NCBI GenBank assembly: GCA_016180235.1
Contig: JACPBQ010000006.1
Location: 1 to 64,000, forward strand
Reading direction: 5' to 3'
From: Candidatus Woesearchaeota archaeon
GTDB lineage: Archaea > Nanobdellota > Nanobdellia > Woesearchaeales > GW2011-AR4
Length of the DNA: 64,000 nucleotides
Positions 1 through 64,000 of this stretch are shown piece by piece. The number at the start of each line of letters is the position of its first letter. Positions within the stretch are counted from its first letter, which is position 1. The position numbers and the translations under genes were made by a program. The notes under the pieces are model-generated. The model was given only the letters and a program-made list of their open reading frames with translations, had not been told where the DNA came from and did no database searches.

Positions 1-237
1 TCCGGAAACTCTTAAGACAATTGGCTTGTCAATTTCTGCAGGAATCCAGTTTCTCAAAGCGCCTCTTGTGATCATCAAAGCGTCTGCATAAGGCAATAAA
101 GGATTGACAGTCTTTCCCAGATTCCTTAATCCTGTAGTTGGGCCCTGGAAATAGCCATGGTCAACAGCAAGCATTACGCATTTTCCCGTTTTCGGATTAA
201 TTATCCTCGATAATCTGTTTTTCATTCCCCAGTCCAT
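1..237 (-). CDS. LsrF/DhnA-family class I aldolase, N-terminal part (partial)
   Basis: The first 79 codons of a minus-strand gene run off the left edge. Residues 25-36 read [12 protein letters not shown], followed by [16 protein letters not shown]. This is the N-terminal strand and substrate-loop pattern of the DeoC/LacD-type Schiff-base aldolases that include bacterial LsrF and the archaeal ADH synthase/fructose-bisphosphate aldolase group. The ATG at 235-237 is preceded by AGGAGG at good spacing and lies 9 bp after the MTA phosphorylase stop, so the two are co-transcribed. The context suggests a role in handling the C5 sugar phosphate released during methylthioadenosine salvage, but LsrF-like thiolase or aromatic-precursor aldolase activity cannot be excluded. 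The catalytic lysine lies outside the window. Confidence 0.8.
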
Positions 238-246
238 TTTTTCCTC

Positions 247-999
247 CTATCTTATCTTGGGTATTGTGCTTATTAATAAAGCGGTCACTTTCTCGACATT
301 CTGCCCGAATATCTGCAAAATGCCTTCCCATGTGACCGGCTCCTCATCTTCCTTCCAGCTGTCATAATCTGTGCTCATGGCAACAGCAGCATAAGGGATC
401 TTTGCTTCATTTGCAAGGGCCGCTTCGGGGGCAATTGACATGTTAATGACATCAGCACCCCATATCCTGAACATATTTGATTCCGCTTTCGTTGAAAACC
501 TTGGGCCTTCTATTGTGATGACGGTCCCTGTTTCATGGCAAAATATTTTCAACTCCCTGCAGGACTTTATCAATAATTCTCTAAGATACCCTGAAAAAGG
601 CTCAGCCATTGGAGCATGCGCGGGCTTATGCGGCTTAAATTCCTCATGGAACGTCATTTGCCTATGCCTTGTAAAATCAATAAACTGGTCCAAAATTACC
701 AGATGGCCCCGGTCAATCTCCTCCCTTAAGCTACCGCAGGCAGTTGTGGCCAGTATATGGGTACAGCCCTGCTCCTTTAAAGCATGTATATTTGCCCTGA
801 AATTAACCTGAGTTGGAGGTATAGTATGCTCTCTTCCGTGCCTTGCCAACAAAATAACATCTACATTCTTAATTTTCCCGAGTTTTAGAGGAGAACTTGG
901 CTTTCCGTAAGGGGTTTTTACCTCAATTTCTTTTGCATTCTGCAGCATATCAGGATTATCCAGACCGCTGCCGCCTATAATTCCTATTTTTACCATCAT
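247..999 (-). CDS. mtnP: S-methyl-5'-thioadenosine phosphorylase
   Basis: About 250 residues, full length for the PNP/MTAP family. It phosphorolyses methylthioadenosine to adenine and methylthioribose-1-phosphate. Visible signatures are the phosphate loop GGSGL (residues 9-13), RHG near 53, IEGPRFST near 163, the substrate Met in VINMS, and STDYD near 209. STDYD carries the Asp pair that selects 6-aminopurines, which favours MTAP over an inosine/guanosine phosphorylase. An upstream in-frame TTG at 1008 exists, but the tandem ATGs at 999 and 996 after a GGGGTGG stretch are better starts. It is the first gene of an operon with the aldolase at 1-237 and is divergent from APRT, which would recapture the adenine it releases. 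Confidence 0.93.
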   Translation of the reverse strand: MMVKIGIIGGSGLDNPDMLQNAKEIEVKTPYGKPSSPLKLGKIKNVDVILLARHGREHTIPPTQVNFRANIHALKEQGCTHILATTACGSLREEIDRGHLVILDQFIDFTRHRQMTFHEEFKPHKPAHAPMAEPFSGYLRELLIKSCRELKIFCHETGTVITIEGPRFSTKAESNMFRIWGADVINMSIAPEAALANEAKIPYAAVAMSTDYDSWKEDEEPVTWEGILQIFGQNVEKVTALLISTIPKIR

Positions 1000-1030
1000 C
1001 CACCCCAAAATAGGCCTAAGAAGAGGATAG

Positions 1031-1041
1031 CTATTTATAAG
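1031..1041 (-). promoter_or_regulatory. TATA box for the mtnP operon
   Basis: On the minus strand this reads CTTATAAATAG about 35 bp upstream of the mtnP start, a normal archaeal TATA distance for a short leader. Confidence 0.55.
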
Positions 1042-1072
1042 TTTTATTGATGGTATAATAAGCTCTATAACA

Positions 1073-1084
1073 AAATATTTAAAG
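1073..1084 (+). promoter_or_regulatory. TATA box for apt
   Basis: AAATATTTAAAG lies about 35 bp before the apt ATG. Together with the opposing box at 1031-1041 it forms a compact divergent promoter between the two purine-salvage genes. Confidence 0.55.
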
Positions 1085-1113
1085 CGCTATCCTTAACCGA
1101 AAAATGAAACAAA

Positions 1114-1641
1114 ATGACGATAAAATCCAGGATAAGGACAGTTCCAAACTGGCCTAAAAAGGGAGTTATGTTCAGGGATATAACAACTTTGCTTAAGGAT
1201 CCTGTCGGATTAAGGCTTTCTATCGATGATTTCCTTAAAAGATACAAAAAAATAGACATTGATATTATTGTCGGAATTGACTCAAGGGGATTTATACTGG
1301 GAGGCGCATTGGCTTATTTATTGGGAAAAGGATTTGTTCCTGTGAGGAAGAAGGGAAAGCTGCCAGCTGCTACAGAAAAACAGGAGTACCAGCTTGAATA
1401 CGGCACAGATTCTCTTGAGATACACAAGGATGCGATATCCAAGGGGCAGAAAGTTCTGATAATGGATGATTTGATTGCCACCGGAGGAACAGCGATTGCA
1501 ACCGCCCAGCTTGTGAGAAAATTAGGGGGCAAAGTCGTTGAGTTTGCCTTTATTGTTGAGCTGCCTGATTTGGGAGGCACAAAAAAACTCAAAGAGAAGG
1601 GCTTTGATTATTATGCCCAGGTTTCTTTTGAAGGAGACTAA
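1114..1641 (+). CDS. apt: Adenine phosphoribosyltransferase
   Basis: 175 residues, typical of type I PRTases. It converts adenine and PRPP to AMP and pyrophosphate in the cytosol. The PRPP-binding loop VLIMDDLIATGGTA lies at residues 114-127, the N-terminal PNWPKKGVMFRDIT matches the APRT-specific hood, and VGIDSRGF (residues 53-60) and RKKGKLP (78-84) are conserved APRT blocks. It is divergent from mtnP, so the pair forms a methylthioadenosine-to-AMP salvage module. The ATG at 1114 is the only start that preserves the family N terminus. Confidence 0.95.
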   Translation: MTIKSRIRTVPNWPKKGVMFRDITTLLKDPVGLRLSIDDFLKRYKKIDIDIIVGIDSRGFILGGALAYLLGKGFVPVRKKGKLPAATEKQEYQLEYGTDSLEIHKDAISKGQKVLIMDDLIATGGTAIATAQLVRKLGGKVVEFAFIVELPDLGGTKKLKEKGFDYYAQVSFEGD

Positions 1642-1669
1642 TTTTTTTACCAGTTAATGGGTTAGCATA

Positions 1670-3139
1670 TTATCCGATTGCATATACCTCTGTTTTTGTT
1701 TCTTTATTCTCATACACTATATTGCCATTTTCCCTGATATTTTCAAGGACATCTTCAGGGGTCATTGCTCTTGCTTTATCCACCCTGAAGTCCTGGTTTA
1801 CAAACGCATAATCGGCCTTTTTTATATTTTCAGTTTTTGGCAATAGAGTGAACCTGTCAAGGTAAAAGGACATGCACTGGCCGCCTGCCATGAAAACAGC
1901 ATCTTTTTCAGTATTTTCCCTTGCCCATTTGAAATCATCCTGGTAGGAATTCCAGCTTTCTGACGCTATGCTGAATTTTGCATATTCCGCAATGACAAAG
2001 CCAAAAGACACCATTATCATCAATACTATAAAAAAATAACCGAATTTTTTGTATCTTAGAACTATATTATCCACGCCTATCCCGTAGAAAAATGCCAATG
2101 CGATAAATGCCGGGAGAAGCATCCTTGAAACAAGAGGGCCGACATTTGCGACATACAGCGCAAATAAAACCAGAAAAGAAGCGAGCAATAAATAAAAGAT
2201 GCTGCTTCCCTTATGCTTCCTGAATCCGAATAATAACGGCAATAGAAAGATTATTGTCCCTGCAAGGAAAACTGCAAACAAAAGATCCAGATATGGTATG
2301 CCGATGAAATTTAATGTATTGTAGTTGCCGTCCGGTATTCCGAAAAATCCAAGGTAAGCTGATATGTAAGTTCTTAGCGAGAATATGCTGCCTAAATCCA
2401 ATGCCGAGTATGAGAGCTTATCAAATCCAGAGAATATGAAGTTAAGGAACGGCCAGACTGGGTTGCCAAGCAGCAGCCAGTTTCTTATGAACCAAGGCAG
2501 GCTTATTATGAGGGGTATAATCAACAATATTAATGAATTTTTTAGCCTTAAATGGTTTTTTGAATTTTTATAGGCAATGAACATCAACACAGGTATTACG
2601 AAAGCGCCGTTGTATTTTGTTAAAACTGCCAATCCGGCTGCAATTCCGCTCAAGATAAAATTATTTCTCAATGCAAGGTAAATGCTCAATACAACAAAAA
2701 AGGTGAGCATTGACTCCGTATATGCAAGCACGCTATAATCGATTGAAATCGGGATAAATGACAGGAACAATATGCCGTAGAATGACGCTTTTGCATTCAG
2801 GAAATACCTTAAGATGAAATAAGATATTATCAATGCCAAGGAGCCGAAGATAGGCGCAATAATCTTTAATCCAAATTCCCCGAGCAGCAGGTAGGAAAAT
2901 GATGCTATGATGTGGAATAACGGCGGAGCCCAGAAAGGCTCGTCCCTTCCAAGAGGCTCAAAAAGCGGAATCTTGCTGCTGTCAGCCATGAACCTTGCTG
3001 CGGAAAGGTGCCAGCAGGCATCACCGGAAACAGAATATATGCCTGCAAGAGAAAAGCGGACTATTACTGCTATGATTATTGCTATCAAGGCATATTTTTC
3101 ATACCTTTCCAGGTTTTTTAGTCTTGAAAAGAGCTTCAT
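1670..3139 (-). CDS. GT39/ArnT-like polytopic membrane glycosyltransferase
   Basis: 489 residues with about a dozen hydrophobic segments and a C-terminal soluble tail. The first extracytoplasmic loop carries SGDACWH (about residues 38-44) with an acidic residue, followed by DEPFWAPPLFH (66-76). This is the arrangement of GT-C fold enzymes of the PMT/ArnT family, which transfer a sugar from a polyprenyl-phosphate donor outside the membrane. It overlaps the upstream GT4 gene by 4 bp (ATGA), so it is translationally coupled as the last gene of the 5869-1670 operon. The acceptor is unknown; a surface glycan or N-glycan intermediate is likely from context. Confidence 0.75.
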   Translation of the reverse strand: MKLFSRLKNLERYEKYALIAIIIAVIVRFSLAGIYSVSGDACWHLSAARFMADSSKIPLFEPLGRDEPFWAPPLFHIIASFSYLLLGEFGLKIIAPIFGSLALIISYFILRYFLNAKASFYGILFLSFIPISIDYSVLAYTESMLTFFVVLSIYLALRNNFILSGIAAGLAVLTKYNGAFVIPVLMFIAYKNSKNHLRLKNSLILLIIPLIISLPWFIRNWLLLGNPVWPFLNFIFSGFDKLSYSALDLGSIFSLRTYISAYLGFFGIPDGNYNTLNFIGIPYLDLLFAVFLAGTIIFLLPLLFGFRKHKGSSIFYLLLASFLVLFALYVANVGPLVSRMLLPAFIALAFFYGIGVDNIVLRYKKFGYFFIVLMIMVSFGFVIAEYAKFSIASESWNSYQDDFKWARENTEKDAVFMAGGQCMSFYLDRFTLLPKTENIKKADYAFVNQDFRVDKARAMTPEDVLENIRENGNIVYENKETKTEVYAIG

Positions 3140-4146
3140 TTTTTTAGCAGGCTTATTGCTGCATTTGAGAATGCCCCTATATCCATGTTTTTTACCAAAA
3201 TGCCTTTCTTCACGACTTCCCTGTGCGAGCCGATATCAAATGCAACAACTTTTTTTCCGCAGGCCTGCGCCTCTGCCGCAGGAAGGTTAAATCCTTCCCA
3301 TTGGGAGCAGGTCAGATAGGCATCACAGGCTGCATAATATTTTGGCAAATCCTCATCTTTGACAAATCCGGTAAAAATAACATCCTTACCGGCAATTTTC
3401 TTTAATTTCCTGAAATAGTTATCAAAAGTAGGCTTTCCGATAATAATCAGTTTTGAATCCGGAACTTTATTTTTTATGATATTAAATGCTCTCAGCAGCA
3501 AATGAATGCCCTTATGCGGAGCAATCCTGCCGACATACAACAAGACCTTTTTATTTTTCAGGCTGTATTTTTTTATTATTTCTTCTCCTTTTGCCTTTTT
3601 ATTGAATCTTTTTGCATCAATTTTATTGTAAACGACCTTGCTCTTTATCTTTGACTCTTTCCACAGCTCATTGCTTAAGTATTTGCTTACAGAAAAGGCT
3701 TCATCAATGTTTCTTAACGTGATATTATTAAAAATCAAAAATAATTTCATATACAATCTTTGCAGTCCTGTATCCAACAGCCCAGTTGTATTAATGCCGT
3801 GATTCCAATAAATATATTTAATCTTGTAATTCTTTTTTGCCTTGTACGCCAGCCAGTTCATAGGGTAAAAATGGCTTATGACCATGTCATAGTTTTTCAG
3901 GCTTTTATAACAATTCATTTTTTTTGAATCTAAAAAGAAAAACAGCCTGTATAGCCTTTGGAAAAATTGGCTTTTTGGCATCCCAAGCCCAATCACTTTG
4001 TAATTTTTTGGCTTTATATCTGCTTCCAAGGCTATAATTGTAACGTCGTTTCCTTTTCTTGCATATTCTTCTGCCTGCTGCTCAACAACACGATCTATTC
4101 CGCTAAAATGATTAAATGTTGGCGTGAGTATGGCTATTTTTTTCAT
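3136..4146 (-). CDS. Glycosyltransferase family 4 (GT-B)
   Basis: 336 residues with the two-lobed GT-B pattern. The N-terminal lobe begins KKIAILTPTFNHFSGIDRV. The C-terminal lobe begins near residue 200 with LLYVGRIAPHKG and carries the donor-binding E-x7-E block EGFNLPAAEAQACG near residue 285. It should be a retaining transferase using a nucleotide sugar on the cytosolic face. It overlaps both neighbours by 4 bp, so it sits in a tightly coupled operon with a Dol-P-sugar synthase, a heptosyltransferase-like GT9 and a GT-C enzyme. Confidence 0.85.
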   Translation of the reverse strand: MKKIAILTPTFNHFSGIDRVVEQQAEEYARKGNDVTIIALEADIKPKNYKVIGLGMPKSQFFQRLYRLFFFLDSKKMNCYKSLKNYDMVISHFYPMNWLAYKAKKNYKIKYIYWNHGINTTGLLDTGLQRLYMKLFLIFNNITLRNIDEAFSVSKYLSNELWKESKIKSKVVYNKIDAKRFNKKAKGEEIIKKYSLKNKKVLLYVGRIAPHKGIHLLLRAFNIIKNKVPDSKLIIIGKPTFDNYFRKLKKIAGKDVIFTGFVKDEDLPKYYAACDAYLTCSQWEGFNLPAAEAQACGKKVVAFDIGSHREVVKKGILVKNMDIGAFSNAAISLLKK

Positions 4147-4859
4147 ATTTTCCCCATCAAATGCAAAAACTTCAATTTTAAAACCATAAAATAACCGGCA
4201 CCAAGCTGCTTTAATCCTAATTTGGATTTTCCTTTTGTCCTGTTTATGAAGGTTATCGGAATCTCTTTTATCCTGAAGCCTTTTAGATGGGCCTTGAAAA
4301 GCACTTCCTGGACAATGGAAGGCCCTTTTGACTCGAGCTTTTCTGCTTTTATTCCTTCAAGCACTTTTCTTTTGAAGCATCTAAAGCCGGAATTGCAGTC
4401 TTTCACTTTTATTCCAAGCATCAAAGTTATGTATAAATTTGCGCCCCATGTTACAAATCTTCTTAACAAGCCCCTGCCAATTTCCCTGCTGCCCTTTAGC
4501 CTTCTTGAGCCCAAAACCAAATCTGCATTATTTAATTCCTTAATCATCAATGGAATGTATTTCGGATCATGGCTTAAATCAGCATCCATCTCAACAATAA
4601 TCTCCGCATTATTTTTTAAGCAATAAATAAAACCATCCCTGCCTGCAGAACCCCTGCCTCTGTCTTTTTTTCTCAGCAATAAATGGACGCTTTTATTTTT
4701 TTTACCCATATCCTGCACTATTTTCCAGGTGCCATCCGGGCTGCTGTCATCAACAACAACAATGTGAAGGTTTTTAATTTTTAATTTCAATATTTTGCCG
4801 ATTAAATTGGCTATATTCTCCTTTTCGTTGTAAGTCGGAACCATAACATAAGTTTTCAT
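4143..4859 (-). CDS. Polyprenol-phosphate hexose synthase (DPM1-like GT2)
   Basis: 238 residues of GT-A/GT2 fold. It has VPTYNEKENI at the N terminus, VVDDSSPDGT (35-44) for nucleotide binding, RGRGSAGRDG (68-77) typical of DPM1, and the metal-binding EMDADLSHDP (90-99). These are hallmarks of dolichol-phosphate mannose synthases, which charge polyprenyl phosphate with one hexose from GDP- or UDP-sugar. There are no C-terminal membrane helices, as in the short DPM1 class. It would supply lipid-linked donors to the nearby GT-C enzymes. It overlaps the GT4 gene by 4 bp. Confidence 0.87.
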   Translation of the reverse strand: MKTYVMVPTYNEKENIANLIGKILKLKIKNLHIVVVDDSSPDGTWKIVQDMGKKNKSVHLLLRKKDRGRGSAGRDGFIYCLKNNAEIIVEMDADLSHDPKYIPLMIKELNNADLVLGSRRLKGSREIGRGLLRRFVTWGANLYITLMLGIKVKDCNSGFRCFKRKVLEGIKAEKLESKGPSIVQEVLFKAHLKGFRIKEIPITFINRTKGKSKLGLKQLGAGYFMVLKLKFLHLMGKI

Positions 4860-4861
4860 TT

Positions 4862-5869
4862 TCAGACCAATGATTTTGCTGCTTTTACCATTTCATCAAT
4901 GTCCCATTTTGGAGGATAATCGCATTTTGTCTTGTAAGAGCAATAATCCTTTCCATCGCCAATGATCTTTATTCCATCTGGAGGGAGCATGATTTCAGCA
5001 GCACTAGTCGGATAAAAAAAAGCTACAACTTTCTTTTTTAATGCGGTGCCTATATGCATAGCCAGGCTATCCGAGGTTATTAAAACATCGCAAAGGTTAA
5101 TCAAAGAAGAAAATTCCATCAAAGAATTATCGCATCCGGCGTCAATAATCTCTGTTTTTATCATTTTTTTTATTTTTTTATTCCTTTTATCTTCCTCAGG
5201 GCCGCCAAACAGCATCAATTTTGAATTTTTTATTTCTTTGCTTAAATTATCTATCAATTCCGCTGTCTCTGCTATGCCCAATTTTTTGTCCTGCCATCTT
5301 CCCCCGGCTCCTGTATTGATTCCAATAACCAGGCCGTTTTTTTTAATGCCGTTTTTTTCGGCAAAAGAATCTGCAAAATTTATGTACTTTTTTTCCAATA
5401 CCAATATCGGCAAATATTTTTTATGGTTTTCAAGCCCAAACATCTCAAAATGCATGTCCTGGTAGGTCCTTTTATTCTTAATCTTAAGCTGGTCAGCCTT
5501 CTGCTTGCCGAACCTTGATATCAGGCCCATGTCGAACCAAAGGGCAGAATCTTTTGTGTAAGCCCTGTTCCCGTTTTCGATATAACCCCCGATAAGCCTT
5601 TTTTTCTTTACCTGAGAAGCCAGCCTGCATGCATCATGCTCATCGTCAGGATTCAAAACCAGGTCGTACATGGGAAGACTTTCAGCTTCTAAATTTTCTA
5701 TGGAATAAAGATCTTCAATATACGGGTTATTTTTAAGCAATTCCAAGGATTCTTTTTTTGTAACCCAGTCAATTCCTGCATCCCTGTACTTTTCTTTCAG
5801 AGCCGGAAGAATGGAAGTTGTCCTAAGCACATCGCCTACTGCCCCCAGCTTTATTACCAAGATTTTCAT
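4862..5869 (-). CDS. Glycosyltransferase family 9 (ADP-heptose:LPS heptosyltransferase-like)
   Basis: 335 residues starting MKILVIKLGAVGDVLRTT, the N-terminal GT9 glycine loop that accepts ADP-heptose in WaaC/WaaF. The C-terminal lobe has GINTGAGGRWQDK and SDSLAMHIG, matching the donor-site blocks of the family. The reading frame stays open upstream to 5983, but the ATG at 5867-5869 restores the family N terminus and has AGGTG 7-8 nt upstream. The start codon is buried in an 11-bp hairpin arm (5864-5874 with 5898-5908), with the Shine-Dalgarno in the loop. With an ADP-heptose pathway in the same window, a true heptosyltransferase role is plausible; GT9 members using other ADP-sugars are the alternative. 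Confidence 0.85.
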   Translation of the reverse strand: MKILVIKLGAVGDVLRTTSILPALKEKYRDAGIDWVTKKESLELLKNNPYIEDLYSIENLEAESLPMYDLVLNPDDEHDACRLASQVKKKRLIGGYIENGNRAYTKDSALWFDMGLISRFGKQKADQLKIKNKRTYQDMHFEMFGLENHKKYLPILVLEKKYINFADSFAEKNGIKKNGLVIGINTGAGGRWQDKKLGIAETAELIDNLSKEIKNSKLMLFGGPEEDKRNKKIKKMIKTEIIDAGCDNSLMEFSSLINLCDVLITSDSLAMHIGTALKKKVVAFFYPTSAAEIMLPPDGIKIIGDGKDYCSYKTKCDYPPKWDIDEMVKAAKSLV

Positions 5870-5908
5870 TTCGAACACCTGAAAGATTTGTAAACGCTCG
5901 AAATGAAA
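5864..5908 (-). promoter_or_regulatory. Leader hairpin sequestering the GT9 start codon
   Basis: In the minus-strand mRNA, TTTCATTTCGA (from 5898-5908) can pair perfectly over 11 bp with TCGAAATGAAA (from 5864-5874), which contains the AUG. The 23-nt loop carries CAGGTG, the likely ribosome-binding site. This geometry would allow control of translation initiation. It is seen in sequence only; folding is inferred. Confidence 0.5.
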
Positions 5909-5993
5909 GCTACGAACGATAGTGAGTATGTTTTCATTTCCCATATAGGAAAATACAGCCAATTTAAAGCTTTTCTTATGCACCGGGCCACCG

Positions 5994-6005
5994 CTATATT
6001 TAAAT
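5994..6005 (+). promoter_or_regulatory. TATA box for the 6029 gene
   Basis: CTATATTTAAAT sits about 25 bp upstream of the ATG at 6029, implying a nearly leaderless transcript. Confidence 0.55.
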
Positions 6006-6028
6006 AATCTATACTGGTACTCCTAGCC

Positions 6029-7645
6029 ATGAAAGTGAAGAGGAAACACCTTGAACTGGCAGCATTCATAGCCGTCTACATGTTCGCGCTTTATCTCTGG
6101 ACACTGCCATTCCAGCATAACGAGATGCCCTACGGCGAATTTGATGCAATATCGCATTGGGGGCTTGCTGATTTTATTTCCCAGACTGACCGTACTTTTG
6201 TGTATCTTCCAAAATTCATTGATGAAAGGTATGGCGGCGATAACAGCTTTAAGCCTCACACTTTATGGTATCCACCACCGTTCCATACGGATTTTGCCAT
6301 AATATCCTCATTTGCGCAGGGAAGGTTTGTCCCGGTTTACCTGACTAATGCCGTCTTTGCGACTGCTATCCTAATATCGGTCTTTTTTGTTATTAGATCT
6401 TTATTTGGATTCTTGCCAGCTATATTATCCTCCTTTTTGCTGACATTTTCAATGAGGGACATAATGCCTTATCTATGGGGGCAATGGCCGGAAAGATTTG
6501 GGTATGCATTCGTACCTTTGACCCTTTACTGCTTTTACCGATATTATACGACTTATTCCAAAGAATCCTCGAAGCCAATTTACCTTTATCTTACTTCTTT
6601 GCTTCTCGGCATAAATCTGTTCATACATCCACTGACTTTTTTTCATTCAATTTTGGGGCTTTTTATTTTATTTGTGTTTTTATGGCTCAAGGAAAGGAAA
6701 TTTCCTTTGGACCTCAAGAGCATTTTAATTTCTATAGCATTATTCGCATTACTGATGTCTATATTCCCCTATCAGTCCGGCAATGTCATAGCATCTTTTA
6801 CCCAGGATTCCTCTTCACAGGATAAAGTGCACTCAGCCTTTTCCAGGCTTGCTCAGTGGGCGCCAAACGCAGAAGATTTCATAGGCTCTGTGCCAGCCTC
6901 TTATTTTTCCTTCAGGGAGATGAACGGCCTCTGGACACTCCCATTCCTGCTGTTTGGAATCTTATTCCTTGCTATAAGGAGGGAAAACAGGGACATATTC
7001 CTGCTTGCATGGCTTTTCAGCCTTTATTTAATACTGCATAGGGACCTTATCGGCAAGATATCATTCCTTCACAGGTCTTTATCTGCCACTGCCCATATTT
7101 TTGTCCCGATTACTGTTATTGGAGCGCTTTCAATACCAAAATTAATTCCTGTAAATAAAGACATCAAGAAATACCTGATATACGCATTTTCCATACTTAT
7201 TGTAGTGCTGGCTTTTATGTACAGCTTTCCGGCAGCAAATTCCACGCTTAAGGCAGCTTATGAACATCCATTTGTGAGAGTAAACCAGGATGAGATAGAA
7301 GCAACTGCATGGATAGAAAGCAACATTCCGGAAGATGGAGTTATTTCCCTAATAGGCCCTCCGGACGAAAAAAAATTCAGGTGGCTGGCATTTTTGTCCC
7401 ACAGGCCTTTCAGCAATATAGTTGAGTACTTAACTTTAGAGCAGTACAGCGAAAATGCCCAGGAACTTTTCAGCAAGGAACTGCATGAAAACTATGTCAT
7501 GCTGGACTATACGGATATCGGCAGGCTGCAGGACAGGAGCCATGCCGAAAGATGGCTGCAATTTGAAAGGATAGAGCTTGCAGACTTTACATTATTATAT
7601 GACAAGAACAATATAAGGATATACAAATATGAAACTCCAAATTGA
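6029..7645 (+). CDS. Polytopic membrane protein, putative GT-C glycosyltransferase
   Basis: 538 residues with many transmembrane segments and a soluble C-terminal domain from about residue 400. The first loop contains GEFDAISHWGLA with an acidic residue, followed by YPPPFHTDF near residue 90 and WGQWPERFG near 150. The paralogue at 8303-9985 has the same order of motifs (YPPLSYH, WGHWPS). This acid-YPP-WGxWP layout suggests a GT-C enzyme acting outside the membrane on polyprenyl-phosphate sugars. No exact family is recognised. It overlaps the next small membrane gene by 17 bp. Confidence 0.6.
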   Translation: MKVKRKHLELAAFIAVYMFALYLWTLPFQHNEMPYGEFDAISHWGLADFISQTDRTFVYLPKFIDERYGGDNSFKPHTLWYPPPFHTDFAIISSFAQGRFVPVYLTNAVFATAILISVFFVIRSLFGFLPAILSSFLLTFSMRDIMPYLWGQWPERFGYAFVPLTLYCFYRYYTTYSKESSKPIYLYLTSLLLGINLFIHPLTFFHSILGLFILFVFLWLKERKFPLDLKSILISIALFALLMSIFPYQSGNVIASFTQDSSSQDKVHSAFSRLAQWAPNAEDFIGSVPASYFSFREMNGLWTLPFLLFGILFLAIRRENRDIFLLAWLFSLYLILHRDLIGKISFLHRSLSATAHIFVPITVIGALSIPKLIPVNKDIKKYLIYAFSILIVVLAFMYSFPAANSTLKAAYEHPFVRVNQDEIEATAWIESNIPEDGVISLIGPPDEKKFRWLAFLSHRPFSNIVEYLTLEQYSENAQELFSKELHENYVMLDYTDIGRLQDRSHAERWLQFERIELADFTLLYDKNNIRIYKYETPN

Positions 7646-7976
7646 CAGGGAAAATATTGAAAATATACAGGTAGGCTCGCTGCTTATCATAGCTGTTATT
7701 GTATTTTTCTACTTTATACTTGGATTGCAGGGGGCGCTTTCAGCCTTGGGAATAATGGTTTTTTTTGTATTGCCTTTTTATTTCCTTCTGGGCAAATTTA
7801 ATTTAAGAGAAGACGAAAAATTAGCTTTCTCTTTTTTCATAGGAGCCGGAATATTTCCCGCAATAGCATACTGGCTCGGGATTTTTATATCTTTTAGACT
7901 TTCTATTTTTATAACTTTTATTATCCTGATTGCTGCAGCTTATTTTCTGAACAGGATTAAGAAGAAAATCTCTTGA
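7629..7976 (+). CDS. Small membrane protein, DUF1616-like
   Basis: 115 residues with about four hydrophobic helices. Its pattern (LPFYFLLG, then DEKLAFSFFIGAGIFPAIAYWLG) resembles the PGY-(x)n-ERxxxGxxxS core of DUF1616-type archaeal membrane proteins often found next to GT-C genes. AGGAT lies 8 nt upstream of the ATG. It is translationally linked to the 6029 gene and runs convergently into 7957-8322, a similar small membrane protein, with 20 bp of overlap. Function unknown. Confidence 0.55.
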   Translation: MKLQIDRENIENIQVGSLLIIAVIVFFYFILGLQGALSALGIMVFFVLPFYFLLGKFNLREDEKLAFSFFIGAGIFPAIAYWLGIFISFRLSIFITFIILIAAAYFLNRIKKKIS

Positions 7977-8322
7977 AGTTAAGCGCTATTCCGGATAAGA
8001 TCAAGACTATAGGCAGCACAACCGCATGGTATTTTATATTTAATCCAATCAATCCAAGATAATAGCTCAATATTCCGACAACAGATGCCGATACAAAGAT
8101 TCCGATTACAAACCTTTCCACGAAACCGAGCTTTTCACTCCAATAGAGCATTATAACATATCCTGGAATTACAAAGAGCCAGAATAAGGATAAGACAGTC
8201 CTCGACAAAACCAATAAATCCTCCCTGAAAAATGCAATCTTGAATATAGCCAAAGCCAATAAAATCAATAATCCAAGGTATATTGCCTCTTTTTTTATAA
8301 TCTCAAAAGCTTCTTTCTTCAA
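7957..8322 (-). CDS. Small membrane protein, DUF1616-like
   Basis: 121 residues, about four transmembrane helices, with FWLFVIPGYVIML and FVERFVIGIFVSASVVGI. This is the PGY and ER-G-S core typical of DUF1616-like proteins. It overlaps the start-side gene 8303-9985 by 20 bp, so it is the last member of the minus-strand operon that begins with the YfhO-like gene. The convergent protein at 7629-7976 looks like a diverged copy, so each large GT-C-like protein here has its own small partner. No function is assigned. Confidence 0.6.
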   Translation of the reverse strand: MKKEAFEIIKKEAIYLGLLILLALAIFKIAFFREDLLVLSRTVLSLFWLFVIPGYVIMLYWSEKLGFVERFVIGIFVSASVVGILSYYLGLIGLNIKYHAVVLPIVLILSGIALNFKRFSS

Positions 8323-9985
8323 TGCAATCAGCTCCCGGATTGTTATTTTTTAAAATCAGGACAACTTCATTCTGGAAAACAACGCTAAAATAGTCCCTTT
8401 TCATCATTTCAGATGCTATAAGCATATTGTACTGGGCAAGGACCTCCTGCCTTGAAGCCCTGTCAAACACATAATAATCATACAAGCAGATATCATGCTG
8501 GCCCTCGGAAAAACCTTCTGTTTTTGGGCCATGTGCATTCCCAAACCCGAAAAACGATGTCCTTGCCAGCAAGCCAGCTCCAGAGTCACCAGGCAATTCA
8601 GTATAATACTGCCTCTTTATCTTCCTTTCCTGCAGCGCCTCTATAAAATCATTTGCCCATACCTGGAAATGGACTCTTTTTGAGTTTCTTAAAACCGCGT
8701 CATTGCTGTATATATCCCCATAAAAGAAATAAACTGCTGCATCCTTTTCAGTATTCTTGCTGATCCAGCCGAAGGCTTCCCAATTGTACTGGTTCATAAG
8801 GCCCTGGCTTGCGGCTATATTCGAATAAGGTATCGAGGGTATTGCCTGCACTTCTGTCTGCCCCATTACCGGGAATTTTATGAGCCCGCTAAATGAAACA
8901 AGCAATATAATGAAAATAAAAGATGCGATAAGGTAGCTTTGTTTTTTAATTACAAGCTTAAAGGCCAAATACAAACAAAGCCCGACAAACACCGAAAGAT
9001 AGATTGGCCAGAAAAACCTTACCTGGAATGCCCTGAGGCTGAAGCCCGCATAGTTCAAAAAGCCTGCAATCAGCATTGCAAAAGCCAAAACAAGAGATAT
9101 GTGCAGGCTTTTTAATTTTGAAAGGGATGCTATCGCTCCTATCGCCATCGGCAGCAATAATAATCCAAATCCGGCAATATAAAACATAGGAGTGCCTAAA
9201 GATACGGGCTCTACGCTGAAAGAATAAGGCTGGACTTTTGCCCAAGTGTTCCAGAAAATAACCAGATAATAGAATGTGATTATAAAAGCAGCGGCAAAAG
9301 ACAGTATCATAACTTTAATATCCTGTTTTGTCATGCTTTTTGATATAAACTTAGTTCCGAAAAACAGCACTAAAAATATAATGCCAAAAATTGCTGCTGC
9401 GGTATGCGTTAAGGCAACTGCTGAAAGGGCTATTGCTATCAAAAGAAAAGACATATGCAAATCCATCCTCATTATGCTCCAGAAAAAGAAAATCAGGAAT
9501 GACTGGGCCAAAATAGAAGGCCAATGCCCCCATAAAAACCCTATTATTATGGGGCTGGAAAAAACAATCATGGACAATGGCAGGGAAAATAGTGCAGCGG
9601 TCCTGTTATAATCTCTTATTATAAAAAACATCACCAGGCTGCCTAATATCGGGAAAAAAACTATGATAAAATACATCGAGTCATAGGTTTCGACTCCTGC
9701 AAGATACGAGAAAATAACGCCAAGATGGTAAGAAAGCGGAGGGTATGTCCCAACAACATCTTCAAGGCCCCGGGATATATAGTCTGCTTCATACCTGAAA
9801 TTACCCATGTCCTTGATTGCTTCTGCCCTTACTTGGTGCTGGAATGCGTCAGAAGCGCCATATGCAAAAGGGAAATCATGCTTTATTCTATGGTCAAATA
9901 ATTCACCTGGGCCTAAAAATAAAATAAAGCTGAAAAACAGCGCCAAAAGAACCTTTTCAATATCAACTTTTATTTTTACCACCAC
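8303..9985 (-). CDS. Polytopic membrane protein, putative GT-C glycosyltransferase
   Basis: 560 residues with about 11-13 hydrophobic segments. The first large loop reads GASDAFQHQVRAEAI, then TYPPLSYHLG, and a later loop reads WGHWPSILAQ. This is the same motif order as the 6029 protein, so the two are probably paralogues. The C-terminal region after about residue 390 is soluble and probably extracytoplasmic. It overlaps its upstream neighbour by 23 bp and its downstream neighbour by 20 bp. A lipid-linked sugar transferase is inferred from fold pattern and context only. Confidence 0.6.
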   Translation of the reverse strand: MVVKIKVDIEKVLLALFFSFILFLGPGELFDHRIKHDFPFAYGASDAFQHQVRAEAIKDMGNFRYEADYISRGLEDVVGTYPPLSYHLGVIFSYLAGVETYDSMYFIIVFFPILGSLVMFFIIRDYNRTAALFSLPLSMIVFSSPIIIGFLWGHWPSILAQSFLIFFFWSIMRMDLHMSFLLIAIALSAVALTHTAAAIFGIIFLVLFFGTKFISKSMTKQDIKVMILSFAAAFIITFYYLVIFWNTWAKVQPYSFSVEPVSLGTPMFYIAGFGLLLLPMAIGAIASLSKLKSLHISLVLAFAMLIAGFLNYAGFSLRAFQVRFFWPIYLSVFVGLCLYLAFKLVIKKQSYLIASFIFIILLVSFSGLIKFPVMGQTEVQAIPSIPYSNIAASQGLMNQYNWEAFGWISKNTEKDAAVYFFYGDIYSNDAVLRNSKRVHFQVWANDFIEALQERKIKRQYYTELPGDSGAGLLARTSFFGFGNAHGPKTEGFSEGQHDICLYDYYVFDRASRQEVLAQYNMLIASEMMKRDYFSVVFQNEVVLILKNNNPGADCIEERSF

Positions 9986-12215
9986 GCTGTTTTATGTAAG
10001 AATATGCCAAAAATGCAACAATCAAAAATGCAGCAAGTATTGTGATTAATAATCCCCTCTTGAACGAATCTGGCAGGTATTTAAATGTTATTGCATCGTC
10101 ATTGTCAACGTATACTGCGGTTATTATGCCGTCTGCCTTTAAGATCTCTTTATCGCTTTTTCCGGATGCTGTCCAGCCTGGGAAATTTGAAAATCTCTCG
10201 CTTAATACCAAAAATCCTTTTTTACCAGCCGCATTATAAACAACTTTATTGTTTTGGTAATCAACAATTTCAATATCCTCAAAAGTTCCATTGACACTGC
10301 CAAACAAATTTTCAATTTCCACGCTGCTTATGGAATTTTTGTCATTAAAAATGTCAGGAAGAAGAATGCCGCTATTATCCACATAGCTTCTTAATTTTGC
10401 AATCTGGCTGTTGTCAATTGAACCAGTAATTATGATGGCGTAGTATTTGCCCAAATCTGAAAGCGAATGCCCGCTTAAAGGCTTTTTCGCCTGGATTATA
10501 ACAGCATCATTAGGATTGAAACTATTGCTTAGCATCAATGAGTATACGAGCTGGCTGCTGTCCTGCTGGTCTCCTATAACCAATATGGCTTTATCAACAA
10601 GGTAAGCCCGGGGCATGAATCTGAGATTCTCATAAAGGTAAGGGCCGTATGCCTCCCATATGTCGCAATCTTTGCATTCAGTAAACTTATCTATGAATTT
10701 CAGGCCAGGTATGCTAAGCTCTCTGTCTGAGATGACATATTTGTTGTTCAGAATGCCCCATAGTTTTGCCGGGTCTGACTGCTGCGCTATGGACAGATAA
10801 GCCAAATAATCATTGAACCATATTCCGCTGCCCCCTTTAATCTCGCTTATGCCCAATTGTGACAGGTAGTTATATCCGGATGCTCCTACTAATGTTGATA
10901 GGGCCATGTTTATTGTCCTAAATGTTTCGTTATCTTTTGCCATATATGCATTAATCGGGATATCCTCAGGTTTTTTTGCAATTTCAGACTGAGGAATGTA
11001 ATTTTGCAGGAAAAGCACCTCAAGAAGTATAAACAAGATTATTGCGCCAAAAACAATATTTTTTTTGCCTGTATTTGCAAAACTCTTTATCTTTTCCGAC
11101 AATACGCCAAATCCAAACCCGGCGAGCAACGAAGAGCCAATTGCAATCAGGAACAATGCCCTCTCTATATGCCTCAGCTGGCTGAATAGCGGCAGCTGGT
11201 AAAAAACATCTGCAACAAAGCCTTGTTTAGCCATGAAAATTGAAAAAATTATGATTGCAAGGGAAAACAATACATGCTTTTTCCTGTAATACGCCAGGCT
11301 GAATACCAGCAGGATAAATCCGGCAATCCCTATGGATGCAGATATTCCTGTCGAGAATTTATTGCTGACAAGTATATGGAATATATTGCTTATCTCAATC
11401 GGATGGCCCAGGTATTCCTGATAATTTATCCCTGAAGACCTGTTGGACATTTCCATAAACTCAATCCCGGGAAGAAGCTTTACAGCTGAAAGACCAAAAC
11501 TGACAAATCCTATGATAAGGCCAACTGCTGCCAGCTTCATCATCCTGTTTGCGGGATTTTTTCCAATCAGGTAAAATACCGAATAAATGCCAAATAGCAC
11601 AATCTCATAAGGGATGAGCAATGTGCCTCCTGCAAAGAGCTGGAGCGCGATAAACAATCCGGAAAGAATAGAGTATTTGGCAAAATCCTTCATCTGCAGG
11701 CTTTTGACGAAAAACATGAATGCAAATGGTATAAGCGAGTAGCCTGCGAGGACATTGATATTCCCTCCAATCACAAAAGAATGCATGTAGCCGTTGAACA
11801 TGTATAAAATTGCAGAGATAAATGCGGCTTTTTTGCTGCTGTTGAAAGTCAGGAAAAGCAGATACATTCCAAGGCCGGCCAGAAAAAAGTAGGTTATAGT
11901 CGCAAGATTCATGGATATTATGATGCTCCTGAAAAGCAATAGGTAAAGGAAGTTAAGGTCCAGGAAGTAATATTCCGGCTGCGCATACAGGGGCTGCCCC
12001 GAGTAGTAATACGGGGTCCATAAGTGCAGCTGCCCATATTCGAACAGGGATTCCTTCAAATTCTGGGATATGAACCAAACATCATTTATGTGGTGTATGT
12101 TGCTGAAAATTTTTGATGCGCTGACAAGATTATGCAGAAAAAAAAGAGCCAATATGAGCATCAGGGTTATGTAAATTAAGTGCTCTTTAGACTCACCGCT
12201 TAATCTATATCGCAT
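9963..12215 (-). CDS. YfhO-like large membrane protein (GT-C superfamily)
   Basis: About 750 residues. A dozen hydrophobic helices fill the first two thirds, followed by an extracytoplasmic domain and a final helix. The C-terminal FSNFPGWTASGKSDKE...VDND leading into the last helix is the characteristic end of YfhO proteins, which in Gram-positives glycosylate lipoteichoic acid. The frame is open to 12365, but the ATG at 12213-12215 has a TATA-like TTAATAAATAA 20-30 bp upstream and gives a sensible N terminus (MRYRLSGESKEH). It is the first gene of the operon with 8303-9985 and 7957-8322. The archaeal acceptor is unknown. Confidence 0.7.
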   Translation of the reverse strand: MRYRLSGESKEHLIYITLMLILALFFLHNLVSASKIFSNIHHINDVWFISQNLKESLFEYGQLHLWTPYYYSGQPLYAQPEYYFLDLNFLYLLLFRSIIISMNLATITYFFLAGLGMYLLFLTFNSSKKAAFISAILYMFNGYMHSFVIGGNINVLAGYSLIPFAFMFFVKSLQMKDFAKYSILSGLFIALQLFAGGTLLIPYEIVLFGIYSVFYLIGKNPANRMMKLAAVGLIIGFVSFGLSAVKLLPGIEFMEMSNRSSGINYQEYLGHPIEISNIFHILVSNKFSTGISASIGIAGFILLVFSLAYYRKKHVLFSLAIIIFSIFMAKQGFVADVFYQLPLFSQLRHIERALFLIAIGSSLLAGFGFGVLSEKIKSFANTGKKNIVFGAIILFILLEVLFLQNYIPQSEIAKKPEDIPINAYMAKDNETFRTINMALSTLVGASGYNYLSQLGISEIKGGSGIWFNDYLAYLSIAQQSDPAKLWGILNNKYVISDRELSIPGLKFIDKFTECKDCDIWEAYGPYLYENLRFMPRAYLVDKAILVIGDQQDSSQLVYSLMLSNSFNPNDAVIIQAKKPLSGHSLSDLGKYYAIIITGSIDNSQIAKLRSYVDNSGILLPDIFNDKNSISSVEIENLFGSVNGTFEDIEIVDYQNNKVVYNAAGKKGFLVLSERFSNFPGWTASGKSDKEILKADGIITAVYVDNDDAITFKYLPDSFKRGLLITILAAFLIVAFLAYSYIKQRGGKNKS

Positions 12216-12339
12216 GCAAGATGCTATTATCAAATTATTTATTAAGGTTTTGGGTAAAAGTAAGCTGCTTATAATTCTTAAATATGTTAAGGCATAATTT
12301 AGCTTGATGCTAACATTCTTTTTTGGCAAACCCAAACAA

Positions 12340-12357
12340 AACGAAATATTTAATAAA
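12340..12357 (+). promoter_or_regulatory. BRE/TATA element upstream of the 12440 GT2
   Basis: AACGAAATATTTAATAA matches the strong promoter consensus seen at 43711, 47516 and 52529. If it drives the gene at 12440, the leader would be about 55 nt. Confidence 0.4.
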
Positions 12358-12439
12358 CAGGGCAAAAACCGAAATTAATCTTTTGCATCTGCATTAATCA
12401 GATTGCATATGATGGATAGATGACTATTTTATTTGAGAT

Positions 12440-13153
12440 ATGAATGTGAAGAAAGAATCTATTACGATACTGGTCCCTGCCTACAACGAGGAAAAGGGAT
12501 TGAATGGAGCGGTCACATCAACGGACAGGATAGCCAGGAGCATGTTCAGGGATTATGAGATAATTATTTTTGACGACTGCAGCCACGACAGGACAGGCGA
12601 AATCGCGGACAAGCTCGCTAAAAAATTCCCAAAAGCCAGAGTTGTCCACAACAGGAAAAATATGGGGCTTGGCTATAACTACAGGAAAGCTGTGGAATTG
12701 GCAACAAAAAAATATTTTACAATGGTAACTGGAGAAAACGAGATACTGCCTGATTCATTAAAAAAAATCCTGGCCAGCACAGGGGAAGCAGACATAATAA
12801 TACCTTACAATATCAATACGGAGATAAGGCCATTCTACAGGAGAGCAATCTCCTCATCGTTCACAGCCTTAATGAACATCCTGTTTGGCATGCGTCTGAA
12901 TTATTATCTCGGGCCTGTCGTGCACAAGACAGAACTGCTTAAGAAAGCCAGGATCACAACAAACAGCTTTGCTTACCAGGCGGAAATACTTGTTCACCTC
13001 ATAAAAAAAGGGAAATGCTCATATAAGGAAGTGGGAGTCTACAACAGGAAGCCCGAGAAAACCTCAATGTTCAAGATAAAGAACCTTATGGGAGTGGGAA
13101 AGACCGTAATAACACTCTTTTTTGACATTTACTTCAAAAAAAGCAGGTTATAA
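12440..13153 (+). CDS. Glycosyltransferase family 2
   Basis: 237 residues of GT-A fold with ITILVPAYNEEKG, FDDCSHDRTGE for nucleotide binding and NMGLGYNYRKAVE. The usual DxD is replaced by GENE (in VTGENEILPDS), so metal coordination may use Glu. It is closest to the short polyprenyl-phosphate glucose/mannose synthase group and lacks membrane helices apart from a weakly hydrophobic C terminus. Its neighbours are a YfhO-like gene (divergent) and a B12-radical SAM gene (same strand, 87 bp downstream). Confidence 0.8.
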   Translation: MNVKKESITILVPAYNEEKGLNGAVTSTDRIARSMFRDYEIIIFDDCSHDRTGEIADKLAKKFPKARVVHNRKNMGLGYNYRKAVELATKKYFTMVTGENEILPDSLKKILASTGEADIIIPYNINTEIRPFYRRAISSSFTALMNILFGMRLNYYLGPVVHKTELLKKARITTNSFAYQAEILVHLIKKGKCSYKEVGVYNRKPEKTSMFKIKNLMGVGKTVITLFFDIYFKKSRL

Positions 13154-13195
13154 AGCCCACAAGCCAGAATCTCAAATCCCCAATTCTAAATAATA

Positions 13196-13208
13196 AACTT
13201 TATAAACG
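13196..13208 (+). promoter_or_regulatory. TATA box for the radical SAM gene
   Basis: AACTTTATAAACG lies about 37 bp before the ATG at 13241. A Shine-Dalgarno GAAGGTG follows at 13225-13231. Confidence 0.55.
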
Positions 13209-13240
13209 ATAAGAAACCCTTCTCCTGAAGGTGCAATTAA

Positions 13241-14611
13241 ATGAAAGTAGTGCTGCTAGCGCCTCCGGGCAATAAAGTGTATATGAGGGACCTCTACTGC
13301 AGCACGACCTCTAAAGGCGAGTATTACTGGCCTCCTTCTGACCTGCTCATACAGAGCGGCATCCTTAGGAATAATTTTGAATTAGGTGTTCTTGATGCCA
13401 TTGCGGAAAAAATAACACCGGAAGATGCGCTCAAAAAGCTGATAGAGATGAAGCCTGATGCAATATACTCCCTTGGCTCGTCAATTTCACTGCATGAAGA
13501 CATGCCGTTCCTGAAGAAAGCAAAGGAAGCAACCGGATGCAAACTGGTAATGTCCGGAGACATCTTCTTTTTCAACACCATGGAGATGATGAAGAAGTTT
13601 GATTTCATCGATGGTATACACTTGTGCTACATATCCGATGACAGCGCCAAATTCCTCAGGGGAGAATATGAGGACCTGAAAAATTTCTGCTACAGGAAAG
13701 ACGGGGAGATAATAATGGCCAAGATGGAAAACCCCAAGGACTACAAGCATGCACCGCAGACTGTCGAGCTGTTTCCCTACAATAAGTATTCCTATCCGTT
13801 CATGAGAAGAAAGCCTGTAACCGCTTTCCACACCAATTTCGGCTGCGTCTACAACTGCGCATTCTGCAACACAGGGCTTATCAATTTCAGCTTCAGGGAT
13901 TCCGATAATGCAATCGAGGAGATGAGGTACCTTAAATCCAAGGGCATAAGGGAGCTTTTTGTGAAAGACGCGACGTTCAATACAAGCATAACGAGGACAA
14001 AAGACTTTTTGAGAAAGATGATAGCGGAGAATTTCGGCTTTACATGGTCCTGCTCCCAGGTCGTGCATAACGTGGATGAGGAGCTGCTCAACCTTATGAA
14101 GCAGGCAGGATGCCATACAATCCTTTTTGGAGTGGAATCCGGCAGCGGGAAAATTCTGAAGGACATGCACAAGCACAGCACCCCGGAAAAGAACCTTAAG
14201 ACATTTGAAATATGCGACAAGCTCAAGATGAGGACAATGGGGCATTTCATACTTGGATTTCCAACTGATACAGAAGAGACAATAGAGGAGACAATAGCCT
14301 TTGCGAAGAAGATAAAGGCCACTTTTGCTTCATTCAACCTGTATGTCCCAAGGGTAGGCTCAAATACAAGAGAGCAGGTTTTAGGGACAAAGGATATTAT
14401 CGATGATGTATCGATGCTTGACAGCTCAGGAGCAGACATAAAATCATACTGTGCTGTACCCACAGAAGACCTTATGAAGCTAAGGAAAAAGGCATATGTA
14501 AGCTTCTATACCGACCCGAGGCAGATGGTGAGGATACTAAGCTCGGTCAGGAGCCCTACTGAATCTATTGTACTCGCCAAGAATTTTGTTAAGATATTTA
14601 CTAAATACTGA
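13241..14611 (+). CDS. B12-binding-domain radical SAM enzyme
   Basis: 456 residues. Residues 1-150 form a cobalamin-binding-like Rossmann domain (LLAPPG, then LGVLDAIAEKITPEDALKKL). The radical SAM barrel starts with the cluster motif C202-x3-C206-x2-C209 (GCVYNCAFC) and continues with SGSGKILKDMHK and MGHFILGFPTDTEET. This is the BchE/HpnJ-type class B layout, used for C-methylation or rearrangement of unactivated carbons. Its position inside a glycan and lipid-carrier cluster suggests modification of a sugar, polyprenol or membrane lipid; the substrate cannot be told from sequence. Confidence 0.85.
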   Translation: MKVVLLAPPGNKVYMRDLYCSTTSKGEYYWPPSDLLIQSGILRNNFELGVLDAIAEKITPEDALKKLIEMKPDAIYSLGSSISLHEDMPFLKKAKEATGCKLVMSGDIFFFNTMEMMKKFDFIDGIHLCYISDDSAKFLRGEYEDLKNFCYRKDGEIIMAKMENPKDYKHAPQTVELFPYNKYSYPFMRRKPVTAFHTNFGCVYNCAFCNTGLINFSFRDSDNAIEEMRYLKSKGIRELFVKDATFNTSITRTKDFLRKMIAENFGFTWSCSQVVHNVDEELLNLMKQAGCHTILFGVESGSGKILKDMHKHSTPEKNLKTFEICDKLKMRTMGHFILGFPTDTEETIEETIAFAKKIKATFASFNLYVPRVGSNTREQVLGTKDIIDDVSMLDSSGADIKSYCAVPTEDLMKLRKKAYVSFYTDPRQMVRILSSVRSPTESIVLAKNFVKIFTKY

Positions 14612-14664
14612 TTCTTATACAAAATTCAGGATTCATTATTTTTCAATTTTCTCCGCAACTCTAG

Positions 14665-14745
14665 TCGCTCGTGTGAATTGTGAGCGAGTTCGAAAAAACG
14701 AGCTCACTCGCATCTCACTGCTGTCTAGCACACGCTCGCCTCGCG
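14665..14745. repeat. Intergenic imperfect inverted repeat, copy A of a dispersed element
   Basis: The 225-bp gap after the radical SAM gene holds GTGAATTGTGAGCGAGTTC (14673-14691) and ACTCGCATCTCAC (14706-14718). Both blocks occur again, identical and adjacent, at 59240-59271. Partially complementary halves (GAGCGAG with CTCACTCGC, CGTGTG with CACACG) suggest a stem-loop. It may be a transcript end structure or a small mobile repeat. Confidence 0.6.
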
Positions 14746-14836
14746 GTTCTATTTCACAAATAAATGGATTTACAAAAAATCAGAATAAAACTAAAAACTT
14801 TATAAATCGGGCAGTGTTTGCATCCTAAGATTCTAT

Positions 14837-15613
14837 ATGGACTTGGGGATAAAAGGGAAAAAGGTTCTGGTGACCGGAGCGAGCAGCGGATTGGGAAGGC
14901 TTATTGCGACCGAGTTTGCAAAGGAAGGCTGCCTGGTATCTGCCATAGCAAGGCGCGAGAAAGAGCTAAAAGAGCTTGTCAAGGAAATAGGCGGGGAGAA
15001 AAAAGGGCACTCTTTTTACACAGCCGACCTTATGGAGAAAAATGCCCCGGCAAAAGCCGTCAAGGAGCTTTCTAAAAAAGGAAATTTTGAGATAGTTGTG
15101 CATAATCTTGGAGGCACATTGGAGGTCAAGGACCCCTTGGCCAGCGCAGACGACTGGCACAGGGTATGGAAATTCAATGTCGGCATCTCCATAGAGATAA
15201 ACAACCTAGTAATACCCTCAATGCAGAAAAACAAATGGGGCAGGATAGTGAACATATCCTCAATATCCGCAGAATCCCTCAGGGGCTCGGCTGCTTATGC
15301 AGCGGCAAAAGCGTACCTTAATGCATACACAAAAACACTGGGAAGGGCAGTCGCAAAAGACGGGATTGTGGTTTCTGCATTAATGCCCGGAGCTATTTAC
15401 ACCAAAGGAGGGCATTGGGATGAAAACACCGGGAAAAATGCGAAAGACAAAGAAGCTTTCTTCAAAAAGAAAAGCGATTTTCTCAGGCACCATCATGCCA
15501 TCGGAAGATTGGGAAATCCGGAGGAAATAGCCCCTTTTGTCCTGTTCATGGCATCAAAGCACGTCACTTTTGCCAACGGATCAGTCATTCCTGCTGATGG
15601 CGGCACTATGTAA
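14837..15613 (+). CDS. Short-chain dehydrogenase/reductase
   Basis: 258 residues, classical SDR. It has TGASSGLG (13-20) for NAD(P), VVHNLGG (about 87-93) in place of NNAG, SSISAES, and the catalytic Y154-x3-K158, ending in the usual IPADGGTM. The ARR after the second strand favours NADP. It is followed 12 bp later by an MDR dehydrogenase and shares a promoter with it (TATA AACTTTATAAATC at 14797-14809). The pair probably oxidises or reduces a sugar or polyol in the surface-glycan pathway; the substrate is unknown. Confidence 0.85.
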   Translation: MDLGIKGKKVLVTGASSGLGRLIATEFAKEGCLVSAIARREKELKELVKEIGGEKKGHSFYTADLMEKNAPAKAVKELSKKGNFEIVVHNLGGTLEVKDPLASADDWHRVWKFNVGISIEINNLVIPSMQKNKWGRIVNISSISAESLRGSAAYAAAKAYLNAYTKTLGRAVAKDGIVVSALMPGAIYTKGGHWDENTGKNAKDKEAFFKKKSDFLRHHHAIGRLGNPEEIAPFVLFMASKHVTFANGSVIPADGGTM

Positions 15614-15625
15614 AGCCGAGGCAAG

Positions 15626-16687
15626 ATGAATATAAAATATCCTTTAAACTTTAAGGCTGCTGTTCTTGAAGGCCATAACAAGCCCCTTGCTGTCGATACA
15701 GTCACGTTTGAGGGGCCGCTGCAAAAAGGCCAGGTACTGGTAAAGATCCATTACAGCGGAATCTGCGGAAAGCAGATAGAGGAGATACAGGGAACAAAGC
15801 CTGACCCTTTCCTGCCGCACATGCTTGGCCACGAGGGAAGCGGAATTGTTGTTGACACAGGGCCTGGAGTGAAAAAGGTCTCTAAAGGAGATCATGTGGT
15901 GCTTCATTGGCTTAAAGGCAGCGGCATAGATGCTTCCACGCCTCTATATTCAAGGAAAGGAAAAAGAGTAAATGCGGGATGGATAACAACTTTCAATGAA
16001 TACGGGGTAATTTCCGAGAACAGGATAACCCCAATACCAAAAGACACTGACCTCAGGATTGCATGCCTGCTTGGCTGCGCTGTAACCACAGGAATCGGGG
16101 TTGTGCTGAACGAGGCAAAATTAAAAGAAAATGAATCCATAGCCATATTCGGCTGCGGAGGCGTCGGCCTGAATGCAATACAAGGGGCAAAGCTCAGCAA
16201 AGGATATCCAATAATAGCCGTGGATAAAAATCCCGGGAACCTGGCTATTGCAAAGAAATTCGGCGCAACACACTTTCTTATTTCAGATTCCAAAATCATT
16301 GAGGAAATAAGGAAAATAACCGGCAGTAAAGGCGCAAAATATGTCATTATCGCTTTAGGGAATCCAAAAGCCGTTGAAACAGCTGTGGAAGCGAGCTCAA
16401 TTCCCGGAACTGTGTATTTTGTCGGGGTGCCTCCTGCAGGCTCCAAAATAACTATAGACCCTTTTAAGATACATATGCTGAGAAAGCTTGTAGGATCATG
16501 CGGAGGCGCAACTTTTCCTGATGAGCACATACCATCATATCTGGGCCTCTATAAAAAAGGAGACCTGAAGCTTGATGAATTAGTGTCATTGGAAGTGACC
16601 CTTGACAATATAAACCAGGGCATAAATAAAATGAGCTCAGGCATTAACGGAAGATGCATAGTCAGCATGAATCACAGCACAAGATGA
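15626..16687 (+). CDS. Zinc-dependent medium-chain dehydrogenase (alcohol/polyol dehydrogenase-like)
   Basis: 353 residues, MDR superfamily. The catalytic zinc ligands are visible as C47 (GICGKQ), H69-E70 (GHEGSG) and C151 (LGCAVTTG), and the nucleotide motif FGCGGVG lies near 175-181 with AVDKN after strand 2, favouring NAD. The four-cysteine structural zinc lobe of classical ADHs is absent. The gene follows the SDR by 12 bp and its stop overlaps the ATG of the next gene (ATGA at 16684). A sugar or sugar-alcohol substrate is inferred from the neighbours. Confidence 0.85.
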   Translation: MNIKYPLNFKAAVLEGHNKPLAVDTVTFEGPLQKGQVLVKIHYSGICGKQIEEIQGTKPDPFLPHMLGHEGSGIVVDTGPGVKKVSKGDHVVLHWLKGSGIDASTPLYSRKGKRVNAGWITTFNEYGVISENRITPIPKDTDLRIACLLGCAVTTGIGVVLNEAKLKENESIAIFGCGGVGLNAIQGAKLSKGYPIIAVDKNPGNLAIAKKFGATHFLISDSKIIEEIRKITGSKGAKYVIIALGNPKAVETAVEASSIPGTVYFVGVPPAGSKITIDPFKIHMLRKLVGSCGGATFPDEHIPSYLGLYKKGDLKLDELVSLEVTLDNINQGINKMSSGINGRCIVSMNHSTR

Positions 16688-19221
16688 AAATAAAAATTCA
16701 GCAAATTCTTGTTGTTATATACTTTATTTTAATTTTTGCAATCTTAAAGATATTCAATGTCTATTCCGTGCTTTTTTTTATCGCAGTATTGCTGATAGAC
16801 CACTTCACCCAATTAAGGCAGGGAATAAAGAACCTGCTTTATTTTTTAAGCGCAGTATCTGCTGTAACACCCTTGCTTTTCATATTCCTGGTTTACCTGC
16901 CTTTTGCAGTCTTTTCCTTACTGCTGAAGGAAAGAAATTTTATCAGGGATTATCTTATAGGGTTTGCCGTATCTTATATCCCTGCAATCCTGATTTATCT
17001 TGTTTCAACTTATTTTTCCATCAAGCTTAATGTGCCATTGCTGATCTTTATTTTCTACCTTCCTGCTGTACTTGCTATAATCGCATTGAAGAAAAAATCC
17101 TTAGATGCTTTTGACATGGATTCCAAGGATTTTTTTTATGCCTTGGCTGCATTCTTCTTTACAGTTATCGTGGCTATAAACATACTGAGCGATACAAATT
17201 TATTCATGGCAAACGGAAGCAGGGAATTCTACAGGACAGAGCTTGCAGTGCAGGGCCTTGAAAAGCAGGGGATACTGCCGCTATACGACCCGGGCATGGG
17301 GAACGGAGAGGCAAGTTTCTTGTGGGTAACGCCTGCTTTTGCGGTGCATTCTGCCTTATCCGTCTTATTTCTGGATTTTAACAGCGACATATTTTCCTAT
17401 AATTTGCGTTCTTTATTCATGCTCTTCCTTTTTGTGCTGTCATTGTACGTGCTTTTCAATTCAATAATGAGGGACAGGTCAAACCTAAGCATATTGGCCA
17501 TGACCGCAGCCGGACTTTTGACAGGGCTTAATTTTGTTGTTTTGCAGTACCTGGAAAGCATCAAGGGCTTTTCTGCATATCCTATAGCCACTTTATTGCT
17601 GAGCTTAATCCTTCTTAACCCGAAAAGATTCGGGCACTTTGCCGCTATAATGTATCTTGCTGCATTAACTCCATTGATACACCCTTCTTTTGGCGTTGCA
17701 GCAAACGTATTGGCATTCAGCCTGTTTTTAATCACAAAAAGATATTACATAAAGGACAGGGAAGAAATAAGGAATTTTTTAAGCTGGCTGCCAAAAAACA
17801 AATTCAAGCTTTTAGCGCTGATAGTATTTATTTCCCTAATCCCCATTTTCTACCTTTCAGCCGGCTTCATTTTCAAGGATTTTTTCAAAGAATCAGCAAC
17901 CCCTGAACTGGATTTTGCCAGCATCAAGCATACTGCAGCAAATTTCTGGGACAGCTACAGATTTAACGAGCTTTCTTTCCTGTCCACAAATTATCCTGAT
18001 GCAAGCAGGATAGATGACCATAAGTTCGGATTTCTTCTGTCTTTTTTCGGGATTTTTTCACTCATTATATTGCTTGTAATGTTTAAGCTCAAATACCTGG
18101 AAAATTTCAGGTCACTTGCATTTGCATATATTCTTCATCTTATCCTGCTGTCCATTGTAGTAATTTACGGCGGCTTTATCGGAGGATTTTTTTACACACC
18201 ATGGCTTTACCTGCTGGTTTTATTGGGAGCTTCAATCTTTGCATTAATCTCAATAATCCCGAACAAATATGCAAAATTAACCCTGATACTAATTGTTTTT
18301 GCCGGATTCCTGCACACAATACCTGCTGCAAGCCTTAATGTTTCAAATATTCATGGAGAGCAGTTTATGTCCGGAAACATATACTCGAGTGAACTTGATT
18401 TTATCAGGCAATTGCCTATTGACGGCAGGATAATATCTTATGGGCTTTTTGACAGCGTTACTGATTACGGAATAAGCCATCTGACAGGGAGATATGCGGC
18501 AAGAAGCGAGCATATAGGCTTCCACATTGAGAGAACTCCTTATGCAAAAATCCATGACCAAAACTCTTTTGGGGAGCCTTCCAGGATAATAGACAAATCT
18601 GGAGTTACGCTCTCCAATTATTTGAAGGCTGCAGGCTATAGATATGTATTCCTGAATGCACAGCATCCTATTGGAAATTATGTCCTTTCCCAGATTTATC
18701 CGGATTACTCTTATCCAATATACCAGAACGGGCCTTTGATAGTTTTTGCAATCAATGGCTCAAACTATGCGGAGAAAGCTGACTTAGTGCAAAATATCGA
18801 TGAAGATGAAAAAATTTATACCCTGGAAGAGGGCTATAAGTACACTACAATCAGCAAACATTATGATTTTAATGTCAATAATATTGATTTTACAGAAAAT
18901 CCAAAAGAACCGGAGCCTTTGTCCTGGCAGAGGACTTCAAATGAGAAAGTAATGATTTCAGGGGATTTTAATGATAATGAGTGGGTTGTTTTCAAGGAAA
19001 TGTACATTTCAAGATGGAAAGCTTACATGGATGGGAAAGAAATTCCAGTATATACAAACAACCACGAAATGCTGCTGATAAGAACTGCAAAAGGAAGCTC
19101 AATACAGCTTGAGTACGGCTTATTGCCGGCTGAAAAATTCGTAGGAGCCGCTTCTTTGGCAGGAGCCCTTGGCATGCTTGCATTCTTTTTATTCCTGCTG
19201 AAAAAAGAGATTAAATCCTGA
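16684..19221 (+). CDS. Large GT-C/YfhO-like membrane protein
   Basis: 845 residues, with many transmembrane helices up to about residue 560, then a large extracytoplasmic domain and a final helix. The C-terminal YISRWKAYMDGKEIPVYTNN followed by IQLEYGLLPAEKF resembles the YfhO end domain. The first exoplasmic loop has NGSREFYRTELAVQGLEKQG, then YDPGMGNGEASFLW. The ATG at 16684 overlaps the previous stop and gives a normal membrane N terminus (MKIKIQQILVVIY), so it is preferred over the ATG at 16654. It is probably a glycan-building transferase of the surface pathway. Confidence 0.65.
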   Translation: MKIKIQQILVVIYFILIFAILKIFNVYSVLFFIAVLLIDHFTQLRQGIKNLLYFLSAVSAVTPLLFIFLVYLPFAVFSLLLKERNFIRDYLIGFAVSYIPAILIYLVSTYFSIKLNVPLLIFIFYLPAVLAIIALKKKSLDAFDMDSKDFFYALAAFFFTVIVAINILSDTNLFMANGSREFYRTELAVQGLEKQGILPLYDPGMGNGEASFLWVTPAFAVHSALSVLFLDFNSDIFSYNLRSLFMLFLFVLSLYVLFNSIMRDRSNLSILAMTAAGLLTGLNFVVLQYLESIKGFSAYPIATLLLSLILLNPKRFGHFAAIMYLAALTPLIHPSFGVAANVLAFSLFLITKRYYIKDREEIRNFLSWLPKNKFKLLALIVFISLIPIFYLSAGFIFKDFFKESATPELDFASIKHTAANFWDSYRFNELSFLSTNYPDASRIDDHKFGFLLSFFGIFSLIILLVMFKLKYLENFRSLAFAYILHLILLSIVVIYGGFIGGFFYTPWLYLLVLLGASIFALISIIPNKYAKLTLILIVFAGFLHTIPAASLNVSNIHGEQFMSGNIYSSELDFIRQLPIDGRIISYGLFDSVTDYGISHLTGRYAARSEHIGFHIERTPYAKIHDQNSFGEPSRIIDKSGVTLSNYLKAAGYRYVFLNAQHPIGNYVLSQIYPDYSYPIYQNGPLIVFAINGSNYAEKADLVQNIDEDEKIYTLEEGYKYTTISKHYDFNVNNIDFTENPKEPEPLSWQRTSNEKVMISGDFNDNEWVVFKEMYISRWKAYMDGKEIPVYTNNHEMLLIRTAKGSSIQLEYGLLPAEKFVGAASLAGALGMLAFFLFLLKKEIKS

Positions 19222-19984
19222 ATTTTGGCATGAAATAGCAATTCCTAAACCTGTCTTTGGAAAATGCCTCAAACTTCATTTTTTTAGGGTCAAAGCCAAA
19301 AAGCTCATAGCCTCTTTTTGATAAGAACCTCCATATATCCTTAAAATTGCTTTCATTGTATTCTATCATAAAATAAGGAGAATATTTTTTAATTGTTTTC
19401 CTGCATCCCAGAAGGGCGTCCAGCTCTGCGCCTTCAATGTCAATCTTTATTATGTCAGGAGACAATTTAAGGTCGTCAATCATTATTGTCTCGCATTCCG
19501 TTTCCTTATACCTGAAATTATTTGCAATCCTCTTGCCAAAATGCCACATCATGCGCTTTTTTACTGTTTCAAGGCTTGTTCCTGCGGCAGTATGCATCGC
19601 ATAAAAGCCGTAGACAGGAGTATACAGCTTCAGTCTTTTTCCCCTTTCCTTTCCCACAGCCTTTATAACATATGTGAGATTGGGAATTTTTGACTTTATC
19701 TTTTCAAGCCTTTTTTTATGGATTGAGCTGGCTTCAACAGAAAATATGTCCCAGTCCTTCCTTAGCTTATGGAAAGACAATATGCTTCTCCCGTCATTCG
19801 CGCCTATGTCAAGAAAAAGGCCTTTCTTTTTATCTGACAATCTGCAAAAGCCGTAATATTCATTGTCATGGGGCAATAATACTGGAAGCTTTATCATAAA
19901 TTCAGCGAGGCAAATTGTATAAGGGTGCCTTTCAAGGATATATTTGACAGCTCCTCTGACCCTGTTTACCAATCCCGAAGCCAT
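19211..19984 (-). CDS. FkbM-family methyltransferase
   Basis: 257 residues. It has the SAM-binding FLDIGANDGRSILSF, the acidic loop FSVEAS, and the FkbM signature DIIKIDIEGAELDALLG with MIEYNES near the C terminus. Members O-methylate sugars in surface glycans and polyketides. It is convergent with the GT-C gene (11-bp overlap of stops) and has its own TATA box at 20005-20017. In this cluster it is a candidate for terminal methylation of the glycan. Confidence 0.88.
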   Translation of the reverse strand: MASGLVNRVRGAVKYILERHPYTICLAEFMIKLPVLLPHDNEYYGFCRLSDKKKGLFLDIGANDGRSILSFHKLRKDWDIFSVEASSIHKKRLEKIKSKIPNLTYVIKAVGKERGKRLKLYTPVYGFYAMHTAAGTSLETVKKRMMWHFGKRIANNFRYKETECETIMIDDLKLSPDIIKIDIEGAELDALLGCRKTIKKYSPYFMIEYNESNFKDIWRFLSKRGYELFGFDPKKMKFEAFSKDRFRNCYFMPKFRI

Positions 19985-20055
19985 GATGCATTTGGGGATG
20001 CGCCTAATATATAAAAATAGCAGTTTTTACCTGCATTTAGGTTAATCATCAGAGA

Positions 20056-20070
20056 AACCTTTAAAAAATG
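20056..20070 (+). promoter_or_regulatory. TATA box for gmhA
   Basis: AACCTTTAAAAAATG lies about 27-35 bp before the GTG start at 20094, consistent with a leaderless or near-leaderless message. Confidence 0.5.
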
Positions 20071-20093
20071 CCAACAAATAGCTTCAGCCAAGG

Positions 20094-20675
20094 GTGGTTA
20101 AAACCGACAAGGCAAAAGATTATGTAAATGAATTTATTGAAACACTGAAATCAGCGGATTTAAGCGAGCTAAACAAAATCATAGATATTCTCGAAGATGC
20201 CCGCAGGAAAGGGAAGCAGATATTTGTCATGGGCAACGGCGGCTCTGCATCCATAGCATCGCATTTTGCGACTGACCTTGGAAAAGGTACTGTAAAGGAT
20301 TTTAATGATGATAATGAGAAGAGGTTCAGGATAATTTCGCTTGCAGACAATATTCCATTAATGACCGCTTATTCCAATGATTTGGGCTATGAGCATGTTT
20401 TCTCGGAGCAGCTGAAGAACCTTGTGCAGGAAGGAGATATTGTCATTGGCATAAGCTCCAGCGGCAAATCCAGGAATGTAATAAACGCAATAAATTTGGC
20501 AAAAAAGATGAAAGCCAAAACAATCGGGCTAGTGGGCTTTGACGGCGGCCAATTAAAAAATATGGTAGATTTTAAAATTTTGGTAAAGAAGAATGATTAT
20601 GGAATGGTAGAGGATGCACATTCAATGATACAGCATCTGATATGCTCTATTCTAAAAGAGAGAATCAAAAGTTGA
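20094..20675 (+). CDS. gmhA: Phosphoheptose isomerase (SIS domain)
   Basis: 193 residues, full length. GmhA converts sedoheptulose-7-phosphate to D-glycero-D-manno-heptose-7-phosphate, the first step of ADP-heptose synthesis. It has MGNGGSAS (46-53), ISSSGKSRN for the phosphate, and the metal/catalytic block VEDAHSMIQH with E173, H176 and H181, which separates GmhA from other SIS proteins. It starts with GTG in a leaderless position. The transketolase genes nearby could supply or drain the C7 substrate, and the remaining pathway genes lie at 31656-34819. Confidence 0.88.
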   Translation: MVKTDKAKDYVNEFIETLKSADLSELNKIIDILEDARRKGKQIFVMGNGGSASIASHFATDLGKGTVKDFNDDNEKRFRIISLADNIPLMTAYSNDLGYEHVFSEQLKNLVQEGDIVIGISSSGKSRNVINAINLAKKMKAKTIGLVGFDGGQLKNMVDFKILVKKNDYGMVEDAHSMIQHLICSILKERIKS

Positions 20676-20784
20676 TTATATGTGAGTTTTTGAGTCACAA
20701 AGACTTTAATAATCCAACTTAGTCTCTATTAAGGTAAAATAACTCTTAGTAACCTTTATTAACATGATTTAGTTATGGTCTTAT

Positions 20785-22899
20785 ATGAGAATAAAAATTT
20801 TAGCATTCTTAACATTACTAATAATACCATTAGTTTATGCAGAAACCTATGAAGAATTAAATAAAAAATTTGATAAAGCCGTTCAGGAAGCAAATTATAG
20901 TTTGGTTATAATTCTTGGAAAAGAAATTCTAAAGGAAGATACCAAGGATATTGAATTGATATACCATTATGGAAAAATGGGTGACGCTTTTATTGCATTA
21001 GGAAATCCTGATGACCCAATATATGATCTCACCAATTCTTTGGAATATTATGGAAAAGCAGAACAATTAATTAATAATTCCAATAATGAAAAAGGTTTAA
21101 TCCAAGAATTTTTTGTAAGTTTTTATTGGAATTATGGTGTTGCATTACTTCTAAATAAGTCTTATCATAATTCTGAACAAAAATTACTAAAGGCATATAA
21201 TATTAGTAAAGAATTAAATATAGTTGATTACCAAATTCAGGTACTTACGAATCTAGGTAGATTGTATAGTATAATTGGAGAGTTTAATAAAACAATTTGG
21301 ACAATTGATGAAAGAGAAAAACTAGGTGCAGAAGTTAAGAATAAAGAATTCATAATGGGATTTGCTAAAGCAATCTTAGATAAAGAATCTAAAATTGATT
21401 TTAAGGAAATTTGGGATATAATGCCTTATAATTCAAGCCATTATTCTGTTAAAATTCAGTTGAATATTGACAATAAATATCACTTTGATTTTTTATCTCC
21501 TATAATGGACTGGTCTTTCCATTTATTTAACCCTGATTTTAATTATGAATACAAAGAAAACAATATCGAAGGGGAAGGCAATCCAACATTTTTTAATATG
21601 ATTTTGTTTAGTGGTACAGATATTAAAAAAACTAATCTTATTGAACGTATATTTCCCTATCCTCAACAAGGGATGAAGTTGATTAACAATAAAACAAAAC
21701 AAGCCAATATCACATTCTTGTATCAAAAAGAAGATTTAAATATATTTGCAAGTAGAAATACTGTTTTAGTTAAGGGTCTAAAAGTAAATTATGAAAAATT
21801 AATTAATATCTACACTAATGATGAAATTTTCTCTGAATTTCCATCACAACGATGGATATACGAAGACCATTATGTAATGTATTTCAATAAAAATTTAATT
21901 GGCATTAATCCAAATGATTTAGTGGTGTTTTCACATAGTATAATTTCGTATTTTCCTTACATAGATAAAGAAGATTCTTTTGGAACAATATTTGGTTTAA
22001 AAAAACCTCTTTTTAAAAGGATATGGTTAAACGAGGAAATTAATCTAAATAAAGTTAATGAAAATCGTATTATTGGATTGATAACTCATAAAGAAAGATT
22101 AGATTTTCAGAATAAAGATGCATTAAAATATATTGGAGTTCGCTTATTTTTTGTTGGAGATAATATCGGAGATATATCTATAGAACCAGTAGACGGAATT
22201 CCCATTAAAGGTCCTATTTCAGCAACACTGAATGAATATAATCCTCAATATCAAGAAAATCAAGCTTATATATCAAATAAGGAAGGTGAAACAAGGTATT
22301 TATTTTTCTGGATAAATACTTCTAAGAAAGAAGTTGAATTAGAGATTAATTATCCTATTGAATTAAGTAAATATATTGAGCAAATTAATGAATATACATG
22401 GAGACTAGAATACCAAAATATATTTTATCCAGGATTGTTTCCTTTATACTATAGGCAGTATTCATTCATTCTTCCAGAAGATTACCGAGTCTTAAGTAGT
22501 TCATCAAAAACACAAATAAATCAAAATATTGTTACATTCAATTTCGCAGAAGATTTTAAGTTAAGAGAACAAATTTCATTTATTTTTAAAGATTTAAATT
22601 TGGAACAAAAATTCATTGAAAAGAATGTATCCGATATACAAACAACAACTTGGATTTTAACTTCTCTTTTTATTCTTGTTTTATCATTCATACATTATAA
22701 ATATAAAAGAAAACGGATTTTTTTGACTTTCTTAACTATACCTTTATCTTTTTTGATATTATCAATTTTAGATTTAACAAAATACATTCCTTTTGTTGTT
22801 AGAGTTAGATACTACTATATAGGACTTTTTTTATTATTATCCTATGGGCTAGTTTCTTATTGTTTTTATAAAATTAATACTACAAATGCAGAATCTTAG
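20785..22899 (+). CDS. Secreted/membrane protein with TPR-like N-terminal region, unknown
   Basis: 704 residues. It starts with a signal peptide (KILAFLTLLIIPLVYAE). Helical repeats rich in Tyr, Leu and Asn (about residues 25-190) resemble TPRs, followed by a long beta-rich ectodomain and three hydrophobic helices at the C terminus (about 620-700). No catalytic motif is recognised. Base and codon use differ sharply from both neighbours: it is strongly AT-rich, with TTA, AAT, ATT and AGA dominating where the neighbours use CTG/CTT and AGG. This suggests recent acquisition. It interrupts the gmhA-transketolase region and is convergent with the transketolase operon. Confidence 0.7.
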   Translation: MRIKILAFLTLLIIPLVYAETYEELNKKFDKAVQEANYSLVIILGKEILKEDTKDIELIYHYGKMGDAFIALGNPDDPIYDLTNSLEYYGKAEQLINNSNNEKGLIQEFFVSFYWNYGVALLLNKSYHNSEQKLLKAYNISKELNIVDYQIQVLTNLGRLYSIIGEFNKTIWTIDEREKLGAEVKNKEFIMGFAKAILDKESKIDFKEIWDIMPYNSSHYSVKIQLNIDNKYHFDFLSPIMDWSFHLFNPDFNYEYKENNIEGEGNPTFFNMILFSGTDIKKTNLIERIFPYPQQGMKLINNKTKQANITFLYQKEDLNIFASRNTVLVKGLKVNYEKLINIYTNDEIFSEFPSQRWIYEDHYVMYFNKNLIGINPNDLVVFSHSIISYFPYIDKEDSFGTIFGLKKPLFKRIWLNEEINLNKVNENRIIGLITHKERLDFQNKDALKYIGVRLFFVGDNIGDISIEPVDGIPIKGPISATLNEYNPQYQENQAYISNKEGETRYLFFWINTSKKEVELEINYPIELSKYIEQINEYTWRLEYQNIFYPGLFPLYYRQYSFILPEDYRVLSSSSKTQINQNIVTFNFAEDFKLREQISFIFKDLNLEQKFIEKNVSDIQTTTWILTSLFILVLSFIHYKYKRKRIFLTFLTIPLSFLILSILDLTKYIPFVVRVRYYYIGLFLLLSYGLVSYCFYKINTTNAES

Positions 22900-22909
22900 T
22901 AATTTAATA

Positions 22910-23830
22910 TCATAAGTTAACTAAATCCTTAGCCTGCCTGACTAAATTTTCCGTTGTGATTCCGTATTTTTCCAGCAGGTATTCCTGGCTGCCATAGCCG
23001 TCGGGAAAAACATCAGGAATCCCGATTATTTTTGTTTTAACCATAATATCTGCCTGGGATAGGCACTCCACAACAGCGCTTCCCAAGCCGCATTTGACAT
23101 TATGCTCCTCTATTGTTATTATCCCTTTAACATTTTTGGCAGCTTTAATTAAAGCTTCCTCATCAAGCGGCTTTATTGTATGCATATGAAGAACTGTAGC
23201 ATTTATCCCTTCTTTTTCCAGTGTTTTAGATGCTTCCAAGGCAAATTTAAGGGTAATTCCTGTAGTCACTATCAAAACATCGTTACCTTTCCTCATCTCT
23301 ATCGCTTTGCCGATTTTGAAAGAAAATTTATCCGAGGAAACAATGGGATCATTGCCTTTGGCCAGCCTGATGTATATAGGCCCGTTATAATCAACTGTCT
23401 GAGGCATCAGCCTTTTCATTTCATCAGCATCTGCCACTGCAACTATGGTCATGTTAGGAATGCATCTTAAGATCCCGATATCGTCTATCGCAAGATGCGT
23501 GGGGCCTAGCGGCGCATAGACAACACCTGCACCATTAGCTATCAGCCTCACTTTTGCATTATGCAGGCAGCAGTCCAGGACAATCTGCTCGAAGCATCTC
23601 CTTGTGATGAATGTCGCTATGGTATTGACATAAGGAATTTTGCCTTCCAAAGCCAGGCCTGCTGCCATGCCGATGAGAGCCTGCTCATTGACGCCTTCCA
23701 TCAGAAACCTTTCAGGAAAATCCCTCTTGAATTCCTTTAGAGTTTCAGTCCCTAGATCAGAGCCTATGAAAAAAATATCCTTGTTTTTCTTTGCCAGCTC
23801 ATAGATCATGTCCAATACTGCTTTTCTCAT
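22910..23830 (-). CDS. Transketolase, C-terminal subunit
   Basis: 306 residues covering the pyrimidine-binding and C-terminal domains. It has FIGSDLGTETL at the start, MEGVNEQALIGMAAGLA with the catalytic Glu that activates TPP, FITRRCFEQI, and a C-terminal GITLKFALEASKTLEKEG domain. It overlaps the N-terminal subunit gene by 4 bp, the usual split archaeal arrangement. It transfers two-carbon units between sugar phosphates. Inside a glycan cluster it may generate sedoheptulose-7-phosphate for the heptose branch or build an unusual sugar. Confidence 0.9.
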   Translation of the reverse strand: MRKAVLDMIYELAKKNKDIFFIGSDLGTETLKEFKRDFPERFLMEGVNEQALIGMAAGLALEGKIPYVNTIATFITRRCFEQIVLDCCLHNAKVRLIANGAGVVYAPLGPTHLAIDDIGILRCIPNMTIVAVADADEMKRLMPQTVDYNGPIYIRLAKGNDPIVSSDKFSFKIGKAIEMRKGNDVLIVTTGITLKFALEASKTLEKEGINATVLHMHTIKPLDEEALIKAAKNVKGIITIEEHNVKCGLGSAVVECLSQADIMVKTKIIGIPDVFPDGYGSQEYLLEKYGITTENLVRQAKDLVNL

Positions 23831-24621
23831 ATTCCCTCTTTAAGGAGCTTTATCTCCTCATCTGAAAGCCTGCTCTTGTGATGCCATCCAAAATTCTTTT
23901 CTATAGCCCTTATGCCTTTTCCTTTTACTGTATTGGCTATTATCACGCTGGGCTTGTTTTTCTCAATCGGCAGGGAAGAGAATACTGCTTTCAGCTCTTT
24001 GATATCATGGCCATCTGCTTCTTTTACAGCCCAGCCAAAACTTTTCCACTTATCCGCAAACGGCTCCAATTCCTGAACTTCGTGAGTTGTACCGTAAGTC
24101 AGCTGCTTGTTGTAATCCACAATGACAGCAAGGTTGTCCAGCTTATGCTTCGAGGCTAACATGGCTGCTTCCCATATGCTTCCCTCGCATGATTCCCCGT
24201 CTCCTATAACCACGAAAATCCTGTGAGAAGATTTTTCAAATTTCCCGCTGATTGCCATTCCAACCCCGACAGGGAGGCCATGCCCCAGGCTTCCTGTAGA
24301 CAACTCTACACCTGGAATCTTATGCTCCGGATGCCCTCCTAACAGCCCATCAGGCAGGCAGAACCTGTTCAATTCTTCTTTCGGGAAAAATCCCTTGTCT
24401 GCCAGCAGGGCATAAAGAGCAAGACAGCCATGCCCCTTGCTCAGGATAAACCTATCCCTGGTATTAAGCTTCGGATTTTTTGGGTCGTATTTCAAAATAT
24501 CATCGTACAAGACCCTTAAAACCTCCAGGATAGAGAAAGCAGAAGGTATATGCCCGCGCCTGCTGCTATTGACGACAGCATCTATGACTTCTTTTCTTAG
24601 CTTTATCGACCTTTCATCCAT
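23827..24621 (-). CDS. Transketolase, N-terminal (TPP-binding) subunit
   Basis: 264 residues from the ATG at 24619-24621. The start is chosen because it directly follows the upstream stop (TAA-G-ATG) and matches the family N terminus; the frame is open to 24672. It has RGHIPSAFS, LSKGHGCLALYA, LGHGLPVGVGMA and the TPP/metal motif GDGESCEGSIWEA followed by VDYNKQ. It pairs with the C-terminal subunit encoded just downstream with a 4-bp overlap, making the functional split enzyme. Confidence 0.9.
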   Translation of the reverse strand: MDERSIKLRKEVIDAVVNSSRRGHIPSAFSILEVLRVLYDDILKYDPKNPKLNTRDRFILSKGHGCLALYALLADKGFFPKEELNRFCLPDGLLGGHPEHKIPGVELSTGSLGHGLPVGVGMAISGKFEKSSHRIFVVIGDGESCEGSIWEAAMLASKHKLDNLAVIVDYNKQLTYGTTHEVQELEPFADKWKSFGWAVKEADGHDIKELKAVFSSLPIEKNKPSVIIANTVKGKGIRAIEKNFGWHHKSRLSDEEIKLLKEGI

Positions 24622-24622
24622 C

Positions 24623-26269
24623 TTATTCCAGCCCATACGGGAAATCATTATAATTTTTATTGATTTGGTCAAGCAGGCTTTTGGCCTTTGACAACTGCTC
24701 AGCTTTGGCTTCCTCTTTTAATAATTTTCCAGAGGCAAAAGCCCTTCTGCTCAAATGCTCGTCCAAAAACTCATTAAGCATTATCAGGCACCATTTGAGT
24801 CCAAACAGGGGAAATACTATCTTTAGCCTGCTTTTAAGCTCTTTGTCTTTGGAGAAATAAGAAACCATATCCCTGACAAATTTTTCTTTGAATTCATGGG
24901 TCATGCTCATATTCGGATGCAGAACAAAGTCAGATATTGCCTTGGCAGGGTCGTCCCATCCAAAATATTCAAAATCAAGAAAAATTATCCTTCCATTTTT
25001 TCTTATAGAATTATGGAACCCGAAATCCGAAGGGCTTAGGGTCCTGTTTTCCTCTTCCAGCAGCTTTCCGTATCCTATGCCATTTTTTTCCGATTCTTTC
25101 CTGCTCCATCCAATAATTTTGATTAATGCTTCGTGAAACCGGCCAAGAAATTCGTGAAGCTCTTTATCATCAACAGTCTTAAGCCTGTCGTACCTTGACT
25201 CGAGATTATCTGCTATCTCTTTGATTGAAAAGCAGGCCTCAGAGGCTCTTGGGAAATTTTTGCTTTCTTTTTTTGCTTTCAGCCTGTCTAATCTTTTTAG
25301 GAATTCAATTGCATAATCCAAATCCTCCTCTTTTATTTTGCTGCTGTCTACAGCATTTCCCTCTATGAACTCATAAATTGCAAAATTGCTGTCTTTTTCC
25401 ATCTTAATAGGCTGGGGCACACATTCAACTTTGTTGTCCCTCAGGAATTTCAGGCTGCTGAATTCAGTCTCAAGCCTGTCCCTTTTGTCCATCTCATGGG
25501 AGAAATAAGCTTTCAGGATGAATCTTGAATCCCGGCAATTTATTATATGCACCCTGCTGTTTTTTCCCTGCTTTATATTTTCAATGGAAACAACTTTTTT
25601 CCCCAGCAATTTTGAGATTAAAGGAAGCTTTCCATCCAATACCTGCCAATTTTCACCAAAAAAATATTCATTTATATCACTCCAACTGCCGAACCTGCCC
25701 ACTCCGCTTAAATGCGGATGCTGGTCATGAGAGTCGTACAGTATCTTCTTTACTTCTTTTGGGAAAGAACTTTCGCTGAAAGTCTCCTCAAGGTCGTCTA
25801 TGTAATGAGTGCATCCTAGCTTTTTTATTCTATTTATCTTATCTTCCCTTGTCGGCTCAAAGAAAACATCTGACTTGGAAATTCCGAGCCCGTCTTCCCT
25901 GAAAAAGCTGTTTCTTTCCATCCAGCCCATGGCAGCATACCTTAGATTCGTTTTTGTTTTGTCGTAATCCGCAAATTCAGTCTTATGGCTTATGATATAG
26001 GCTTTTATGTTCTTTTCATTGCAATTCCTGAAGAAGTCCCTTACCCCGCTGATCAAATTTGCCTCATTCATCCTTTGGCCATAAGCAGCTGCCTGCAGGA
26101 GCTGCCATTTTTCTTCGCCATTCTCCAGCTTTCTTATGGAATCCCTTATGGATTTCTTGCTTTTCCTGGCATCCCGGCTGATGAATCCTTTTTCCAGAGC
26201 TACCTTATGCATCAGGGCATCGTAGCTTACAATAGTGTTGTCGAAGTCCACCCCTATGGCCAAATTCAT
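24623..26269 (-). CDS. HAD-like domain fused to APH/choline-kinase-like phosphotransferase
   Basis: 548 residues. The N-terminal part (1 to about 200) begins LAIGVDFDNTIVSYD, a HAD motif I, with YIISHKT (motif II) and YIDDLEETF (motif IV). The C-terminal part (about 220-548) is an aminoglycoside/choline phosphotransferase-type kinase with VSIENIKQGKNSRVH, YEFIEG hinge, DFGFHNSIRKNG and FLDFEYFGWDDPAKAISDF. The usual HxD catalytic block appears as SPSDFGFHN. The ATG at 26267-26269 is chosen from the domain start and a TATA box 25 bp upstream. It is coupled to transketolase (1-bp gap), so it probably phosphorylates and/or dephosphorylates a sugar of the same pathway. Confidence 0.7.
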   Translation of the reverse strand: MNLAIGVDFDNTIVSYDALMHKVALEKGFISRDARKSKKSIRDSIRKLENGEEKWQLLQAAAYGQRMNEANLISGVRDFFRNCNEKNIKAYIISHKTEFADYDKTKTNLRYAAMGWMERNSFFREDGLGISKSDVFFEPTREDKINRIKKLGCTHYIDDLEETFSESSFPKEVKKILYDSHDQHPHLSGVGRFGSWSDINEYFFGENWQVLDGKLPLISKLLGKKVVSIENIKQGKNSRVHIINCRDSRFILKAYFSHEMDKRDRLETEFSSLKFLRDNKVECVPQPIKMEKDSNFAIYEFIEGNAVDSSKIKEEDLDYAIEFLKRLDRLKAKKESKNFPRASEACFSIKEIADNLESRYDRLKTVDDKELHEFLGRFHEALIKIIGWSRKESEKNGIGYGKLLEEENRTLSPSDFGFHNSIRKNGRIIFLDFEYFGWDDPAKAISDFVLHPNMSMTHEFKEKFVRDMVSYFSKDKELKSRLKIVFPLFGLKWCLIMLNEFLDEHLSRRAFASGKLLKEEAKAEQLSKAKSLLDQINKNYNDFPYGLE

Positions 26270-26290
26270 AGCTGCATGTATTCCACCTAA

Positions 26291-26309
26291 TTTTATTAAG
26301 GTTTCGCTG
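26291..26309 (-). promoter_or_regulatory. BRE/TATA for the kinase-transketolase operon
   Basis: On the minus strand GCGAAACCTTAATAAAA precedes the ATG at 26269 by about 25 bp, matching the BRE plus TATA pattern of the window. Confidence 0.5.
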
Positions 26310-26331
26310 TGGGCAGCACCAGGGAACGTAA

Positions 26332-26345
26332 AAATCTTTATAAAC
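26332..26345 (+). promoter_or_regulatory. TATA box for the 26375 epimerase
   Basis: AAATCTTTATAAAC lies 30-40 bp before the ATG at 26375 and back-to-back with the promoter at 26291-26309. Confidence 0.5.
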
Positions 26346-26374
26346 AATCCATTTATCCAAGAGCCCTAATTAAG

Positions 26375-27358
26375 ATGAAAAAAGCCATAGTAACCGGGGG
26401 TGCGGGATTTGTAGGCAGCCACATGGCAGAGCATCTGCTGGACAAAGGTTTTTCAGTTGTATCTATAGATGACATGTCCAACGGGCAATACGACAACGTC
26501 AAAATTTTCGAAGACAATCCGAATTATAAATTCCATAAGATAGACCTTTCCAAGGAATTTGATGATGCCCTTTTTGACGGGGCTGATTACGTGTTCCACA
26601 TGGCGGCCCTGGCAGACATAGTTCCATCTGTAAAGAATCCATTAAAATACCATAATGCCAATGTCAATTCAACAATTAGGGTATTGGAAGCAGGCAGAAA
26701 GCACAACATCAAAAAATTTGTCTTTAGCGGCTCCTCAACATCATACGGAATTCCTGATAAATACCCTACAGCTGAAGAAGCAGAAATAAGGCCATTGTAC
26801 CCTTATGCGTTTACAAAGCATATTGCCGAGGAGTATGTGCTTTTCTGGGGGAAACTATATAAGCTGCCTGTAATATCTTTAAGGTACTTCAACATTTTTG
26901 GGACAAGGGCAAGGTCAAACGACACTTACGGCGCTGTCTTCAAGGTCTTTCTCTCGCAGAAGCTCAATAACAAGCCGCTTACCATAGTTGGAGACGGAAA
27001 ACAGACAAGAGATTTTACTTACGTGACTGATATTGCAAGAGCAAATCTTATGGCAGCCGAATCTGAAATAAAAGATGAGATTATAAATATCGGAACCGGA
27101 AAGCCACAGTCAATAAATTATCTTGCGAAGCTGATAGGCGGCCCTACTGTAAGCGTGCCAAAGAGACCAGGGGAGCCGGACTCAACCCATGCAGACATCA
27201 CCAAGGCAAAAAAGCTGCTCAAATGGGAGCCGAAAGTATCCTTTGAGGAAGGGGTCAGGATAATGCTTGATAATATAGATTACTGGGAAAAAACGCGAGT
27301 TTGGGATGAGAAGTCTATTGCAGAGGCAACGAAAGAATGGTTCCATTATCTTAAATAA
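26375..27358 (+). CDS. NAD-dependent sugar-nucleotide epimerase (GalE/WbpP-like)
   Basis: 327 residues, extended SDR. It has VTGGAGFVGSH for NAD, DDMSNGQ after strand 2, SSTSYG, the catalytic YPYAFTK (Y-x3-K), RYFNIFG, and DGKQTRDFTYVTDIA for the nucleotide sugar. This is the pattern of UDP-glucose/UDP-GlcNAc 4-epimerases and related 4,6-dehydratases. The frame is open from 26309, but the ATG at 26375 sits at the conserved N terminus. It is monocistronic, divergent from the kinase-transketolase operon, and followed by a 299-bp AT-rich gap. Confidence 0.85.
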   Translation: MKKAIVTGGAGFVGSHMAEHLLDKGFSVVSIDDMSNGQYDNVKIFEDNPNYKFHKIDLSKEFDDALFDGADYVFHMAALADIVPSVKNPLKYHNANVNSTIRVLEAGRKHNIKKFVFSGSSTSYGIPDKYPTAEEAEIRPLYPYAFTKHIAEEYVLFWGKLYKLPVISLRYFNIFGTRARSNDTYGAVFKVFLSQKLNNKPLTIVGDGKQTRDFTYVTDIARANLMAAESEIKDEIINIGTGKPQSINYLAKLIGGPTVSVPKRPGEPDSTHADITKAKKLLKWEPKVSFEEGVRIMLDNIDYWEKTRVWDEKSIAEATKEWFHYLK

Positions 27359-27657
27359 CAAAAATGCCAAAAGAGACATCAATAAAAAATAAAATAACGA
27401 ATGCCAATACGGTTTCCAAACAGGTTCACGAATGTTTGATTATGCTAAAGAGGATATATAATTAATATTTAAAATTTTTATAATAATTCAATCCCGGCAC
27501 TTTGCCTTCAGAAAAAGATAGAGCAAAATGCAGGGAATTATTAAACAAAATTTCAATGAATAATGATATAAAGTATGCATAAAATAATGACAACGCAAAT
27601 GGTTGAGAGGTCAATTAATAAGTAATCGTCATTGTTAAAAAATCTTTATTTGAAAAA
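27359..27657. other. AT-rich intergenic gap, no gene recognised
   Basis: This stretch separates the two epimerase genes. It is AT-rich and holds only a 33-codon chance ORF. A TATA-like AATTAATAAG (27613-27622) lies 35-45 bp before the next ATG and probably serves the 27658 gene. No RNA gene or long repeat is seen. Confidence 0.5.
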
Positions 27658-28698
27658 ATGAAATCTGTATTGGTAACCGGCGGAGCGGGCTATGTGGGAT
27701 CTTCTTTAGTTCCAATCTTATTGAAAAAGGGCTATAAAGTCACTGTGCTGGACACGTTTTGGTTCTGGGATTCCGTCAAGGAATATGAGGAAGCTTTAGG
27801 CATAAAAAATAATCCAAATCTCAGAATTATTAAAGGGGATTTAAGGAACAAAGAAGATGTGAAAGCTTCATTGAAAGATGCCAATAGCGTAATACACCTG
27901 GCCTGCGTCTCCAATGATCCAAGCTCCGAGCTTGATCCAACTTTCACCCATTCTGTCAATTACAGCGGGCAGATAAACCTCATAGACCTGTCCAAGGATA
28001 TGGGGGTAAAAAACTTTGTATATGCGTCTACAAGCAGCGTCTATGGCATAAAGCAGGAGCAGAATGTGACAGAAGAGCTTGAGCTTGAGCCGCTGACACA
28101 GTACTCGCGGCTTAAAGTGGAAACAGAGCATTACCTGCTGCACAGGCTGGAAGGGGATTTCAAGGGGGTTGTAATAAGGCCTTCAACAGTATGCGGCTAT
28201 TCCCCAAGGCAGAGGCTGGATGTGGTTGTAAATATCATCACGAATCTTGCAATAAACAAGCATAAAATCACCGTTTTTGGAGGCACGCAGCTGAGGCCAA
28301 ATATCCACATCAAGGATATGGTGAGGCTGTATGAGCTGCTTTTAGAAACTCCTGCAGACAAGATTAACGGGAAAATCTATAATGCTGGCTATGAGAACCT
28401 AAAAGTTTTGGAGATAGCCAAGCTTGTAAAAGAGGTTGTAGGGAATGTGGAAGTTGAAATCCAGGAGTCAAACGACCTAAGGTCGTATCATGTCTGCTCT
28501 GACAAAATAAAGAATGAGCTGGGGTTTGAGGCCAAGCACAGCGTAAAGGAGGCAATTACAGACCTTAAGAAATCATTTGAAAATGGCCTAATAAAAGATA
28601 TAGATGACGACAGGTATTACAACGTGAAAAGGATGAAAAATATAATTGCAAGCCACAATACATGGAAAAAATCAGCCGAAACCCCTGAAACTCATTAA
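27658..28698 (+). CDS. NAD-dependent epimerase/dehydratase (extended SDR)
   Basis: 346 residues. It has LVTGGAGYVGSS, DTFWFW after strand 2, HLACVSNDPSSELDP, ASTSSVYG, the catalytic Y-x3-K in QYSRLK, and VIRPSTVCGYSPRQRLDV. The last block marks a subgroup of sugar-nucleotide SDRs common in O-antigen and capsule clusters. It is followed 31 bp later by an RfaE-like kinase. With the transketolase and the nucleotidyltransferase-HAD fusion, it probably belongs to a pathway for an unusual activated sugar. The exact reaction is unknown. Confidence 0.8.
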   Translation: MKSVLVTGGAGYVGSSLVPILLKKGYKVTVLDTFWFWDSVKEYEEALGIKNNPNLRIIKGDLRNKEDVKASLKDANSVIHLACVSNDPSSELDPTFTHSVNYSGQINLIDLSKDMGVKNFVYASTSSVYGIKQEQNVTEELELEPLTQYSRLKVETEHYLLHRLEGDFKGVVIRPSTVCGYSPRQRLDVVVNIITNLAINKHKITVFGGTQLRPNIHIKDMVRLYELLLETPADKINGKIYNAGYENLKVLEIAKLVKEVVGNVEVEIQESNDLRSYHVCSDKIKNELGFEAKHSVKEAITDLKKSFENGLIKDIDDDRYYNVKRMKNIIASHNTWKKSAETPETH

Positions 28699-28729
28699 AT
28701 TTAAAAATCAAAATTAATTCCCTCTTAAA

Positions 28730-29773
28730 ATGGAAAAGGCAGAAATCATAAGAAGGATAAAAGACCAGTGCTCAATCGGGCAGATAAGGGAAATAATATC
28801 CAAATTCAAGGGCATAAAGACCCTGGTAATCGGAGAGGCTATTATTGACGAGTACCATTTTGCGTCTTCAAAGGGAAGGGCAACAAAAGACCCGATCTTG
28901 TCAGTGGACTATATAAACCATGAAGTGTATGCCGGAGGAATCCTCGCGATTGCGAACCACGTAAGCAATTTTGTGGATAATCTGACTGTAGTCACGCTGA
29001 TAGGGGACAAGGAAGACAGGAAAGATTTCATATCAAGGTCCTTAAACAAGAACATTGCCCTGAAGGCATTTGTAAAGGAAAACTCGCCTACGATAATAAA
29101 AAAAAGGTACCTGGATGCCCAGCGCAATACAAAACTTTTCAAGGTTGAACACATAAACGACAGCCCAATAAATGAAGCATTGGAGGGGGAAATTGTAAGT
29201 TTCCTGGAGCTAGAGTTGCCAAAATACGACCTTGTGATAGTTGGGGATTTTGGGCACGGGTTTATAACGGAAAGAATAATCAAAGTCCTTGAGGAAAAAT
29301 CCAAATTTCTCGCTGTCAATGCCCAGTGCAACAGCGCCAATCTTGGCTATAATTTTGTTACAAAATACAACAGGGCTGATTTCCTTACCATGGACAATCA
29401 GGAACTATGGTATGCAGTATCAGACAGATTCAGCGAAGTGCCTGTCCTCATTAACAAGCTGCATAAAAAAAAGAATTTTAACAGGTTTTTAGTCACGCTG
29501 AGCAAAAGCGGCTCGGTATATTTTGACAACGGAAATCAAATTTTCTTTCCCGCGTTTGTCATGAACCCCAGGGATACCGTTGGAGCCGGAGATGCTGTTT
29601 TTTCACTTACATCCCTGTTTGCTTATACCGGCAATAATGACATGATACCTTTCATAGCCAATTGCGCAGGAGGCATTGCCGTCAGCTACATGGGCAATAA
29701 GGAATTCATAACCAAAGAGAAATTGATTGATTTTATAGAGCACGTCTATAACGGAGACCTAAAAATCCGCTAG
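28730..29773 (+). CDS. PfkB-family sugar kinase, RfaE/HldA-like (second copy)
   Basis: 347 residues, ribokinase fold. It has TLVIGEAIIDEYHF, VYAGGILAIANHVSNF for the sugar, and the ATP/anion-hole motif RDTVGAGDAVFSLTSL near residue 282. It resembles the kinase half of HldE but differs from the better-matching copy at 32929, so it may phosphorylate another heptose or related sugar phosphate. A TATA box (ATTAAATTTAAAAATC, 28694-28709) implies a leaderless message. It is convergent with the nucleotidyltransferase-HAD fusion (4-bp overlap), a likely partner. Confidence 0.8.
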   Translation: MEKAEIIRRIKDQCSIGQIREIISKFKGIKTLVIGEAIIDEYHFASSKGRATKDPILSVDYINHEVYAGGILAIANHVSNFVDNLTVVTLIGDKEDRKDFISRSLNKNIALKAFVKENSPTIIKKRYLDAQRNTKLFKVEHINDSPINEALEGEIVSFLELELPKYDLVIVGDFGHGFITERIIKVLEEKSKFLAVNAQCNSANLGYNFVTKYNRADFLTMDNQELWYAVSDRFSEVPVLINKLHKKKNFNRFLVTLSKSGSVYFDNGNQIFFPAFVMNPRDTVGAGDAVFSLTSLFAYTGNNDMIPFIANCAGGIAVSYMGNKEFITKEKLIDFIEHVYNGDLKIR

Positions 29774-30837
29774 AGCCTGTCGAATTCTTCCTTCAACTCC
29801 CGGTAATCCTTTCCTGCAGCATCTATGAACCCGGCATTTATATTTTTGGCAAGCTCAAGGTCGTCCTTGCTGTTCCCTATGATTATAATTTTATCAAACC
29901 CGTCTTTTTTCATATTCAATTCTTTAAGAGCCCTGTAAACCATACCGGGATTAGGCTTCCTCTCTGTAGTATCTTTTATAAATTCCGGCACGAATTTGGT
30001 ATTTTTCATGGCATTTGCGTATCTAATGTCCACATGAGGGCAGTACTGCCAATTATCAATTTCAATTCCTTTTTTATTCAATAATGCGGAAATGTGCCGG
30101 TTTATTGTGTCTACCATGGCGCTGCTGAAATAGCCCCTTGCAATACCTTGCTGGTTGGAAACTACAACCATTACAGCGTCATTTTTTGCTTTTATGTATG
30201 AAAGAAGATTAGCAACATCCTGGTTTAGCTTTACTTTTTCTTTCCAGCTTTCCTCTTTTCCCAAATAGCTTACATGCTCTATTAAAGTCCCGTCCCTGTC
30301 TATGGCCAATAAAATTTTTTTTCTTACTGAATTTTTTATGATGTGATTGACTATTTCCGTGGTTGACAGCTTTTCATCAGAGGTGTAAAGAATTTTTCCT
30401 CCAACAGATTTTATGACCTCTCTTTCCTCGGTTATTCCCGGGGTGCTCTTGCCTGCAAAGTCAGGGCCTTTGATATAATAAGACGGCTTTAGCTTTTTGA
30501 TCACTTCCGTGGCCTTCTCGAAATCGCTTATGACAGCATAATCAGCATACTTCAAGGACGCAACAGAATAAGCCCTCAACGCATCAGGAAAAACCGGCCT
30601 TCCGGCGCCTTTTCTCAAACTTACAAATCTGTCGGATGTTACGGAAACAAAAAGGCAGTCGCACAGCTTGGATGCGGATTCCAGGTGCTTGATATGGCCG
30701 GGATGCATAAGATCGAAGGCGCCATGGCACAGGCCAACTGCCTTGCCTGCTGATTTTAATTTTGCTATTATCCTCGCTGCTTCAGCCATGCCTACAATCT
30801 TATCCGACTTGTAGCTATCTAATCTTGCTTTGATCAT
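29770..30837 (-). CDS. Sugar-phosphate nucleotidyltransferase fused to HAD-IIIA (GmhB-like) phosphatase
   Basis: 355 residues with two domains. Residues 30-170 form an RfaE2/cytidylyltransferase-like domain with HGAFDLMHPGH (H45-x2-H48), GAGRPVFP, YIKGPDF and the C-terminal STTEIV. Residues 173-355 form a HAD phosphatase with LAIDRDGTLI (D180, D182), VVSNQQGIARG and ERKPNPGM, resembling GmhB but with a single YCPH where GmhB has its zinc cysteines. The order GmhB reaction then nucleotidyl transfer would make this a bifunctional step, converting a sugar bisphosphate to an NDP-sugar. It is the counterpart of the separate genes at 31656 and 32367. Confidence 0.8.
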   Translation of the reverse strand: MIKARLDSYKSDKIVGMAEAARIIAKLKSAGKAVGLCHGAFDLMHPGHIKHLESASKLCDCLFVSVTSDRFVSLRKGAGRPVFPDALRAYSVASLKYADYAVISDFEKATEVIKKLKPSYYIKGPDFAGKSTPGITEEREVIKSVGGKILYTSDEKLSTTEIVNHIIKNSVRKKILLAIDRDGTLIEHVSYLGKEESWKEKVKLNQDVANLLSYIKAKNDAVMVVVSNQQGIARGYFSSAMVDTINRHISALLNKKGIEIDNWQYCPHVDIRYANAMKNTKFVPEFIKDTTERKPNPGMVYRALKELNMKKDGFDKIIIIGNSKDDLELAKNINAGFIDAAGKDYRELKEEFDRL

Positions 30838-30906
30838 TTTATTTGGTATATTCTAAATATAAATTTATAACAAAAACATTATAATCCAAATATTAAATTT
30901 TCTTAT

Positions 30907-31602
30907 CTAATCAACGAAACGGTACTTTATGAGATAATAAAGGGCCTTGAGGCCATCCACCCATGTTATTTTCTTCCCTTCGCTGAATTTCCTTCCCATG
31001 AAATCTATTGGAATTTCCTTTATCCTGTAGCCCCTTTTCAGGATTTTTGATGTTATCTCGGGCTCAAAATCAAACCTTCTGGCCTTTAGCTTCATTCCTT
31101 CAATAACTTCTTTCCTGAAAACCTTGTAGCCGGTCTCCATGTCAGTTATCCTTGCGCCGTATAAAACATTAGTCATGACTGTCAGGAAAACATTCCCGAA
31201 ATAATGCAATTTATACATATTCTTCAGATTTTTCCTTATTGACTCCAGCCTTGAGCCATAAACCACTTTAGCCTCATTTTTAATTATCGGCTTCAATAAT
31301 CCAGGATATTCTTTAGGGCTGTATTCAAGGTCTGCATCCTGTATAAGCATTATATCCCCGGCAGCATGCTGCAATCCAGTCCTTATAGCAGCGCCTTTTC
31401 CCATGTTTTTTCTGTGGAAGAATATCTTTATTCCTTTGCTTTTTATTCTTGACAATATTTCCCTTGTCCTGTCTTGGGAAAAATCATCAACTACTATAAT
31501 CTCCTTTGTTATTTTGCCAATTCTTTGGCTTTTTACCTTATTGATTACCTTTAATATTGTCTTTTCCTCGTTGTATGCCGGGATTATTATGGACAGTTTC
31601 AT
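30907..31602 (-). CDS. Polyprenol-phosphate sugar synthase-like GT2
   Basis: 231 residues of GT2 with LSIIIPAYNEEKTI, VDDFSQDRT, GKGAAIRTG, and the metal site IQDADLEYSP. The central ITDMETGYKVFRKEV is the block found in archaeal/bacterial Dol-P-glucose and undecaprenyl-P-sugar synthases. There is no obvious membrane domain. A TATA-like CTTTTTAAATC on the minus strand at 31622-31634 suggests its own promoter, separate from the hldC-like gene upstream. Confidence 0.85.
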   Translation of the reverse strand: MKLSIIIPAYNEEKTILKVINKVKSQRIGKITKEIIVVDDFSQDRTREILSRIKSKGIKIFFHRKNMGKGAAIRTGLQHAAGDIMLIQDADLEYSPKEYPGLLKPIIKNEAKVVYGSRLESIRKNLKNMYKLHYFGNVFLTVMTNVLYGARITDMETGYKVFRKEVIEGMKLKARRFDFEPEITSKILKRGYRIKEIPIDFMGRKFSEGKKITWVDGLKALYYLIKYRFVD

Positions 31603-31655
31603 TTATGTTTTAGAATGATAGGTGATTTAAAAAGCTGTCTGTTCTAACTTTTCTA

Positions 31656-32138
31656 TTATTTGTACTTTTCCACGATTTTGCGTATGAAACTGGTTGTTGA
31701 GTAGCCCTTCACTTCAGGAATCAAAACAACTTTGCCATTATTCTTTTCCACAATCTCTTTTTCAATAATTTTTTCAATTTTATAATCCCCGCCTTTGACA
31801 TGAATGTTTGGCTTTATCACATCAAGAATTTTTACAGGGTTTTCCTCAGAAAAAATTGTGACATAATCAACACACTGTAATGCTGCAAGGGCTTCTGCCC
31901 TGTCGCTTTCATTGTTTAAAGGCCTTCTTGGATCTTTTATTTTCTTTACCGAGCTGTCTGAGTTTACTGCCACTATTAAAGCATCTCCAAGCTTTTTGGC
32001 CTGCTGCAGATACCTTATGTGGCCGATGTGAAGAATGTCAAAGACGCCATTTGTTGTTACAATTTTTTTGTTTTCTTTTTTTAGGGTTTTGACTATTACC
32101 TTTAATTCGCTGATTGTTTTTATTTTACTTTTTGACAT
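31656..32138 (-). CDS. hldC: D-glycero-beta-D-manno-heptose-1-phosphate adenylyltransferase-like
   Basis: 160 residues, the size of the stand-alone second half of HldE (RfaE2/HldC). It joins ATP and heptose-1-phosphate to give ADP-heptose. It has TTNGVFDILHIGH (H37-x2-H40), VAVNSDSSVKKIKDPRRP, ALQCVDYVTIFSEENP, HVKGGDYK and the terminal GYSTTSFIRKI. These are the conserved blocks of the family (compare the GLSTT motif). It lies 228 bp downstream of gmhB, with a palindromic element in the gap, and may be transcribed with the hldD-hldA-gmhB set or alone. Confidence 0.85.
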   Translation of the reverse strand: MSKSKIKTISELKVIVKTLKKENKKIVTTNGVFDILHIGHIRYLQQAKKLGDALIVAVNSDSSVKKIKDPRRPLNNESDRAEALAALQCVDYVTIFSEENPVKILDVIKPNIHVKGGDYKIEKIIEKEIVEKNNGKVVLIPEVKGYSTTSFIRKIVEKYK

Positions 32139-32297
32139 TTTAAGCTTATGTACTTTTACCCAATTATTTGTTTTGTCATTATTTGATATTCAATCTTTAT
32201 CTTCTTTGGGCAATAAAAAATATCTTTTAATAATAATTCCCGGGTATTAATTTTTATTTAATTTTAATTATGAATTTATATATTATTTCAAATATCA

Positions 32298-32343
32298 TAG
32301 AAATCCAAAGGATTTCTAGGATGCCAAAAATCTTTGATTTTTG
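32298..32343. repeat. Double-hairpin palindromic element, intergenic copy
   Basis: Two adjacent hairpins: TAGAAATCC-AAA-GGATTTCTA (32298-32318) and CAAAAATC-TTT-GATTTTTG (32325-32343), separated by GGATGC. The same two-hairpin design occurs inside both pilin leader sequences (58576-58619 and 59084-59129). Read on the minus strand in the pilin frame this copy gives NQRFLAS, a stop, then KSFGF, close to the pilin leader NQRFLVSRKFFKF. Confidence 0.7.
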
Positions 32344-32366
32344 TGCATAATCAAATTGTTGTGAGC

Positions 32367-32936
32367 TTATTTGTGAACAGTATTGGCATTTTTATTGTTA
32401 TGGTTTATTATGAATTCTGCTGCCTGCAAAAAATCCCGGGCAATGAAATCCGGCTTTATGTTTTTTTCCTTCAGCTCATTGAGGCGCTTTTTTCCCTGGC
32501 CCGTCAGCATATAAACCGTCCTGCAGCCTGAATTTTTCCCCATTTCAGCATCAATGGGCTTGTCCCCTATAACCCAGGAGCCCTTTACATCTATCTTAAA
32601 TTCTTTTGCAGCCTCTTTTATGTATTTTACGCTTGGCTTCCTGCAATCGCAGATTTGTTCAGGAGCATGCGGGCAAAAATATATTTTTTTTATTTCTATC
32701 CTGCTTTTTTTAAGCTCTTCAATCAGCTTTTTGTTGAATTTGTGCATATCCTCTTCCGTATGGATGCCCCTTCCAATGCCGGACTGGTTTGTAATAATGA
32801 TGAAAATGAACTCTTTTGAAAGCAATTTGAGGCCATTAATGACGCCGGGTATTATCTTCAAATCTTCCAGCTTAAATGCATAGCCTATATCCTCGGTTAT
32901 TGTACCATCCCTGTCCAAAAAGCAGGCCTTAACCAT
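32367..32936 (-). CDS. gmhB: D,D-heptose-1,7-bisphosphate 7-phosphatase
   Basis: 189 residues, HAD-IIIA family. It removes the 7-phosphate from heptose-1,7-bisphosphate. Motif I is FLDRDGTI (D8, D10), motif II is IITNQSGIGRG, the zinc loop is C88-x-H90-x5-C96-x-C98 (CPH...CDCRKP), and WVIGDKPIDAEMG is the late acidic motif. The complete zinc loop supports GmhB or the closely related histidinol phosphatase; the adjacent hldA and hldD settle on heptose. It overlaps the hldA stop by 8 bp. Confidence 0.9.
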   Translation of the reverse strand: MVKACFLDRDGTITEDIGYAFKLEDLKIIPGVINGLKLLSKEFIFIIITNQSGIGRGIHTEEDMHKFNKKLIEELKKSRIEIKKIYFCPHAPEQICDCRKPSVKYIKEAAKEFKIDVKGSWVIGDKPIDAEMGKNSGCRTVYMLTGQGKKRLNELKEKNIKPDFIARDFLQAAEFIINHNNKNANTVHK

Positions 32937-33906
32937 TTTCTATGCTCTTCTTTAACTCGTCAATGCTTACGGTTGAAGTGCCGACTTTTCCAACAACGAT
33001 TCCGGCCGCATAATTCGCGATTACTGCGGATTCTTCAAGAGATGCCCCTGACGCCAAAGCCAGGGTAAGTGCAGCAACTGAGGTGTCTCCTGCCCCTATT
33101 ATGTCATAAACCTCTTTTGCAAATGTAGGTATGTGCGTTATTCTGCCGTTCTTCTCGAACAAAGACATCCCCTTTTCGCCCCTTGTTATCAGTATGTTGC
33201 TGTCCAAGTCCTTGAGCAATCTGTTTCCCAGGCTTTCGACATCTTCCCTTGCGTTCCCTTCCTCCTGGATTCCTGCCATGCTATGGGCTTCTGAATGATT
33301 GGGAGTAATTAAATCCACATTCCTGTAGAATTCCTTGTTCTTCGGCTTGGGGTCAACAACTATGCTTTTGCTGTTTTCTTTGCACAATTCCTTTAGCTTT
33401 TCCATCAATGCTCTTGTTACAACGCCCTTTGCGTAATCAGAAACAATCACAGCATCTACACTCTTTATCCTGCCCTTTAAAAAATCAAGAATCTTGTTTT
33501 CTGTTGCTTTGCCGACATACCCTTTCTTTTCGTAGTCAAACCTCAAAAGCTGCTGGCTTTTCCCGAAAACCCTCACTTTCCTTATTGTCCTCTTGCTTTC
33601 ATCAACAATCAGGCCGCTGACATCTATGCCTCTTTTTTTCAATTCCTCAACAAGCTCATCTTTTGTCGTGTCATTCCCCACAATGCCGACCATTATCACT
33701 TTTGAGCCCAAAGCTGCTATGTTGTTTGCGACATTTGCCGCTCCGCCAGGGGAATAGCTTTCATCAGTCACTTCAACAATCTGCACAGGAGCCTCTGGAC
33801 TTATCCTTTCAACATCCCCCCAGATGTACTTGTCAAGCATTACATCGCCTATTACAAGGATATTCTTATTTTTGAAATTGCCGATAATTTTTATCAGATC
33901 CTGCAT
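32929..33906 (-). CDS. hldA: D-glycero-beta-D-manno-heptose-7-phosphate kinase
   Basis: 325 residues, matching the kinase half of HldE. It has VIGDVMLDKYIWGDVERISPEAPV near the N terminus, SPGGAANVANNIAALG, KVRVFGKSQQLLRFD, and the catalytic IIGAGDTSVAALTLAL near the C terminus. The first two blocks are almost diagnostic of RfaE1. Upstream in-frame ATGs at 33930 and 33921 overlap hldD; the ATG at 33904-33906 has GGTGA 5 nt upstream and leaves a 4-bp gap after the hldD stop, so it is preferred. Second enzyme of the ADP-heptose pathway, phosphorylating C1. Confidence 0.92.
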   Translation of the reverse strand: MQDLIKIIGNFKNKNILVIGDVMLDKYIWGDVERISPEAPVQIVEVTDESYSPGGAANVANNIAALGSKVIMVGIVGNDTTKDELVEELKKRGIDVSGLIVDESKRTIRKVRVFGKSQQLLRFDYEKKGYVGKATENKILDFLKGRIKSVDAVIVSDYAKGVVTRALMEKLKELCKENSKSIVVDPKPKNKEFYRNVDLITPNHSEAHSMAGIQEEGNAREDVESLGNRLLKDLDSNILITRGEKGMSLFEKNGRITHIPTFAKEVYDIIGAGDTSVAALTLALASGASLEESAVIANYAAGIVVGKVGTSTVSIDELKKSIENG

Positions 33907-33910
33907 TTTT

Positions 33911-34819
33911 TCACCAGCCATTTTTATCAAGCCATTTCATATAATCCCTGATGCCTTCCTTTAATTCCCATTTTGCCCTGAAGCCTATAAGCTTTTCTGC
34001 CTTTTTGGTATCTGCCTGCGTATCTGCCTGGTAGGTTTTTGGGTCGTAAGGCATGTCAAAGTATTCAGGCTCAAAATCAGTTTTTAAAATACCATTCAAT
34101 ATTTTTATTAATTCATTAAAATCAGTTGCGATGCCTGTTCCGACATTGACAATGCAGCTTTTTTTTGCATTTGCGGCTTTTATCGTCGCATCGACAGCAT
34201 CCTTGACATAAATATGGTCTCGCTTCTGCTCCCCGAACTTAAAAATCCTGGGATTTTTCCCTGATCTTATCTGCTTTGCCAGATGGTAGACCATTGAAGC
34301 CGGCCTTCCCTTGAATTTTTCCCTTGGGCCGAAGACATTAAAGTACCTTAAGCCGACAATGTTCATTTTTTCAAATAATTTTTCTGCCATCCTGTCGATT
34401 TCTAATTTGGATTTTCCGTATGCGCTCAATATTTCTTTTTCCTGGTCTTCCCGCATGGGGACTTTTCCGTTTCCGTATAATCCTGCAGTAGAGGCATAGA
34501 CTAATTTCGCATTATTTTTCTGAGCCAATTTTATCATGTTTTTAAAACCATTAATGTTTTTATTGTAAGTTTCCTCATCATCAGGGTAACGGGGATCTGT
34601 TATAGCAGCCTGATGGAATATCACATCAAATTTTCCATCAATCATAAAATCCTTATCAGAGACATCAGCCTCAATTATTTTTCCATTAAAGCCCTTTAAA
34701 TTATCCTTATTCCCGGATAGAAAATTGTCAACTGCCGTGACTTCATTCCCTAATTTCTCCAATTCTAATGCCAGATTAGAGCCTATGAATCCTGCTCCTC
34801 CGGTTACAAGACATTTCAT
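33911..34819 (-). CDS. hldD: ADP-glyceromanno-heptose 6-epimerase-like SDR
   Basis: 302 residues, slightly shorter than E. coli HldD. It has LVTGGAGFIGSN, a YASTAGLYG strand, Y134-x3-K138 (YGKSK), RYFNVFGPREKFKGRPAS and FGEQKRDHIYVKDAVD. The PREKxKGxxAS block and the KRDxIYVKD block are characteristic of HldD rather than GalE. It interconverts D,D- and L,D-ADP-heptose using bound NADP. It overlaps the cupin gene by 4 bp and hldA follows at 4 bp, placing it in the middle of the heptose operon. Confidence 0.85.
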   Translation of the reverse strand: MKCLVTGGAGFIGSNLALELEKLGNEVTAVDNFLSGNKDNLKGFNGKIIEADVSDKDFMIDGKFDVIFHQAAITDPRYPDDEETYNKNINGFKNMIKLAQKNNAKLVYASTAGLYGNGKVPMREDQEKEILSAYGKSKLEIDRMAEKLFEKMNIVGLRYFNVFGPREKFKGRPASMVYHLAKQIRSGKNPRIFKFGEQKRDHIYVKDAVDATIKAANAKKSCIVNVGTGIATDFNELIKILNGILKTDFEPEYFDMPYDPKTYQADTQADTKKAEKLIGFRAKWELKEGIRDYMKWLDKNGW

Positions 34820-35175
34820 TCTCCCAGCCCCAGCCTGTCCAAATCAACCTTTCCTGACAGCTCATCCCTGTATGAGTCAGAATCTTCATGATGCGTTGAG
34901 AATTCCATTATTTCGCTGTTTTCCAGGCCAGTGAAGCGGTGCTTTGCGCCAGGAGGTATCCATACTGAATCATTGGGAAGCATTACCTGCTTTTTCATGC
35001 CTATCTCAATCAAAACTTTTCCCTTCAGCACATAGAAAGTCTCGTCCTTCTTTTTATGGTGGTGCATTGAGCATCTAAATCCTTTTTTTAGGATAAGCTT
35101 TTTTCCGCAATAATCTCTATTTACAATCCACTCTTCAGAACCCCAAACTTTTGGTACAATCTTATGCTCTGTCAT
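34816..35175 (-). CDS. Cupin, mannose-6-phosphate isomerase type II-like
   Basis: 119 residues, single cupin domain. It has MHHHKKKDETFYVLKGKV with metal-binding histidines and a Glu, WIPPGAKHRFTGLENSEIMEFSTHH with another His pair, and the N-terminal PKVWGSEEWIVN found in ManC C-terminal domains and WbuC-like cupins. It could isomerise a phosphorylated or nucleotide sugar. It is the first gene of the cupin-hldD-hldA-gmhB operon, so it may act on a heptose or on mannose for the same glycan. It is divergent from the RHH-nucleotidyltransferase fusion. Confidence 0.8.
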   Translation of the reverse strand: MTEHKIVPKVWGSEEWIVNRDYCGKKLILKKGFRCSMHHHKKKDETFYVLKGKVLIEIGMKKQVMLPNDSVWIPPGAKHRFTGLENSEIMEFSTHHEDSDSYRDELSGKVDLDRLGLGE

Positions 35176-35188
35176 TTTAATCTATTAA

Positions 35189-35205
35189 GTATGACTAGTT
35201 CATAC
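35189..35205. promoter_or_regulatory. Operator-like palindrome 1 (heptose operon side)
   Basis: GTATGACTAGTTCATAC has 6-bp arms GTATGA/TCATAC. It lies between the TATA box and the start of the cupin gene, overlapping the expected transcription start, where a bound repressor would block the polymerase. Its left half AGTATGACTA recurs in the second site at 35254. Confidence 0.6.
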
Positions 35206-35210
35206 CTAAT

Positions 35211-35229
35211 AATATATAAAGTTTTCGGT
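35211..35229 (-). promoter_or_regulatory. BRE/TATA of the cupin-hldD-hldA-gmhB operon
   Basis: On the minus strand ACCGAAAACTTTATATATT provides a BRE (ACCGAAAA) and TATA, 36-54 bp upstream of the cupin ATG. The BRE is mirrored at 35238-35245, so TTTTCGGT/ACCGAAAA forms an inverted repeat between the two promoters. Confidence 0.65.
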
Positions 35230-35237
35230 CAGTGTAA

Positions 35238-35255
35238 ACCGAAAAATATAAAAAG
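35238..35255 (+). promoter_or_regulatory. BRE/TATA of the RHH-nucleotidyltransferase gene
   Basis: ACCGAAAAATATAAAAAG ends 27 bp before the ATG at 35283 and uses the same BRE as the opposing operon. Confidence 0.65.
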
Positions 35256-35281
35256 TATGACTAATTACTACTATTTCATAC
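35255..35281. promoter_or_regulatory. Operator-like palindrome 2 (regulator side)
   Basis: GTATGA (35255-35260) and TCATAC (35276-35281) flank the expected transcription start of the RHH-fusion gene, directly after its TATA box. The left half shares 12 of 13 bases with site 1. The pair of sites suggests joint repression of both divergent units. Confidence 0.55.
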
Positions 35282-35282
35282 C

Positions 35283-36032
35283 ATGTCCAAACCTAAGATC
35301 GCTATTAGCCTTGATAAGAACCTGCTTAACCTTGTAGACAGCAAGGTAGACGGCAATGTGATAAGATCAAGGAGCCAGGCAGTAGAGTTTTTCCTCAGAA
35401 GAGGACTGCAGGGGCAGTCAGTCAATACCGCGGTTTTGCTAATCAAGGGAGAGCACCAGAAAAATATGCTCAAGAGGCTGAAGGGAAAGACACTTATAAA
35501 AACCCAACTGGATTTTTTCAATAAATACGGAATCAGCAATGTTTTCATTGTAACCCAGCACACCAAGGACATAAATCTTCTGTTAAACGAAATATCCGGC
35601 TCTGATATCAATGTCGAAATTGCAGAGACCGACGCAAGAGGAAATGCGCAGGCCCTGCTGGCAATCAAGGACAAGGTAAAAAACAGTTTTATTGCGATGT
35701 CAGGCGATATCTACAACAATTTTGACCTGCTTAAAATGATCAAAAAGCACATAGAGATTGATAAATTGGCAACTATGGGGCTTATGACAAGGGAAAAAAT
35801 TACAGGATACGGAACAGCAATACTTGACGGGGACCTTATTGTGGACTTCCAGGAGAAGCCGAAGCAAAGCTCGACAAACATAGTAAATGCCGGAATCTAT
35901 ATCTTCAAGCCCGAAGTCTTCGAGCTTTTTGAGAATGTCAGCAGCCTGGAAAAAGACCTGTTTTCAAAACTGGCAAGAATGAAGCAATTAGCGGGATTTT
36001 TTACTTACGGGGAATATGAGCATTTGGGGTGA
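35283..36032 (+). CDS. Ribbon-helix-helix DNA-binding domain fused to degenerate sugar nucleotidyltransferase
   Basis: 249 residues. Residues 4-42 (KIAISLDKNLLNLVDSK, then RSRSQAVEFFLRRGL) have the strand-helix-helix pattern of CopG/Arc-type repressors. Residues 48-249 follow the GlmU/RfbA-type nucleotidyltransferase fold: NTAVLLIKGEHQKNMLKRL, TLIKTQLDFFNKYGI, SGDIYNNFDLL, GYGTAI, DFQEKPK and NAGIYIFKPEVFE. The N-terminal catalytic loop, normally GGxGTRLxP...PKP, is replaced by KGEHQKNML, so pyrophosphorylase activity is doubtful while the sugar-side motifs remain. The likely role is a transcription factor that senses a sugar phosphate or nucleotide sugar, acting on the palindromes at 35189 and 35255 and so on the heptose operon. 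Confidence 0.85.
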   Translation: MSKPKIAISLDKNLLNLVDSKVDGNVIRSRSQAVEFFLRRGLQGQSVNTAVLLIKGEHQKNMLKRLKGKTLIKTQLDFFNKYGISNVFIVTQHTKDINLLLNEISGSDINVEIAETDARGNAQALLAIKDKVKNSFIAMSGDIYNNFDLLKMIKKHIEIDKLATMGLMTREKITGYGTAILDGDLIVDFQEKPKQSSTNIVNAGIYIFKPEVFELFENVSSLEKDLFSKLARMKQLAGFFTYGEYEHLG

Positions 36033-36095
36033 TTATTTCCTGGCTTATTGATGATGTTTGGTCTGATACGTCTGTTCCTCTTTATAGGAAAAAGA

Positions 36096-36110
36096 AAGAT
36101 TTATATAAAC
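36096..36110 (+). promoter_or_regulatory. TATA box of the antitoxin gene
   Basis: GATTTATATAAACAA lies 21-35 bp before the ATG at 36131. A perfect 10-bp palindrome TAACTAGTTA (36122-36131) overlaps the start codon and could be the autoregulatory site. Confidence 0.5.
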
Positions 36111-36130
36111 AATTAACAGAGTAACTAGTT

Positions 36131-36265
36131 ATGCCAGAAACGGTAACTATCCCAAAAGAAGAGTATAAAAGATTAAAGAAAAAAGAAGAGATAGATACTG
36201 AACTATTAGGAGATATAGCAAAAGGCATAAAAGACGTTCTTACTGGAAAGATAAAGGAAGTTTAA
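36131..36265 (+). CDS. Small antitoxin (RelB-like, archaeal PKEEYxRLKK type)
   Basis: A 44-residue ORF. Its sequence ETVTIPKEEYKRLKKKEEID, then a helix ending GKIKEV, is the pattern of short archaeal antitoxins that accompany RelE/ParE or PIN toxins. A TATA box at the right distance and a palindrome at the ATG support expression as a leaderless gene. It is tail-to-tail with the RelE/ParE-like toxin at 36262-36576, their stops overlapping by 4 bp, an unusual orientation for a type II pair. Confidence 0.7.
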   Translation: MPETVTIPKEEYKRLKKKEEIDTELLGDIAKGIKDVLTGKIKEV

Positions 36266-36576
36266 ATCCCTTTTAATATCCGCTCTAACTCTTCCATATA
36301 AACATCGAGGTTTGCTTTTATCAGATCTATGACTTTCTGCTGGGCTTTTTTATCTGTTATTGTTATAAGAAAAATAACTTGATGATTTTCATATACCAGA
36401 AAAATCAGCCTTTTGCCGTCAAACTTCTTTTCCCTAAAAAACTTATAACCAAGAGGCTTCCCATCGTAAGGGCTTTTCTTTAGCTCCTGCTCAATGCCAC
36501 TTACCCTCTTTTGTTCTTTAGGGGTTAATTTGCTAAGTTTCTTCTCGTACCAGTCTGCCCTGAATGCACGAAACAT
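36262..36576 (-). CDS. RelE/ParE-superfamily toxin
   Basis: 104 residues. It has the RelE/ParE core: an N-terminal helix (ADWYEKKLSKL), LKKSPYDGKPLGYKFFREKKFDGKRLIFLVYENHQVIFLITI, then DKKAQQKVIDLIKANLD. The R-L-I-F-L-V-Y strand and DKK turn match archaeal members. Ribosome-dependent mRNA cleavage is the RelE activity; catalytic residues in this branch are not certain. It should be neutralised by the 44-residue protein from the opposite strand. Its own TATA-like ACTTTTTAAACAGG lies about 25 bp upstream. Confidence 0.8.
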   Translation of the reverse strand: MFRAFRADWYEKKLSKLTPKEQKRVSGIEQELKKSPYDGKPLGYKFFREKKFDGKRLIFLVYENHQVIFLITITDKKAQQKVIDLIKANLDVYMEELERILKGI

Positions 36577-36714
36577 AATTTGTTATAAGAATGCCTGTTT
36601 AAAAAGTTATTTGAAAAAGCCTTTTCTTTTCACTGTTTTTTCTAACGGCAATCTGGTTGTCAAACAAAAAGAACTTTACGTACCATGAATTAATAACCTT
36701 CTTTACAATTTCTT

Positions 36715-36993
36715 TTACAGTCCTCTAAAAACGTCAGAAATATCACCTAACAATTTTTCCATAAATTTTACAAGTTTGGATTCAGGAAAAAATTTTTGAA
36801 GTAAAACTTTTGCTAATGCCAAGATTAAGATAATCGTAGAAACGACCACAAAAATAATTAAAAATGGACCTGTATTTTTTAGAAATAAGACTTCATAAAA
36901 GGAATAAACTATAAATAAAAGTAGAATTAATAATATCATAAACAAATTAAAACTATAAAATCTCCTTTTTTTAGATTTTTTAATCTTCATCAT
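36715..36993 (-). CDS. Small two-helix membrane protein
   Basis: 92 residues from the ATG at 36991-36993, chosen because GGAG lies 7 nt upstream; the longer frame to 37119 is inside the GT9 gene. A basic N terminus (KIKKSKKRRFY) is followed by two transmembrane helices (FMILLILLLFIVY; FLIIFVVVSTIILILALAKVLL) and an amphipathic tail. It overlaps the upstream GT9 gene by 14 bp and is the last gene of the GT2-DUF2304-GT9 operon. Function unknown; it may anchor the glycosyltransferases. Confidence 0.55.
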   Translation of the reverse strand: MMKIKKSKKRRFYSFNLFMILLILLLFIVYSFYEVLFLKNTGPFLIIFVVVSTIILILALAKVLLQKFFPESKLVKFMEKLLGDISDVFRGL

Positions 36994-38131
36994 TTTTATC
37001 TCCTTTTCCCTTTTCCATAATCTTTTCGGCTGCTTGGATGACATCCTGAACCTGTATCTTCCTGACGCAAGCATTCTCAAAGCCATTTTTGCATCTTCCA
37101 ACCTGGCCCTTATGGACATTTATGCAAGGCTTGCCGGTTTCTTTCCTTATAGAGATATTTTTTTTACCGAAAGGAGCGAATCTAATAGGCAGATTGCATC
37201 CAAACAATCCAATTGTCCTGACTCCCTGGGCAGCAGCAACATGCATAGGCCCGGCATCATTGCCAACAAATAACTTACAGAGCGTAATAAGATAAAACAT
37301 TTCCCTTATGCTTGTCTTTCCTGCTAAATTAAGGGAATTATCCTTGTTTTTCATAAGTTTTTGAGTTTCATCAACTAACCTTTCTTCTTCCTTATTCCCA
37401 ATAAAAATTATTTTTGCCTTATGCTTTTCAATCAAATAATCCGCTACTGCTGCAAACCTTTCCCTGGGCCATATCCTTTCCCTTACAGATTCAGCAGCGC
37501 CAATACCAAAGCCGACAATAAAATCCTTTTTTCCAATATTATGATTTTTCAATAAGCTATCAATCTTTTTCTTATCCTTGTCTGAATAATTCAGTTTTTC
37601 CAGATTTTTTACTTTTTTATCGATTCCCAACGGCTTCAGCAAGTCCATGAATGTCTGGGAAACATGCTGCGAGTCATTATAAGGCACTTTTTTCGTGTAT
37701 AATTTTGACCTTATGCCGTGGCTATAACCGATCCTTTCTTTCCCTGTAAAAAATGCAATTATAGCCGATATATTGAGGTACTCTTCCATGTCAATTACCA
37801 AATCATATCTTTTCCAATTTTTTAAAATAAAAAATAAAATAGAAAAAGGGTTTAATTTTATTATTCTTATATTATTGAGATTTCTTTTATTATAAAAAAT
37901 ATCATTTACCCTGCCTGTTGTTAAAACATCAATATTGGCATTTTTGTATTTCTGCCTAAGCTCTCTAATTGAGGGCAATGACAGGACAGTCTCTCCAAGG
38001 CCCCACAGCTGGATCAGCAGAATTTTTTTGCAGCCGGATTTTTTGATTTTTGAAGGAAAAAAAGACAGGATTAGGCAAATGAACGAGCCAACATACCTGT
38101 CCAGAAACTTAATAAGGTTGACAGATGCCAT
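36980..38131 (-). CDS. Glycosyltransferase family 9 (heptosyltransferase-like), second copy
   Basis: 383 residues. A short hydrophobic N terminus (YVGSFICLILSFFPSK) could attach it to the membrane. KKILLIQLWGLGETVLSLPSI (35-55) is the GT9 acceptor loop, GAAESVRERIWPRERFA (211-227) and NDAGPMHVAAAQG (291-303) are the donor-site blocks, with D292 and H297 as in WaaC/WaaF. An extra cysteine-containing tail (KPCINVHKGQVGRCKNG...) follows, as in many archaeal and Gram-negative members. It is in an operon with DUF2304 and a Dol-P-sugar synthase, immediately downstream of aglB. ADP-heptose is a plausible donor. Confidence 0.85.
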   Translation of the reverse strand: MASVNLIKFLDRYVGSFICLILSFFPSKIKKSGCKKILLIQLWGLGETVLSLPSIRELRQKYKNANIDVLTTGRVNDIFYNKRNLNNIRIIKLNPFSILFFILKNWKRYDLVIDMEEYLNISAIIAFFTGKERIGYSHGIRSKLYTKKVPYNDSQHVSQTFMDLLKPLGIDKKVKNLEKLNYSDKDKKKIDSLLKNHNIGKKDFIVGFGIGAAESVRERIWPRERFAAVADYLIEKHKAKIIFIGNKEEERLVDETQKLMKNKDNSLNLAGKTSIREMFYLITLCKLFVGNDAGPMHVAAAQGVRTIGLFGCNLPIRFAPFGKKNISIRKETGKPCINVHKGQVGRCKNGFENACVRKIQVQDVIQAAEKIMEKGKGDKNDED

Positions 38132-38464
38132 TTATTTTTTCTTAAGCGCGACTTGCCTTACGACTTCCTCAAGCTTCTTCTGGTTTTTCCTGACTATGGT
38201 ATAGGTGTACACAGTAATAAAAATCAGGAAAAGGAAGCCTGCAATTATGAAGAAATCAAGGGTTCTCGCAATGCTCAATGTGGAAAGAAGCGGGTCAAGA
38301 AACTGGGGAAACAGTGTTATAACAACAAACAGGGCCCAGAATACAAACCAGAAGCTGTACTCCTTTATTGTAAACTCTTTCCTCTTATAATGCAGGAAAG
38401 TATAGTACATCATAAAAAAGCCGAACAGGATTCCTAAAATCTGTATGCCCAGTATCTTTGCCAT
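38132..38464 (-). CDS. DUF2304 membrane protein
   Basis: 110 residues with three transmembrane helices and a basic cytosolic tail. The pattern FTIKEYSFWFVFWALFVVITLFP...LLSTLSIARTLDFFIIAGFLFLIF is that of DUF2304 proteins, which are regularly encoded next to short Dol-P-sugar synthases and are thought to be their membrane partners. It is separated by 5 bp from the GT2 gene upstream and abuts the GT9 gene downstream. Confidence 0.85.
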   Translation of the reverse strand: MAKILGIQILGILFGFFMMYYTFLHYKRKEFTIKEYSFWFVFWALFVVITLFPQFLDPLLSTLSIARTLDFFIIAGFLFLIFITVYTYTIVRKNQKKLEEVVRQVALKKK

Positions 38465-38469
38465 TTTGC

Positions 38470-39138
38470 TTATAGATTATTCAATTTCCACAACAATAAA
38501 TTAAAAACTATTTTTATGCCGTCCAGGACTGTGGTGCCCTTGTACTTGTCTGAATAAATTGTCTCTATCGGCACTTCAGCATAAGAAAGCCTGTATTTTC
38601 CTATTTTGGCAATCATCTCGCTTTCCATGCTGTAGTCAGATGCTTTCCACCTTAATTTTTTGTAAGCATCCGAGGTAAAGGCCCTGTATCCACACTGTGA
38701 ATCCCTGATTTTTACTCCGTATAAAAACCTTATTGTTTTGTTTATGAACCAGTTTCCAAACCTCAGGATAGACGGCATGTTTCTGTTCAGTTTCCTGTAG
38801 CCAATAATCACATCATGGCTTTTGACAGCTTCCACAAACTTCGGGATTTCTTTCGGATCGTGCTGGGCGTCGGCATCTATCGCAACTATTACACCAGCAT
38901 TGTTCTTTACCGCATAATCGCAGCCGGTCTTTAATGCAGCGCCTTTCCCCAGGTTTACCAAATGCCTTAATACGACAGCACCGGCTTTTTTGGCTTCCCG
39001 GGCTGTCTTGTCTTTGCTTCCGTCGTCAACAACCACTACATGGTCCACATATTTTTTTGCCTCGCTCACTACACTAAATGTATATTTTTCTTCGTTGCGT
39101 GCAGGTATTACGGCAAATACTTTCTTTTTCATGGTCAT
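38470..39138 (-). CDS. Polyprenol-phosphate hexose synthase-like GT2
   Basis: 222 residues. It has FAVIPARNEEKYT, VVVDDGSKDKT, NLGKGAALKTG, the metal site VAIDADAQHDPKE and IRDSQCGYRAF. These are standard for small Dol-P-Man/Glc synthases; the missing membrane domain is probably provided by the DUF2304 partner encoded next. A TATA-like element on the minus strand (39151-39165) lies inside the end of aglB, so the operon may be transcribed separately as well as by read-through. Confidence 0.87.
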   Translation of the reverse strand: MTMKKKVFAVIPARNEEKYTFSVVSEAKKYVDHVVVVDDGSKDKTAREAKKAGAVVLRHLVNLGKGAALKTGCDYAVKNNAGVIVAIDADAQHDPKEIPKFVEAVKSHDVIIGYRKLNRNMPSILRFGNWFINKTIRFLYGVKIRDSQCGYRAFTSDAYKKLRWKASDYSMESEMIAKIGKYRLSYAEVPIETIYSDKYKGTTVLDGIKIVFNLLLWKLNNL

Positions 39139-39161
39139 GCTAATGCTGAAGAATATAAAAA

Positions 39162-42100
39162 TTATTGGGTGTTTCCAGAATCATTTGCGGCTGAATCAGG
39201 CACGCTATCACCGGCTTCTTCTGCCTGGATTGCCTGTTTTTCCGCCTCAGGAACCTGAACAGATTCTATGACATTTTTTTCTTTCCCTTCCCAGTCAACT
39301 TTCCATACTATTATCCTGTTCCCAAAGATGCTTCTTTCATCGCTGAATTTCTTGAAATATCTTAAGCCGATGCCGTCCTGATAGAACAGCCTTGTGAACA
39401 TTGATGCTGTAAGGTCGGAGTCCATGGCAACAGCGCTGTAGCTTTCCCCGTCTTTTACCAAGGCAATCCCAATCTGCCTGCCGCTGCCCAATGGGATAGT
39501 GGATTCATCGTATTGCTTTACTGTTATCCCGTCTTCTCCGGGAAAAGATATCTTGTGGGGGTGCAGCCTTCCGGAAGTTGTCTCTGCATAGGCCTCGTGG
39601 GCTTTTGGGTTGACTACCAAAGGTATGCCCCCTATGCTGCAGCCAAATGTTTCATTGCCTGTTCCTGAGCAGCCTGCTGCGCCTGCAAAGCCGGGCCAAG
39701 GAGCAATCCAGCTGTTGGCCTGTTCGGAATTTGTTATCGACTGTACCTCATAATATAAGTTTTCTGCATCCTTGCCGGAATAGTTCCTTTCCTGGAGGAA
39801 TTTGACGCTCTTTTCCGGATTTCCCTCATATTCCTTCTTCTTCAAGGTGTTGTAAATCAATGCCCTTTCAAAATCCCAGCTGCCAAAATGAGCCCATACG
39901 CCGCTTTTTCCCACCATGTCCTCGGAGGTTATGAAATAATCTTCCGGAGGCTGGCAATGAGTCTGCGAGAGTATTTTTTCAGCCTCTTCATCGCTGAATT
40001 TTTCCTTCAGGATATTCTTGGCTTTTTCCTTATTTTCAACAATTATCCCGTTAAGCAGGGAAACGGTTTTTGCCCCGTCGTTTAATTTAGTGTTTACGCT
40101 TTCAAATGCGGCTGAGCCTCCGCTGCAGTCAAGCATCCTTAAAATCCCGACAGCAGCATCCTCGTCATCTGTCAGCAGAACCTTGCCTATCCAATATGCC
40201 TGCGGCGAGTTCTGGCTGGTCCCGTCGAATGTGACCCTTCTGTCTGTCCAAAACTTGAACCAGTGGCCAAAATCCCACCATGAATTTACTATTGCATCCG
40301 GCTTTGAGTCGGATTTTATTTTTTCCAATGAGTCCTTCCATGCGTCATTGAAGTCCGTGATGCTGTTTCTTGCAGTATTCTGGGCTGATATGTACGGAGG
40401 CACCAACAGCAGCATCAAAACAACCATAACGGTGATTTTAGACACTGCCTTGTTTACGTTCAATCCCCTGGAAATCCAGGCTGATAAAAGCCTGTAGGCC
40501 TCTCCAAGCGCAATGCCAAAACCTATGGCAAATGCAGGAACCAATAAAAGAGTGAACCTGACGCCTTTGGTGCTTGCAAAAATGGTTGCAACAAACCAAA
40601 AAATCAGCAAAATTGCATATTTTATATCAATCTCCAGATCCGATTCCCAAAGCGCAATTAAAATCCTTATTGCAATCGGTATGATTATCAAAGCCAGAAA
40701 AATGTTCAGGTTTTCTATCTTGAGCAGGAAGATAATGACATACCAGGCCAAAGTCCCCAGCAAAAACCATAACTTCTCGTGCTTTCTTCTCGTTATGGTA
40801 AGTGTGATGCCTATCAGGGCAATCAGGAAAAAGAACTCTTCTCCAAGGCCAACCTGGTTTATCACATTATTCAGGGAAGCAGGGTTCTGCTCGGCTACTG
40901 TCGTAAATACATTGGGCCATATCGTCGTTATGCCGACTTCCTTGAGCTTGGCAAATCCTGCCGGATTCTCATAGAACTGCTGGAAATGGCTGTAATTTAC
41001 AAACAAAGTCACGCTTAATGCCGACACCGCAAAAAATACTGCAAAGAAGATTACTGAATTTTTTATTGCCTTTTGCTTCAGGAATCCTGTAAAGCTTGCC
41101 ATCAATTCTTTCCTGTGGACATAGCTGTAATAAATCATGTACAGAAAAGCAGAAGCTATTACAAAATCAAAAATGTACCACCAGCCGCCCCAGGTGAAGC
41201 TGAACAGCCCAACCACTATGCCGCCTGTAATGCCAAGCATTATGTTGCTTCTCAGCCTATTGGCTTCCAGGGCCTCTATAAAAATCCAGACTATAAGGAG
41301 GGGAAACAAAATATTGTAGCCGTCAGTGTCTGATATGCCTCCCATTGTCCTGACAAGGAAGGATGGATGGATTGCAACTATGACTGCAGCTATAAAGCCC
41401 CCAAAATTACCGGCAATTTTTCTTGTTATGAAAAATGCGGGTATCACAGACAAAGCCGATATCAGGATTGGCGAAAAAAATGAAACTGCTGCAAGGCTCA
41501 AATCCCTGTTGAAGAAGCTGAGGAACTTGTACAGGTAAGCCACAAAATAGGCATGGAACATATCAACAGGCACAGGCCTTCCGACAGGTGCAAGCATGCG
41601 GTTGTCCCATGGAACATTATTCCTTATCTCATCTCCAGGATGGCCGTTATCCAGGACATTCTGCGAATGCCTCATCCAAAAATAAGGGTCTATTGTCGAC
41701 AGGTAAACCAGGCCGGAATCGTCCTGCAGCTTCGACTTAAAAAAATTTGAAGTTGCTGCAATCTGCTGGTCAATCTGGGCTTTCTGCTGCTGCAGGACTT
41801 TCTGCAGCTCATTTTCAACCAAAGCGTTCCTGTTCTGGTCAGGAAGATTGGGATATTGCTGGCTTATCTGGCCGCTTATTTGTGACCTTAGGCTGTTAAT
41901 TACAGAGTCAGCAGCCCACTGGTCTGTTACAGTAATGTAAGCAGGCTGCACCCTCAGGAAAATAGAAAGGAAAATCGGTATAATCAGCAATAACAGGACC
42001 CTGTGCTTTATGAAAAAACCCTTTATCCTGCTTAAATCGACAGAAATGTCATCCTCTGATTTTTCCCTGCCTTCTTTTTTGAAAATGTTCCTGATGTTTT

Positions 42101-42425
42101 TTAGCTTTGAAAAATCCAGCGAAATCTCGTCATCATCTTTTTTTTCCTGCGCTGCTTCAGCTGCATGATGCACATGCCTGTGCTCTTTTTCTTCGTGAGT
42201 TTCTGTTTTTTTTGACTTGAATATATTCTTTATTTTTGAGAAATCTATATCTATTTCATCTTCTTCTTTTTTTTCCTGCGTTTCAATAGCATGGTTCTCT
42301 TTTTCCTTGTCTTCAGCTTCCAGAGTTTTGTTTACTTCCGGCTTCCCCTCCTTTTTTTTCCTGAAGAGATTCTTTATTTTTGACAGGTCGATAGAAATCT
42401 CATCGTCATCTTTTTTGCCTTCCAT
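39162..42425 (-). CDS. aglB: Oligosaccharyltransferase AglB/STT3
   Basis: 1087 residues. It transfers the lipid-linked glycan to Asn of N-x-S/T outside the membrane. The first ectoloop holds the acidic LSTIDPYFW, the second SDTDGYN, and the soluble domain begins with the catalytic WWDFGHW near residue 715. Thirteen or so helices lie in between. Two oddities: a cytosolic extension of about 140 residues carrying four copies of a DDEISIDLSKIKNIFK-like unit (7-22, 55-70, 98-116, 124-139) separated by Lys/Glu/His-rich linkers; and a Gln-rich coiled-coil insert after the first helix (ISQQYPNLPDQNR...QQQKAQIDQQ). It is followed by the Dol-P-sugar/GT9 operon. Confidence 0.93.
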   Translation of the reverse strand: MEGKKDDDEISIDLSKIKNLFRKKKEGKPEVNKTLEAEDKEKENHAIETQEKKEEDEIDIDFSKIKNIFKSKKTETHEEKEHRHVHHAAEAAQEKKDDDEISLDFSKLKNIRNIFKKEGREKSEDDISVDLSRIKGFFIKHRVLLLLIIPIFLSIFLRVQPAYITVTDQWAADSVINSLRSQISGQISQQYPNLPDQNRNALVENELQKVLQQQKAQIDQQIAATSNFFKSKLQDDSGLVYLSTIDPYFWMRHSQNVLDNGHPGDEIRNNVPWDNRMLAPVGRPVPVDMFHAYFVAYLYKFLSFFNRDLSLAAVSFFSPILISALSVIPAFFITRKIAGNFGGFIAAVIVAIHPSFLVRTMGGISDTDGYNILFPLLIVWIFIEALEANRLRSNIMLGITGGIVVGLFSFTWGGWWYIFDFVIASAFLYMIYYSYVHRKELMASFTGFLKQKAIKNSVIFFAVFFAVSALSVTLFVNYSHFQQFYENPAGFAKLKEVGITTIWPNVFTTVAEQNPASLNNVINQVGLGEEFFFLIALIGITLTITRRKHEKLWFLLGTLAWYVIIFLLKIENLNIFLALIIIPIAIRILIALWESDLEIDIKYAILLIFWFVATIFASTKGVRFTLLLVPAFAIGFGIALGEAYRLLSAWISRGLNVNKAVSKITVMVVLMLLLVPPYISAQNTARNSITDFNDAWKDSLEKIKSDSKPDAIVNSWWDFGHWFKFWTDRRVTFDGTSQNSPQAYWIGKVLLTDDEDAAVGILRMLDCSGGSAAFESVNTKLNDGAKTVSLLNGIIVENKEKAKNILKEKFSDEEAEKILSQTHCQPPEDYFITSEDMVGKSGVWAHFGSWDFERALIYNTLKKKEYEGNPEKSVKFLQERNYSGKDAENLYYEVQSITNSEQANSWIAPWPGFAGAAGCSGTGNETFGCSIGGIPLVVNPKAHEAYAETTSGRLHPHKISFPGEDGITVKQYDESTIPLGSGRQIGIALVKDGESYSAVAMDSDLTASMFTRLFYQDGIGLRYFKKFSDERSIFGNRIIVWKVDWEGKEKNVIESVQVPEAEKQAIQAEEAGDSVPDSAANDSGNTQ

Positions 42426-42542
42426 AAAATTTCATCCCTGAGTGTTCAAGGTGATATTAAAAACCTTTTGATTTGGCGATATTACAGCCAATGCCAATAA
42501 AAAACAATAAGAATTCAAATATCAAAAAACTAAAAATAACTA

Positions 42543-43637
42543 TTAAAACAAGAATTTTGAAAATTTCAGGAATCTCGGCTCTTTTAGCAATAAATTAATG
42601 ACCAAAGGTATTGGCTGGTCGCGGTCGTATTTTTTCAGGGTATTTTTTATCCTTTCCTGATTCATTAAGCTTAGCAAATAATCATAATCATTGTCAGAAA
42701 ACCTGTTCAACGTGTTTCTTATCTTCAAATGCAATGCCAATTCCTTTCCGGCTTTCCTTTTTTTGAACTCCCTGTTGTAATCTTTTTCATTGATGATGCA
42801 GTAACATAGGACTTCTGCAGCCTTTAAGGACGGTATAATGCCTCCTCCGGTTGTTGCCTTAACCTGCGTTGCAGCATCCCCGATAAGGTAAACATTTTCT
42901 TTTTGTATAATCTTTTTTGGGTCGTATAGCGGAAAAATGCCTGATTCCCAGCACAAGATTTCTTTTTTACCTGCTCTTTTTTCAAGGAATTTATAGAATA
43001 ACTCTTTTGCATTTTCAAATGCGCCTAAGCCCAATCTTGCAGTATTCTCGCTTTCAGGAACAACCCAGCCGAAAAAATAAGGGAAATCATTATTAGAGAA
43101 ATATGTTTCAAATGCACTTATATCAGTTTTTAATTTTACTTTTGCCTGCATTCCTATGTAAAACCTTTTTATTGGCTCTAAACCGGCAGCTTTTCCGACT
43201 GCAGAACTTGGACCATCGGCTCCGATAATATAATCCGCTATAAGCTCTTTTGTCCGGTTATTATTTTTATCTTTTATTTTGATTGAGTGTTTTCCATTGA
43301 AACCAATAAACTGATGATTTGCCAATATCTTTACCCCTTCATCCTGGGCTTTGTAAGCAAGAAATTCATCAAACTTATTGCGCCACATCACTATTTCGTC
43401 TGTTTTGGCTTCTATCCTGTTATTTTTTGAGATAACAATGACTTTGGAGCATTTATTTGCAATTACATTATCCGGAATATCAAAAAATTTTTTTATTGAA
43501 GCCGTGACTATGCCTGTGCACTGGACAGGGCTCCCTATTTTTTCATGCTCTTCTATTAAGGTTACTTCTTTTCCTTGTTTAGCCAATAAATATGCAAGAT
43601 AGCTTCCTGCAGGCCCTGCGCCTATTATTGATATCAT
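42543..43637 (-). CDS. Geranylgeranyl reductase family FAD protein
   Basis: 364 residues. It has an N-terminal FAD Rossmann motif (IGAGPAGSYLAYLLA), EEHEKIGSPVQCTGIV after it, IGADGPSSAVGKAAGL in the middle, and the second FAD block VYLIGDAATQVKATTGGGI. The QCTG and ATTGGG blocks are typical of archaeal geranylgeranyl reductases. These saturate isoprenoid chains of ether lipids and, in some archaea, the dolichyl phosphate used by AglB. It lies upstream of aglB on the same strand (117-bp gap), which favours the dolichol role, though lipid saturation is equally possible. TATA near 43650-43668. Confidence 0.88.
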   Translation of the reverse strand: MISIIGAGPAGSYLAYLLAKQGKEVTLIEEHEKIGSPVQCTGIVTASIKKFFDIPDNVIANKCSKVIVISKNNRIEAKTDEIVMWRNKFDEFLAYKAQDEGVKILANHQFIGFNGKHSIKIKDKNNNRTKELIADYIIGADGPSSAVGKAAGLEPIKRFYIGMQAKVKLKTDISAFETYFSNNDFPYFFGWVVPESENTARLGLGAFENAKELFYKFLEKRAGKKEILCWESGIFPLYDPKKIIQKENVYLIGDAATQVKATTGGGIIPSLKAAEVLCYCIINEKDYNREFKKRKAGKELALHLKIRNTLNRFSDNDYDYLLSLMNQERIKNTLKKYDRDQPIPLVINLLLKEPRFLKFSKFLF

Positions 43638-43710
43638 GAATTCCAGAAACTGAATATAATATAAAAATATAATGCAATAGAATATGTATTCATTTTAAAA
43701 TAGTAACAAA

Positions 43711-43729
43711 AACGAAAGGTTTAAATATC
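43711..43729 (+). promoter_or_regulatory. Strong BRE/TATA of the 43793 surface operon
   Basis: AACGAAAGGTTTAAATATC. The same element recurs at 47516 and 52529, all in front of surface-protein genes. Confidence 0.7.
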
Positions 43730-43770
43730 GGCTTTTATTTTCCCTTAAACTAATTAACAATTTTTAAAAC

Positions 43771-43786
43771 AAAACGATGGGGGTAA
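43771..43786 (+). promoter_or_regulatory. Shared leader/Shine-Dalgarno block, copy 1
   Basis: AAAACGATGGGGGTAA is identical over 16 nt to 47573-47588 and sits 6 nt before the ATG. The G5T core pairs well with the CCUCC tail of 16S rRNA. Confidence 0.7.
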
Positions 43787-43792
43787 GGTAAA

Positions 43793-45091
43793 ATGAGATT
43801 TGGAAAAAACGCATTAATTTCTGCTCTAGCCGGTATAAGCGGTATGACGGCCGTTGGAATAACAACTCTTGCGCAAGATGCAAAAACTCTAGATGACAAA
43901 TGCAACGGAACAGTAAGCATATCTTCTTTTGCAGGCGGGGTTGGAGATGCTGCTATGCATTTTATTCTAAATCAGTCTGGCTTGACAACAACAGAAGTTG
44001 CAAAGGATGCTGGTGTTAATGACGATATAACTCTTATTGCTGACAAATACATGGATGTTAAATTAGGGCCCAAATCACCAAAAGTAGTCCAATTAGGATT
44101 TATTCCTGACAAAGACGGAAAAGTTTTTTCTTCTGGGCAAGTAGCAATGGGAGTCAGGGTTCCCAAAGATACAAAGCTTAAATGGGTGGCTTATGACCGT
44201 GCACCAGATGCAAATGGAGTATCCAAAGCAATTGATATAGTATTGCCTTCATCAAATGACCAATTATTGCTATATCTTAATCAAATTAGCCCTGCTTACG
44301 CTGCAAAAGTTTTGGCCAGATTTGGAGGAAACATAAAGGATTGCAACTTGAACCTTGAAAGGCCACTAGTTAATGATTTTATAGGGTCTAAGTATAAAGA
44401 CAGAATTGAAGCTGATAGAAAAGCCCAAATTGAACTTGCAAAATCAGGAGTCTTGCCTGGAACCTATGGGCAAACCGTGGCTTCTCAGGACGCCCTTACA
44501 AGGCTAAGCAAACTTGTAACAGAAGGGGTTGGAACATCTATGTATGCTGAAGCAGTTAAACAGCACAACATAAAATTTGTATCTGCACCTGACTACCAAG
44601 CAGAAAGGGCAAAGTCAGGAGACAAATCTCCAGTGGAGTTGGCTGCAGGACCAAGGAAAGGGGACGATGTGACCGCACCTGGATTTTCTATTGGATTTAA
44701 TTATACTTATAGGGGCGAACAGAGAAACCTTAACGTCAATGAGCCCGACAACTACCAAATCAGGTTTATTAGAACTCCTGAACAATTGAAAGCAACCATA
44801 GGCGATAATGAATTTAAGCATGTTGTTGACAAGACACAATCTGAGAGAAGGCTTTACCCTGCCGGAAGCAATAATACTTGGAACGGGCCTTTGATGCACG
44901 TCATGTTAGCATCTGAAGGTTCGCGTTTGGCACACCAATTGTTTGCAGACGGCAATCTGGAAGTCAGCTATAAGGGACTTGTGGTTAGCCCCCATAATGA
45001 CCTGTCAAACCTTAACAAATTTTTTGAACCCAGCTACAGGACATTAGGGAGCATCACTTTCCAGAGAATTGATCCGGTACGGAAGAACTAA
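43793..45091 (+). CDS. Secreted protein of unknown function
   Basis: 432 residues with an N-terminal signal peptide (NALISALAGISGMTAVGITTLAQ) and no further membrane segment. It is soluble, mixed alpha/beta, with a central basic helix region (KYKDRIEADRKAQIEL) and two cysteines (CNGTV; DCNLN) that might form a disulphide. No family is recognised. A strong promoter and the best Shine-Dalgarno of the window point to high expression. The next gene follows after 22 bp and its product also has a signal peptide, so they may be partners of a surface complex. Confidence 0.75.
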   Translation: MRFGKNALISALAGISGMTAVGITTLAQDAKTLDDKCNGTVSISSFAGGVGDAAMHFILNQSGLTTTEVAKDAGVNDDITLIADKYMDVKLGPKSPKVVQLGFIPDKDGKVFSSGQVAMGVRVPKDTKLKWVAYDRAPDANGVSKAIDIVLPSSNDQLLLYLNQISPAYAAKVLARFGGNIKDCNLNLERPLVNDFIGSKYKDRIEADRKAQIELAKSGVLPGTYGQTVASQDALTRLSKLVTEGVGTSMYAEAVKQHNIKFVSAPDYQAERAKSGDKSPVELAAGPRKGDDVTAPGFSIGFNYTYRGEQRNLNVNEPDNYQIRFIRTPEQLKATIGDNEFKHVVDKTQSERRLYPAGSNNTWNGPLMHVMLASEGSRLAHQLFADGNLEVSYKGLVVSPHNDLSNLNKFFEPSYRTLGSITFQRIDPVRKN

Positions 45092-45113
45092 TTTATCTTT
45101 GGAGATGACCAAT

Positions 45114-46076
45114 ATGACTCAAGCTGGAAAACTAAAAAGTATGTTGGCAGCTGCAGGAATGGCTGCTATGGCAGCATTGCCTTCTCAAACTGATGCAGCG
45201 TCATTGAATGATTATTTCGGCTTCTTGAGGGTAGAAGTAGGCACCGAAGCAGGAGATGCGGTGCAAACGCCTAATGTGCCGCAGCTTACGCAAAGCCAGT
45301 TAGAAGCTGCAATAAAATCTATAACAGATCAGGATCCTGCTGAGTTTGCAGCCCAAAATAACGGCAAGTACATTGCTTTAACACCAGAACAGGCCCAGAA
45401 TTATTTTAAGGGATTAGGGCTTAAGCAGAGCAGACAGGTAATGACTCTTCCCCAGAATGACAATGGCCTTACGCAGAGAGTCATTAGCGGCGAATGGAAT
45501 GACGGAAAGGTAAAAGGCGGACCGGATTCTTTAGATTCAAACATGGAGTTTCTGACAGGATATGGCGGCAAAAAAGTAGGGGCATTATTAACTATTTATA
45601 GGAAAGGTGACCAGCTCATGTTCCCGGTTACCGGGACAAGGGACAGGCCCTACCAAAATGGGACCCAGGAGGTTTCAGGTCCCATGGGGGATTTAACCAG
45701 GAGAGAAGTTGAGTTGATAGGAGACCTTACTGGAAAACAAAAAGAAGTTCAAGAATATTTGGCAGGAGAAAAAGACAAATTAACTTTCAACAAAGACGAG
45801 TCCTACAAAATACTTACAGGATTGGCAGCAGAGACTGTTTATAGGCTGCACAACTTCCAACTAAACCAACTTGATCCTGTAACTGGGGAGATCAGAGCGC
45901 ATAAGATAAACAGCAATTTCGCAACAATAACCCAAGTTAAGCGAGGCTTTGACGGCAAGGTTGAAATTGAGCCGGAAGGCAGCAAGTATAGGGTTCCTGT
46001 CGCGATGACTGGAAAGCCGCAGTATATATCCAACGGAGAAGCAAAAAAAATGACATTGGGGGCCCCTAAAAAATGA
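45114..46076 (+). CDS. Secreted protein of unknown function
   Basis: 320 residues. The ATG at 45114 is preferred over in-frame starts at 45069 and 45105 because GGAG lies 9 nt upstream and the upstream starts lie in or at the end of the previous gene. A signal peptide (KLKSMLAAAGMAAMAALPSQTDAA) is followed by a soluble Gln/Asn-rich region with no recognised fold. It is second in the operon 43793-47410 and overlaps the next gene by 4 bp (ATGA). The length and export signal resemble the previous protein, but clear homology is not visible. Confidence 0.7.
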   Translation: MTQAGKLKSMLAAAGMAAMAALPSQTDAASLNDYFGFLRVEVGTEAGDAVQTPNVPQLTQSQLEAAIKSITDQDPAEFAAQNNGKYIALTPEQAQNYFKGLGLKQSRQVMTLPQNDNGLTQRVISGEWNDGKVKGGPDSLDSNMEFLTGYGGKKVGALLTIYRKGDQLMFPVTGTRDRPYQNGTQEVSGPMGDLTRREVELIGDLTGKQKEVQEYLAGEKDKLTFNKDESYKILTGLAAETVYRLHNFQLNQLDPVTGEIRAHKINSNFATITQVKRGFDGKVEIEPEGSKYRVPVAMTGKPQYISNGEAKKMTLGAPKK

Positions 46077-47410
46077 TAGTAGCAGGCCTTAGAAAATTGT
46101 CATTTATATCTTTTCTTTTAGTCTTGATAATAGGAATGCTTTCCGCTGGAGTAGCAGCCTTTGGAGGCGGTGACGGAGGCGGTGACGGAGGAGCCGGCGG
46201 AGGCGACGGAGGCGGTGGAGGCGGTGACGGAGGCTGGGGCGCCGGAGACCCAGGAAACCCCGGAGGCTCAGGAGACCCAGGAAACCCCGGAGGCTCAGGA
46301 GACCCAGGAAACCCCGGAGGCTCAGGAGACCCAGGAAACCCCGGAGGATCTGGACCGGCACCTAGCGAACCAGCTCCAGCACCTGAACCAGCACCAGCAC
46401 CACAGCCTACAGAACCAACAGGACCAACAGCACCGCCTGGAGGCAACGATGGCAATGGCGGGGATGCTGTACCAGAAGCTCCACCAGTAGTGGTAGTTGT
46501 AAACACAGCCCCAACATTAAGCATCCCAGACCAGGCAGTAAATGAAGATGCAGGCATTTTGGACAATTTAGTTGGCTTATTCAATCATGTTGTTGATGAT
46601 TTTACATCTGCAGCTAACATGGCATTCAGCTTTGTTGCGCAGACCAATGCCAATATAATATCGTGCTCATTGGACTCTAATAGATTTATAGATTGCATAA
46701 CTCAAAGCAACCAATTTGGATTCTCTGATATAACTGTAAGCGCGACTGATGAAAGCGGGCTGACAAGTATGGACACTTTCAGGGTAAACGTCAATGCAGT
46801 AAATGACGCCCCTACAGTGGATATAACCCAGCCAGGCAGCAAAGTAACAGAAGACGAGGCATTTGATTTTTCCGCTACAGCAAGCGATGTTGAAGGGAGC
46901 GCCTTGACATTCACGCTTGATTTTGGCGACGGTACTTCTATAGTGGCGGGAAATGTGGTTAACGGGAAAATAGAAACAACACACACATATACTGAGGAAG
47001 GAACTTATACTATAACCGTGACAGTTTCCGACGGAAGCTTGACAGGCTCTGACTCCAAGACTGTAAAAACAGAGGAGCCAGCCACATCAGACATACACAA
47101 TATAATATACATAGGGGGCATTGCCTTTGGCAACGAATTCCCGAGGCCCGGAGACGAATTGGACGTATTTGTAAGGTTTGAAAACCAGGGCCAGGAAGAC
47201 CTGAATGATGTCAGGCTGACAGCTATAATCCAGGATTTGGGAATAAGAAGCCCGACAGTAAAGGAAGAAGTCAACGACGGCCAGGAAGCATCAAACGCCT
47301 TGACGCTGGAAATCCCGGAAAATGCAAAAGCAGGAAGGTACTGGGTTGAGGTCGTGATTGACATCGACGGCGACAGAAGGATAAAGTACAGGCCGATAGA
47401 TATAATCTGA
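46073..47410 (+). CDS. Secreted Gly/Pro-repeat protein with cadherin-like, PKD and CARDB-like domains
   Basis: 445 residues. A signal peptide is followed by a Gly/Asp-rich stretch, four tandem GDPGNPGGS units (DNA repeat at 46244-46351) and a PAPAPEPAP linker to about residue 135. Then come a VCBS/cadherin-like domain (NTAPTLSIPDQAVNEDAG...VNAVNDAPTV), a PKD domain (DFSATASDVEGS...DFGDGT...YTEEGTYTITVTVSDG) and a C-terminal CARDB-like beta domain (RPGDELDVFVRFENQGQEDLNDV). There is no C-terminal anchor, so it may be released or held by another surface protein. Stalk-plus-adhesive-domain architecture suggests adhesion or cell-wall structure. Confidence 0.8.
   Translation: MIVAGLRKLSFISFLLVLIIGMLSAGVAAFGGGDGGGDGGAGGGDGGGGGGDGGWGAGDPGNPGGSGDPGNPGGSGDPGNPGGSGDPGNPGGSGPAPSEPAPAPEPAPAPQPTEPTGPTAPPGGNDGNGGDAVPEAPPVVVVVNTAPTLSIPDQAVNEDAGILDNLVGLFNHVVDDFTSAANMAFSFVAQTNANIISCSLDSNRFIDCITQSNQFGFSDITVSATDESGLTSMDTFRVNVNAVNDAPTVDITQPGSKVTEDEAFDFSATASDVEGSALTFTLDFGDGTSIVAGNVVNGKIETTHTYTEEGTYTITVTVSDGSLTGSDSKTVKTEEPATSDIHNIIYIGGIAFGNEFPRPGDELDVFVRFENQGQEDLNDVRLTAIIQDLGIRSPTVKEEVNDGQEASNALTLEIPENAKAGRYWVEVVIDIDGDRRIKYRPIDII
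46244..46351 (+). repeat. Four tandem 27-bp repeats
   Basis: Each unit starts GGAGACCCAGGAAACCCCGG and encodes GDPGNPGGS. The units are nearly identical at DNA level, so copy number could vary between strains. Confidence 0.95.
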
Positions 47411-47467
47411 GCCAATAGTTATAATATAAGCAATAAATTAATCAAAATATTTATATATAAGTTGTTA

Positions 47468-47484
47468 TAACTATATAATAGTTA
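47468..47484. promoter_or_regulatory. AT-rich palindrome upstream of the 47596 promoter
   Basis: TAACTAT-ATA-ATAGTTA has perfect 7-bp arms and lies 30-50 bp upstream of the BRE/TATA. It could be an operator or the end structure of the preceding operon. Confidence 0.35.
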
Positions 47485-47515
47485 TTAAGTGTATCTACTG
47501 GGATATGCTAAACAA

Positions 47516-47532
47516 ACGAAAAGTTTAAATAT
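47516..47532 (+). promoter_or_regulatory. Strong BRE/TATA of the 47596 surface-protein gene
   Basis: ACGAAAAGTTTAAATAT matches the elements at 43711 and 52529. Confidence 0.7.
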
Positions 47533-47572
47533 GAGGCGCGTTTTATCCGCTAATATTTTACTGTAAAAACAT

Positions 47573-47588
47573 AAAACGATGGGGGTAA
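47573..47588 (+). promoter_or_regulatory. Shared leader/Shine-Dalgarno block, copy 2
   Basis: AAAACGATGGGGGTAA, identical to 43771-43786, placed 7 nt before the ATG at 47596. Confidence 0.7.
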
Positions 47589-47595
47589 TGCAAAA

Positions 47596-48849
47596 ATGAT
47601 AAAAAAGCTTTTGAGTTTATTGACACTATTTATAGTCGGTGTTTTGATGAGCACTGCGGCTTTTGCAGCAGTGTCCATAGAGCAGGTTAAGCTGGACGGA
47701 GACACCATAACCGAAAGTTCCACCAATTTTATTCTTGATGTTCAGAGAGGAGATACCATGGACGTTAAGGTCATGGTAAAAGCCACTGAGGACCATGATG
47801 ATGTTGAGGTAGAGGCTGTTTTAAGGGGAATAGACAGCAATGACAAGGTAGAGGATATATCAGAAACATTTGACATGAAATCAGGCGTTACATACACAAA
47901 GAAATTATCACTCCCATTGGTAGCAAAGATGGATCAGGACAGGTACAAGCTGAGAGTAAGGGTTTCAGACAGGGACTCAGCAACTGTTGAAAAAACATAT
48001 GAACTGGAAGTTGACACAAAAAGGCATGATGTAGAGATAAGGGATGTTGTACTTTCACCAAATACAGAGGTAAAGGCCGGAAGGGCTTTGCTTGCGACAG
48101 TAAGGCTAAGAAACATAGGAGAGCAGGATGAGGACGGAGTCAAGGTTGTTGTAAGCATACCAGAACTTGGAGTTTCAGCAGCTGACTTTGTTGACGAACT
48201 TGAGAGAGAAGATGATAATGACGACCAGGCAACAACCGAAGAAATGTTCCTAAGGATACCAGAAGATGCCGAAACAGGCAAATACACTGTAAGAGTCGAA
48301 GCATGGTTTGACGATGGCGACAAGAAGAATGTAAAAGAAACAACAATATATGTTTTGGGAGATGAAAAAGCCGCAAAAGCACAGGAAAAGACAGTAATTG
48401 CTGTAGCAGTTGACAAGCAGTCAGCATCCCAGGGCACAGAAGCCGGCTATCCTATAACTTTAACAAATGCAGGCTCAGAATCAAAGACATACACAATAGC
48501 AGCTGACGGAGCTGCATGGGCAACATTCAGGGTAGCACCATCAAACGTTATGGTAATAGGAGCTGGAGAGAGCAAGGCTTTTACAGTTTTTGTGAAAGCA
48601 AATGACAATGCACCAGTCGGCCAGCAGACGTTTATGGTAACAGTAAGCAGCAACGACAAAGTGCTGAAGCAGCTGCCTTTGAGCGTAGACGTGCAGAAAG
48701 CAGACGGAGCTTCTCAGCTTAAGCGCGGCCTGGAAGTCGGCCTGGTAGTATTGGTAATACTGCTTGTAGTAATCGGGCTGATAATCGGCTTCAGCAAGCT
48801 TAGAGGAGACAACGAAGGAGAGGAAAAAGACGAGAAAACCTATTACTAG
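47596..48849 (+). CDS. Membrane-anchored surface protein with CARDB-like domains
   Basis: 417 residues. A signal peptide (LLSLLTLFIVGVLMSTAAFAA) is followed by an acidic ectodomain of three Ig/CARDB-like beta domains (about 24-135, 136-260, 265-370), a single C-terminal transmembrane helix (VGLVVLVILLVVIGLIIGF) and a short charged tail. The domains show the RNIGEQDEDGVKV and TNAGSESKTYTI patterns of CARDB/NEW3-type modules. It has its own strong promoter, the conserved leader and a T-rich terminator, so it is probably one of the most abundant envelope proteins and a candidate S-layer component. Confidence 0.8.
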   Translation: MIKKLLSLLTLFIVGVLMSTAAFAAVSIEQVKLDGDTITESSTNFILDVQRGDTMDVKVMVKATEDHDDVEVEAVLRGIDSNDKVEDISETFDMKSGVTYTKKLSLPLVAKMDQDRYKLRVRVSDRDSATVEKTYELEVDTKRHDVEIRDVVLSPNTEVKAGRALLATVRLRNIGEQDEDGVKVVVSIPELGVSAADFVDELEREDDNDDQATTEEMFLRIPEDAETGKYTVRVEAWFDDGDKKNVKETTIYVLGDEKAAKAQEKTVIAVAVDKQSASQGTEAGYPITLTNAGSESKTYTIAADGAAWATFRVAPSNVMVIGAGESKAFTVFVKANDNAPVGQQTFMVTVSSNDKVLKQLPLSVDVQKADGASQLKRGLEVGLVVLVILLVVIGLIIGFSKLRGDNEGEEKDEKTYY

Positions 48850-48850
48850 G

Positions 48851-48895
48851 TTTTTCTTTTAATTTTTTATTTTTCTAATTTTTATCTTTATTTTT
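48851..48895 (+). terminator. T-rich intrinsic archaeal terminator
   Basis: Several runs of T4-T6 follow immediately after the 47596 stop (TTTTTCTTTTAATTTTTT and onward), the usual archaeal termination signal. Confidence 0.65.
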
Positions 48896-48917
48896 GCTTT
48901 ATCTCAGCAGGGATATT

Positions 48918-51083
48918 ATGACAAAAATGACAGCTAAAAAGGCGGTGCTAAGCCTATTCACATTCTTACTGCTGGTTTTTTTAGCTAATGCTGCCAATGC
49001 GCAGGAGGATTTTACAGCTGCAACACTGCCTTCCGTGGAATTATGCCCGTGCTCCAACCAGGGCTATGCTGTTACAGTGCAGAATACAGGCTCTGTGGCA
49101 AGCTCCTATGCCGTGGTTGCAAGCGGAGATGCTGCAGGATGGGTAACATTTAACCCCAATAGGTTTGTTTTAAATCCAAGTCAGAGCGGGAATTTTTTCG
49201 CTTATGTAAACTCTGTGTGCAACATAAAAGGCAGTTACAATCTGGAAATTCTTATAACAACCAATAACGGCCTGACAAAGGCCATCAAGCAGACTTTGAA
49301 AATAAGCGAATGCTATGACTATTCTCTGCAGGAGGGAAATGCTGTTGACACAGCCGAAGAAGTGGCTTATGCGCAGCATCAGGGGACATACAATTTATGC
49401 ACAGACGAGAAAAAATCAATACCTATTTTGATAACAAACAGCGAGAATTTCGCGAATGAGTACAGTTTTTTTCTTGATGCGCCGGAATGGGCAGGCCTGA
49501 ATGTCGGCAAGGCAAGGCTGGATGCGAAGCAATCGGGAATATTTCTCATCAATTATGATTCTTCCGGGATATTGGGCAAATTTGACTTTAACCTGGCAGC
49601 GATAAGCTCGCTTGGAAAGGTGCAAAGAAAAAAGAGCATAGAAGCCGATGTCGAAAAATGCTATGATTTGGAAGCAACCCCTGAAAAAAAGGAAGATACG
49701 ATATGCAGCGGAGAACAAACAATAATCAATGTTGAAATAAAAAACTCAGGGGCAATAAAACAGCGCATTTCGGTTGAGGCTGATGGCGCAGAGTGGGCAG
49801 GATTCGGGAACAGCACAAATTTTGATATCGGCAAGGATGAAATAAAAAATGCGGCATTAATCTTAAGCCCCAAAGAGGATGCCTCCGGAAAATTTGCAAT
49901 AGCAGTTTCTGCAATACCCGACAATAAAACCGCTTTTACTGCTCCTGCTGCAATAAATGTGGATGTCATCAATAAGGCAGCTTGCTATGAGGCAGGCATA
50001 AGCACAAAAGCAGCAGTTACGAACCTTTACAAAGAGGATTTCTTTTTTGCCAAAATCACAAACAACGGCATCAAGAAAGCAGTCTATAGCGCAAGGCTCG
50101 AAGGGCCATCATGGGCCGGCATAGAGCCCCAAACCCTGGAATTAAATCCCGGGCAGACCGGAAATCTGAATGTAAGAATAAATCCATCAAGCGACATCGA
50201 GCCTAATGCTTACGGCGTTAAAATTATTTTGGAGAGCAATGGCGCAATATATTCAAAAGACATTGATATAAAATTAAGAAAAGAAACCGAGCTTGAGAAA
50301 AATCTTAAGGCAGGATTGAAGGCATACCAGTATTATCTGTATCTTTCGGTTTTAATAATAATTTTGATTTTGGTTTTTATAAAGCCAATAATAAGAACGA
50401 AAAATAAGATAAAAATCCGATACGAAAAATACAGGATAAGAAGAGAGAGGCTAAAGGAATTAAAGCTTGCAAGGGAAAAAAAGCGGGAAGAAAAGGAAAA
50501 ACAAAGAAGGCAAGAAGAGAAAGCAAGGGAAAGGCAGATCAAAAAGGAAGCACGAAAAACCAAAAGGAAAGAAAATCAATTTTTTAAAAAACACAAGGCA
50601 TGGGCTTATTCCATTATTGCCTTAATTATCCTGGTTTTTGCAGGCCATTATTTTAAATTATATAATCTCAAATATACAAACATATACCTCAGGAACATTT
50701 TTGTTGGCTATTTATACTACATACTAATAGGAATAGGCATAGCTGCTGTTTTGTTTTTGCTGGCTCTGTTATATAATTATCTCGGAAAAAGAAAAAAGAA
50801 AGCAAAGAAACCAGCAAAAGAAAAAATAAAAACCGGGGAGAAAAAAGCGGAAAAAAAGATAAAAAAGGAGAAGAGATGGTATAATAAGCCGGCATATATC
50901 GGCATTATCCTGGCTTTATTGATTGCCCTAATCACTTCTGCCGCTTATTTCGGCCTGCTCAAGCAGGCAAAGGATTTTGTTGTACTGTACTCTTATTATT
51001 TCGGCCTTGGCATTATCATCCTCATCATAATAATAGGCATCCTGAGCTTCTACAAGCCTGCAATCAAGCTGTTTAAAGAATAA
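48918..51083 (+). CDS. Surface/membrane protein with repeated beta domains and a charged coiled-coil tail
   Basis: 721 residues from the ATG at 48918 (AGGG lies 7 nt upstream; the frame is open from 48894). A signal peptide ends at ANAANAQ. Four NEW3/CARDB-like beta domains follow, each carrying a WAGxx or WVTF motif and paired cysteines (CPCSN, CYDYS, CTDEK, CYDLE). After a membrane helix near residue 490 there is a strongly charged Lys/Arg/Glu coiled coil, then four more helices split by another Lys-rich loop. The combination of an exported beta stalk and a large cytosolic charged region suggests an envelope protein linked to an internal partner. No named family is recognised. Confidence 0.7.
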   Translation: MTKMTAKKAVLSLFTFLLLVFLANAANAQEDFTAATLPSVELCPCSNQGYAVTVQNTGSVASSYAVVASGDAAGWVTFNPNRFVLNPSQSGNFFAYVNSVCNIKGSYNLEILITTNNGLTKAIKQTLKISECYDYSLQEGNAVDTAEEVAYAQHQGTYNLCTDEKKSIPILITNSENFANEYSFFLDAPEWAGLNVGKARLDAKQSGIFLINYDSSGILGKFDFNLAAISSLGKVQRKKSIEADVEKCYDLEATPEKKEDTICSGEQTIINVEIKNSGAIKQRISVEADGAEWAGFGNSTNFDIGKDEIKNAALILSPKEDASGKFAIAVSAIPDNKTAFTAPAAINVDVINKAACYEAGISTKAAVTNLYKEDFFFAKITNNGIKKAVYSARLEGPSWAGIEPQTLELNPGQTGNLNVRINPSSDIEPNAYGVKIILESNGAIYSKDIDIKLRKETELEKNLKAGLKAYQYYLYLSVLIIILILVFIKPIIRTKNKIKIRYEKYRIRRERLKELKLAREKKREEKEKQRRQEEKARERQIKKEARKTKRKENQFFKKHKAWAYSIIALIILVFAGHYFKLYNLKYTNIYLRNIFVGYLYYILIGIGIAAVLFLLALLYNYLGKRKKKAKKPAKEKIKTGEKKAEKKIKKEKRWYNKPAYIGIILALLIALITSAAYFGLLKQAKDFVVLYSYYFGLGIIILIIIIGILSFYKPAIKLFKE

Positions 51084-51101
51084 GAAAGTGGGGACGTAGG
51101 G

Positions 51102-51121
51102 ATTTTCTCCTGCTTTTGCAG
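51102..51121 (-). other. T-arm intron of tRNA-Trp
   Basis: 20 nt (CTGCAAAAGCAGGAGAAAAT) between the T loop and the 3' T stem. It contains a CTGC-AAAA-GCAG hairpin. Confidence 0.8.
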
Positions 51122-51143
51122 ATTTGAACCCTAATCAGCCGCT

Positions 51144-51188
51144 ATCGCCATACTAATCTCATTGTCTTGTGACTAGTTTTTCCAGATA
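51144..51188 (-). other. Anticodon-loop intron of tRNA-Trp (37/38)
   Basis: 45 nt inserted after position 37, the canonical archaeal site. GCGAT at its end and the adjacent exon allow a TATCGCC/GGCGATA helix in the precursor. Confidence 0.85.
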
Positions 51189-51214
51189 CTGGAGGCGGCG
51201 ATAATAGCCAGGTT

Positions 51215-51232
51215 GTACGGATTTCTCCTTTA
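51215..51232 (-). other. D-arm intron of tRNA-Trp
   Basis: 18 nt (TAAAGGAGAAATCCGTAC) between positions 12 and 13, with a GGA-GAAA-TCC hairpin. Exon GTA can pair with the intron-final TAC. Confidence 0.75.
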
Positions 51233-51255
51233 TACGACGTCCCCATCTAGACTAA

Positions 51256-51268
51256 AGTATTTATAGTC
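51256..51268 (-). promoter_or_regulatory. TATA box of tRNA-Trp
   Basis: On the minus strand ACTATAAATACTT lies about 15-25 bp upstream of the mature 5' end. Confidence 0.6.
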
Positions 51269-51290
51269 GTTATTTAAAGATTATTGTTTT

Positions 51291-51680
51291 TTATTTTAGA
51301 ATAAAAGCACTTTCCAAGCCTTCAAAATGCTTATCACCGGAAATTAAAGTTGCATTATTCAAAACAGCAGAGCAGTAAATTAGGCTATCCACGGTGTGCA
51401 GATTATGCTTGAGCGATAAATCAGCAGCGTTATTACATATATTATCATTTAATTCTATCAGAACGCTTCTTGCTTTTATGAAATTTAGGAATTCTTTAAT
51501 TTTTGACTCTTTAGCATTTTTAACCAGCATTTTTCTCTTGATTTCAAAAATTGACAACACGGAAGTCATCAGCAAATGGTTTCCGCCTTCTATGAATTTT
51601 TTGCTTAAATCATTTTCCGCCAGAAAATAAGACAGCCACGCAGAAGAATCAATTAAAACGCGCTCACCTATCTCGCTCAT
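51291..51680 (-). CDS. vapC: PIN-domain toxin
   Basis: 129 residues of PIN RNase fold. The acidic residues are in place: LIDSSAWLSYF (first Asp), SVLSIFEIKRK (Glu), HTVDSLIYCSAV (Asp) and LISGDKHFEGL (last Asp). It cleaves RNA, typically initiator tRNA or rRNA. It overlaps the antitoxin gene by 17 bp, the normal VapBC layout. It ends 22 bp from the tRNA-Trp promoter, and tRNA genes are frequent neighbours of mobile TA modules. Confidence 0.9.
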   Translation of the reverse strand: MSEIGERVLIDSSAWLSYFLAENDLSKKFIEGGNHLLMTSVLSIFEIKRKMLVKNAKESKIKEFLNFIKARSVLIELNDNICNNAADLSLKHNLHTVDSLIYCSAVLNNATLISGDKHFEGLESAFILK

Positions 51681-51864
51681 CCCTTAATCCCCTTAATATA
51701 TTTTTCATATTTTTTTCTTTTCCAAGGGCGCCATACATGGATTTTTTGGTTCCTCCCTTCAGTATAGCATTAATCACATCATTATAGCTCCCGGCATTCA
51801 GATTATTCTTAAATCTCTTTAGCAGATCCAATGTTTCGTTATCGATTTGAATGGTAGTTGGCAT
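51664..51864 (-). CDS. vapB: VapB-type antitoxin
   Basis: 66 residues. The N-terminal TTIQIDNETLDLLKRFKNNLNAGSYNDVINAIL is a ribbon-helix-helix-like segment, followed by a basic C-terminal tail that should occupy the VapC active site. It directly precedes and overlaps vapC. A perfect 12-bp palindrome TATAGCGCTATA lies 19-30 bp upstream (51883-51894), flanked by TATAGTG repeats, and is the likely operator. Confidence 0.85.
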   Translation of the reverse strand: MPTTIQIDNETLDLLKRFKNNLNAGSYNDVINAILKGGTKKSMYGALGKEKNMKNILRGLRDERDR

Positions 51865-51873
51865 TTTATATCA

Positions 51874-52266
51874 TTATAGTGTTATAGCGCTATAGTATAT
51901 ATAAACTTTTCTGTTTTTAATATTAAACCCTATCTTATCCCCAGCCTTAGTCTTTGTTTTTTTAATCATGCCCTGAGGCAGCTCTATTATATATAGCGCC
52001 TTGCTTTTTGGAGTGTAGAACGTGAAAGGCCTGAAGTTCTCTTTCATCTCAACAACCTCTTTGTTTTTATTGAGGAACAGGACGTCTATCGGGTAGAAGA
52101 CCATAAGCATATGCAAAGGAATTATTTTTTCCCTGTCGAAGACGAATACTAATGATCTCTTTTTTTTGGAGAACATCAAACCTATGCTTTTTGAGAAGAT
52201 ACTTTTGCATACCTCTACATTTTCCGAGAGGACAGTTTTTTTTGTCTTGTTTTTTATTTTTGGCAT
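51874..52266 (-). CDS. DUF192 family protein
   Basis: 130 residues. It has FSKSIGLMFSKKKRSLVFVFDREKIIPLHMLMVFYPIDVLFLNKNKEVVEMKENF and the AGDKIGF end typical of DUF192 (COG1430). The usual family HMxxMxFPIDxxFLD block is preserved as HMLMVFYPIDVLFLN. There is no signal peptide, so a cytosolic location is likely. Biochemical function is not known for the family. Its last codons lie in the vapB promoter, so the two genes are probably in one transcription unit or closely competing. Confidence 0.85.
   Translation of the reverse strand: MPKIKNKTKKTVLSENVEVCKSIFSKSIGLMFSKKKRSLVFVFDREKIIPLHMLMVFYPIDVLFLNKNKEVVEMKENFRPFTFYTPKSKALYIIELPQGMIKKTKTKAGDKIGFNIKNRKVYIYYSAITL
51883..51894. promoter_or_regulatory. 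Palindromic operator of vapBC
   Basis: TATAGCGCTATA, a perfect palindrome within a run of TATAG repeats, covers the promoter region of vapB and the final codons of the DUF192 gene. Confidence 0.55.
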
Positions 52267-52423
52267 TTTGATATTCCTTAGTTTTATTCCCTTTATTAAT
52301 TATATCATTTCCTTTTTAACTGCCGGCATTTTAATTCTCTTATTTTTTATTTATGCCTGCTCTTTTATTGGCATATTGCTGCCACTTATATTCTATAAAA
52401 TATACGTTTTTAGAAAAGTTTAA

Positions 52424-52528
52424 ATATAATCTGATTTTTTCAGCTTTAAGTAAAAATTGGGGGTGATAGCAGAAAAATTCTGATTAAAGTTTTTAATATA
52501 ATCCATGATAATAATTATACTAAAAAAC
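52424..52528. other. Orphan promoter and leader without a following gene
   Basis: AGTTTAAATATAATC (52418-52432) followed by AAATTGGGGGTGATAG (52455-52470) has the layout of the surface-gene leaders. The only reading frame after it is a 6-codon GTG ORF ending TGA. A decayed gene start or a leader-like RNA is possible. Confidence 0.35.
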
Positions 52529-52547
52529 AAACGAAACATTTAAATAC
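52529..52547 (+). promoter_or_regulatory. Strong BRE/TATA of the giant surface protein gene
   Basis: AAACGAAACATTTAAATAC, third member of the shared promoter type. Confidence 0.7.
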
Positions 52548-52561
52548 ATGTTATAAGCTAA

Positions 52562-52613
52562 CTAACATTTAAAAAATATTCATATGTTAGCAATCGGATT
52601 TTGGTCAAATCCG
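52562..52613 (+). promoter_or_regulatory. 5' UTR with two hairpins
   Basis: CTAACAT (52562-52568) pairs with ATGTTAG (52584-52590), and CGGATTT (52595-52601) pairs with AAATCCG (52607-52613) over a TGGTC loop. Both lie between the expected transcription start and the Shine-Dalgarno GGGGAG at 52629. Confidence 0.5.
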
Positions 52614-52641
52614 TTTTATAATTAAAAGGGGAGTTCCATAA

Positions 52642-55600
52642 ATGGGAAAAGAGGGTAAAGCCGATATATTGTCTGTCTTAATTGCTTCTATTGTCATCTT
52701 TGTAGTTTATGCTGTCTTGGTTTTTGGGCAAGCTGTAGTTTCTCATTTTCCAGAAAATTCCACTAACGCCAGCGCTACAACTGGAATTGCTGCTGTAAGC
52801 TTGGCTCCTATGGGAGCATTCAACGGAACAAATGGCCTGTTTAGTTGCAATATCACCCTTCGTAATGTTCTTGAATATAACGTATCAAATATATCCCTTT
52901 TTCTAAGCACAAGCCCAATTACAGATGTTGATGCTGATTCAACTCCGAATATAACTCATTTTACAGGTTTGAATGAATCTGGAGCACTAAACCAGACTAT
53001 TAATTTTTCTGTTGGATCAATAAATGAGGGGACCTATCATTGGGCTTGTGCAGTAGCGACTAATAATCGTACTGTGTCCGCTTTAGTTATAAACTCAACC
53101 ACAAACAAATCATTTATAATCGATAAAACCCAACCGGGAGTTGCCAATCTTATAATAAACACTTCAAAAAGTTCTGTTAATACTAGTGACACAATTTCTG
53201 TAGCAGTTAATTTTACTGACCAGCTAACTACTATACATACCATAAGGCTTTTTGTAAACAGTACTGGCACTTCAAACAATGAGGTCAATATAACTGAAAG
53301 TACGAACGGAGTCGGTGCAAAAAACGGCACTTTTACAAACTTATCTTTTACGCTGAGCGGAAACCTTATCAATGCCGTGCTTAACTTCACTTTCCAGGCA
53401 AATGACTCTGTAAACAATGTCAATAATTCCAGAAGCATGATGTTTGTTGTGACTGCGGATGGAACTCCGCCGGGAATAAACTTATCTTATCCTGCAACAA
53501 ATTTCAACACATCCAGCACAGGAGCGCTTGCCTTTAACTTTTCAGCTGAAGACAATAACGCATCAGACACATCATTTACGTGCGCTTTAAATATAAGCCT
53601 TGGAGGCATTCAATTCGAGTCCATTTCACCAATAACAGTCACTAACGGTGTTCTTCAGTCTAATTCCTCAACAACTGCATTCACAAACGGAACTTACAGC
53701 TGGAGCGTAAACTGCACTGACGGAGCCGGAAATGTGAATTCATCTTTAACAAGGACATTTACGGTTGATACTATACCTCCAAAATTTGATTATTATAATT
53801 TTACAGACACGAGCCTTAACATTACTGTGGATTCAAATAGAAATGCAAGCAACGGCACACAGCTTGGTCTTGGAAATCGTGCCTCAACAGCGCAGGGTAG
53901 GACTATTTATGCTATATCAAATTGGACTGATAACTTAACGCAGCCGTTGCAGGCAAGATTACAATTCTATAACGGTTCATGGGTTACATTAAGCAATACA
54001 GGTGCCAATAATGTTTTGTATAACCAAACAAATTGGGCTAATTTTTCATATACGATAGCGACAGGGCATAACGAGTTTGAAGGCAGGAATATAAGTTTCA
54101 GGGTTATTGCTAATGATACTGTAGGCAATATAAACGATTCCTCCAGTGTTAAGAACTTCACAATACAGATTAATGACACAACAAACCCGACTCTGACTGT
54201 TACCCTTGACTTGGGAGCCAACCAAAATGGAGAAAGGGCATTAAACGGCACAAACACATCAGATACAACGCCAACTGTTGTATGGAATTTAACTGATGGA
54301 AGTTCCTTAAGGTATGTTGCAATACAAATTGATGGCAGTACAAGCCAGCTTTGCAATAAATTTGTGAATTATACGGTCGGTGATGGACTGGTTGAAGCAC
54401 AGAGAAACGGCTCAATAACCGTGAGCAGCGACGGAGCCTGCCCGTTGGCAGCAGGAACCAGGGTTGTGAGGTTTACAGCTGAAGACCAATGGGGCAATAC
54501 AGAGCTATACATCCACTCATTTAGTGTTGAAACCGGGACGCCAACAATAACATTGTCAAACCTAACAAACGGGTTGCAGGCTGTGAATAAGTCGAATACA
54601 ACTTCAAATACCGGCATGACCATTACAGCAGCCGCAACGGGAGGAACAGCAAGGATGAAGAATTTGAGTTGGTCCTCAAGCTGTAATTCAGCTACTGTAG
54701 TAACTTCTACCTCAATTGCAGCATTCACAGCTGCAAATAACAGTCCAATATACCCATTCAACCTTACGAGATGCCCTGCTATTGCAGGAACAACTGCAAA
54801 CAGGACAGTAACGGTATCTGTGGCTGATGATTTCGGAAACTCGAATACGAACACATTTACATTCCTGGTTGATAATACGGCCCCTTCATTGGGAGTAAAT
54901 GTAACAAACAAGCAGAGGGAAAACAGAAATTTCAGCTATGTCATATCGGCTTTGGATGACAGTCAGGCTATATCCTCGGTTGGCTATTACTTAGACGGAA
55001 ATGTCTTTAGGGATAGTTTGAATACAAGCGGTGCCCTTGGCAGGCCTGCTACAAACTATACAACTACTGTTACTGTCAATAATAGCCATAACTTTACAGC
55101 AGGAACTCACACCATAAAGTTCTCTGCCAATGATTCTTTAGGCAACCAGTTTAACACTAGTGAATTTACAATCACGATAGTTGCACCGCTAAAGCCGGTT
55201 GATATAAACGCAAGCCTGACAGCATACCTCGAGACCTTGCTGACCGTACCGACAAATGTAACTATTAGAAAACAAGGCAGCGGAGGCGATTACCAGTCAA
55301 TAGGAACTGCAAACCAAACAACCTCTGATGCCACATTTGAAATAAGATTAGACTTGAATTCTTCCTCAAGCACCAGATTTATCAATGTAACTATAACTGA
55401 AATAAACGGCTCAGGAGCCAACTGGGATAAGATAAACTTCAGCATCCAAATCAATCATAGCCTGACCAGAGCACAGTTAGAGAATAACTTTTCAGCAAAT
55501 GTGTCTTATTATGTCATGTTTAATGCAAGCTTTGAGGAATTCCTGCCCAATGAAAATGATTATTACGCCACAATACTTTTGCCATATAATACCTCATCGA

Positions 55601-57093
55601 ACCTCTCAATAGCGTCGCAAGTGTGGTTCTTCCCGAATTCGTCTGATTTAACACAAAGGACTAATGTAAGCCAATGTACCGGAGGATTTACAAAAGAAAC
55701 AACAGTCCCATGCTGGAATTACACTTATGGCGGAAGAACCCTGTTGCAGGTGCCTCATCTCTCTGGAGGGGGAATTGGCAGTGACGAAAGGCCGCCAACA
55801 GTAACAGTCAATAAGCCAGCAGGAACGCAGACAGAATCAACTTTCCTTGTTAATATAACAGTTTCAAACGATGCAACATTATGCAACATGACTTATGTTG
55901 GAGAAAGTTCCAGCCTTAGCAGCAATATAACGATGGAAGGACCTTCCACTTTAGGCACTGACAAGCAATGTTATTTCAACCTTAACGTTACAAACGGAAC
56001 TAGACTAGGCAATAATATGACTTTTAGGGTAGTAGATACAAGTGGCAATATAAATACAACAACAATTAGCTTCAATATCAGCGATACAACAGTGCATAAC
56101 TTAACCAGCCTGGTGATAAGCTCTGTATCAGAAACAGGGGCAGTGGTTACGATAACTGCAAATGAGTCCGTAAACATGTCAATAAAGAACAGCACCGGAG
56201 CTACAGCACTGATTGCATCAATGTATTCCAATGTAACCAATCTTGGAACTACGCAGTCAATAACCTTTAGCGGCTTAACAGCAAGCAGCACATATAACTT
56301 TACAGTTAAAACCTGCGACAAGGCCCAGAACTGCATAGTCAACAACACTTTAGGCTTCACAACAAGCGCAGCAGCCGCAGCCGCATCATCATCCTCATCA
56401 TCCAGCGGAAGCAGCGGAGGAGGCGGAGGAGCAGCGGCAGCAAGCACAGTATCAGCTTCAAAAGCGCAGGTATGGGGCAGCATCCCAGCAGGCTCATCAT
56501 TCAGCTTGGATGTTGACAAGGCTGATATAGCTGTTACAAGCGTAGCTGTCAATGATGTCAAGTCAGAGCTAAGCAATGTAGAGCTGGAAGTGGCTGCATT
56601 AACCAAGAATCCTGTTTCAGAGGAAGCAGCATCAAAAGTTTACCAGTATTTGAGGATAACCAAGAAGAACGTTAAAGATGCAGATGCCGGCAGCTTCAAA
56701 GTGGCTTTCAGGGTTACAAAAGTCTGGCTATCAGAGAATAGCCTGGCATCCGGGGATGTTTCATTGTACAGGTTTGCAGACAGCAAGTGGAATGAGCTGA
56801 CTACCAAGGTATCCGGAACTGACAGCACTTATGTTACCTATGAATCTGATACTCCAGGATTCAGCAGCTTTGCAATAGGGACAAAGACTGGCGTTACAGT
56901 TGAGGAAGAGGCTCCAGCTGAGGAAGCAGCTCCGGCAGAGGCTCCTGAAGAAGGCGCTCCAACGCCTGTAGAGAAGCCAACACCGGTTCAGGCACTGGGC
57001 AAGGCCCCTGTAGCATGGATCATAGCAGCTGTTGTAGTGATACTGGGAATAATCCTGATAGTGATGTACCAGAAGAAGAAGCAGCAGGGATAA
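52642..57093 (+). CDS. Giant sequon-rich surface protein with Ig-like repeats and PGF-pre-PGF-like domain
   Basis: 1483 residues. An N-terminal hydrophobic segment (ILSVLIASIVIFVVYAVLVFG) is followed by about ten beta-sandwich modules of roughly 100 residues. Each ends in a DTTPP- or VDTIPP-like linker and a SLTRTFTVD or NNSRSMMFVVT strand. N-x-S/T sequons are exceptionally dense throughout, fitting heavy AglB glycosylation. A Ser/Gly/Ala-rich linker (about 1248-1275) leads to a PGF-pre-PGF-type domain (VWGSIPAGSSFSLDVDK...DTPGFSSFAIGT), then an acidic PAEEAAPAE stretch, one C-terminal membrane helix and a KKKQQG tail. It is probably the main S-layer-like glycoprotein or an adhesin. Confidence 0.85.
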   Translation: MGKEGKADILSVLIASIVIFVVYAVLVFGQAVVSHFPENSTNASATTGIAAVSLAPMGAFNGTNGLFSCNITLRNVLEYNVSNISLFLSTSPITDVDADSTPNITHFTGLNESGALNQTINFSVGSINEGTYHWACAVATNNRTVSALVINSTTNKSFIIDKTQPGVANLIINTSKSSVNTSDTISVAVNFTDQLTTIHTIRLFVNSTGTSNNEVNITESTNGVGAKNGTFTNLSFTLSGNLINAVLNFTFQANDSVNNVNNSRSMMFVVTADGTPPGINLSYPATNFNTSSTGALAFNFSAEDNNASDTSFTCALNISLGGIQFESISPITVTNGVLQSNSSTTAFTNGTYSWSVNCTDGAGNVNSSLTRTFTVDTIPPKFDYYNFTDTSLNITVDSNRNASNGTQLGLGNRASTAQGRTIYAISNWTDNLTQPLQARLQFYNGSWVTLSNTGANNVLYNQTNWANFSYTIATGHNEFEGRNISFRVIANDTVGNINDSSSVKNFTIQINDTTNPTLTVTLDLGANQNGERALNGTNTSDTTPTVVWNLTDGSSLRYVAIQIDGSTSQLCNKFVNYTVGDGLVEAQRNGSITVSSDGACPLAAGTRVVRFTAEDQWGNTELYIHSFSVETGTPTITLSNLTNGLQAVNKSNTTSNTGMTITAAATGGTARMKNLSWSSSCNSATVVTSTSIAAFTAANNSPIYPFNLTRCPAIAGTTANRTVTVSVADDFGNSNTNTFTFLVDNTAPSLGVNVTNKQRENRNFSYVISALDDSQAISSVGYYLDGNVFRDSLNTSGALGRPATNYTTTVTVNNSHNFTAGTHTIKFSANDSLGNQFNTSEFTITIVAPLKPVDINASLTAYLETLLTVPTNVTIRKQGSGGDYQSIGTANQTTSDATFEIRLDLNSSSSTRFINVTITEINGSGANWDKINFSIQINHSLTRAQLENNFSANVSYYVMFNASFEEFLPNENDYYATILLPYNTSSNLSIASQVWFFPNSSDLTQRTNVSQCTGGFTKETTVPCWNYTYGGRTLLQVPHLSGGGIGSDERPPTVTVNKPAGTQTESTFLVNITVSNDATLCNMTYVGESSSLSSNITMEGPSTLGTDKQCYFNLNVTNGTRLGNNMTFRVVDTSGNINTTTISFNISDTTVHNLTSLVISSVSETGAVVTITANESVNMSIKNSTGATALIASMYSNVTNLGTTQSITFSGLTASSTYNFTVKTCDKAQNCIVNNTLGFTTSAAAAAASSSSSSSGSSGGGGGAAAASTVSASKAQVWGSIPAGSSFSLDVDKADIAVTSVAVNDVKSELSNVELEVAALTKNPVSEEAASKVYQYLRITKKNVKDADAGSFKVAFRVTKVWLSENSLASGDVSLYRFADSKWNELTTKVSGTDSTYVTYESDTPGFSSFAIGTKTGVTVEEEAPAEEAAPAEAPEEGAPTPVEKPTPVQALGKAPVAWIIAAVVVILGIILIVMYQKKKQQG

Positions 57094-57106
57094 ATTAAGT
57101 TTCTTT

Positions 57107-57991
57107 TTATTTATACTTTTTGTTATAGCTGATGTATTTTTTGACAAAAAACCTGATGAAATGCTTATCTTCTTCCCAAAGCTGGCTTGTTTCAAGGCTT
57201 TTATAGTAACTCATCCTGTCAGTATATTTGATGCTAAACATCGGGTATTTGCTGCTGTAAAGCACAAAGTTTGCGAGCAATCTGCTTATCCTCCCATTCC
57301 CATCTGTAAATGGGTGTATTGTAACAAATTTTAGATGGACTAAGGATGCAAATTCTACAGGATTATACTTATTCTTATTGCTGCTGCACCAGAGGAAAAA
57401 CTCCTCAAGCATACTGTTAAGCGATTCCGGAGCAGGAAAGCTTACCCTGCTTCCAGTTACCATTATCTTATGCAGCCTTATCCTGCCAGCTATGTCCGGC
57501 TTAGAGCTGTCAAACATCATCTTATGCCATGAAAGGACCTTTTTGAGATTTAGGCTGCCTTTATACATTAGCATATCATAAAATGCCTTTTTATGGCCCT
57601 CTGCTTCCTTAACATCGCTTAAGGGCTTGTTTCTTGGGGTTGTTCCATGTATAAACAAGTTCGTTGTATCCTTGAGGGAGAGCCTGCTGCCTTCTATCCT
57701 GTCAGAGTTGTAGATAAACCCCACCATAAAGGCTTCCATCTCCTTCTGTTTGGCAGCTTCAGGAAGCCTTTTTAACTCGTTACCATAGCCTTTTTTTATA
57801 GCAGCAAGGGCATTGCCCCATGCTCTTCTCATAACCTGAAATTCAAGATCTTTCCTTAACTCCCCTATGTTTTCAGGCCTCTTGCTGCCCAAGTACCTGC
57901 CAAAAACTTTTACTTTCCCCCCTGCCTTATAGCTGTGCTCAAGGTAATAATAGTGCTTTTTTCCTATTTTTCTTCTTCTGAGTATTGCCAT
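57107..57991 (-). CDS. Fic-domain protein (class II, with inhibitory helix)
   Basis: 294 residues. The active-site loop HPFTDGNGRISRLL (about residues 223-236) matches HxFxDGNGRxxR, so AMP transfer to a hydroxyl group of a target is expected. An N-terminal inhibitory motif SDRIEG fits (S/T)xxxE(G/N), which marks self-inhibited class II Fic proteins. The first 45 residues are basic and tyrosine-rich (KKHYYYLEHSYKAGGKVKVFGRYLG) and resemble a small beta domain. It is flanked by a 13-bp inverted repeat around its promoter. It is convergent with the giant surface protein gene and may have been acquired horizontally. Confidence 0.88.
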   Translation of the reverse strand: MAILRRRKIGKKHYYYLEHSYKAGGKVKVFGRYLGSKRPENIGELRKDLEFQVMRRAWGNALAAIKKGYGNELKRLPEAAKQKEMEAFMVGFIYNSDRIEGSRLSLKDTTNLFIHGTTPRNKPLSDVKEAEGHKKAFYDMLMYKGSLNLKKVLSWHKMMFDSSKPDIAGRIRLHKIMVTGSRVSFPAPESLNSMLEEFFLWCSSNKNKYNPVEFASLVHLKFVTIHPFTDGNGRISRLLANFVLYSSKYPMFSIKYTDRMSYYKSLETSQLWEEDKHFIRFFVKKYISYNKKYK

Positions 57992-58003
57992 ATAAGGATA
58001 GAC

Positions 58004-58055
58004 TTACCATTACTTTTATATAAATATTTCTATTTTTTTAAGAAAGTAATGGTAA
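58004..58055. promoter_or_regulatory. 13-bp inverted repeat flanking the fic promoter
   Basis: TTACCATTACTTT (58004-58016) and AAAGTAATGGTAA (58043-58055) are exact inverse copies 26 bp apart. The TATA-like GAAATATTTATATAAAAG (minus strand, 58014-58030) lies between them and touches the proximal arm. This looks like a paired operator. Confidence 0.65.
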
Positions 58056-58127
58056 AAAGTTTGCAGGAAAAATAGCGGAGCAGAGGCATGCTTAATAGAA
58101 AATAAGGAAAAGAAAGAAATTAGATAT

Positions 58128-58655
58128 TTATTCTCCCCTTGCAGTTATTGAACCCTGGACATTGTGTGTAAGGCCAGTATCTGCGTTTTGGTAAGTAACG
58201 TTAATATCGCCAGAATATTTTGAGCCGCTGGTAACTGTACAGCCTGTAGCTGTATACTGCTCTTGAGCCCCATTAGCTATGGTGCTGGGCGTGTTATCTT
58301 TGGCTGTGCAACCTTCTACTCCAACTTCAACTGATGTAGCATCAAAACCCATGCCGTTTCTTAAAACTATGTCTACTGTGCCGGTTATTAATGTTGCGCC
58401 TGTTGTAACCTTAAAATCCGTGCATGCGATTCCTGCCGGAAGAGTGCATTTGCTTGGCAAAAACTTGTCCGGGCTTAAAACCCCAAAATAAGCCAAAGCT
58501 CCAATAGCGACGAGAACAACCAGAATGGCCCAGCCATAGGTCATCAGGAATTCCAAAGCAGCCTGAGATTTACCTGAAAATTTTGTAAATTTTCGGTACA
58601 CCGAAAATCTATGATTTTCTTGTGTCCTGAAATTTTTATGCATTTTAATTTTCAC
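58128..58655 (-). CDS. Type IV pilin-like protein 1 (class III signal peptide)
   Basis: 175 residues. A long basic leader is followed by KS/QAALEFLMTYGWAILVVLVAIGAL: a prepilin peptidase site after Ser, Glu at +5 and the hydrophobic pilin helix. The mature head (about 140 residues) is Thr/Gly-rich beta structure with four cysteines (KC...AC, GC...GC) that may form two disulphides, and one NVT sequon. The leader is encoded by a double-hairpin palindromic element (58576-58619). It is 2 bp downstream of a second pilin and is exported by the ATPase/TadC system encoded upstream. Confidence 0.85.
   Translation of the reverse strand: MKIKMHKNFRTQENHRFSVYRKFTKFSGKSQAALEFLMTYGWAILVVLVAIGALAYFGVLSPDKFLPSKCTLPAGIACTDFKVTTGATLITGTVDIVLRNGMGFDATSVEVGVEGCTAKDNTPSTIANGAQEQYTATGCTVTSGSKYSGDINVTYQNADTGLTHNVQGSITARGE
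58576..58619. repeat. Double-hairpin element inside pilin 1 leader
   Basis: GAAAATTT-TGT-AAATTTTC (58576-58594), spacer GGTACACC, then GAAAATC-TAT-GATTTTC (58603-58619). An alternative fold pairs TTTTCGGT with ACCGAAAA. On the coding strand it specifies NHRFSVYRKFTKFS. Confidence 0.75.
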
Positions 58656-58657
58656 CT

Positions 58658-59161
58658 CTATTCTATTTTTGTGTTAAGATTGCCAAATATCGTTTTGGTT
58701 AAACTTGTGTCTTTTTCTGTGTATCCTATCGTGATGTCGCCTTTAAAGTTCTCTTTGATAATGCCATTGCTGCAGCCGGTAATGACAAAAGTGCTGCTTG
58801 TTCCGCTGAGCATTGTCTCGCTGAAAGAAGAGCTGCAGCCGCCAACTTCAATGCTGTCGACTGTTATTGTCTTTCCCTTGTTTTGCGCAAGCACAAGCGT
58901 TGTCTGCGCAGGCTCAACTTTGTGACTGACGCAGGCCATTCCTGTCTCAAGTATGCATTTTTCCCCTAAGAATTTTTCAGGGCTTAAAACGCCAAAATAA
59001 GCCAAAGCGGCAATCGCAGCAAGAACAACCAGAATGGCCCAGCCATAGGTCATCAGGAATTCCATCGCTGCCTGTGATTTCCTCGAAAATTTGAAAAATT
59101 TTCGGGACACCAAAAATCTTTGATTTTTGCGTGTTTTCTGTTTTGCGAATATGACTTTCAT
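58658..59161 (-). CDS. Type IV pilin-like protein 2 (class III signal peptide)
   Basis: 167 residues. It has the leader KNQRFLVSRKFFKFSRKS, then cleavage before QAAMEFLMTYGWAILVVLAAIAALAYFGVLSPEKFL. The helix and the first head segment are nearly identical to pilin 1, while the rest of the head differs, with four cysteines in the same order (KCILETGMAC...GGCSSS...TGCSNG). A Shine-Dalgarno AGGTGA precedes the ATG, and a TATA-like ATAATAAATATAACT lies 30-45 bp upstream. The two genes form an operon, probably major and minor pilins or two alternative subunits. Confidence 0.85.
   Translation of the reverse strand: MKVIFAKQKTRKNQRFLVSRKFFKFSRKSQAAMEFLMTYGWAILVVLAAIAALAYFGVLSPEKFLGEKCILETGMACVSHKVEPAQTTLVLAQNKGKTITVDSIEVGGCSSSFSETMLSGTSSTFVITGCSNGIIKENFKGDITIGYTEKDTSLTKTIFGNLNTKIE
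59084..59129. repeat. Double-hairpin element inside pilin 2 leader
   Basis: CGAAAATTT-GAA-AAATTTTCG (59084-59104), spacer GGACAC, then CAAAAATC-TTT-GATTTTTG (59111-59129). The second hairpin is identical to the one at 32325-32343, while hairpin 1 differs on both arms in a pairing-preserving way. Confidence 0.75.
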
Positions 59162-59192
59162 TAACTCACCTTCTTTTTACTAATATATGCAG

Positions 59193-59207
59193 TTATATTT
59201 ATTATTG
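59193..59207 (-). promoter_or_regulatory. TATA box of the pilin operon
   Basis: On the minus strand ATAATAAATATAACT lies 30-45 bp before the pilin 2 ATG. Confidence 0.5.
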
Positions 59208-59217
59208 AATAACTAAT

Positions 59218-59357
59218 ATTTAAATTTAACGAAAATTCGGTGAATTGTGAGCGAGTTCACTCGCATCTCACGAATTTTCGGAAATTTAAACTCAAAAATC
59301 CTTTTGGATTTTTCATTGTTTAAATTTAACGAAAATACAGCGAGCTGTGAGCGGGTT
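59218..59357. repeat. Large nested inverted repeat and partial direct copy between pilin and TadC genes
   Basis: TTTAAATTTAACGAAAATTCG (about 59219-59239) pairs with CGAATTTTCGGAAATTTAAA (59271-59290), with an inner GTGA/TCAC and GCGAG-TTCA-CTCGC. The core 59240-59271 is copy B of the element at 14673. A diverged direct copy starts at 59321 and runs into the end of the TadC-like gene, and a small AAAAATCC-TTTT-GGATTTTT hairpin (59294-59313) lies between. It probably ends the secretion operon. Confidence 0.7.
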
Positions 59358-59362
59358 TATGC

Positions 59363-60571
59363 CTAGCCCAAGACAAACACTCCCAAAAGCTTTCCCAAAA
59401 CCTTGTCTGCTATTAAAAAAAGAGTTATGGTTATTACTGCGAATATAGGTATGTACCTGAATCCGCTCTTGGCAGAGCCTTTCTTAATTGTTGCGATTAT
59501 GACCGCTGAAAAGAATGATGTTATCAGCAAAGACACTATTGCAAATATCCTGAAATCAGCATATTGTATGCCTGCGCCTGAGAATGAGAGGCCAAAGCCC
59601 GCAGATGATGCTGCCCCTGTGGCCCCGCCCAATGAGCTGCCAAGGCCGCTCACTACTTTTATCAGTACTCCGGAAAGCCCGAATAATACCGGAGCTGCAG
59701 CAACAGTGGCAAATGAGATGAATATCACATAAGTTGTGACGTTTGCGGCCATCTCCCTCCTCATTATCTTGTTTTCCTGTATGTTTATGGCAATCTTGTT
59801 AAGGAGGTCTCCTATCTCTCCTCCGGCATCAAGGCCCTCTATCAGCAGGCTCATGGACCTTTTCAGCAGCACAGACTCGTACTTGTCCGCAAATTTCTGC
59901 AGCGCTTCTTTCAGATCCACTCCTTTCATAGTCTCTTTTGCAACTGTCTCTATCTCTTTTGCAAGCACGCCAAACCTAGGCCTTACAGCGTACCACAATG
60001 CCCTGTCTATTGTCATTCCGGACTTTATGTTTGATGCCGTAAGCTGAAGGTAATCAGGAAGCACGTCCTCAATGTCTACTCTTCTTTTGAATATCTTCAG
60101 GTCAACAATTACGTAAAACAATATCCAGGATAGGAAAAGTATCAGGATGAATGCCAGGACCCAGACAGCAACTATAGATAACAATATTGTAGTCCATGTT
60201 ATTCCAAGCCTGGTTGAAAAGTGATATATCAGGAAAGCTGAAATAGCAAGGTTTATGACAACACAGAGATTGAAAATGCTCTTTGACAGCCACCTTGGAT
60301 CAAGGCTTAATCCCGCTTTTTCAAGGTAAAAGCCGAGCTTTTTCCTCCTGTCCTGGACCACTGCCCTCTTTTTCTCCTGTTTTCTTATCTCTTTTTTGAA
60401 ATACTCTATCCCTTTTCCTTCCCCTTCCTTTTTTCTCTTGCTGAAAAAGCCCAGCAAGCTGAGCTTTGGCCCGGATTTATCATCCACTTTTTCCTGCTTT
60501 TCCTTCTGTACAGGAGAGCTTTCGTCCGCTTTTTTCTTTAGAAATCCAAAGGTGAGTTTAAACATTTTCAA
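59363..60571 (-). CDS. TadC/FlaJ-like type IV pilus assembly membrane protein
   Basis: 402 residues. A basic cytosolic N terminus of about 100 residues is followed by two helices, a T2SSF domain (DVLPDYLQLTASNIKSGMTIDRALWYAVRPRFG...LLIEGLDAGGEIGDLLNKIA) and three more helices with a Gly/Ser-rich loop. This is the platform protein of archaeal pilus/flagellum-type machines and moves pilin subunits with the ATPase. It overlaps the second platform gene by 4 bp; together they equal a duplicated FlaJ-like module. Confidence 0.85.
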   Translation of the reverse strand: MKMFKLTFGFLKKKADESSPVQKEKQEKVDDKSGPKLSLLGFFSKRKKEGEGKGIEYFKKEIRKQEKKRAVVQDRRKKLGFYLEKAGLSLDPRWLSKSIFNLCVVINLAISAFLIYHFSTRLGITWTTILLSIVAVWVLAFILILFLSWILFYVIVDLKIFKRRVDIEDVLPDYLQLTASNIKSGMTIDRALWYAVRPRFGVLAKEIETVAKETMKGVDLKEALQKFADKYESVLLKRSMSLLIEGLDAGGEIGDLLNKIAINIQENKIMRREMAANVTTYVIFISFATVAAAPVLFGLSGVLIKVVSGLGSSLGGATGAASSAGFGLSFSGAGIQYADFRIFAIVSLLITSFFSAVIIATIKKGSAKSGFRYIPIFAVITITLFLIADKVLGKLLGVFVLG

Positions 60572-61383
60572 AATTCAATTGCGGGCCTGGAAAATTTTAT
60601 CAATGAGAGGAACATGAACTGCACAAATCCCAGGAATAATGCAATAAAAATCAGTATGGTGAGATTGAGATGCAGCTCTATGAAGGATGAGAGGACAATC
60701 AGCATCGTCATGCCCAATGTCGGCAGAATAACCGCTATTATCATGTAAAACATCGCCAATGGATTCAGCTTTCTCCCGTACTTGTTCACTTCTATGGTCT
60801 GCTCCTTTGCGATCTGCTCCAATACCAGCGTCAGGGACTTGCTTATGTCCGAGCCCGTCCTTATCGAGTTTAAAATTTGCCATAATATCCTCCTGAAATC
60901 ATCAGAAGGTATGAATTCTATGGCTTCTGTCAATGCGTCTTCCATGCTTGTCCCGAAATCAACCTTGTCCACTATCTCCCTGAAATATTTCCCGATGACC
61001 TCATAATTTTTTGATATGTTCATGAAGGCATTGTACAATGGCACTCCTGATTCCAATTCTATTATCAGATGCCTGCCGGCAAAAACTATCTCCCTTGTTA
61101 TTTCCTTGCCTTTCTTAGTTATCCTGACTTCCGGGAGCTTCAGCATGTAGGCAAACAGGGCAAGGAAAATTATGGGAACAAACACAATCATTATCCCCTT
61201 GAGGACATCGAACTTTGCCAGTATAAGCGCGACAGAAATCACAAGGCCGGTTGTCATGTAAAATGCTGACAAAAAAGTCCTCTTGATAAAGTCTTCAGGC
61301 TTGTAGCTCATGCCTGCTTTCTTGAGATTATCCTTCAGATTAGGCAAACTTCTTGCCACTGCCTGAAAAAAAGAACCTGCCAT
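60568..61383 (-). CDS. TadB/FlaJ-like type IV pilus assembly membrane protein
   Basis: 271 residues with one T2SSF domain (IELESGVPLYNAFMNISKNYEVIGKYFREIVDKVDFGTSMEDALTEAIEF...SIRTGSDISKSL) between an N-terminal helix pair and two C-terminal helices. It lies between the ATPase gene (14-bp gap) and the longer platform gene (4-bp overlap). Two platform proteins of different length beside one ATPase resemble the TadB/TadC pair of Tad systems. Confidence 0.85.
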   Translation of the reverse strand: MAGSFFQAVARSLPNLKDNLKKAGMSYKPEDFIKRTFLSAFYMTTGLVISVALILAKFDVLKGIMIVFVPIIFLALFAYMLKLPEVRITKKGKEITREIVFAGRHLIIELESGVPLYNAFMNISKNYEVIGKYFREIVDKVDFGTSMEDALTEAIEFIPSDDFRRILWQILNSIRTGSDISKSLTLVLEQIAKEQTIEVNKYGRKLNPLAMFYMIIAVILPTLGMTMLIVLSSFIELHLNLTILIFIALFLGFVQFMFLSLIKFSRPAIEF

Positions 61384-61397
61384 TTAAATCAGCTTCC

Positions 61398-62951
61398 TTA
61401 ACCCAGTTTCCTGTTCTTTTTGACAACTTCCATGAGACTATGCGGTTCAGTATAATAATTAGCCATCACTTTTCCCACTTCATCGACGGTGTTTATATTC
61501 TGCTTCACGAGCCATTTAAGTATCAATTCCTTCTCGCTAATGGACTTTTTCAGCTCATTCTGGGAAAATCCCGTAAAAAGCTGAATGGTGCTGATGAGGC
61601 TTTTTGACTTGTTTATCTGGTTTAACCTGCCTGATTTTATGTCAAGCTGGACCAGGATGTTTGTATTGGAATCCGGCAGTATCTCGGATATCTGGAATGT
61701 CTTCCTTGTCCCTGTGCGCCTGTTCCTGTACTGCACAATGATCATGGAGATGGCAGGAATCATCGTCAAGGGTATCTCTATCGGCGGATTTGTAAGCCTT
61801 GTAATTGTCTCCCTTGTATCGTTTGCGTGGACAGTTGCGTAAACTGAATGCCCGGTGTGGATGGCCTCGAAGAGGACTTCTGCTTCCCTTTTCCTCCTTA
61901 TCTCCCCGACTACAATGCGGTCAGGCCTCATCCTGAGGGAATTTACAAGAAGGTCAAGCATTGAGATCTCACCCTTGCCCTCGGGGTTTGGCAGCCTTGT
62001 GACCATCGGAACCCAATGCAGGAATTTCGGCAGTTGAATCTCGCGGGTGTCCTCTATGCTTATGACTCTCTGGTTTGGCGGGAAAAAATTGGCCACGACA
62101 TTAAGCATGGAGGTTTTTCCGGTGGCTGTTCCCCCGGATATCAGTGCAGACAGCTCAAACTGGGTCCCAAGCCATATCAAAGCGGCTGCTGCCGGGCTTA
62201 TTGTATCCGCTTTTATGAAATCAGTTATAGTCCAGGGCTTTGCCGCGAATTTTCTTAGGGTTATTGTATTCCCGTGCACGGATATGGGCTCCAAAGTGGC
62301 ATTCACCCTGTCCCCTGTTTCAAGGTGGGCATCCATCAAAGGCTCAAGAATTGTTATCTGCCTTCCAATCTTCCTTCCTATCATCGCAGCGTAATGCCTT
62401 ATCTGGTCTTCTGACTGCATGGTTATGGTTGTCTTTAACCAGCCGTATTTTATATGATAAACCCACACAGGATCCTCAGCGTCATTTATGGCAATCTCCT
62501 CGAGATTTGTGTCATCCATCAGGATCTCTATCGATCCCAGGCCAAGGCTTTTCTGTATAAGGTAGGATTTCAGGAAACCTATCACGCTTTCATTTGCATC
62601 CGGAAAGTGCCTGTTAAGCAATGTCTCTATCGCTTCCGTGAATTTTTTTTCTATGATGCCGGTGCTTTTCGTGTTGAGAATATCGACCATGCCAAGGCTT
62701 ACCTGGGATGTAAGCTCTTCCCTTATCCTTTCCAGCACAATTTCAGTGTTCTTGCTTATCCCGGAGATGGAAACATCATATATCGGGACAAACTCGCCTT
62801 TTTTCGTGTATATCTTTATCGTTATCGGTATGTCCCCGGAATTAAAGTTATAGGTGGAAATCACTTTGGCATCAGCATTTCCCGGAATCTCTGCAGAACC
62901 AGCTTTTTTTCCGCTATGGGACTTACTCTTTGCTTTAAACCGCACTTTCAA
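61398..62951 (-). CDS. Type II/IV secretion ATPase (TadA/PilB/FlaI-like)
   Basis: 517 residues. An N-terminal domain (1 to about 200) of beta/alpha structure precedes the RecA-like motor: Walker A SGGTATGKTS near residue 270, the Asp box ISIEDTREIQLP, Walker B MRPDRIVVGEIR, and the His box HTGHSVYATVHAND. It is the hexameric motor that powers pilin insertion. It ends with a long helical tail. The gene follows a coiled-coil protein by 60 bp and precedes both platform genes, giving the usual ATPase-platform order. No prepilin peptidase is present in the window. Confidence 0.92.
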   Translation of the reverse strand: MKVRFKAKSKSHSGKKAGSAEIPGNADAKVISTYNFNSGDIPITIKIYTKKGEFVPIYDVSISGISKNTEIVLERIREELTSQVSLGMVDILNTKSTGIIEKKFTEAIETLLNRHFPDANESVIGFLKSYLIQKSLGLGSIEILMDDTNLEEIAINDAEDPVWVYHIKYGWLKTTITMQSEDQIRHYAAMIGRKIGRQITILEPLMDAHLETGDRVNATLEPISVHGNTITLRKFAAKPWTITDFIKADTISPAAAALIWLGTQFELSALISGGTATGKTSMLNVVANFFPPNQRVISIEDTREIQLPKFLHWVPMVTRLPNPEGKGEISMLDLLVNSLRMRPDRIVVGEIRRKREAEVLFEAIHTGHSVYATVHANDTRETITRLTNPPIEIPLTMIPAISMIIVQYRNRRTGTRKTFQISEILPDSNTNILVQLDIKSGRLNQINKSKSLISTIQLFTGFSQNELKKSISEKELILKWLVKQNINTVDEVGKVMANYYTEPHSLMEVVKKNRKLG

Positions 62952-63011
62952 AATTCCACCTCTTTTTTTAATAACGAACGATTAATGAATAATAATAAAC
63001 GTAAATGAGCG

Positions 63012-64000
63012 CTACTTCAGCATAGGGCCGAGCTTTTTCAGCTCTTTTTCAAAGGATTTCTTTTTCTCATTCACTTCATTGAATTTTTTTTCCATATCAA
63101 CCATCTGGCCCCCTACGTCGCCTTTGCTGGAGCTCAACTGGAATGATTTTGCCTTCTTTACAAGCTCTATAAGCTCCTTCTCGAGATCATTCCTGTCTTT
63201 ATTCACTTTTTCGATAAGGTTCATTATATCCATCCTCTTCCTGAAGAGCTCCTTCAGCCTGCCGGAAGCTTTTTTTACGCCTTTCAGCTTTTTTTCCTTG
63301 TCTTCAATCTTCTTTACTATCCTTTCCTGCAGATCCTGGATTTTCTTTGACTGCTCCATGCTTTCCTTTATCAGCGGCTCTATAAACCCTTTTTCCTTTT
63401 CGACCCTGTTTTTGACGCTTTTTGCCATCTCTGAAAGCCTTTGTATGTTTTTTTCAGAGCCCTGGACGTTCTCAACTTCTTTTCCCAGCCTTCCTTCAAC
63501 TTTTGAAATGAGCTGCTTTATGCCCTCAATCCGGTTCTGTATCAATTTCTCGCTTTCTTCGAGTGATTTGGCCTCTATTTTCTCCTTCTCCAGGTTTTCT
63601 TCCTCTTTCCTTATATCTGACAACAAATCATCATACCTTCTTTTTTCCCTCAAAACCTGTTTCGTCATTGACTCTATCTTGTCCATGGACGCTTTTTTCT
63701 GGTTCTCAATCTGCTTGTCAAGGTCAATTTTCAAACGCTCATATTTCTCAAGCTCCTCCAGCTCATTCTTGACACTGCCCAGGTCGAATCCCAGCTCTTT
63801 CTTGATCTTGTCGAATTCGTCCTTTATGGAATTAAGCTTTGATGCTTCCCTGTCGAGAAAGCTCAAGGAAACCTCCGCTTTCCTTACGAACACATCCTTC
63901 TTGCCGGAAAATTCCTTGGCTTTTTCCTGGACTTCCTTCTTGCCTAATTTTCTTGGTACTAAAAACGGCTTTGTGAATTTGTACTCTATGCTTATTATGC
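63012..64000 (-). CDS. Coiled-coil protein of the pilus operon (partial at 5' end)
   Basis: The frame is open through the right edge, so at least 329 codons are present and the true start lies outside. A GTG at 63893 is in frame but has no special support. From about 35 residues after the edge the protein is an almost uninterrupted heptad-rich coiled coil (Lys/Glu-rich, e.g. KLNSIKDEFDKIKKELGFD). No membrane segment is seen. It is upstream of the ATPase gene on the same strand and may be a cytosolic scaffold for the secretion motor, comparable in position to accessory coiled-coil proteins of archaellum operons. Confidence 0.75.
   Translation of the reverse strand, partial: IISIEYKFTKPFLVPRKLGKKEVQEKAKEFSGKKDVFVRKAEVSLSFLDREASKLNSIKDEFDKIKKELGFDLGSVKNELEELEKYERLKIDLDKQIENQKKASMDKIESMTKQVLREKRRYDDLLSDIRKEEENLEKEKIEAKSLEESEKLIQNRIEGIKQLISKVEGRLGKEVENVQGSEKNIQRLSEMAKSVKNRVEKEKGFIEPLIKESMEQSKKIQDLQERIVKKIEDKEKKLKGVKKASGRLKELFRKRMDIMNLIEKVNKDRNDLEKELIELVKKAKSFQLSSSKGDVGGQMVDMEKKFNEVNEKKKSFEKELKKLGPMLK

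What the first reader, a model, noticed from the sequence alone, without database searches (positions are those of the whole stretch)
35283..36032. Ribbon-helix-helix repressor fused to a catalytically degenerate sugar nucleotidyltransferase
The N-terminal 42 residues look like a CopG/Arc DNA-binding domain. The remainder has the sugar-side motifs of RfbA/GlmU-type nucleotidyltransferases (SGD, EKP, NAGIYIF), but the GGxGTR...PKP catalytic loop is replaced by KGEHQKNML. A transcription factor whose sensor is a dead biosynthetic enzyme, placed opposite a heptose operon, would be a new way to couple nucleotide-sugar levels to surface-glycan synthesis.
Basis: partly seen in the sequence, partly recalled or inferred. 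Interest (0 to 1): 0.85.

Follow-up and report, generated by a model that had tools for sequence, protein, structure and literature searches.

The report
Heptose-operon repressor built from dead enzyme
In small-genome Woesearchaeota archaea, a DNA-binding domain fused to a sugar-nucleotide enzyme that has lost its catalytic loop sits beside conserved DNA sites at the promoters of the heptose-sugar genes, which points to a dedicated repressor that senses the pathway's sugar with a dead enzyme.

Summary
The ORF at 35283-36032 is real and as described: residues 1-45 are a ribbon-helix-helix (RHH) domain, residues ~49-249 an NTP_transferase (PF00483, E 1.4e-22) whose GGxGTR...PKP loop is gone. The fusion is a conserved family. 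17 full-length relatives (46-85% identity) came from GTDB and about 50 from 288 genomes of the order. All examined members of this clade lack the catalytic Arg and Lys, and nearly all keep the sugar-side residues (D142, G177, E191-K192, N202). The gene lies divergent from an ADP-heptose operon and beside a GT9 heptosyltransferase-AglB cluster; all 43 closer loci keep at least one of these genes adjacent. The strongest evidence is DNA. A perfect palindrome GTATGAN5TCATAC lies just downstream of the operon's TATA box, and a 27-bp double site just downstream of the regulator's own. The 17-mer is unique in the 1.04-Mb genome and recurs exactly in 27/38 related upstream regions (32/38 with one mismatch). 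Control genomes lack it (1/26). Best reading: an autoregulated repressor of heptose synthesis whose sensor is a pseudo-pyrophosphorylase. The ligand and the direction of response are inferred. A sister clade of RHH fusions keeps the intact loop next to phosphomannomutase.

The parts
35283..36032 (+). Regulator gene: RHH domain fused to a degenerate sugar nucleotidyltransferase (249 aa)
35283..35417 (+). RHH DNA-binding domain, residues 1-45 (strand ~4-9, helices 12-21 and 30-44; invariant K3,K5,A7,I8,L15,D19,D23,S29,R30,S31,Q32,L38)
35427..36029 (+). NTP_transferase-like domain, residues 49-249; foldseek best match GDP-mannose pyrophosphorylase GMPPB/GMPPA/VTC1
35445..35471 (+). Residues 55-63 KGEHQKNML, in place of the catalytic GGxGTR...PKP loop
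35189..35205 (.). Operator O1, perfect palindrome GTATGACTAGTTCATAC, 14 bp from the cupin start codon, 7 bp downstream of that operon's TATA box
35213..35220 (-). TATA box TTTATATA of the heptose operon (preceded by a BRE-like CCGAAAAC)
   Evidence: sequence; conserved position
35247..35254 (+). TATA box TATAAAAA of the regulator gene (preceded by BRE-like CCGAAAA)
   Evidence: sequence
35255..35281 (.). Operator O2, 27-bp double site GTATGACTAATTACTACTATTTCATAC: two overlapping 17-mers shifted by 10 bp, ending 1 bp before the ATG
34816..35175 (-). Cupin-like protein (name by resemblance; no NCBIfam hit), first gene of the divergent heptose operon in this genome; a GmhA-type isomerase takes this place in many relatives
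33911..34819 (-). HldD-like ADP-heptose 6-epimerase / SDR (TIGR02197 260 bits, cut-off 274.6)
32929..33930 (-). Heptose-7-phosphate kinase, HldE domain I (TIGR02198 386.9 bits, above cut-off)
32367..32936 (-). GmhB-like heptose-1,7-bisphosphate phosphatase
31656..32138 (-). Heptose-1-phosphate adenylyltransferase, HldE domain II (TIGR02199 195.3 bits, above cut-off)
30907..31602 (-). GT2 glycosyltransferase (AglJ/dolichyl-phosphate type)
36980..38131 (-). GT9 heptosyltransferase-like protein, conserved neighbour
38132..38464 (-). DUF2304-like membrane protein (name by resemblance; no NCBIfam hit), conserved neighbour
38470..39138 (-). GT2 (dolichyl-phosphate sugar synthase type, by resemblance), conserved neighbour
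39162..42425 (-). AglB/STT3 oligosaccharyltransferase, conserved neighbour

Best explanation
The protein is a one-component repressor of heptose synthesis. Its RHH dimer binds GTATGAN5TCATAC between the TATA box and the start of the divergent ADP-heptose operon, and a 27-bp double version of the site between its own TATA box and start codon, so it shuts off both promoters (autoregulation). The C-terminal domain descends from a sugar-1-phosphate nucleotidyltransferase. It cannot catalyse because the triphosphate-binding loop is gone. It keeps the sugar-phosphate side of the pocket and reads the level of a heptose intermediate or product (heptose-1-phosphate or ADP-heptose), changing DNA affinity. 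Shown here: the fusion, the loss of the loop, conservation, gene order and the operators. Inferred: DNA binding by this protein, repression rather than activation, and ligand sensing.
For: The fusion is conserved in 17 GTDB relatives and in about 50 genomes of 288 in the order. Class 1 is one clade (99/100 support). Catalytic Arg and Lys are absent in every class-1 sequence examined, while D142, G177, E191/K192 and N202 persist in nearly all. Low pN (0.06-0.17) against near-saturated pS (0.5-0.95) in the NTP domain shows it is under purifying selection, not decaying. Gene order next to the heptose operon and GT9-AglB is conserved. Operator: unique exact match in the own genome; exact in 27/38 and within one mismatch in 32/38 upstream regions of relatives at >=55% identity. 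Only 3 of 45 exact matches in 702 kb lie elsewhere, and those 3 are directly before cupin, gmhA and GT9 genes (read). It is present in 24/26 genomes chosen as carriers against 1/26 other genomes of the order. It lies 1-24 bp downstream of a TATA-like motif of the operon in 37/39 loci.
Against: No binding, expression or ligand data exist. The RHH assignment rests on weak individual scores. Some members (L087, L098, L099, L101) show none of the queried heptose genes in the stretch fetched, and 6 of 38 closer members lack a site within one mismatch. The replaced loop also carried part of the nucleotide-base site, so the domain might bind no nucleotide sugar at all and serve only for oligomerisation.
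Confidence: 0.72

Rival explanations
1. The protein is an autoregulated DNA-binding repressor of the heptose operon, but the nucleotidyltransferase domain is only a dimer/tetramer scaffold or docks onto a partner enzyme of the pathway; no small ligand is sensed.
For: The nucleotide loop is lost and the domain could persist for oligomerisation. Human GMPPA shows that such pseudoenzymes can act by binding a catalytic partner (PMC11228364 abstract).
Against: Sugar-side pocket residues (D142, G177, E191, K192, N202) are invariant or nearly so, more than a scaffold would need.
Confidence: 0.2
2. It is an activator: bound at the sites, it recruits TBP/TFB rather than blocking initiation.
For: Some archaeal regulators activate from sites near the TATA box (general knowledge). 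In the sister class the TCATAC repeats lie upstream of the TATA box.
Against: Class-1 sites lie downstream of the TATA box, over the expected start of transcription, on both sides.
Confidence: 0.12
3. The protein is a bifunctional enzyme that still makes a nucleotide sugar through an altered active site.
For: The domain still scores 81 bits against PF00483, and sister-clade fusions have intact loops.
Against: No class-1 member examined has the loop Arg or the PKP Lys; the loop is 9-10 residues shorter; the second metal Asp of the W-x-D motif is His in nearly all. The operon already carries its own adenylyltransferase HldE-II.
Confidence: 0.05
4. The gene is an antitoxin or stray regulator paired with the RelE-like ORF at 36262-36576 and only happens to lie next to the heptose genes.
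For: RHH domains are common in antitoxins; a RelE-like ORF lies 230 bp downstream.
Against: The RelE-like protein has no match in any of the 17 relatives' loci, whereas the heptose genes and operators do.
Confidence: 0.02

Closest known systems
RHH (MetJ/Arc/CopG, NikR) repressors
   Same: Short strand-helix-helix domain at the N-terminus, palindromic half-sites, sites offset by about one helical turn, autoregulation; NikR likewise has an RHH followed by a ligand-binding domain
   Different: Sensor is a GT-A-fold nucleotidyltransferase, not ACT-like (NikR), none (CopG, Arc) or SAM-binding (MetJ); sequence match is weak
GDP-mannose pyrophosphorylase GMPPB and its non-catalytic paralogue GMPPA (also VTC1/KJC)
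   Same: Closest fold (Foldseek E ~1e-16, TM 0.72); GMPPA is a non-catalytic paralogue that binds GDP-mannose and regulates (PMC11228364)
   Different: GMPPA acts on an enzyme partner, not on DNA; it has a left-handed-helix C-terminal domain that is absent here (own knowledge)
RHH-NTP_transferase fusions with intact loop (sister class, same order and elsewhere in the class)
   Same: Same two domains, same half-site TCATAC upstream
   Different: GGxGTR...PK loop intact and W-x-D kept in most, C-terminal extension, next to a phosphomannomutase-like gene, direct repeats instead of a palindrome
Enzyme-derived sensors in transcription factors (NrtR Nudix, ROK, BirA, PutA; own knowledge)
   Same: DNA-binding domain joined to an active or dead metabolic enzyme domain that reads its ligand
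   Different: None known to me uses a sugar-1-phosphate nucleotidyltransferase; none found in the paper searches
Heptose biosynthetic enzymes of archaea (Tang et al. as reviewed in PMC11573728, PMC11461863)
   Same: Same heptose pathway; presence in archaea already reported
   Different: Those works discuss enzymes; the passages read name no regulator, and the role of heptose in archaea is called elusive

Membership tests
RHH/CopG-type regulators | strand-helix-helix of about 45 residues at the N-terminus | tested here: met
   AF2 models H12-21, H30-44; the strand itself forms only in the dimer and was not modelled
RHH/CopG-type regulators | significant match to an RHH profile | tested here: inconclusive
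   Pfam RHH_1 in 12/18 members, best E 0.002; NikR model E 1.2e-3; PDB profile E 0.04-0.14; Foldseek E >= 2
RHH/CopG-type regulators | conserved operator near own promoter | tested here: met
RHH/CopG-type regulators | dimer binds DNA through a beta ribbon | not testable with these tools
   no multimer or binding assay; only a hint that Ser at position 7 goes with TCCTAC half-sites in L074-L076
Active sugar nucleotidyltransferase (PF00483) | fold/profile match | tested here: met
   E 1.4e-22; Foldseek E 9e-17
Active sugar nucleotidyltransferase (PF00483) | GGxGTR signature loop with catalytic Arg and PKP Lys | tested here: not met
   absent in all class-1 sequences
Active sugar nucleotidyltransferase (PF00483) | two metal-binding Asp | tested here: not met
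   first Asp (D142) kept, second is His in nearly all
Active sugar nucleotidyltransferase (PF00483) | sugar-side motifs EKP, NAG, YG | tested here: met
   E191, K192, N202, G204, G177 invariant in A1
ADP-heptose biosynthesis operon | HldE domain I and II, GmhB, GmhA, HldD | tested here: met
   HldE-I and -II above cut-off, GmhB- and HldD-like below cut-off; GmhA-like first gene in many relatives, a 31% homologue at 20106-20663 here

The most novel reading that the evidence does not exclude
Nanoarchaeal lineages hold a whole family of RHH-nucleotidyltransferase regulators. It runs from apparently active 'trigger enzymes' beside phosphomannomutase (GDP-mannose-type) to fully dead sensors for heptose and other sugars. 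Members have TCATAC/TCCTAC-type sites at their own promoters, so a biosynthetic enzyme was turned stepwise into a nucleotide-sugar-responsive transcription factor.
Probability: 0.55. Interest if true: 0.85.

Novelty: new variant of a known kind. Interest (0 to 1): 0.75.

Why it matters
No regulator of heptose synthesis in archaea and no transcription factor with a GT-A nucleotidyltransferase sensor turned up in the papers searched, and I know of none. The case comes with a sharply defined operator, so it is directly testable. With the intact sister clade it offers a natural series from enzyme to regulator. It also ties bacterial-type heptose to AglB-type protein glycosylation in DPANN archaea, whose surface glycans are poorly known.

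Tried and rejected
An antitoxin reading with the RelE-like neighbour was rejected because that gene is not conserved. A chance fusion or frameshift artefact was rejected: the same fusion occurs in dozens of independent MAGs with low pN/pS. A chance palindrome was rejected: 2-mismatch hits occur by chance (4 in the window against 1.7 expected), but the exact 17-mer is unique in the genome and conserved. A larger regulon was looked for in the own genome: weak 2-mismatch hits elsewhere are at the level of the reversed-pattern control. Foldseek of the RHH piece alone gave the expected folds but no significant E-value. Literature searches for the fusion or for Woesearchaeota heptose found nothing relevant.

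Full report
What is there. The ORF 35283-36032 (+) encodes 249 aa. Residues 59-222 match NTP_transferase (PF00483, E 1.4e-22), and among NCBIfam models archaeal GlmU (E 6e-24), RmlA, mannose-1-P guanylyltransferase and heptose-1-P guanylyltransferase HddC models match, all far below their cut-offs. An AlphaFold2 model made with 18 family members has mean pLDDT 83.5; its best PDB neighbours are GDP-mannose pyrophosphorylases GMPPB/GMPPA and VTC1 (TM 0.72). The N-terminal 45 residues are predicted as an extended segment followed by helices 12-21 and 30-44, the RHH layout. Profile support for RHH is consistent but weak one by one: RHH_1 in 12/18 members, NikR as a model hit and as a PDB hit, and RHH proteins CdbA, SvtR and ParD2 among the Foldseek hits without significant E-values.

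Conservation. A GTDB scan returned 17 full-length relatives, all in Woesearchaeota/Nanoarchaeota MAGs, 46-85% identical, every one with the fusion. In 288 genomes of the same order the profile found about 50 close members (class 1) and a second group at E ~1e-35 to 1e-52 that mostly also begins with an RHH. In a phylum-wide sample all class-1 members stay in the order; the second group also occurs elsewhere in the class, and none of the listed matches lies outside the class. On a tree of 58 proteins class 1 is one side of a branch with 99/100 support.

Loss of catalysis. Across class 1 the GGxGTR...PKP loop is replaced by a short stretch such as KGEHQ, with neither Arg nor Lys at the catalytic positions, and the second metal-binding Asp (W-x-D) is His in nearly all. 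The sugar-side residues G-N/T-A, Asp142, Gly177, Glu191-Lys192 and Asn202-Ala-Gly stay. The domain is under purifying selection (pN 0.06-0.17, pS 0.5-0.95). In the sister class several proteins keep the full loop (L066, L069, L071, L077, L083, L103), others are degenerate in different ways.

Context. Divergent from the gene lie a cupin-like gene, an HldD-like epimerase, HldE-I kinase, GmhB, HldE-II adenylyltransferase and a GT2. The two HldE models pass curated cut-offs. On the other side lie GT9 (heptosyltransferase-like), a small membrane protein, GT2 and AglB. In all 43 closer loci (L005-L021, L036-L061; some from the same genome, several cut short by contig ends or by a 1.5-kb flank) at least one heptose-operon or GT9 gene is nearby. 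In many relatives the first gene of the divergent operon is a GmhA-type isomerase. More distant members mostly keep the association, with exceptions L087, L098, L099 and L101.

Operators. The 107-bp intergenic region holds GTATGACTAGTTCATAC (35189-35205) and GTATGACTAATTACTACTATTTCATAC (35255-35281). The second reads as two 17-mers shifted by 10 bp. Each begins within 7 bp downstream of a BRE/TATA pair. The first is the only exact match in the 1.04-Mb genome, and the two parts of the second are matched with two mismatches each. Exact GTATGAN5TCATAC occurs upstream of 27/38 members at >=55% identity and within one mismatch in 32/38. Of 45 exact matches in 702 kb only three are not upstream of a regulator gene; comparing coordinates, these three stand directly before cupin (L043), gmhA (L021) and GT9 (L078). 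Genome-wide, 24 of 26 genomes chosen as carriers have it, nearly always once (the two without, G081 and G096, are not in the listed class-1 matches), against 1 of 26 others. This is the main evidence that the RHH domain is a working DNA-binding domain with a narrow target.

Mechanism. Sites over the expected start of transcription on both promoters argue for repression of the operon and of the regulator itself (inference). Loss of the triphosphate loop with retention of the sugar-phosphate pocket argues for a sensor of a heptose compound (inference, no ligand data). GMPPA, a non-catalytic paralogue that binds GDP-mannose and regulates GMPPB (PMC11228364), shows that this fold can serve as a sensor.

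Sister class. Intact-loop fusions (L066, L069, L071) sit in front of a phosphomannomutase/phosphoglucomutase-like gene, in L066/L069 beside FBPase-, aldolase- and GAPDH-like genes (gene names by sequence resemblance, not by family search). Their upstream regions carry TCATACnnnATCATAC-type direct repeats with 10-bp period in many cases. These may be active enzymes that also regulate; this was not tested.

Literature. Heptose enzymes in archaea are reported, with their role called elusive (PMC11573728, PMC11461863). No description of this fusion was found; the library is open-access only, so absence is not proof.

Noticed in passing
window 20094-30837: A second heptose-like gene set: GmhA-like isomerase (20094-20675), transketolase halves (22910-23830, 23827-24672) that could supply sedoheptulose-7-P, two SDR epimerases, a PfkB kinase (28730-29773) and a fused HldE-II + GmhB-like protein (29770-30837).
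   Followed up: partly
L066, L069, L071, L077, L083, L103: RHH fused to a nucleotidyltransferase with intact catalytic loop, next to a phosphomannomutase-like gene in L066, L069 and L071; upstream TCATAC direct repeats in several. Possible trigger enzymes.
   Followed up: partly
L074, L075, L076 upstream regions: RHH-NTP proteins with Ser at position 7 (KISI/VSIS) have TCCTAC instead of TCATAC half-sites, a possible specificity change; only three cases.
   Followed up: no
L072, L073, L084: A third RHH-NTP clade with GGEESRLK-type loops near SDR and GT2 genes; target unknown.
   Followed up: no
window 36262-36576 (-): RelE-like ORF, convergent with a 44-aa ORF at about 36131-36265 (+); not conserved in relatives.
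   Followed up: partly
class-1 loci, operon side: Distance from operator to the operon's TATA box clusters near 6-7 bp and near 13-16 bp, roughly one helical turn apart.
   Followed up: partly
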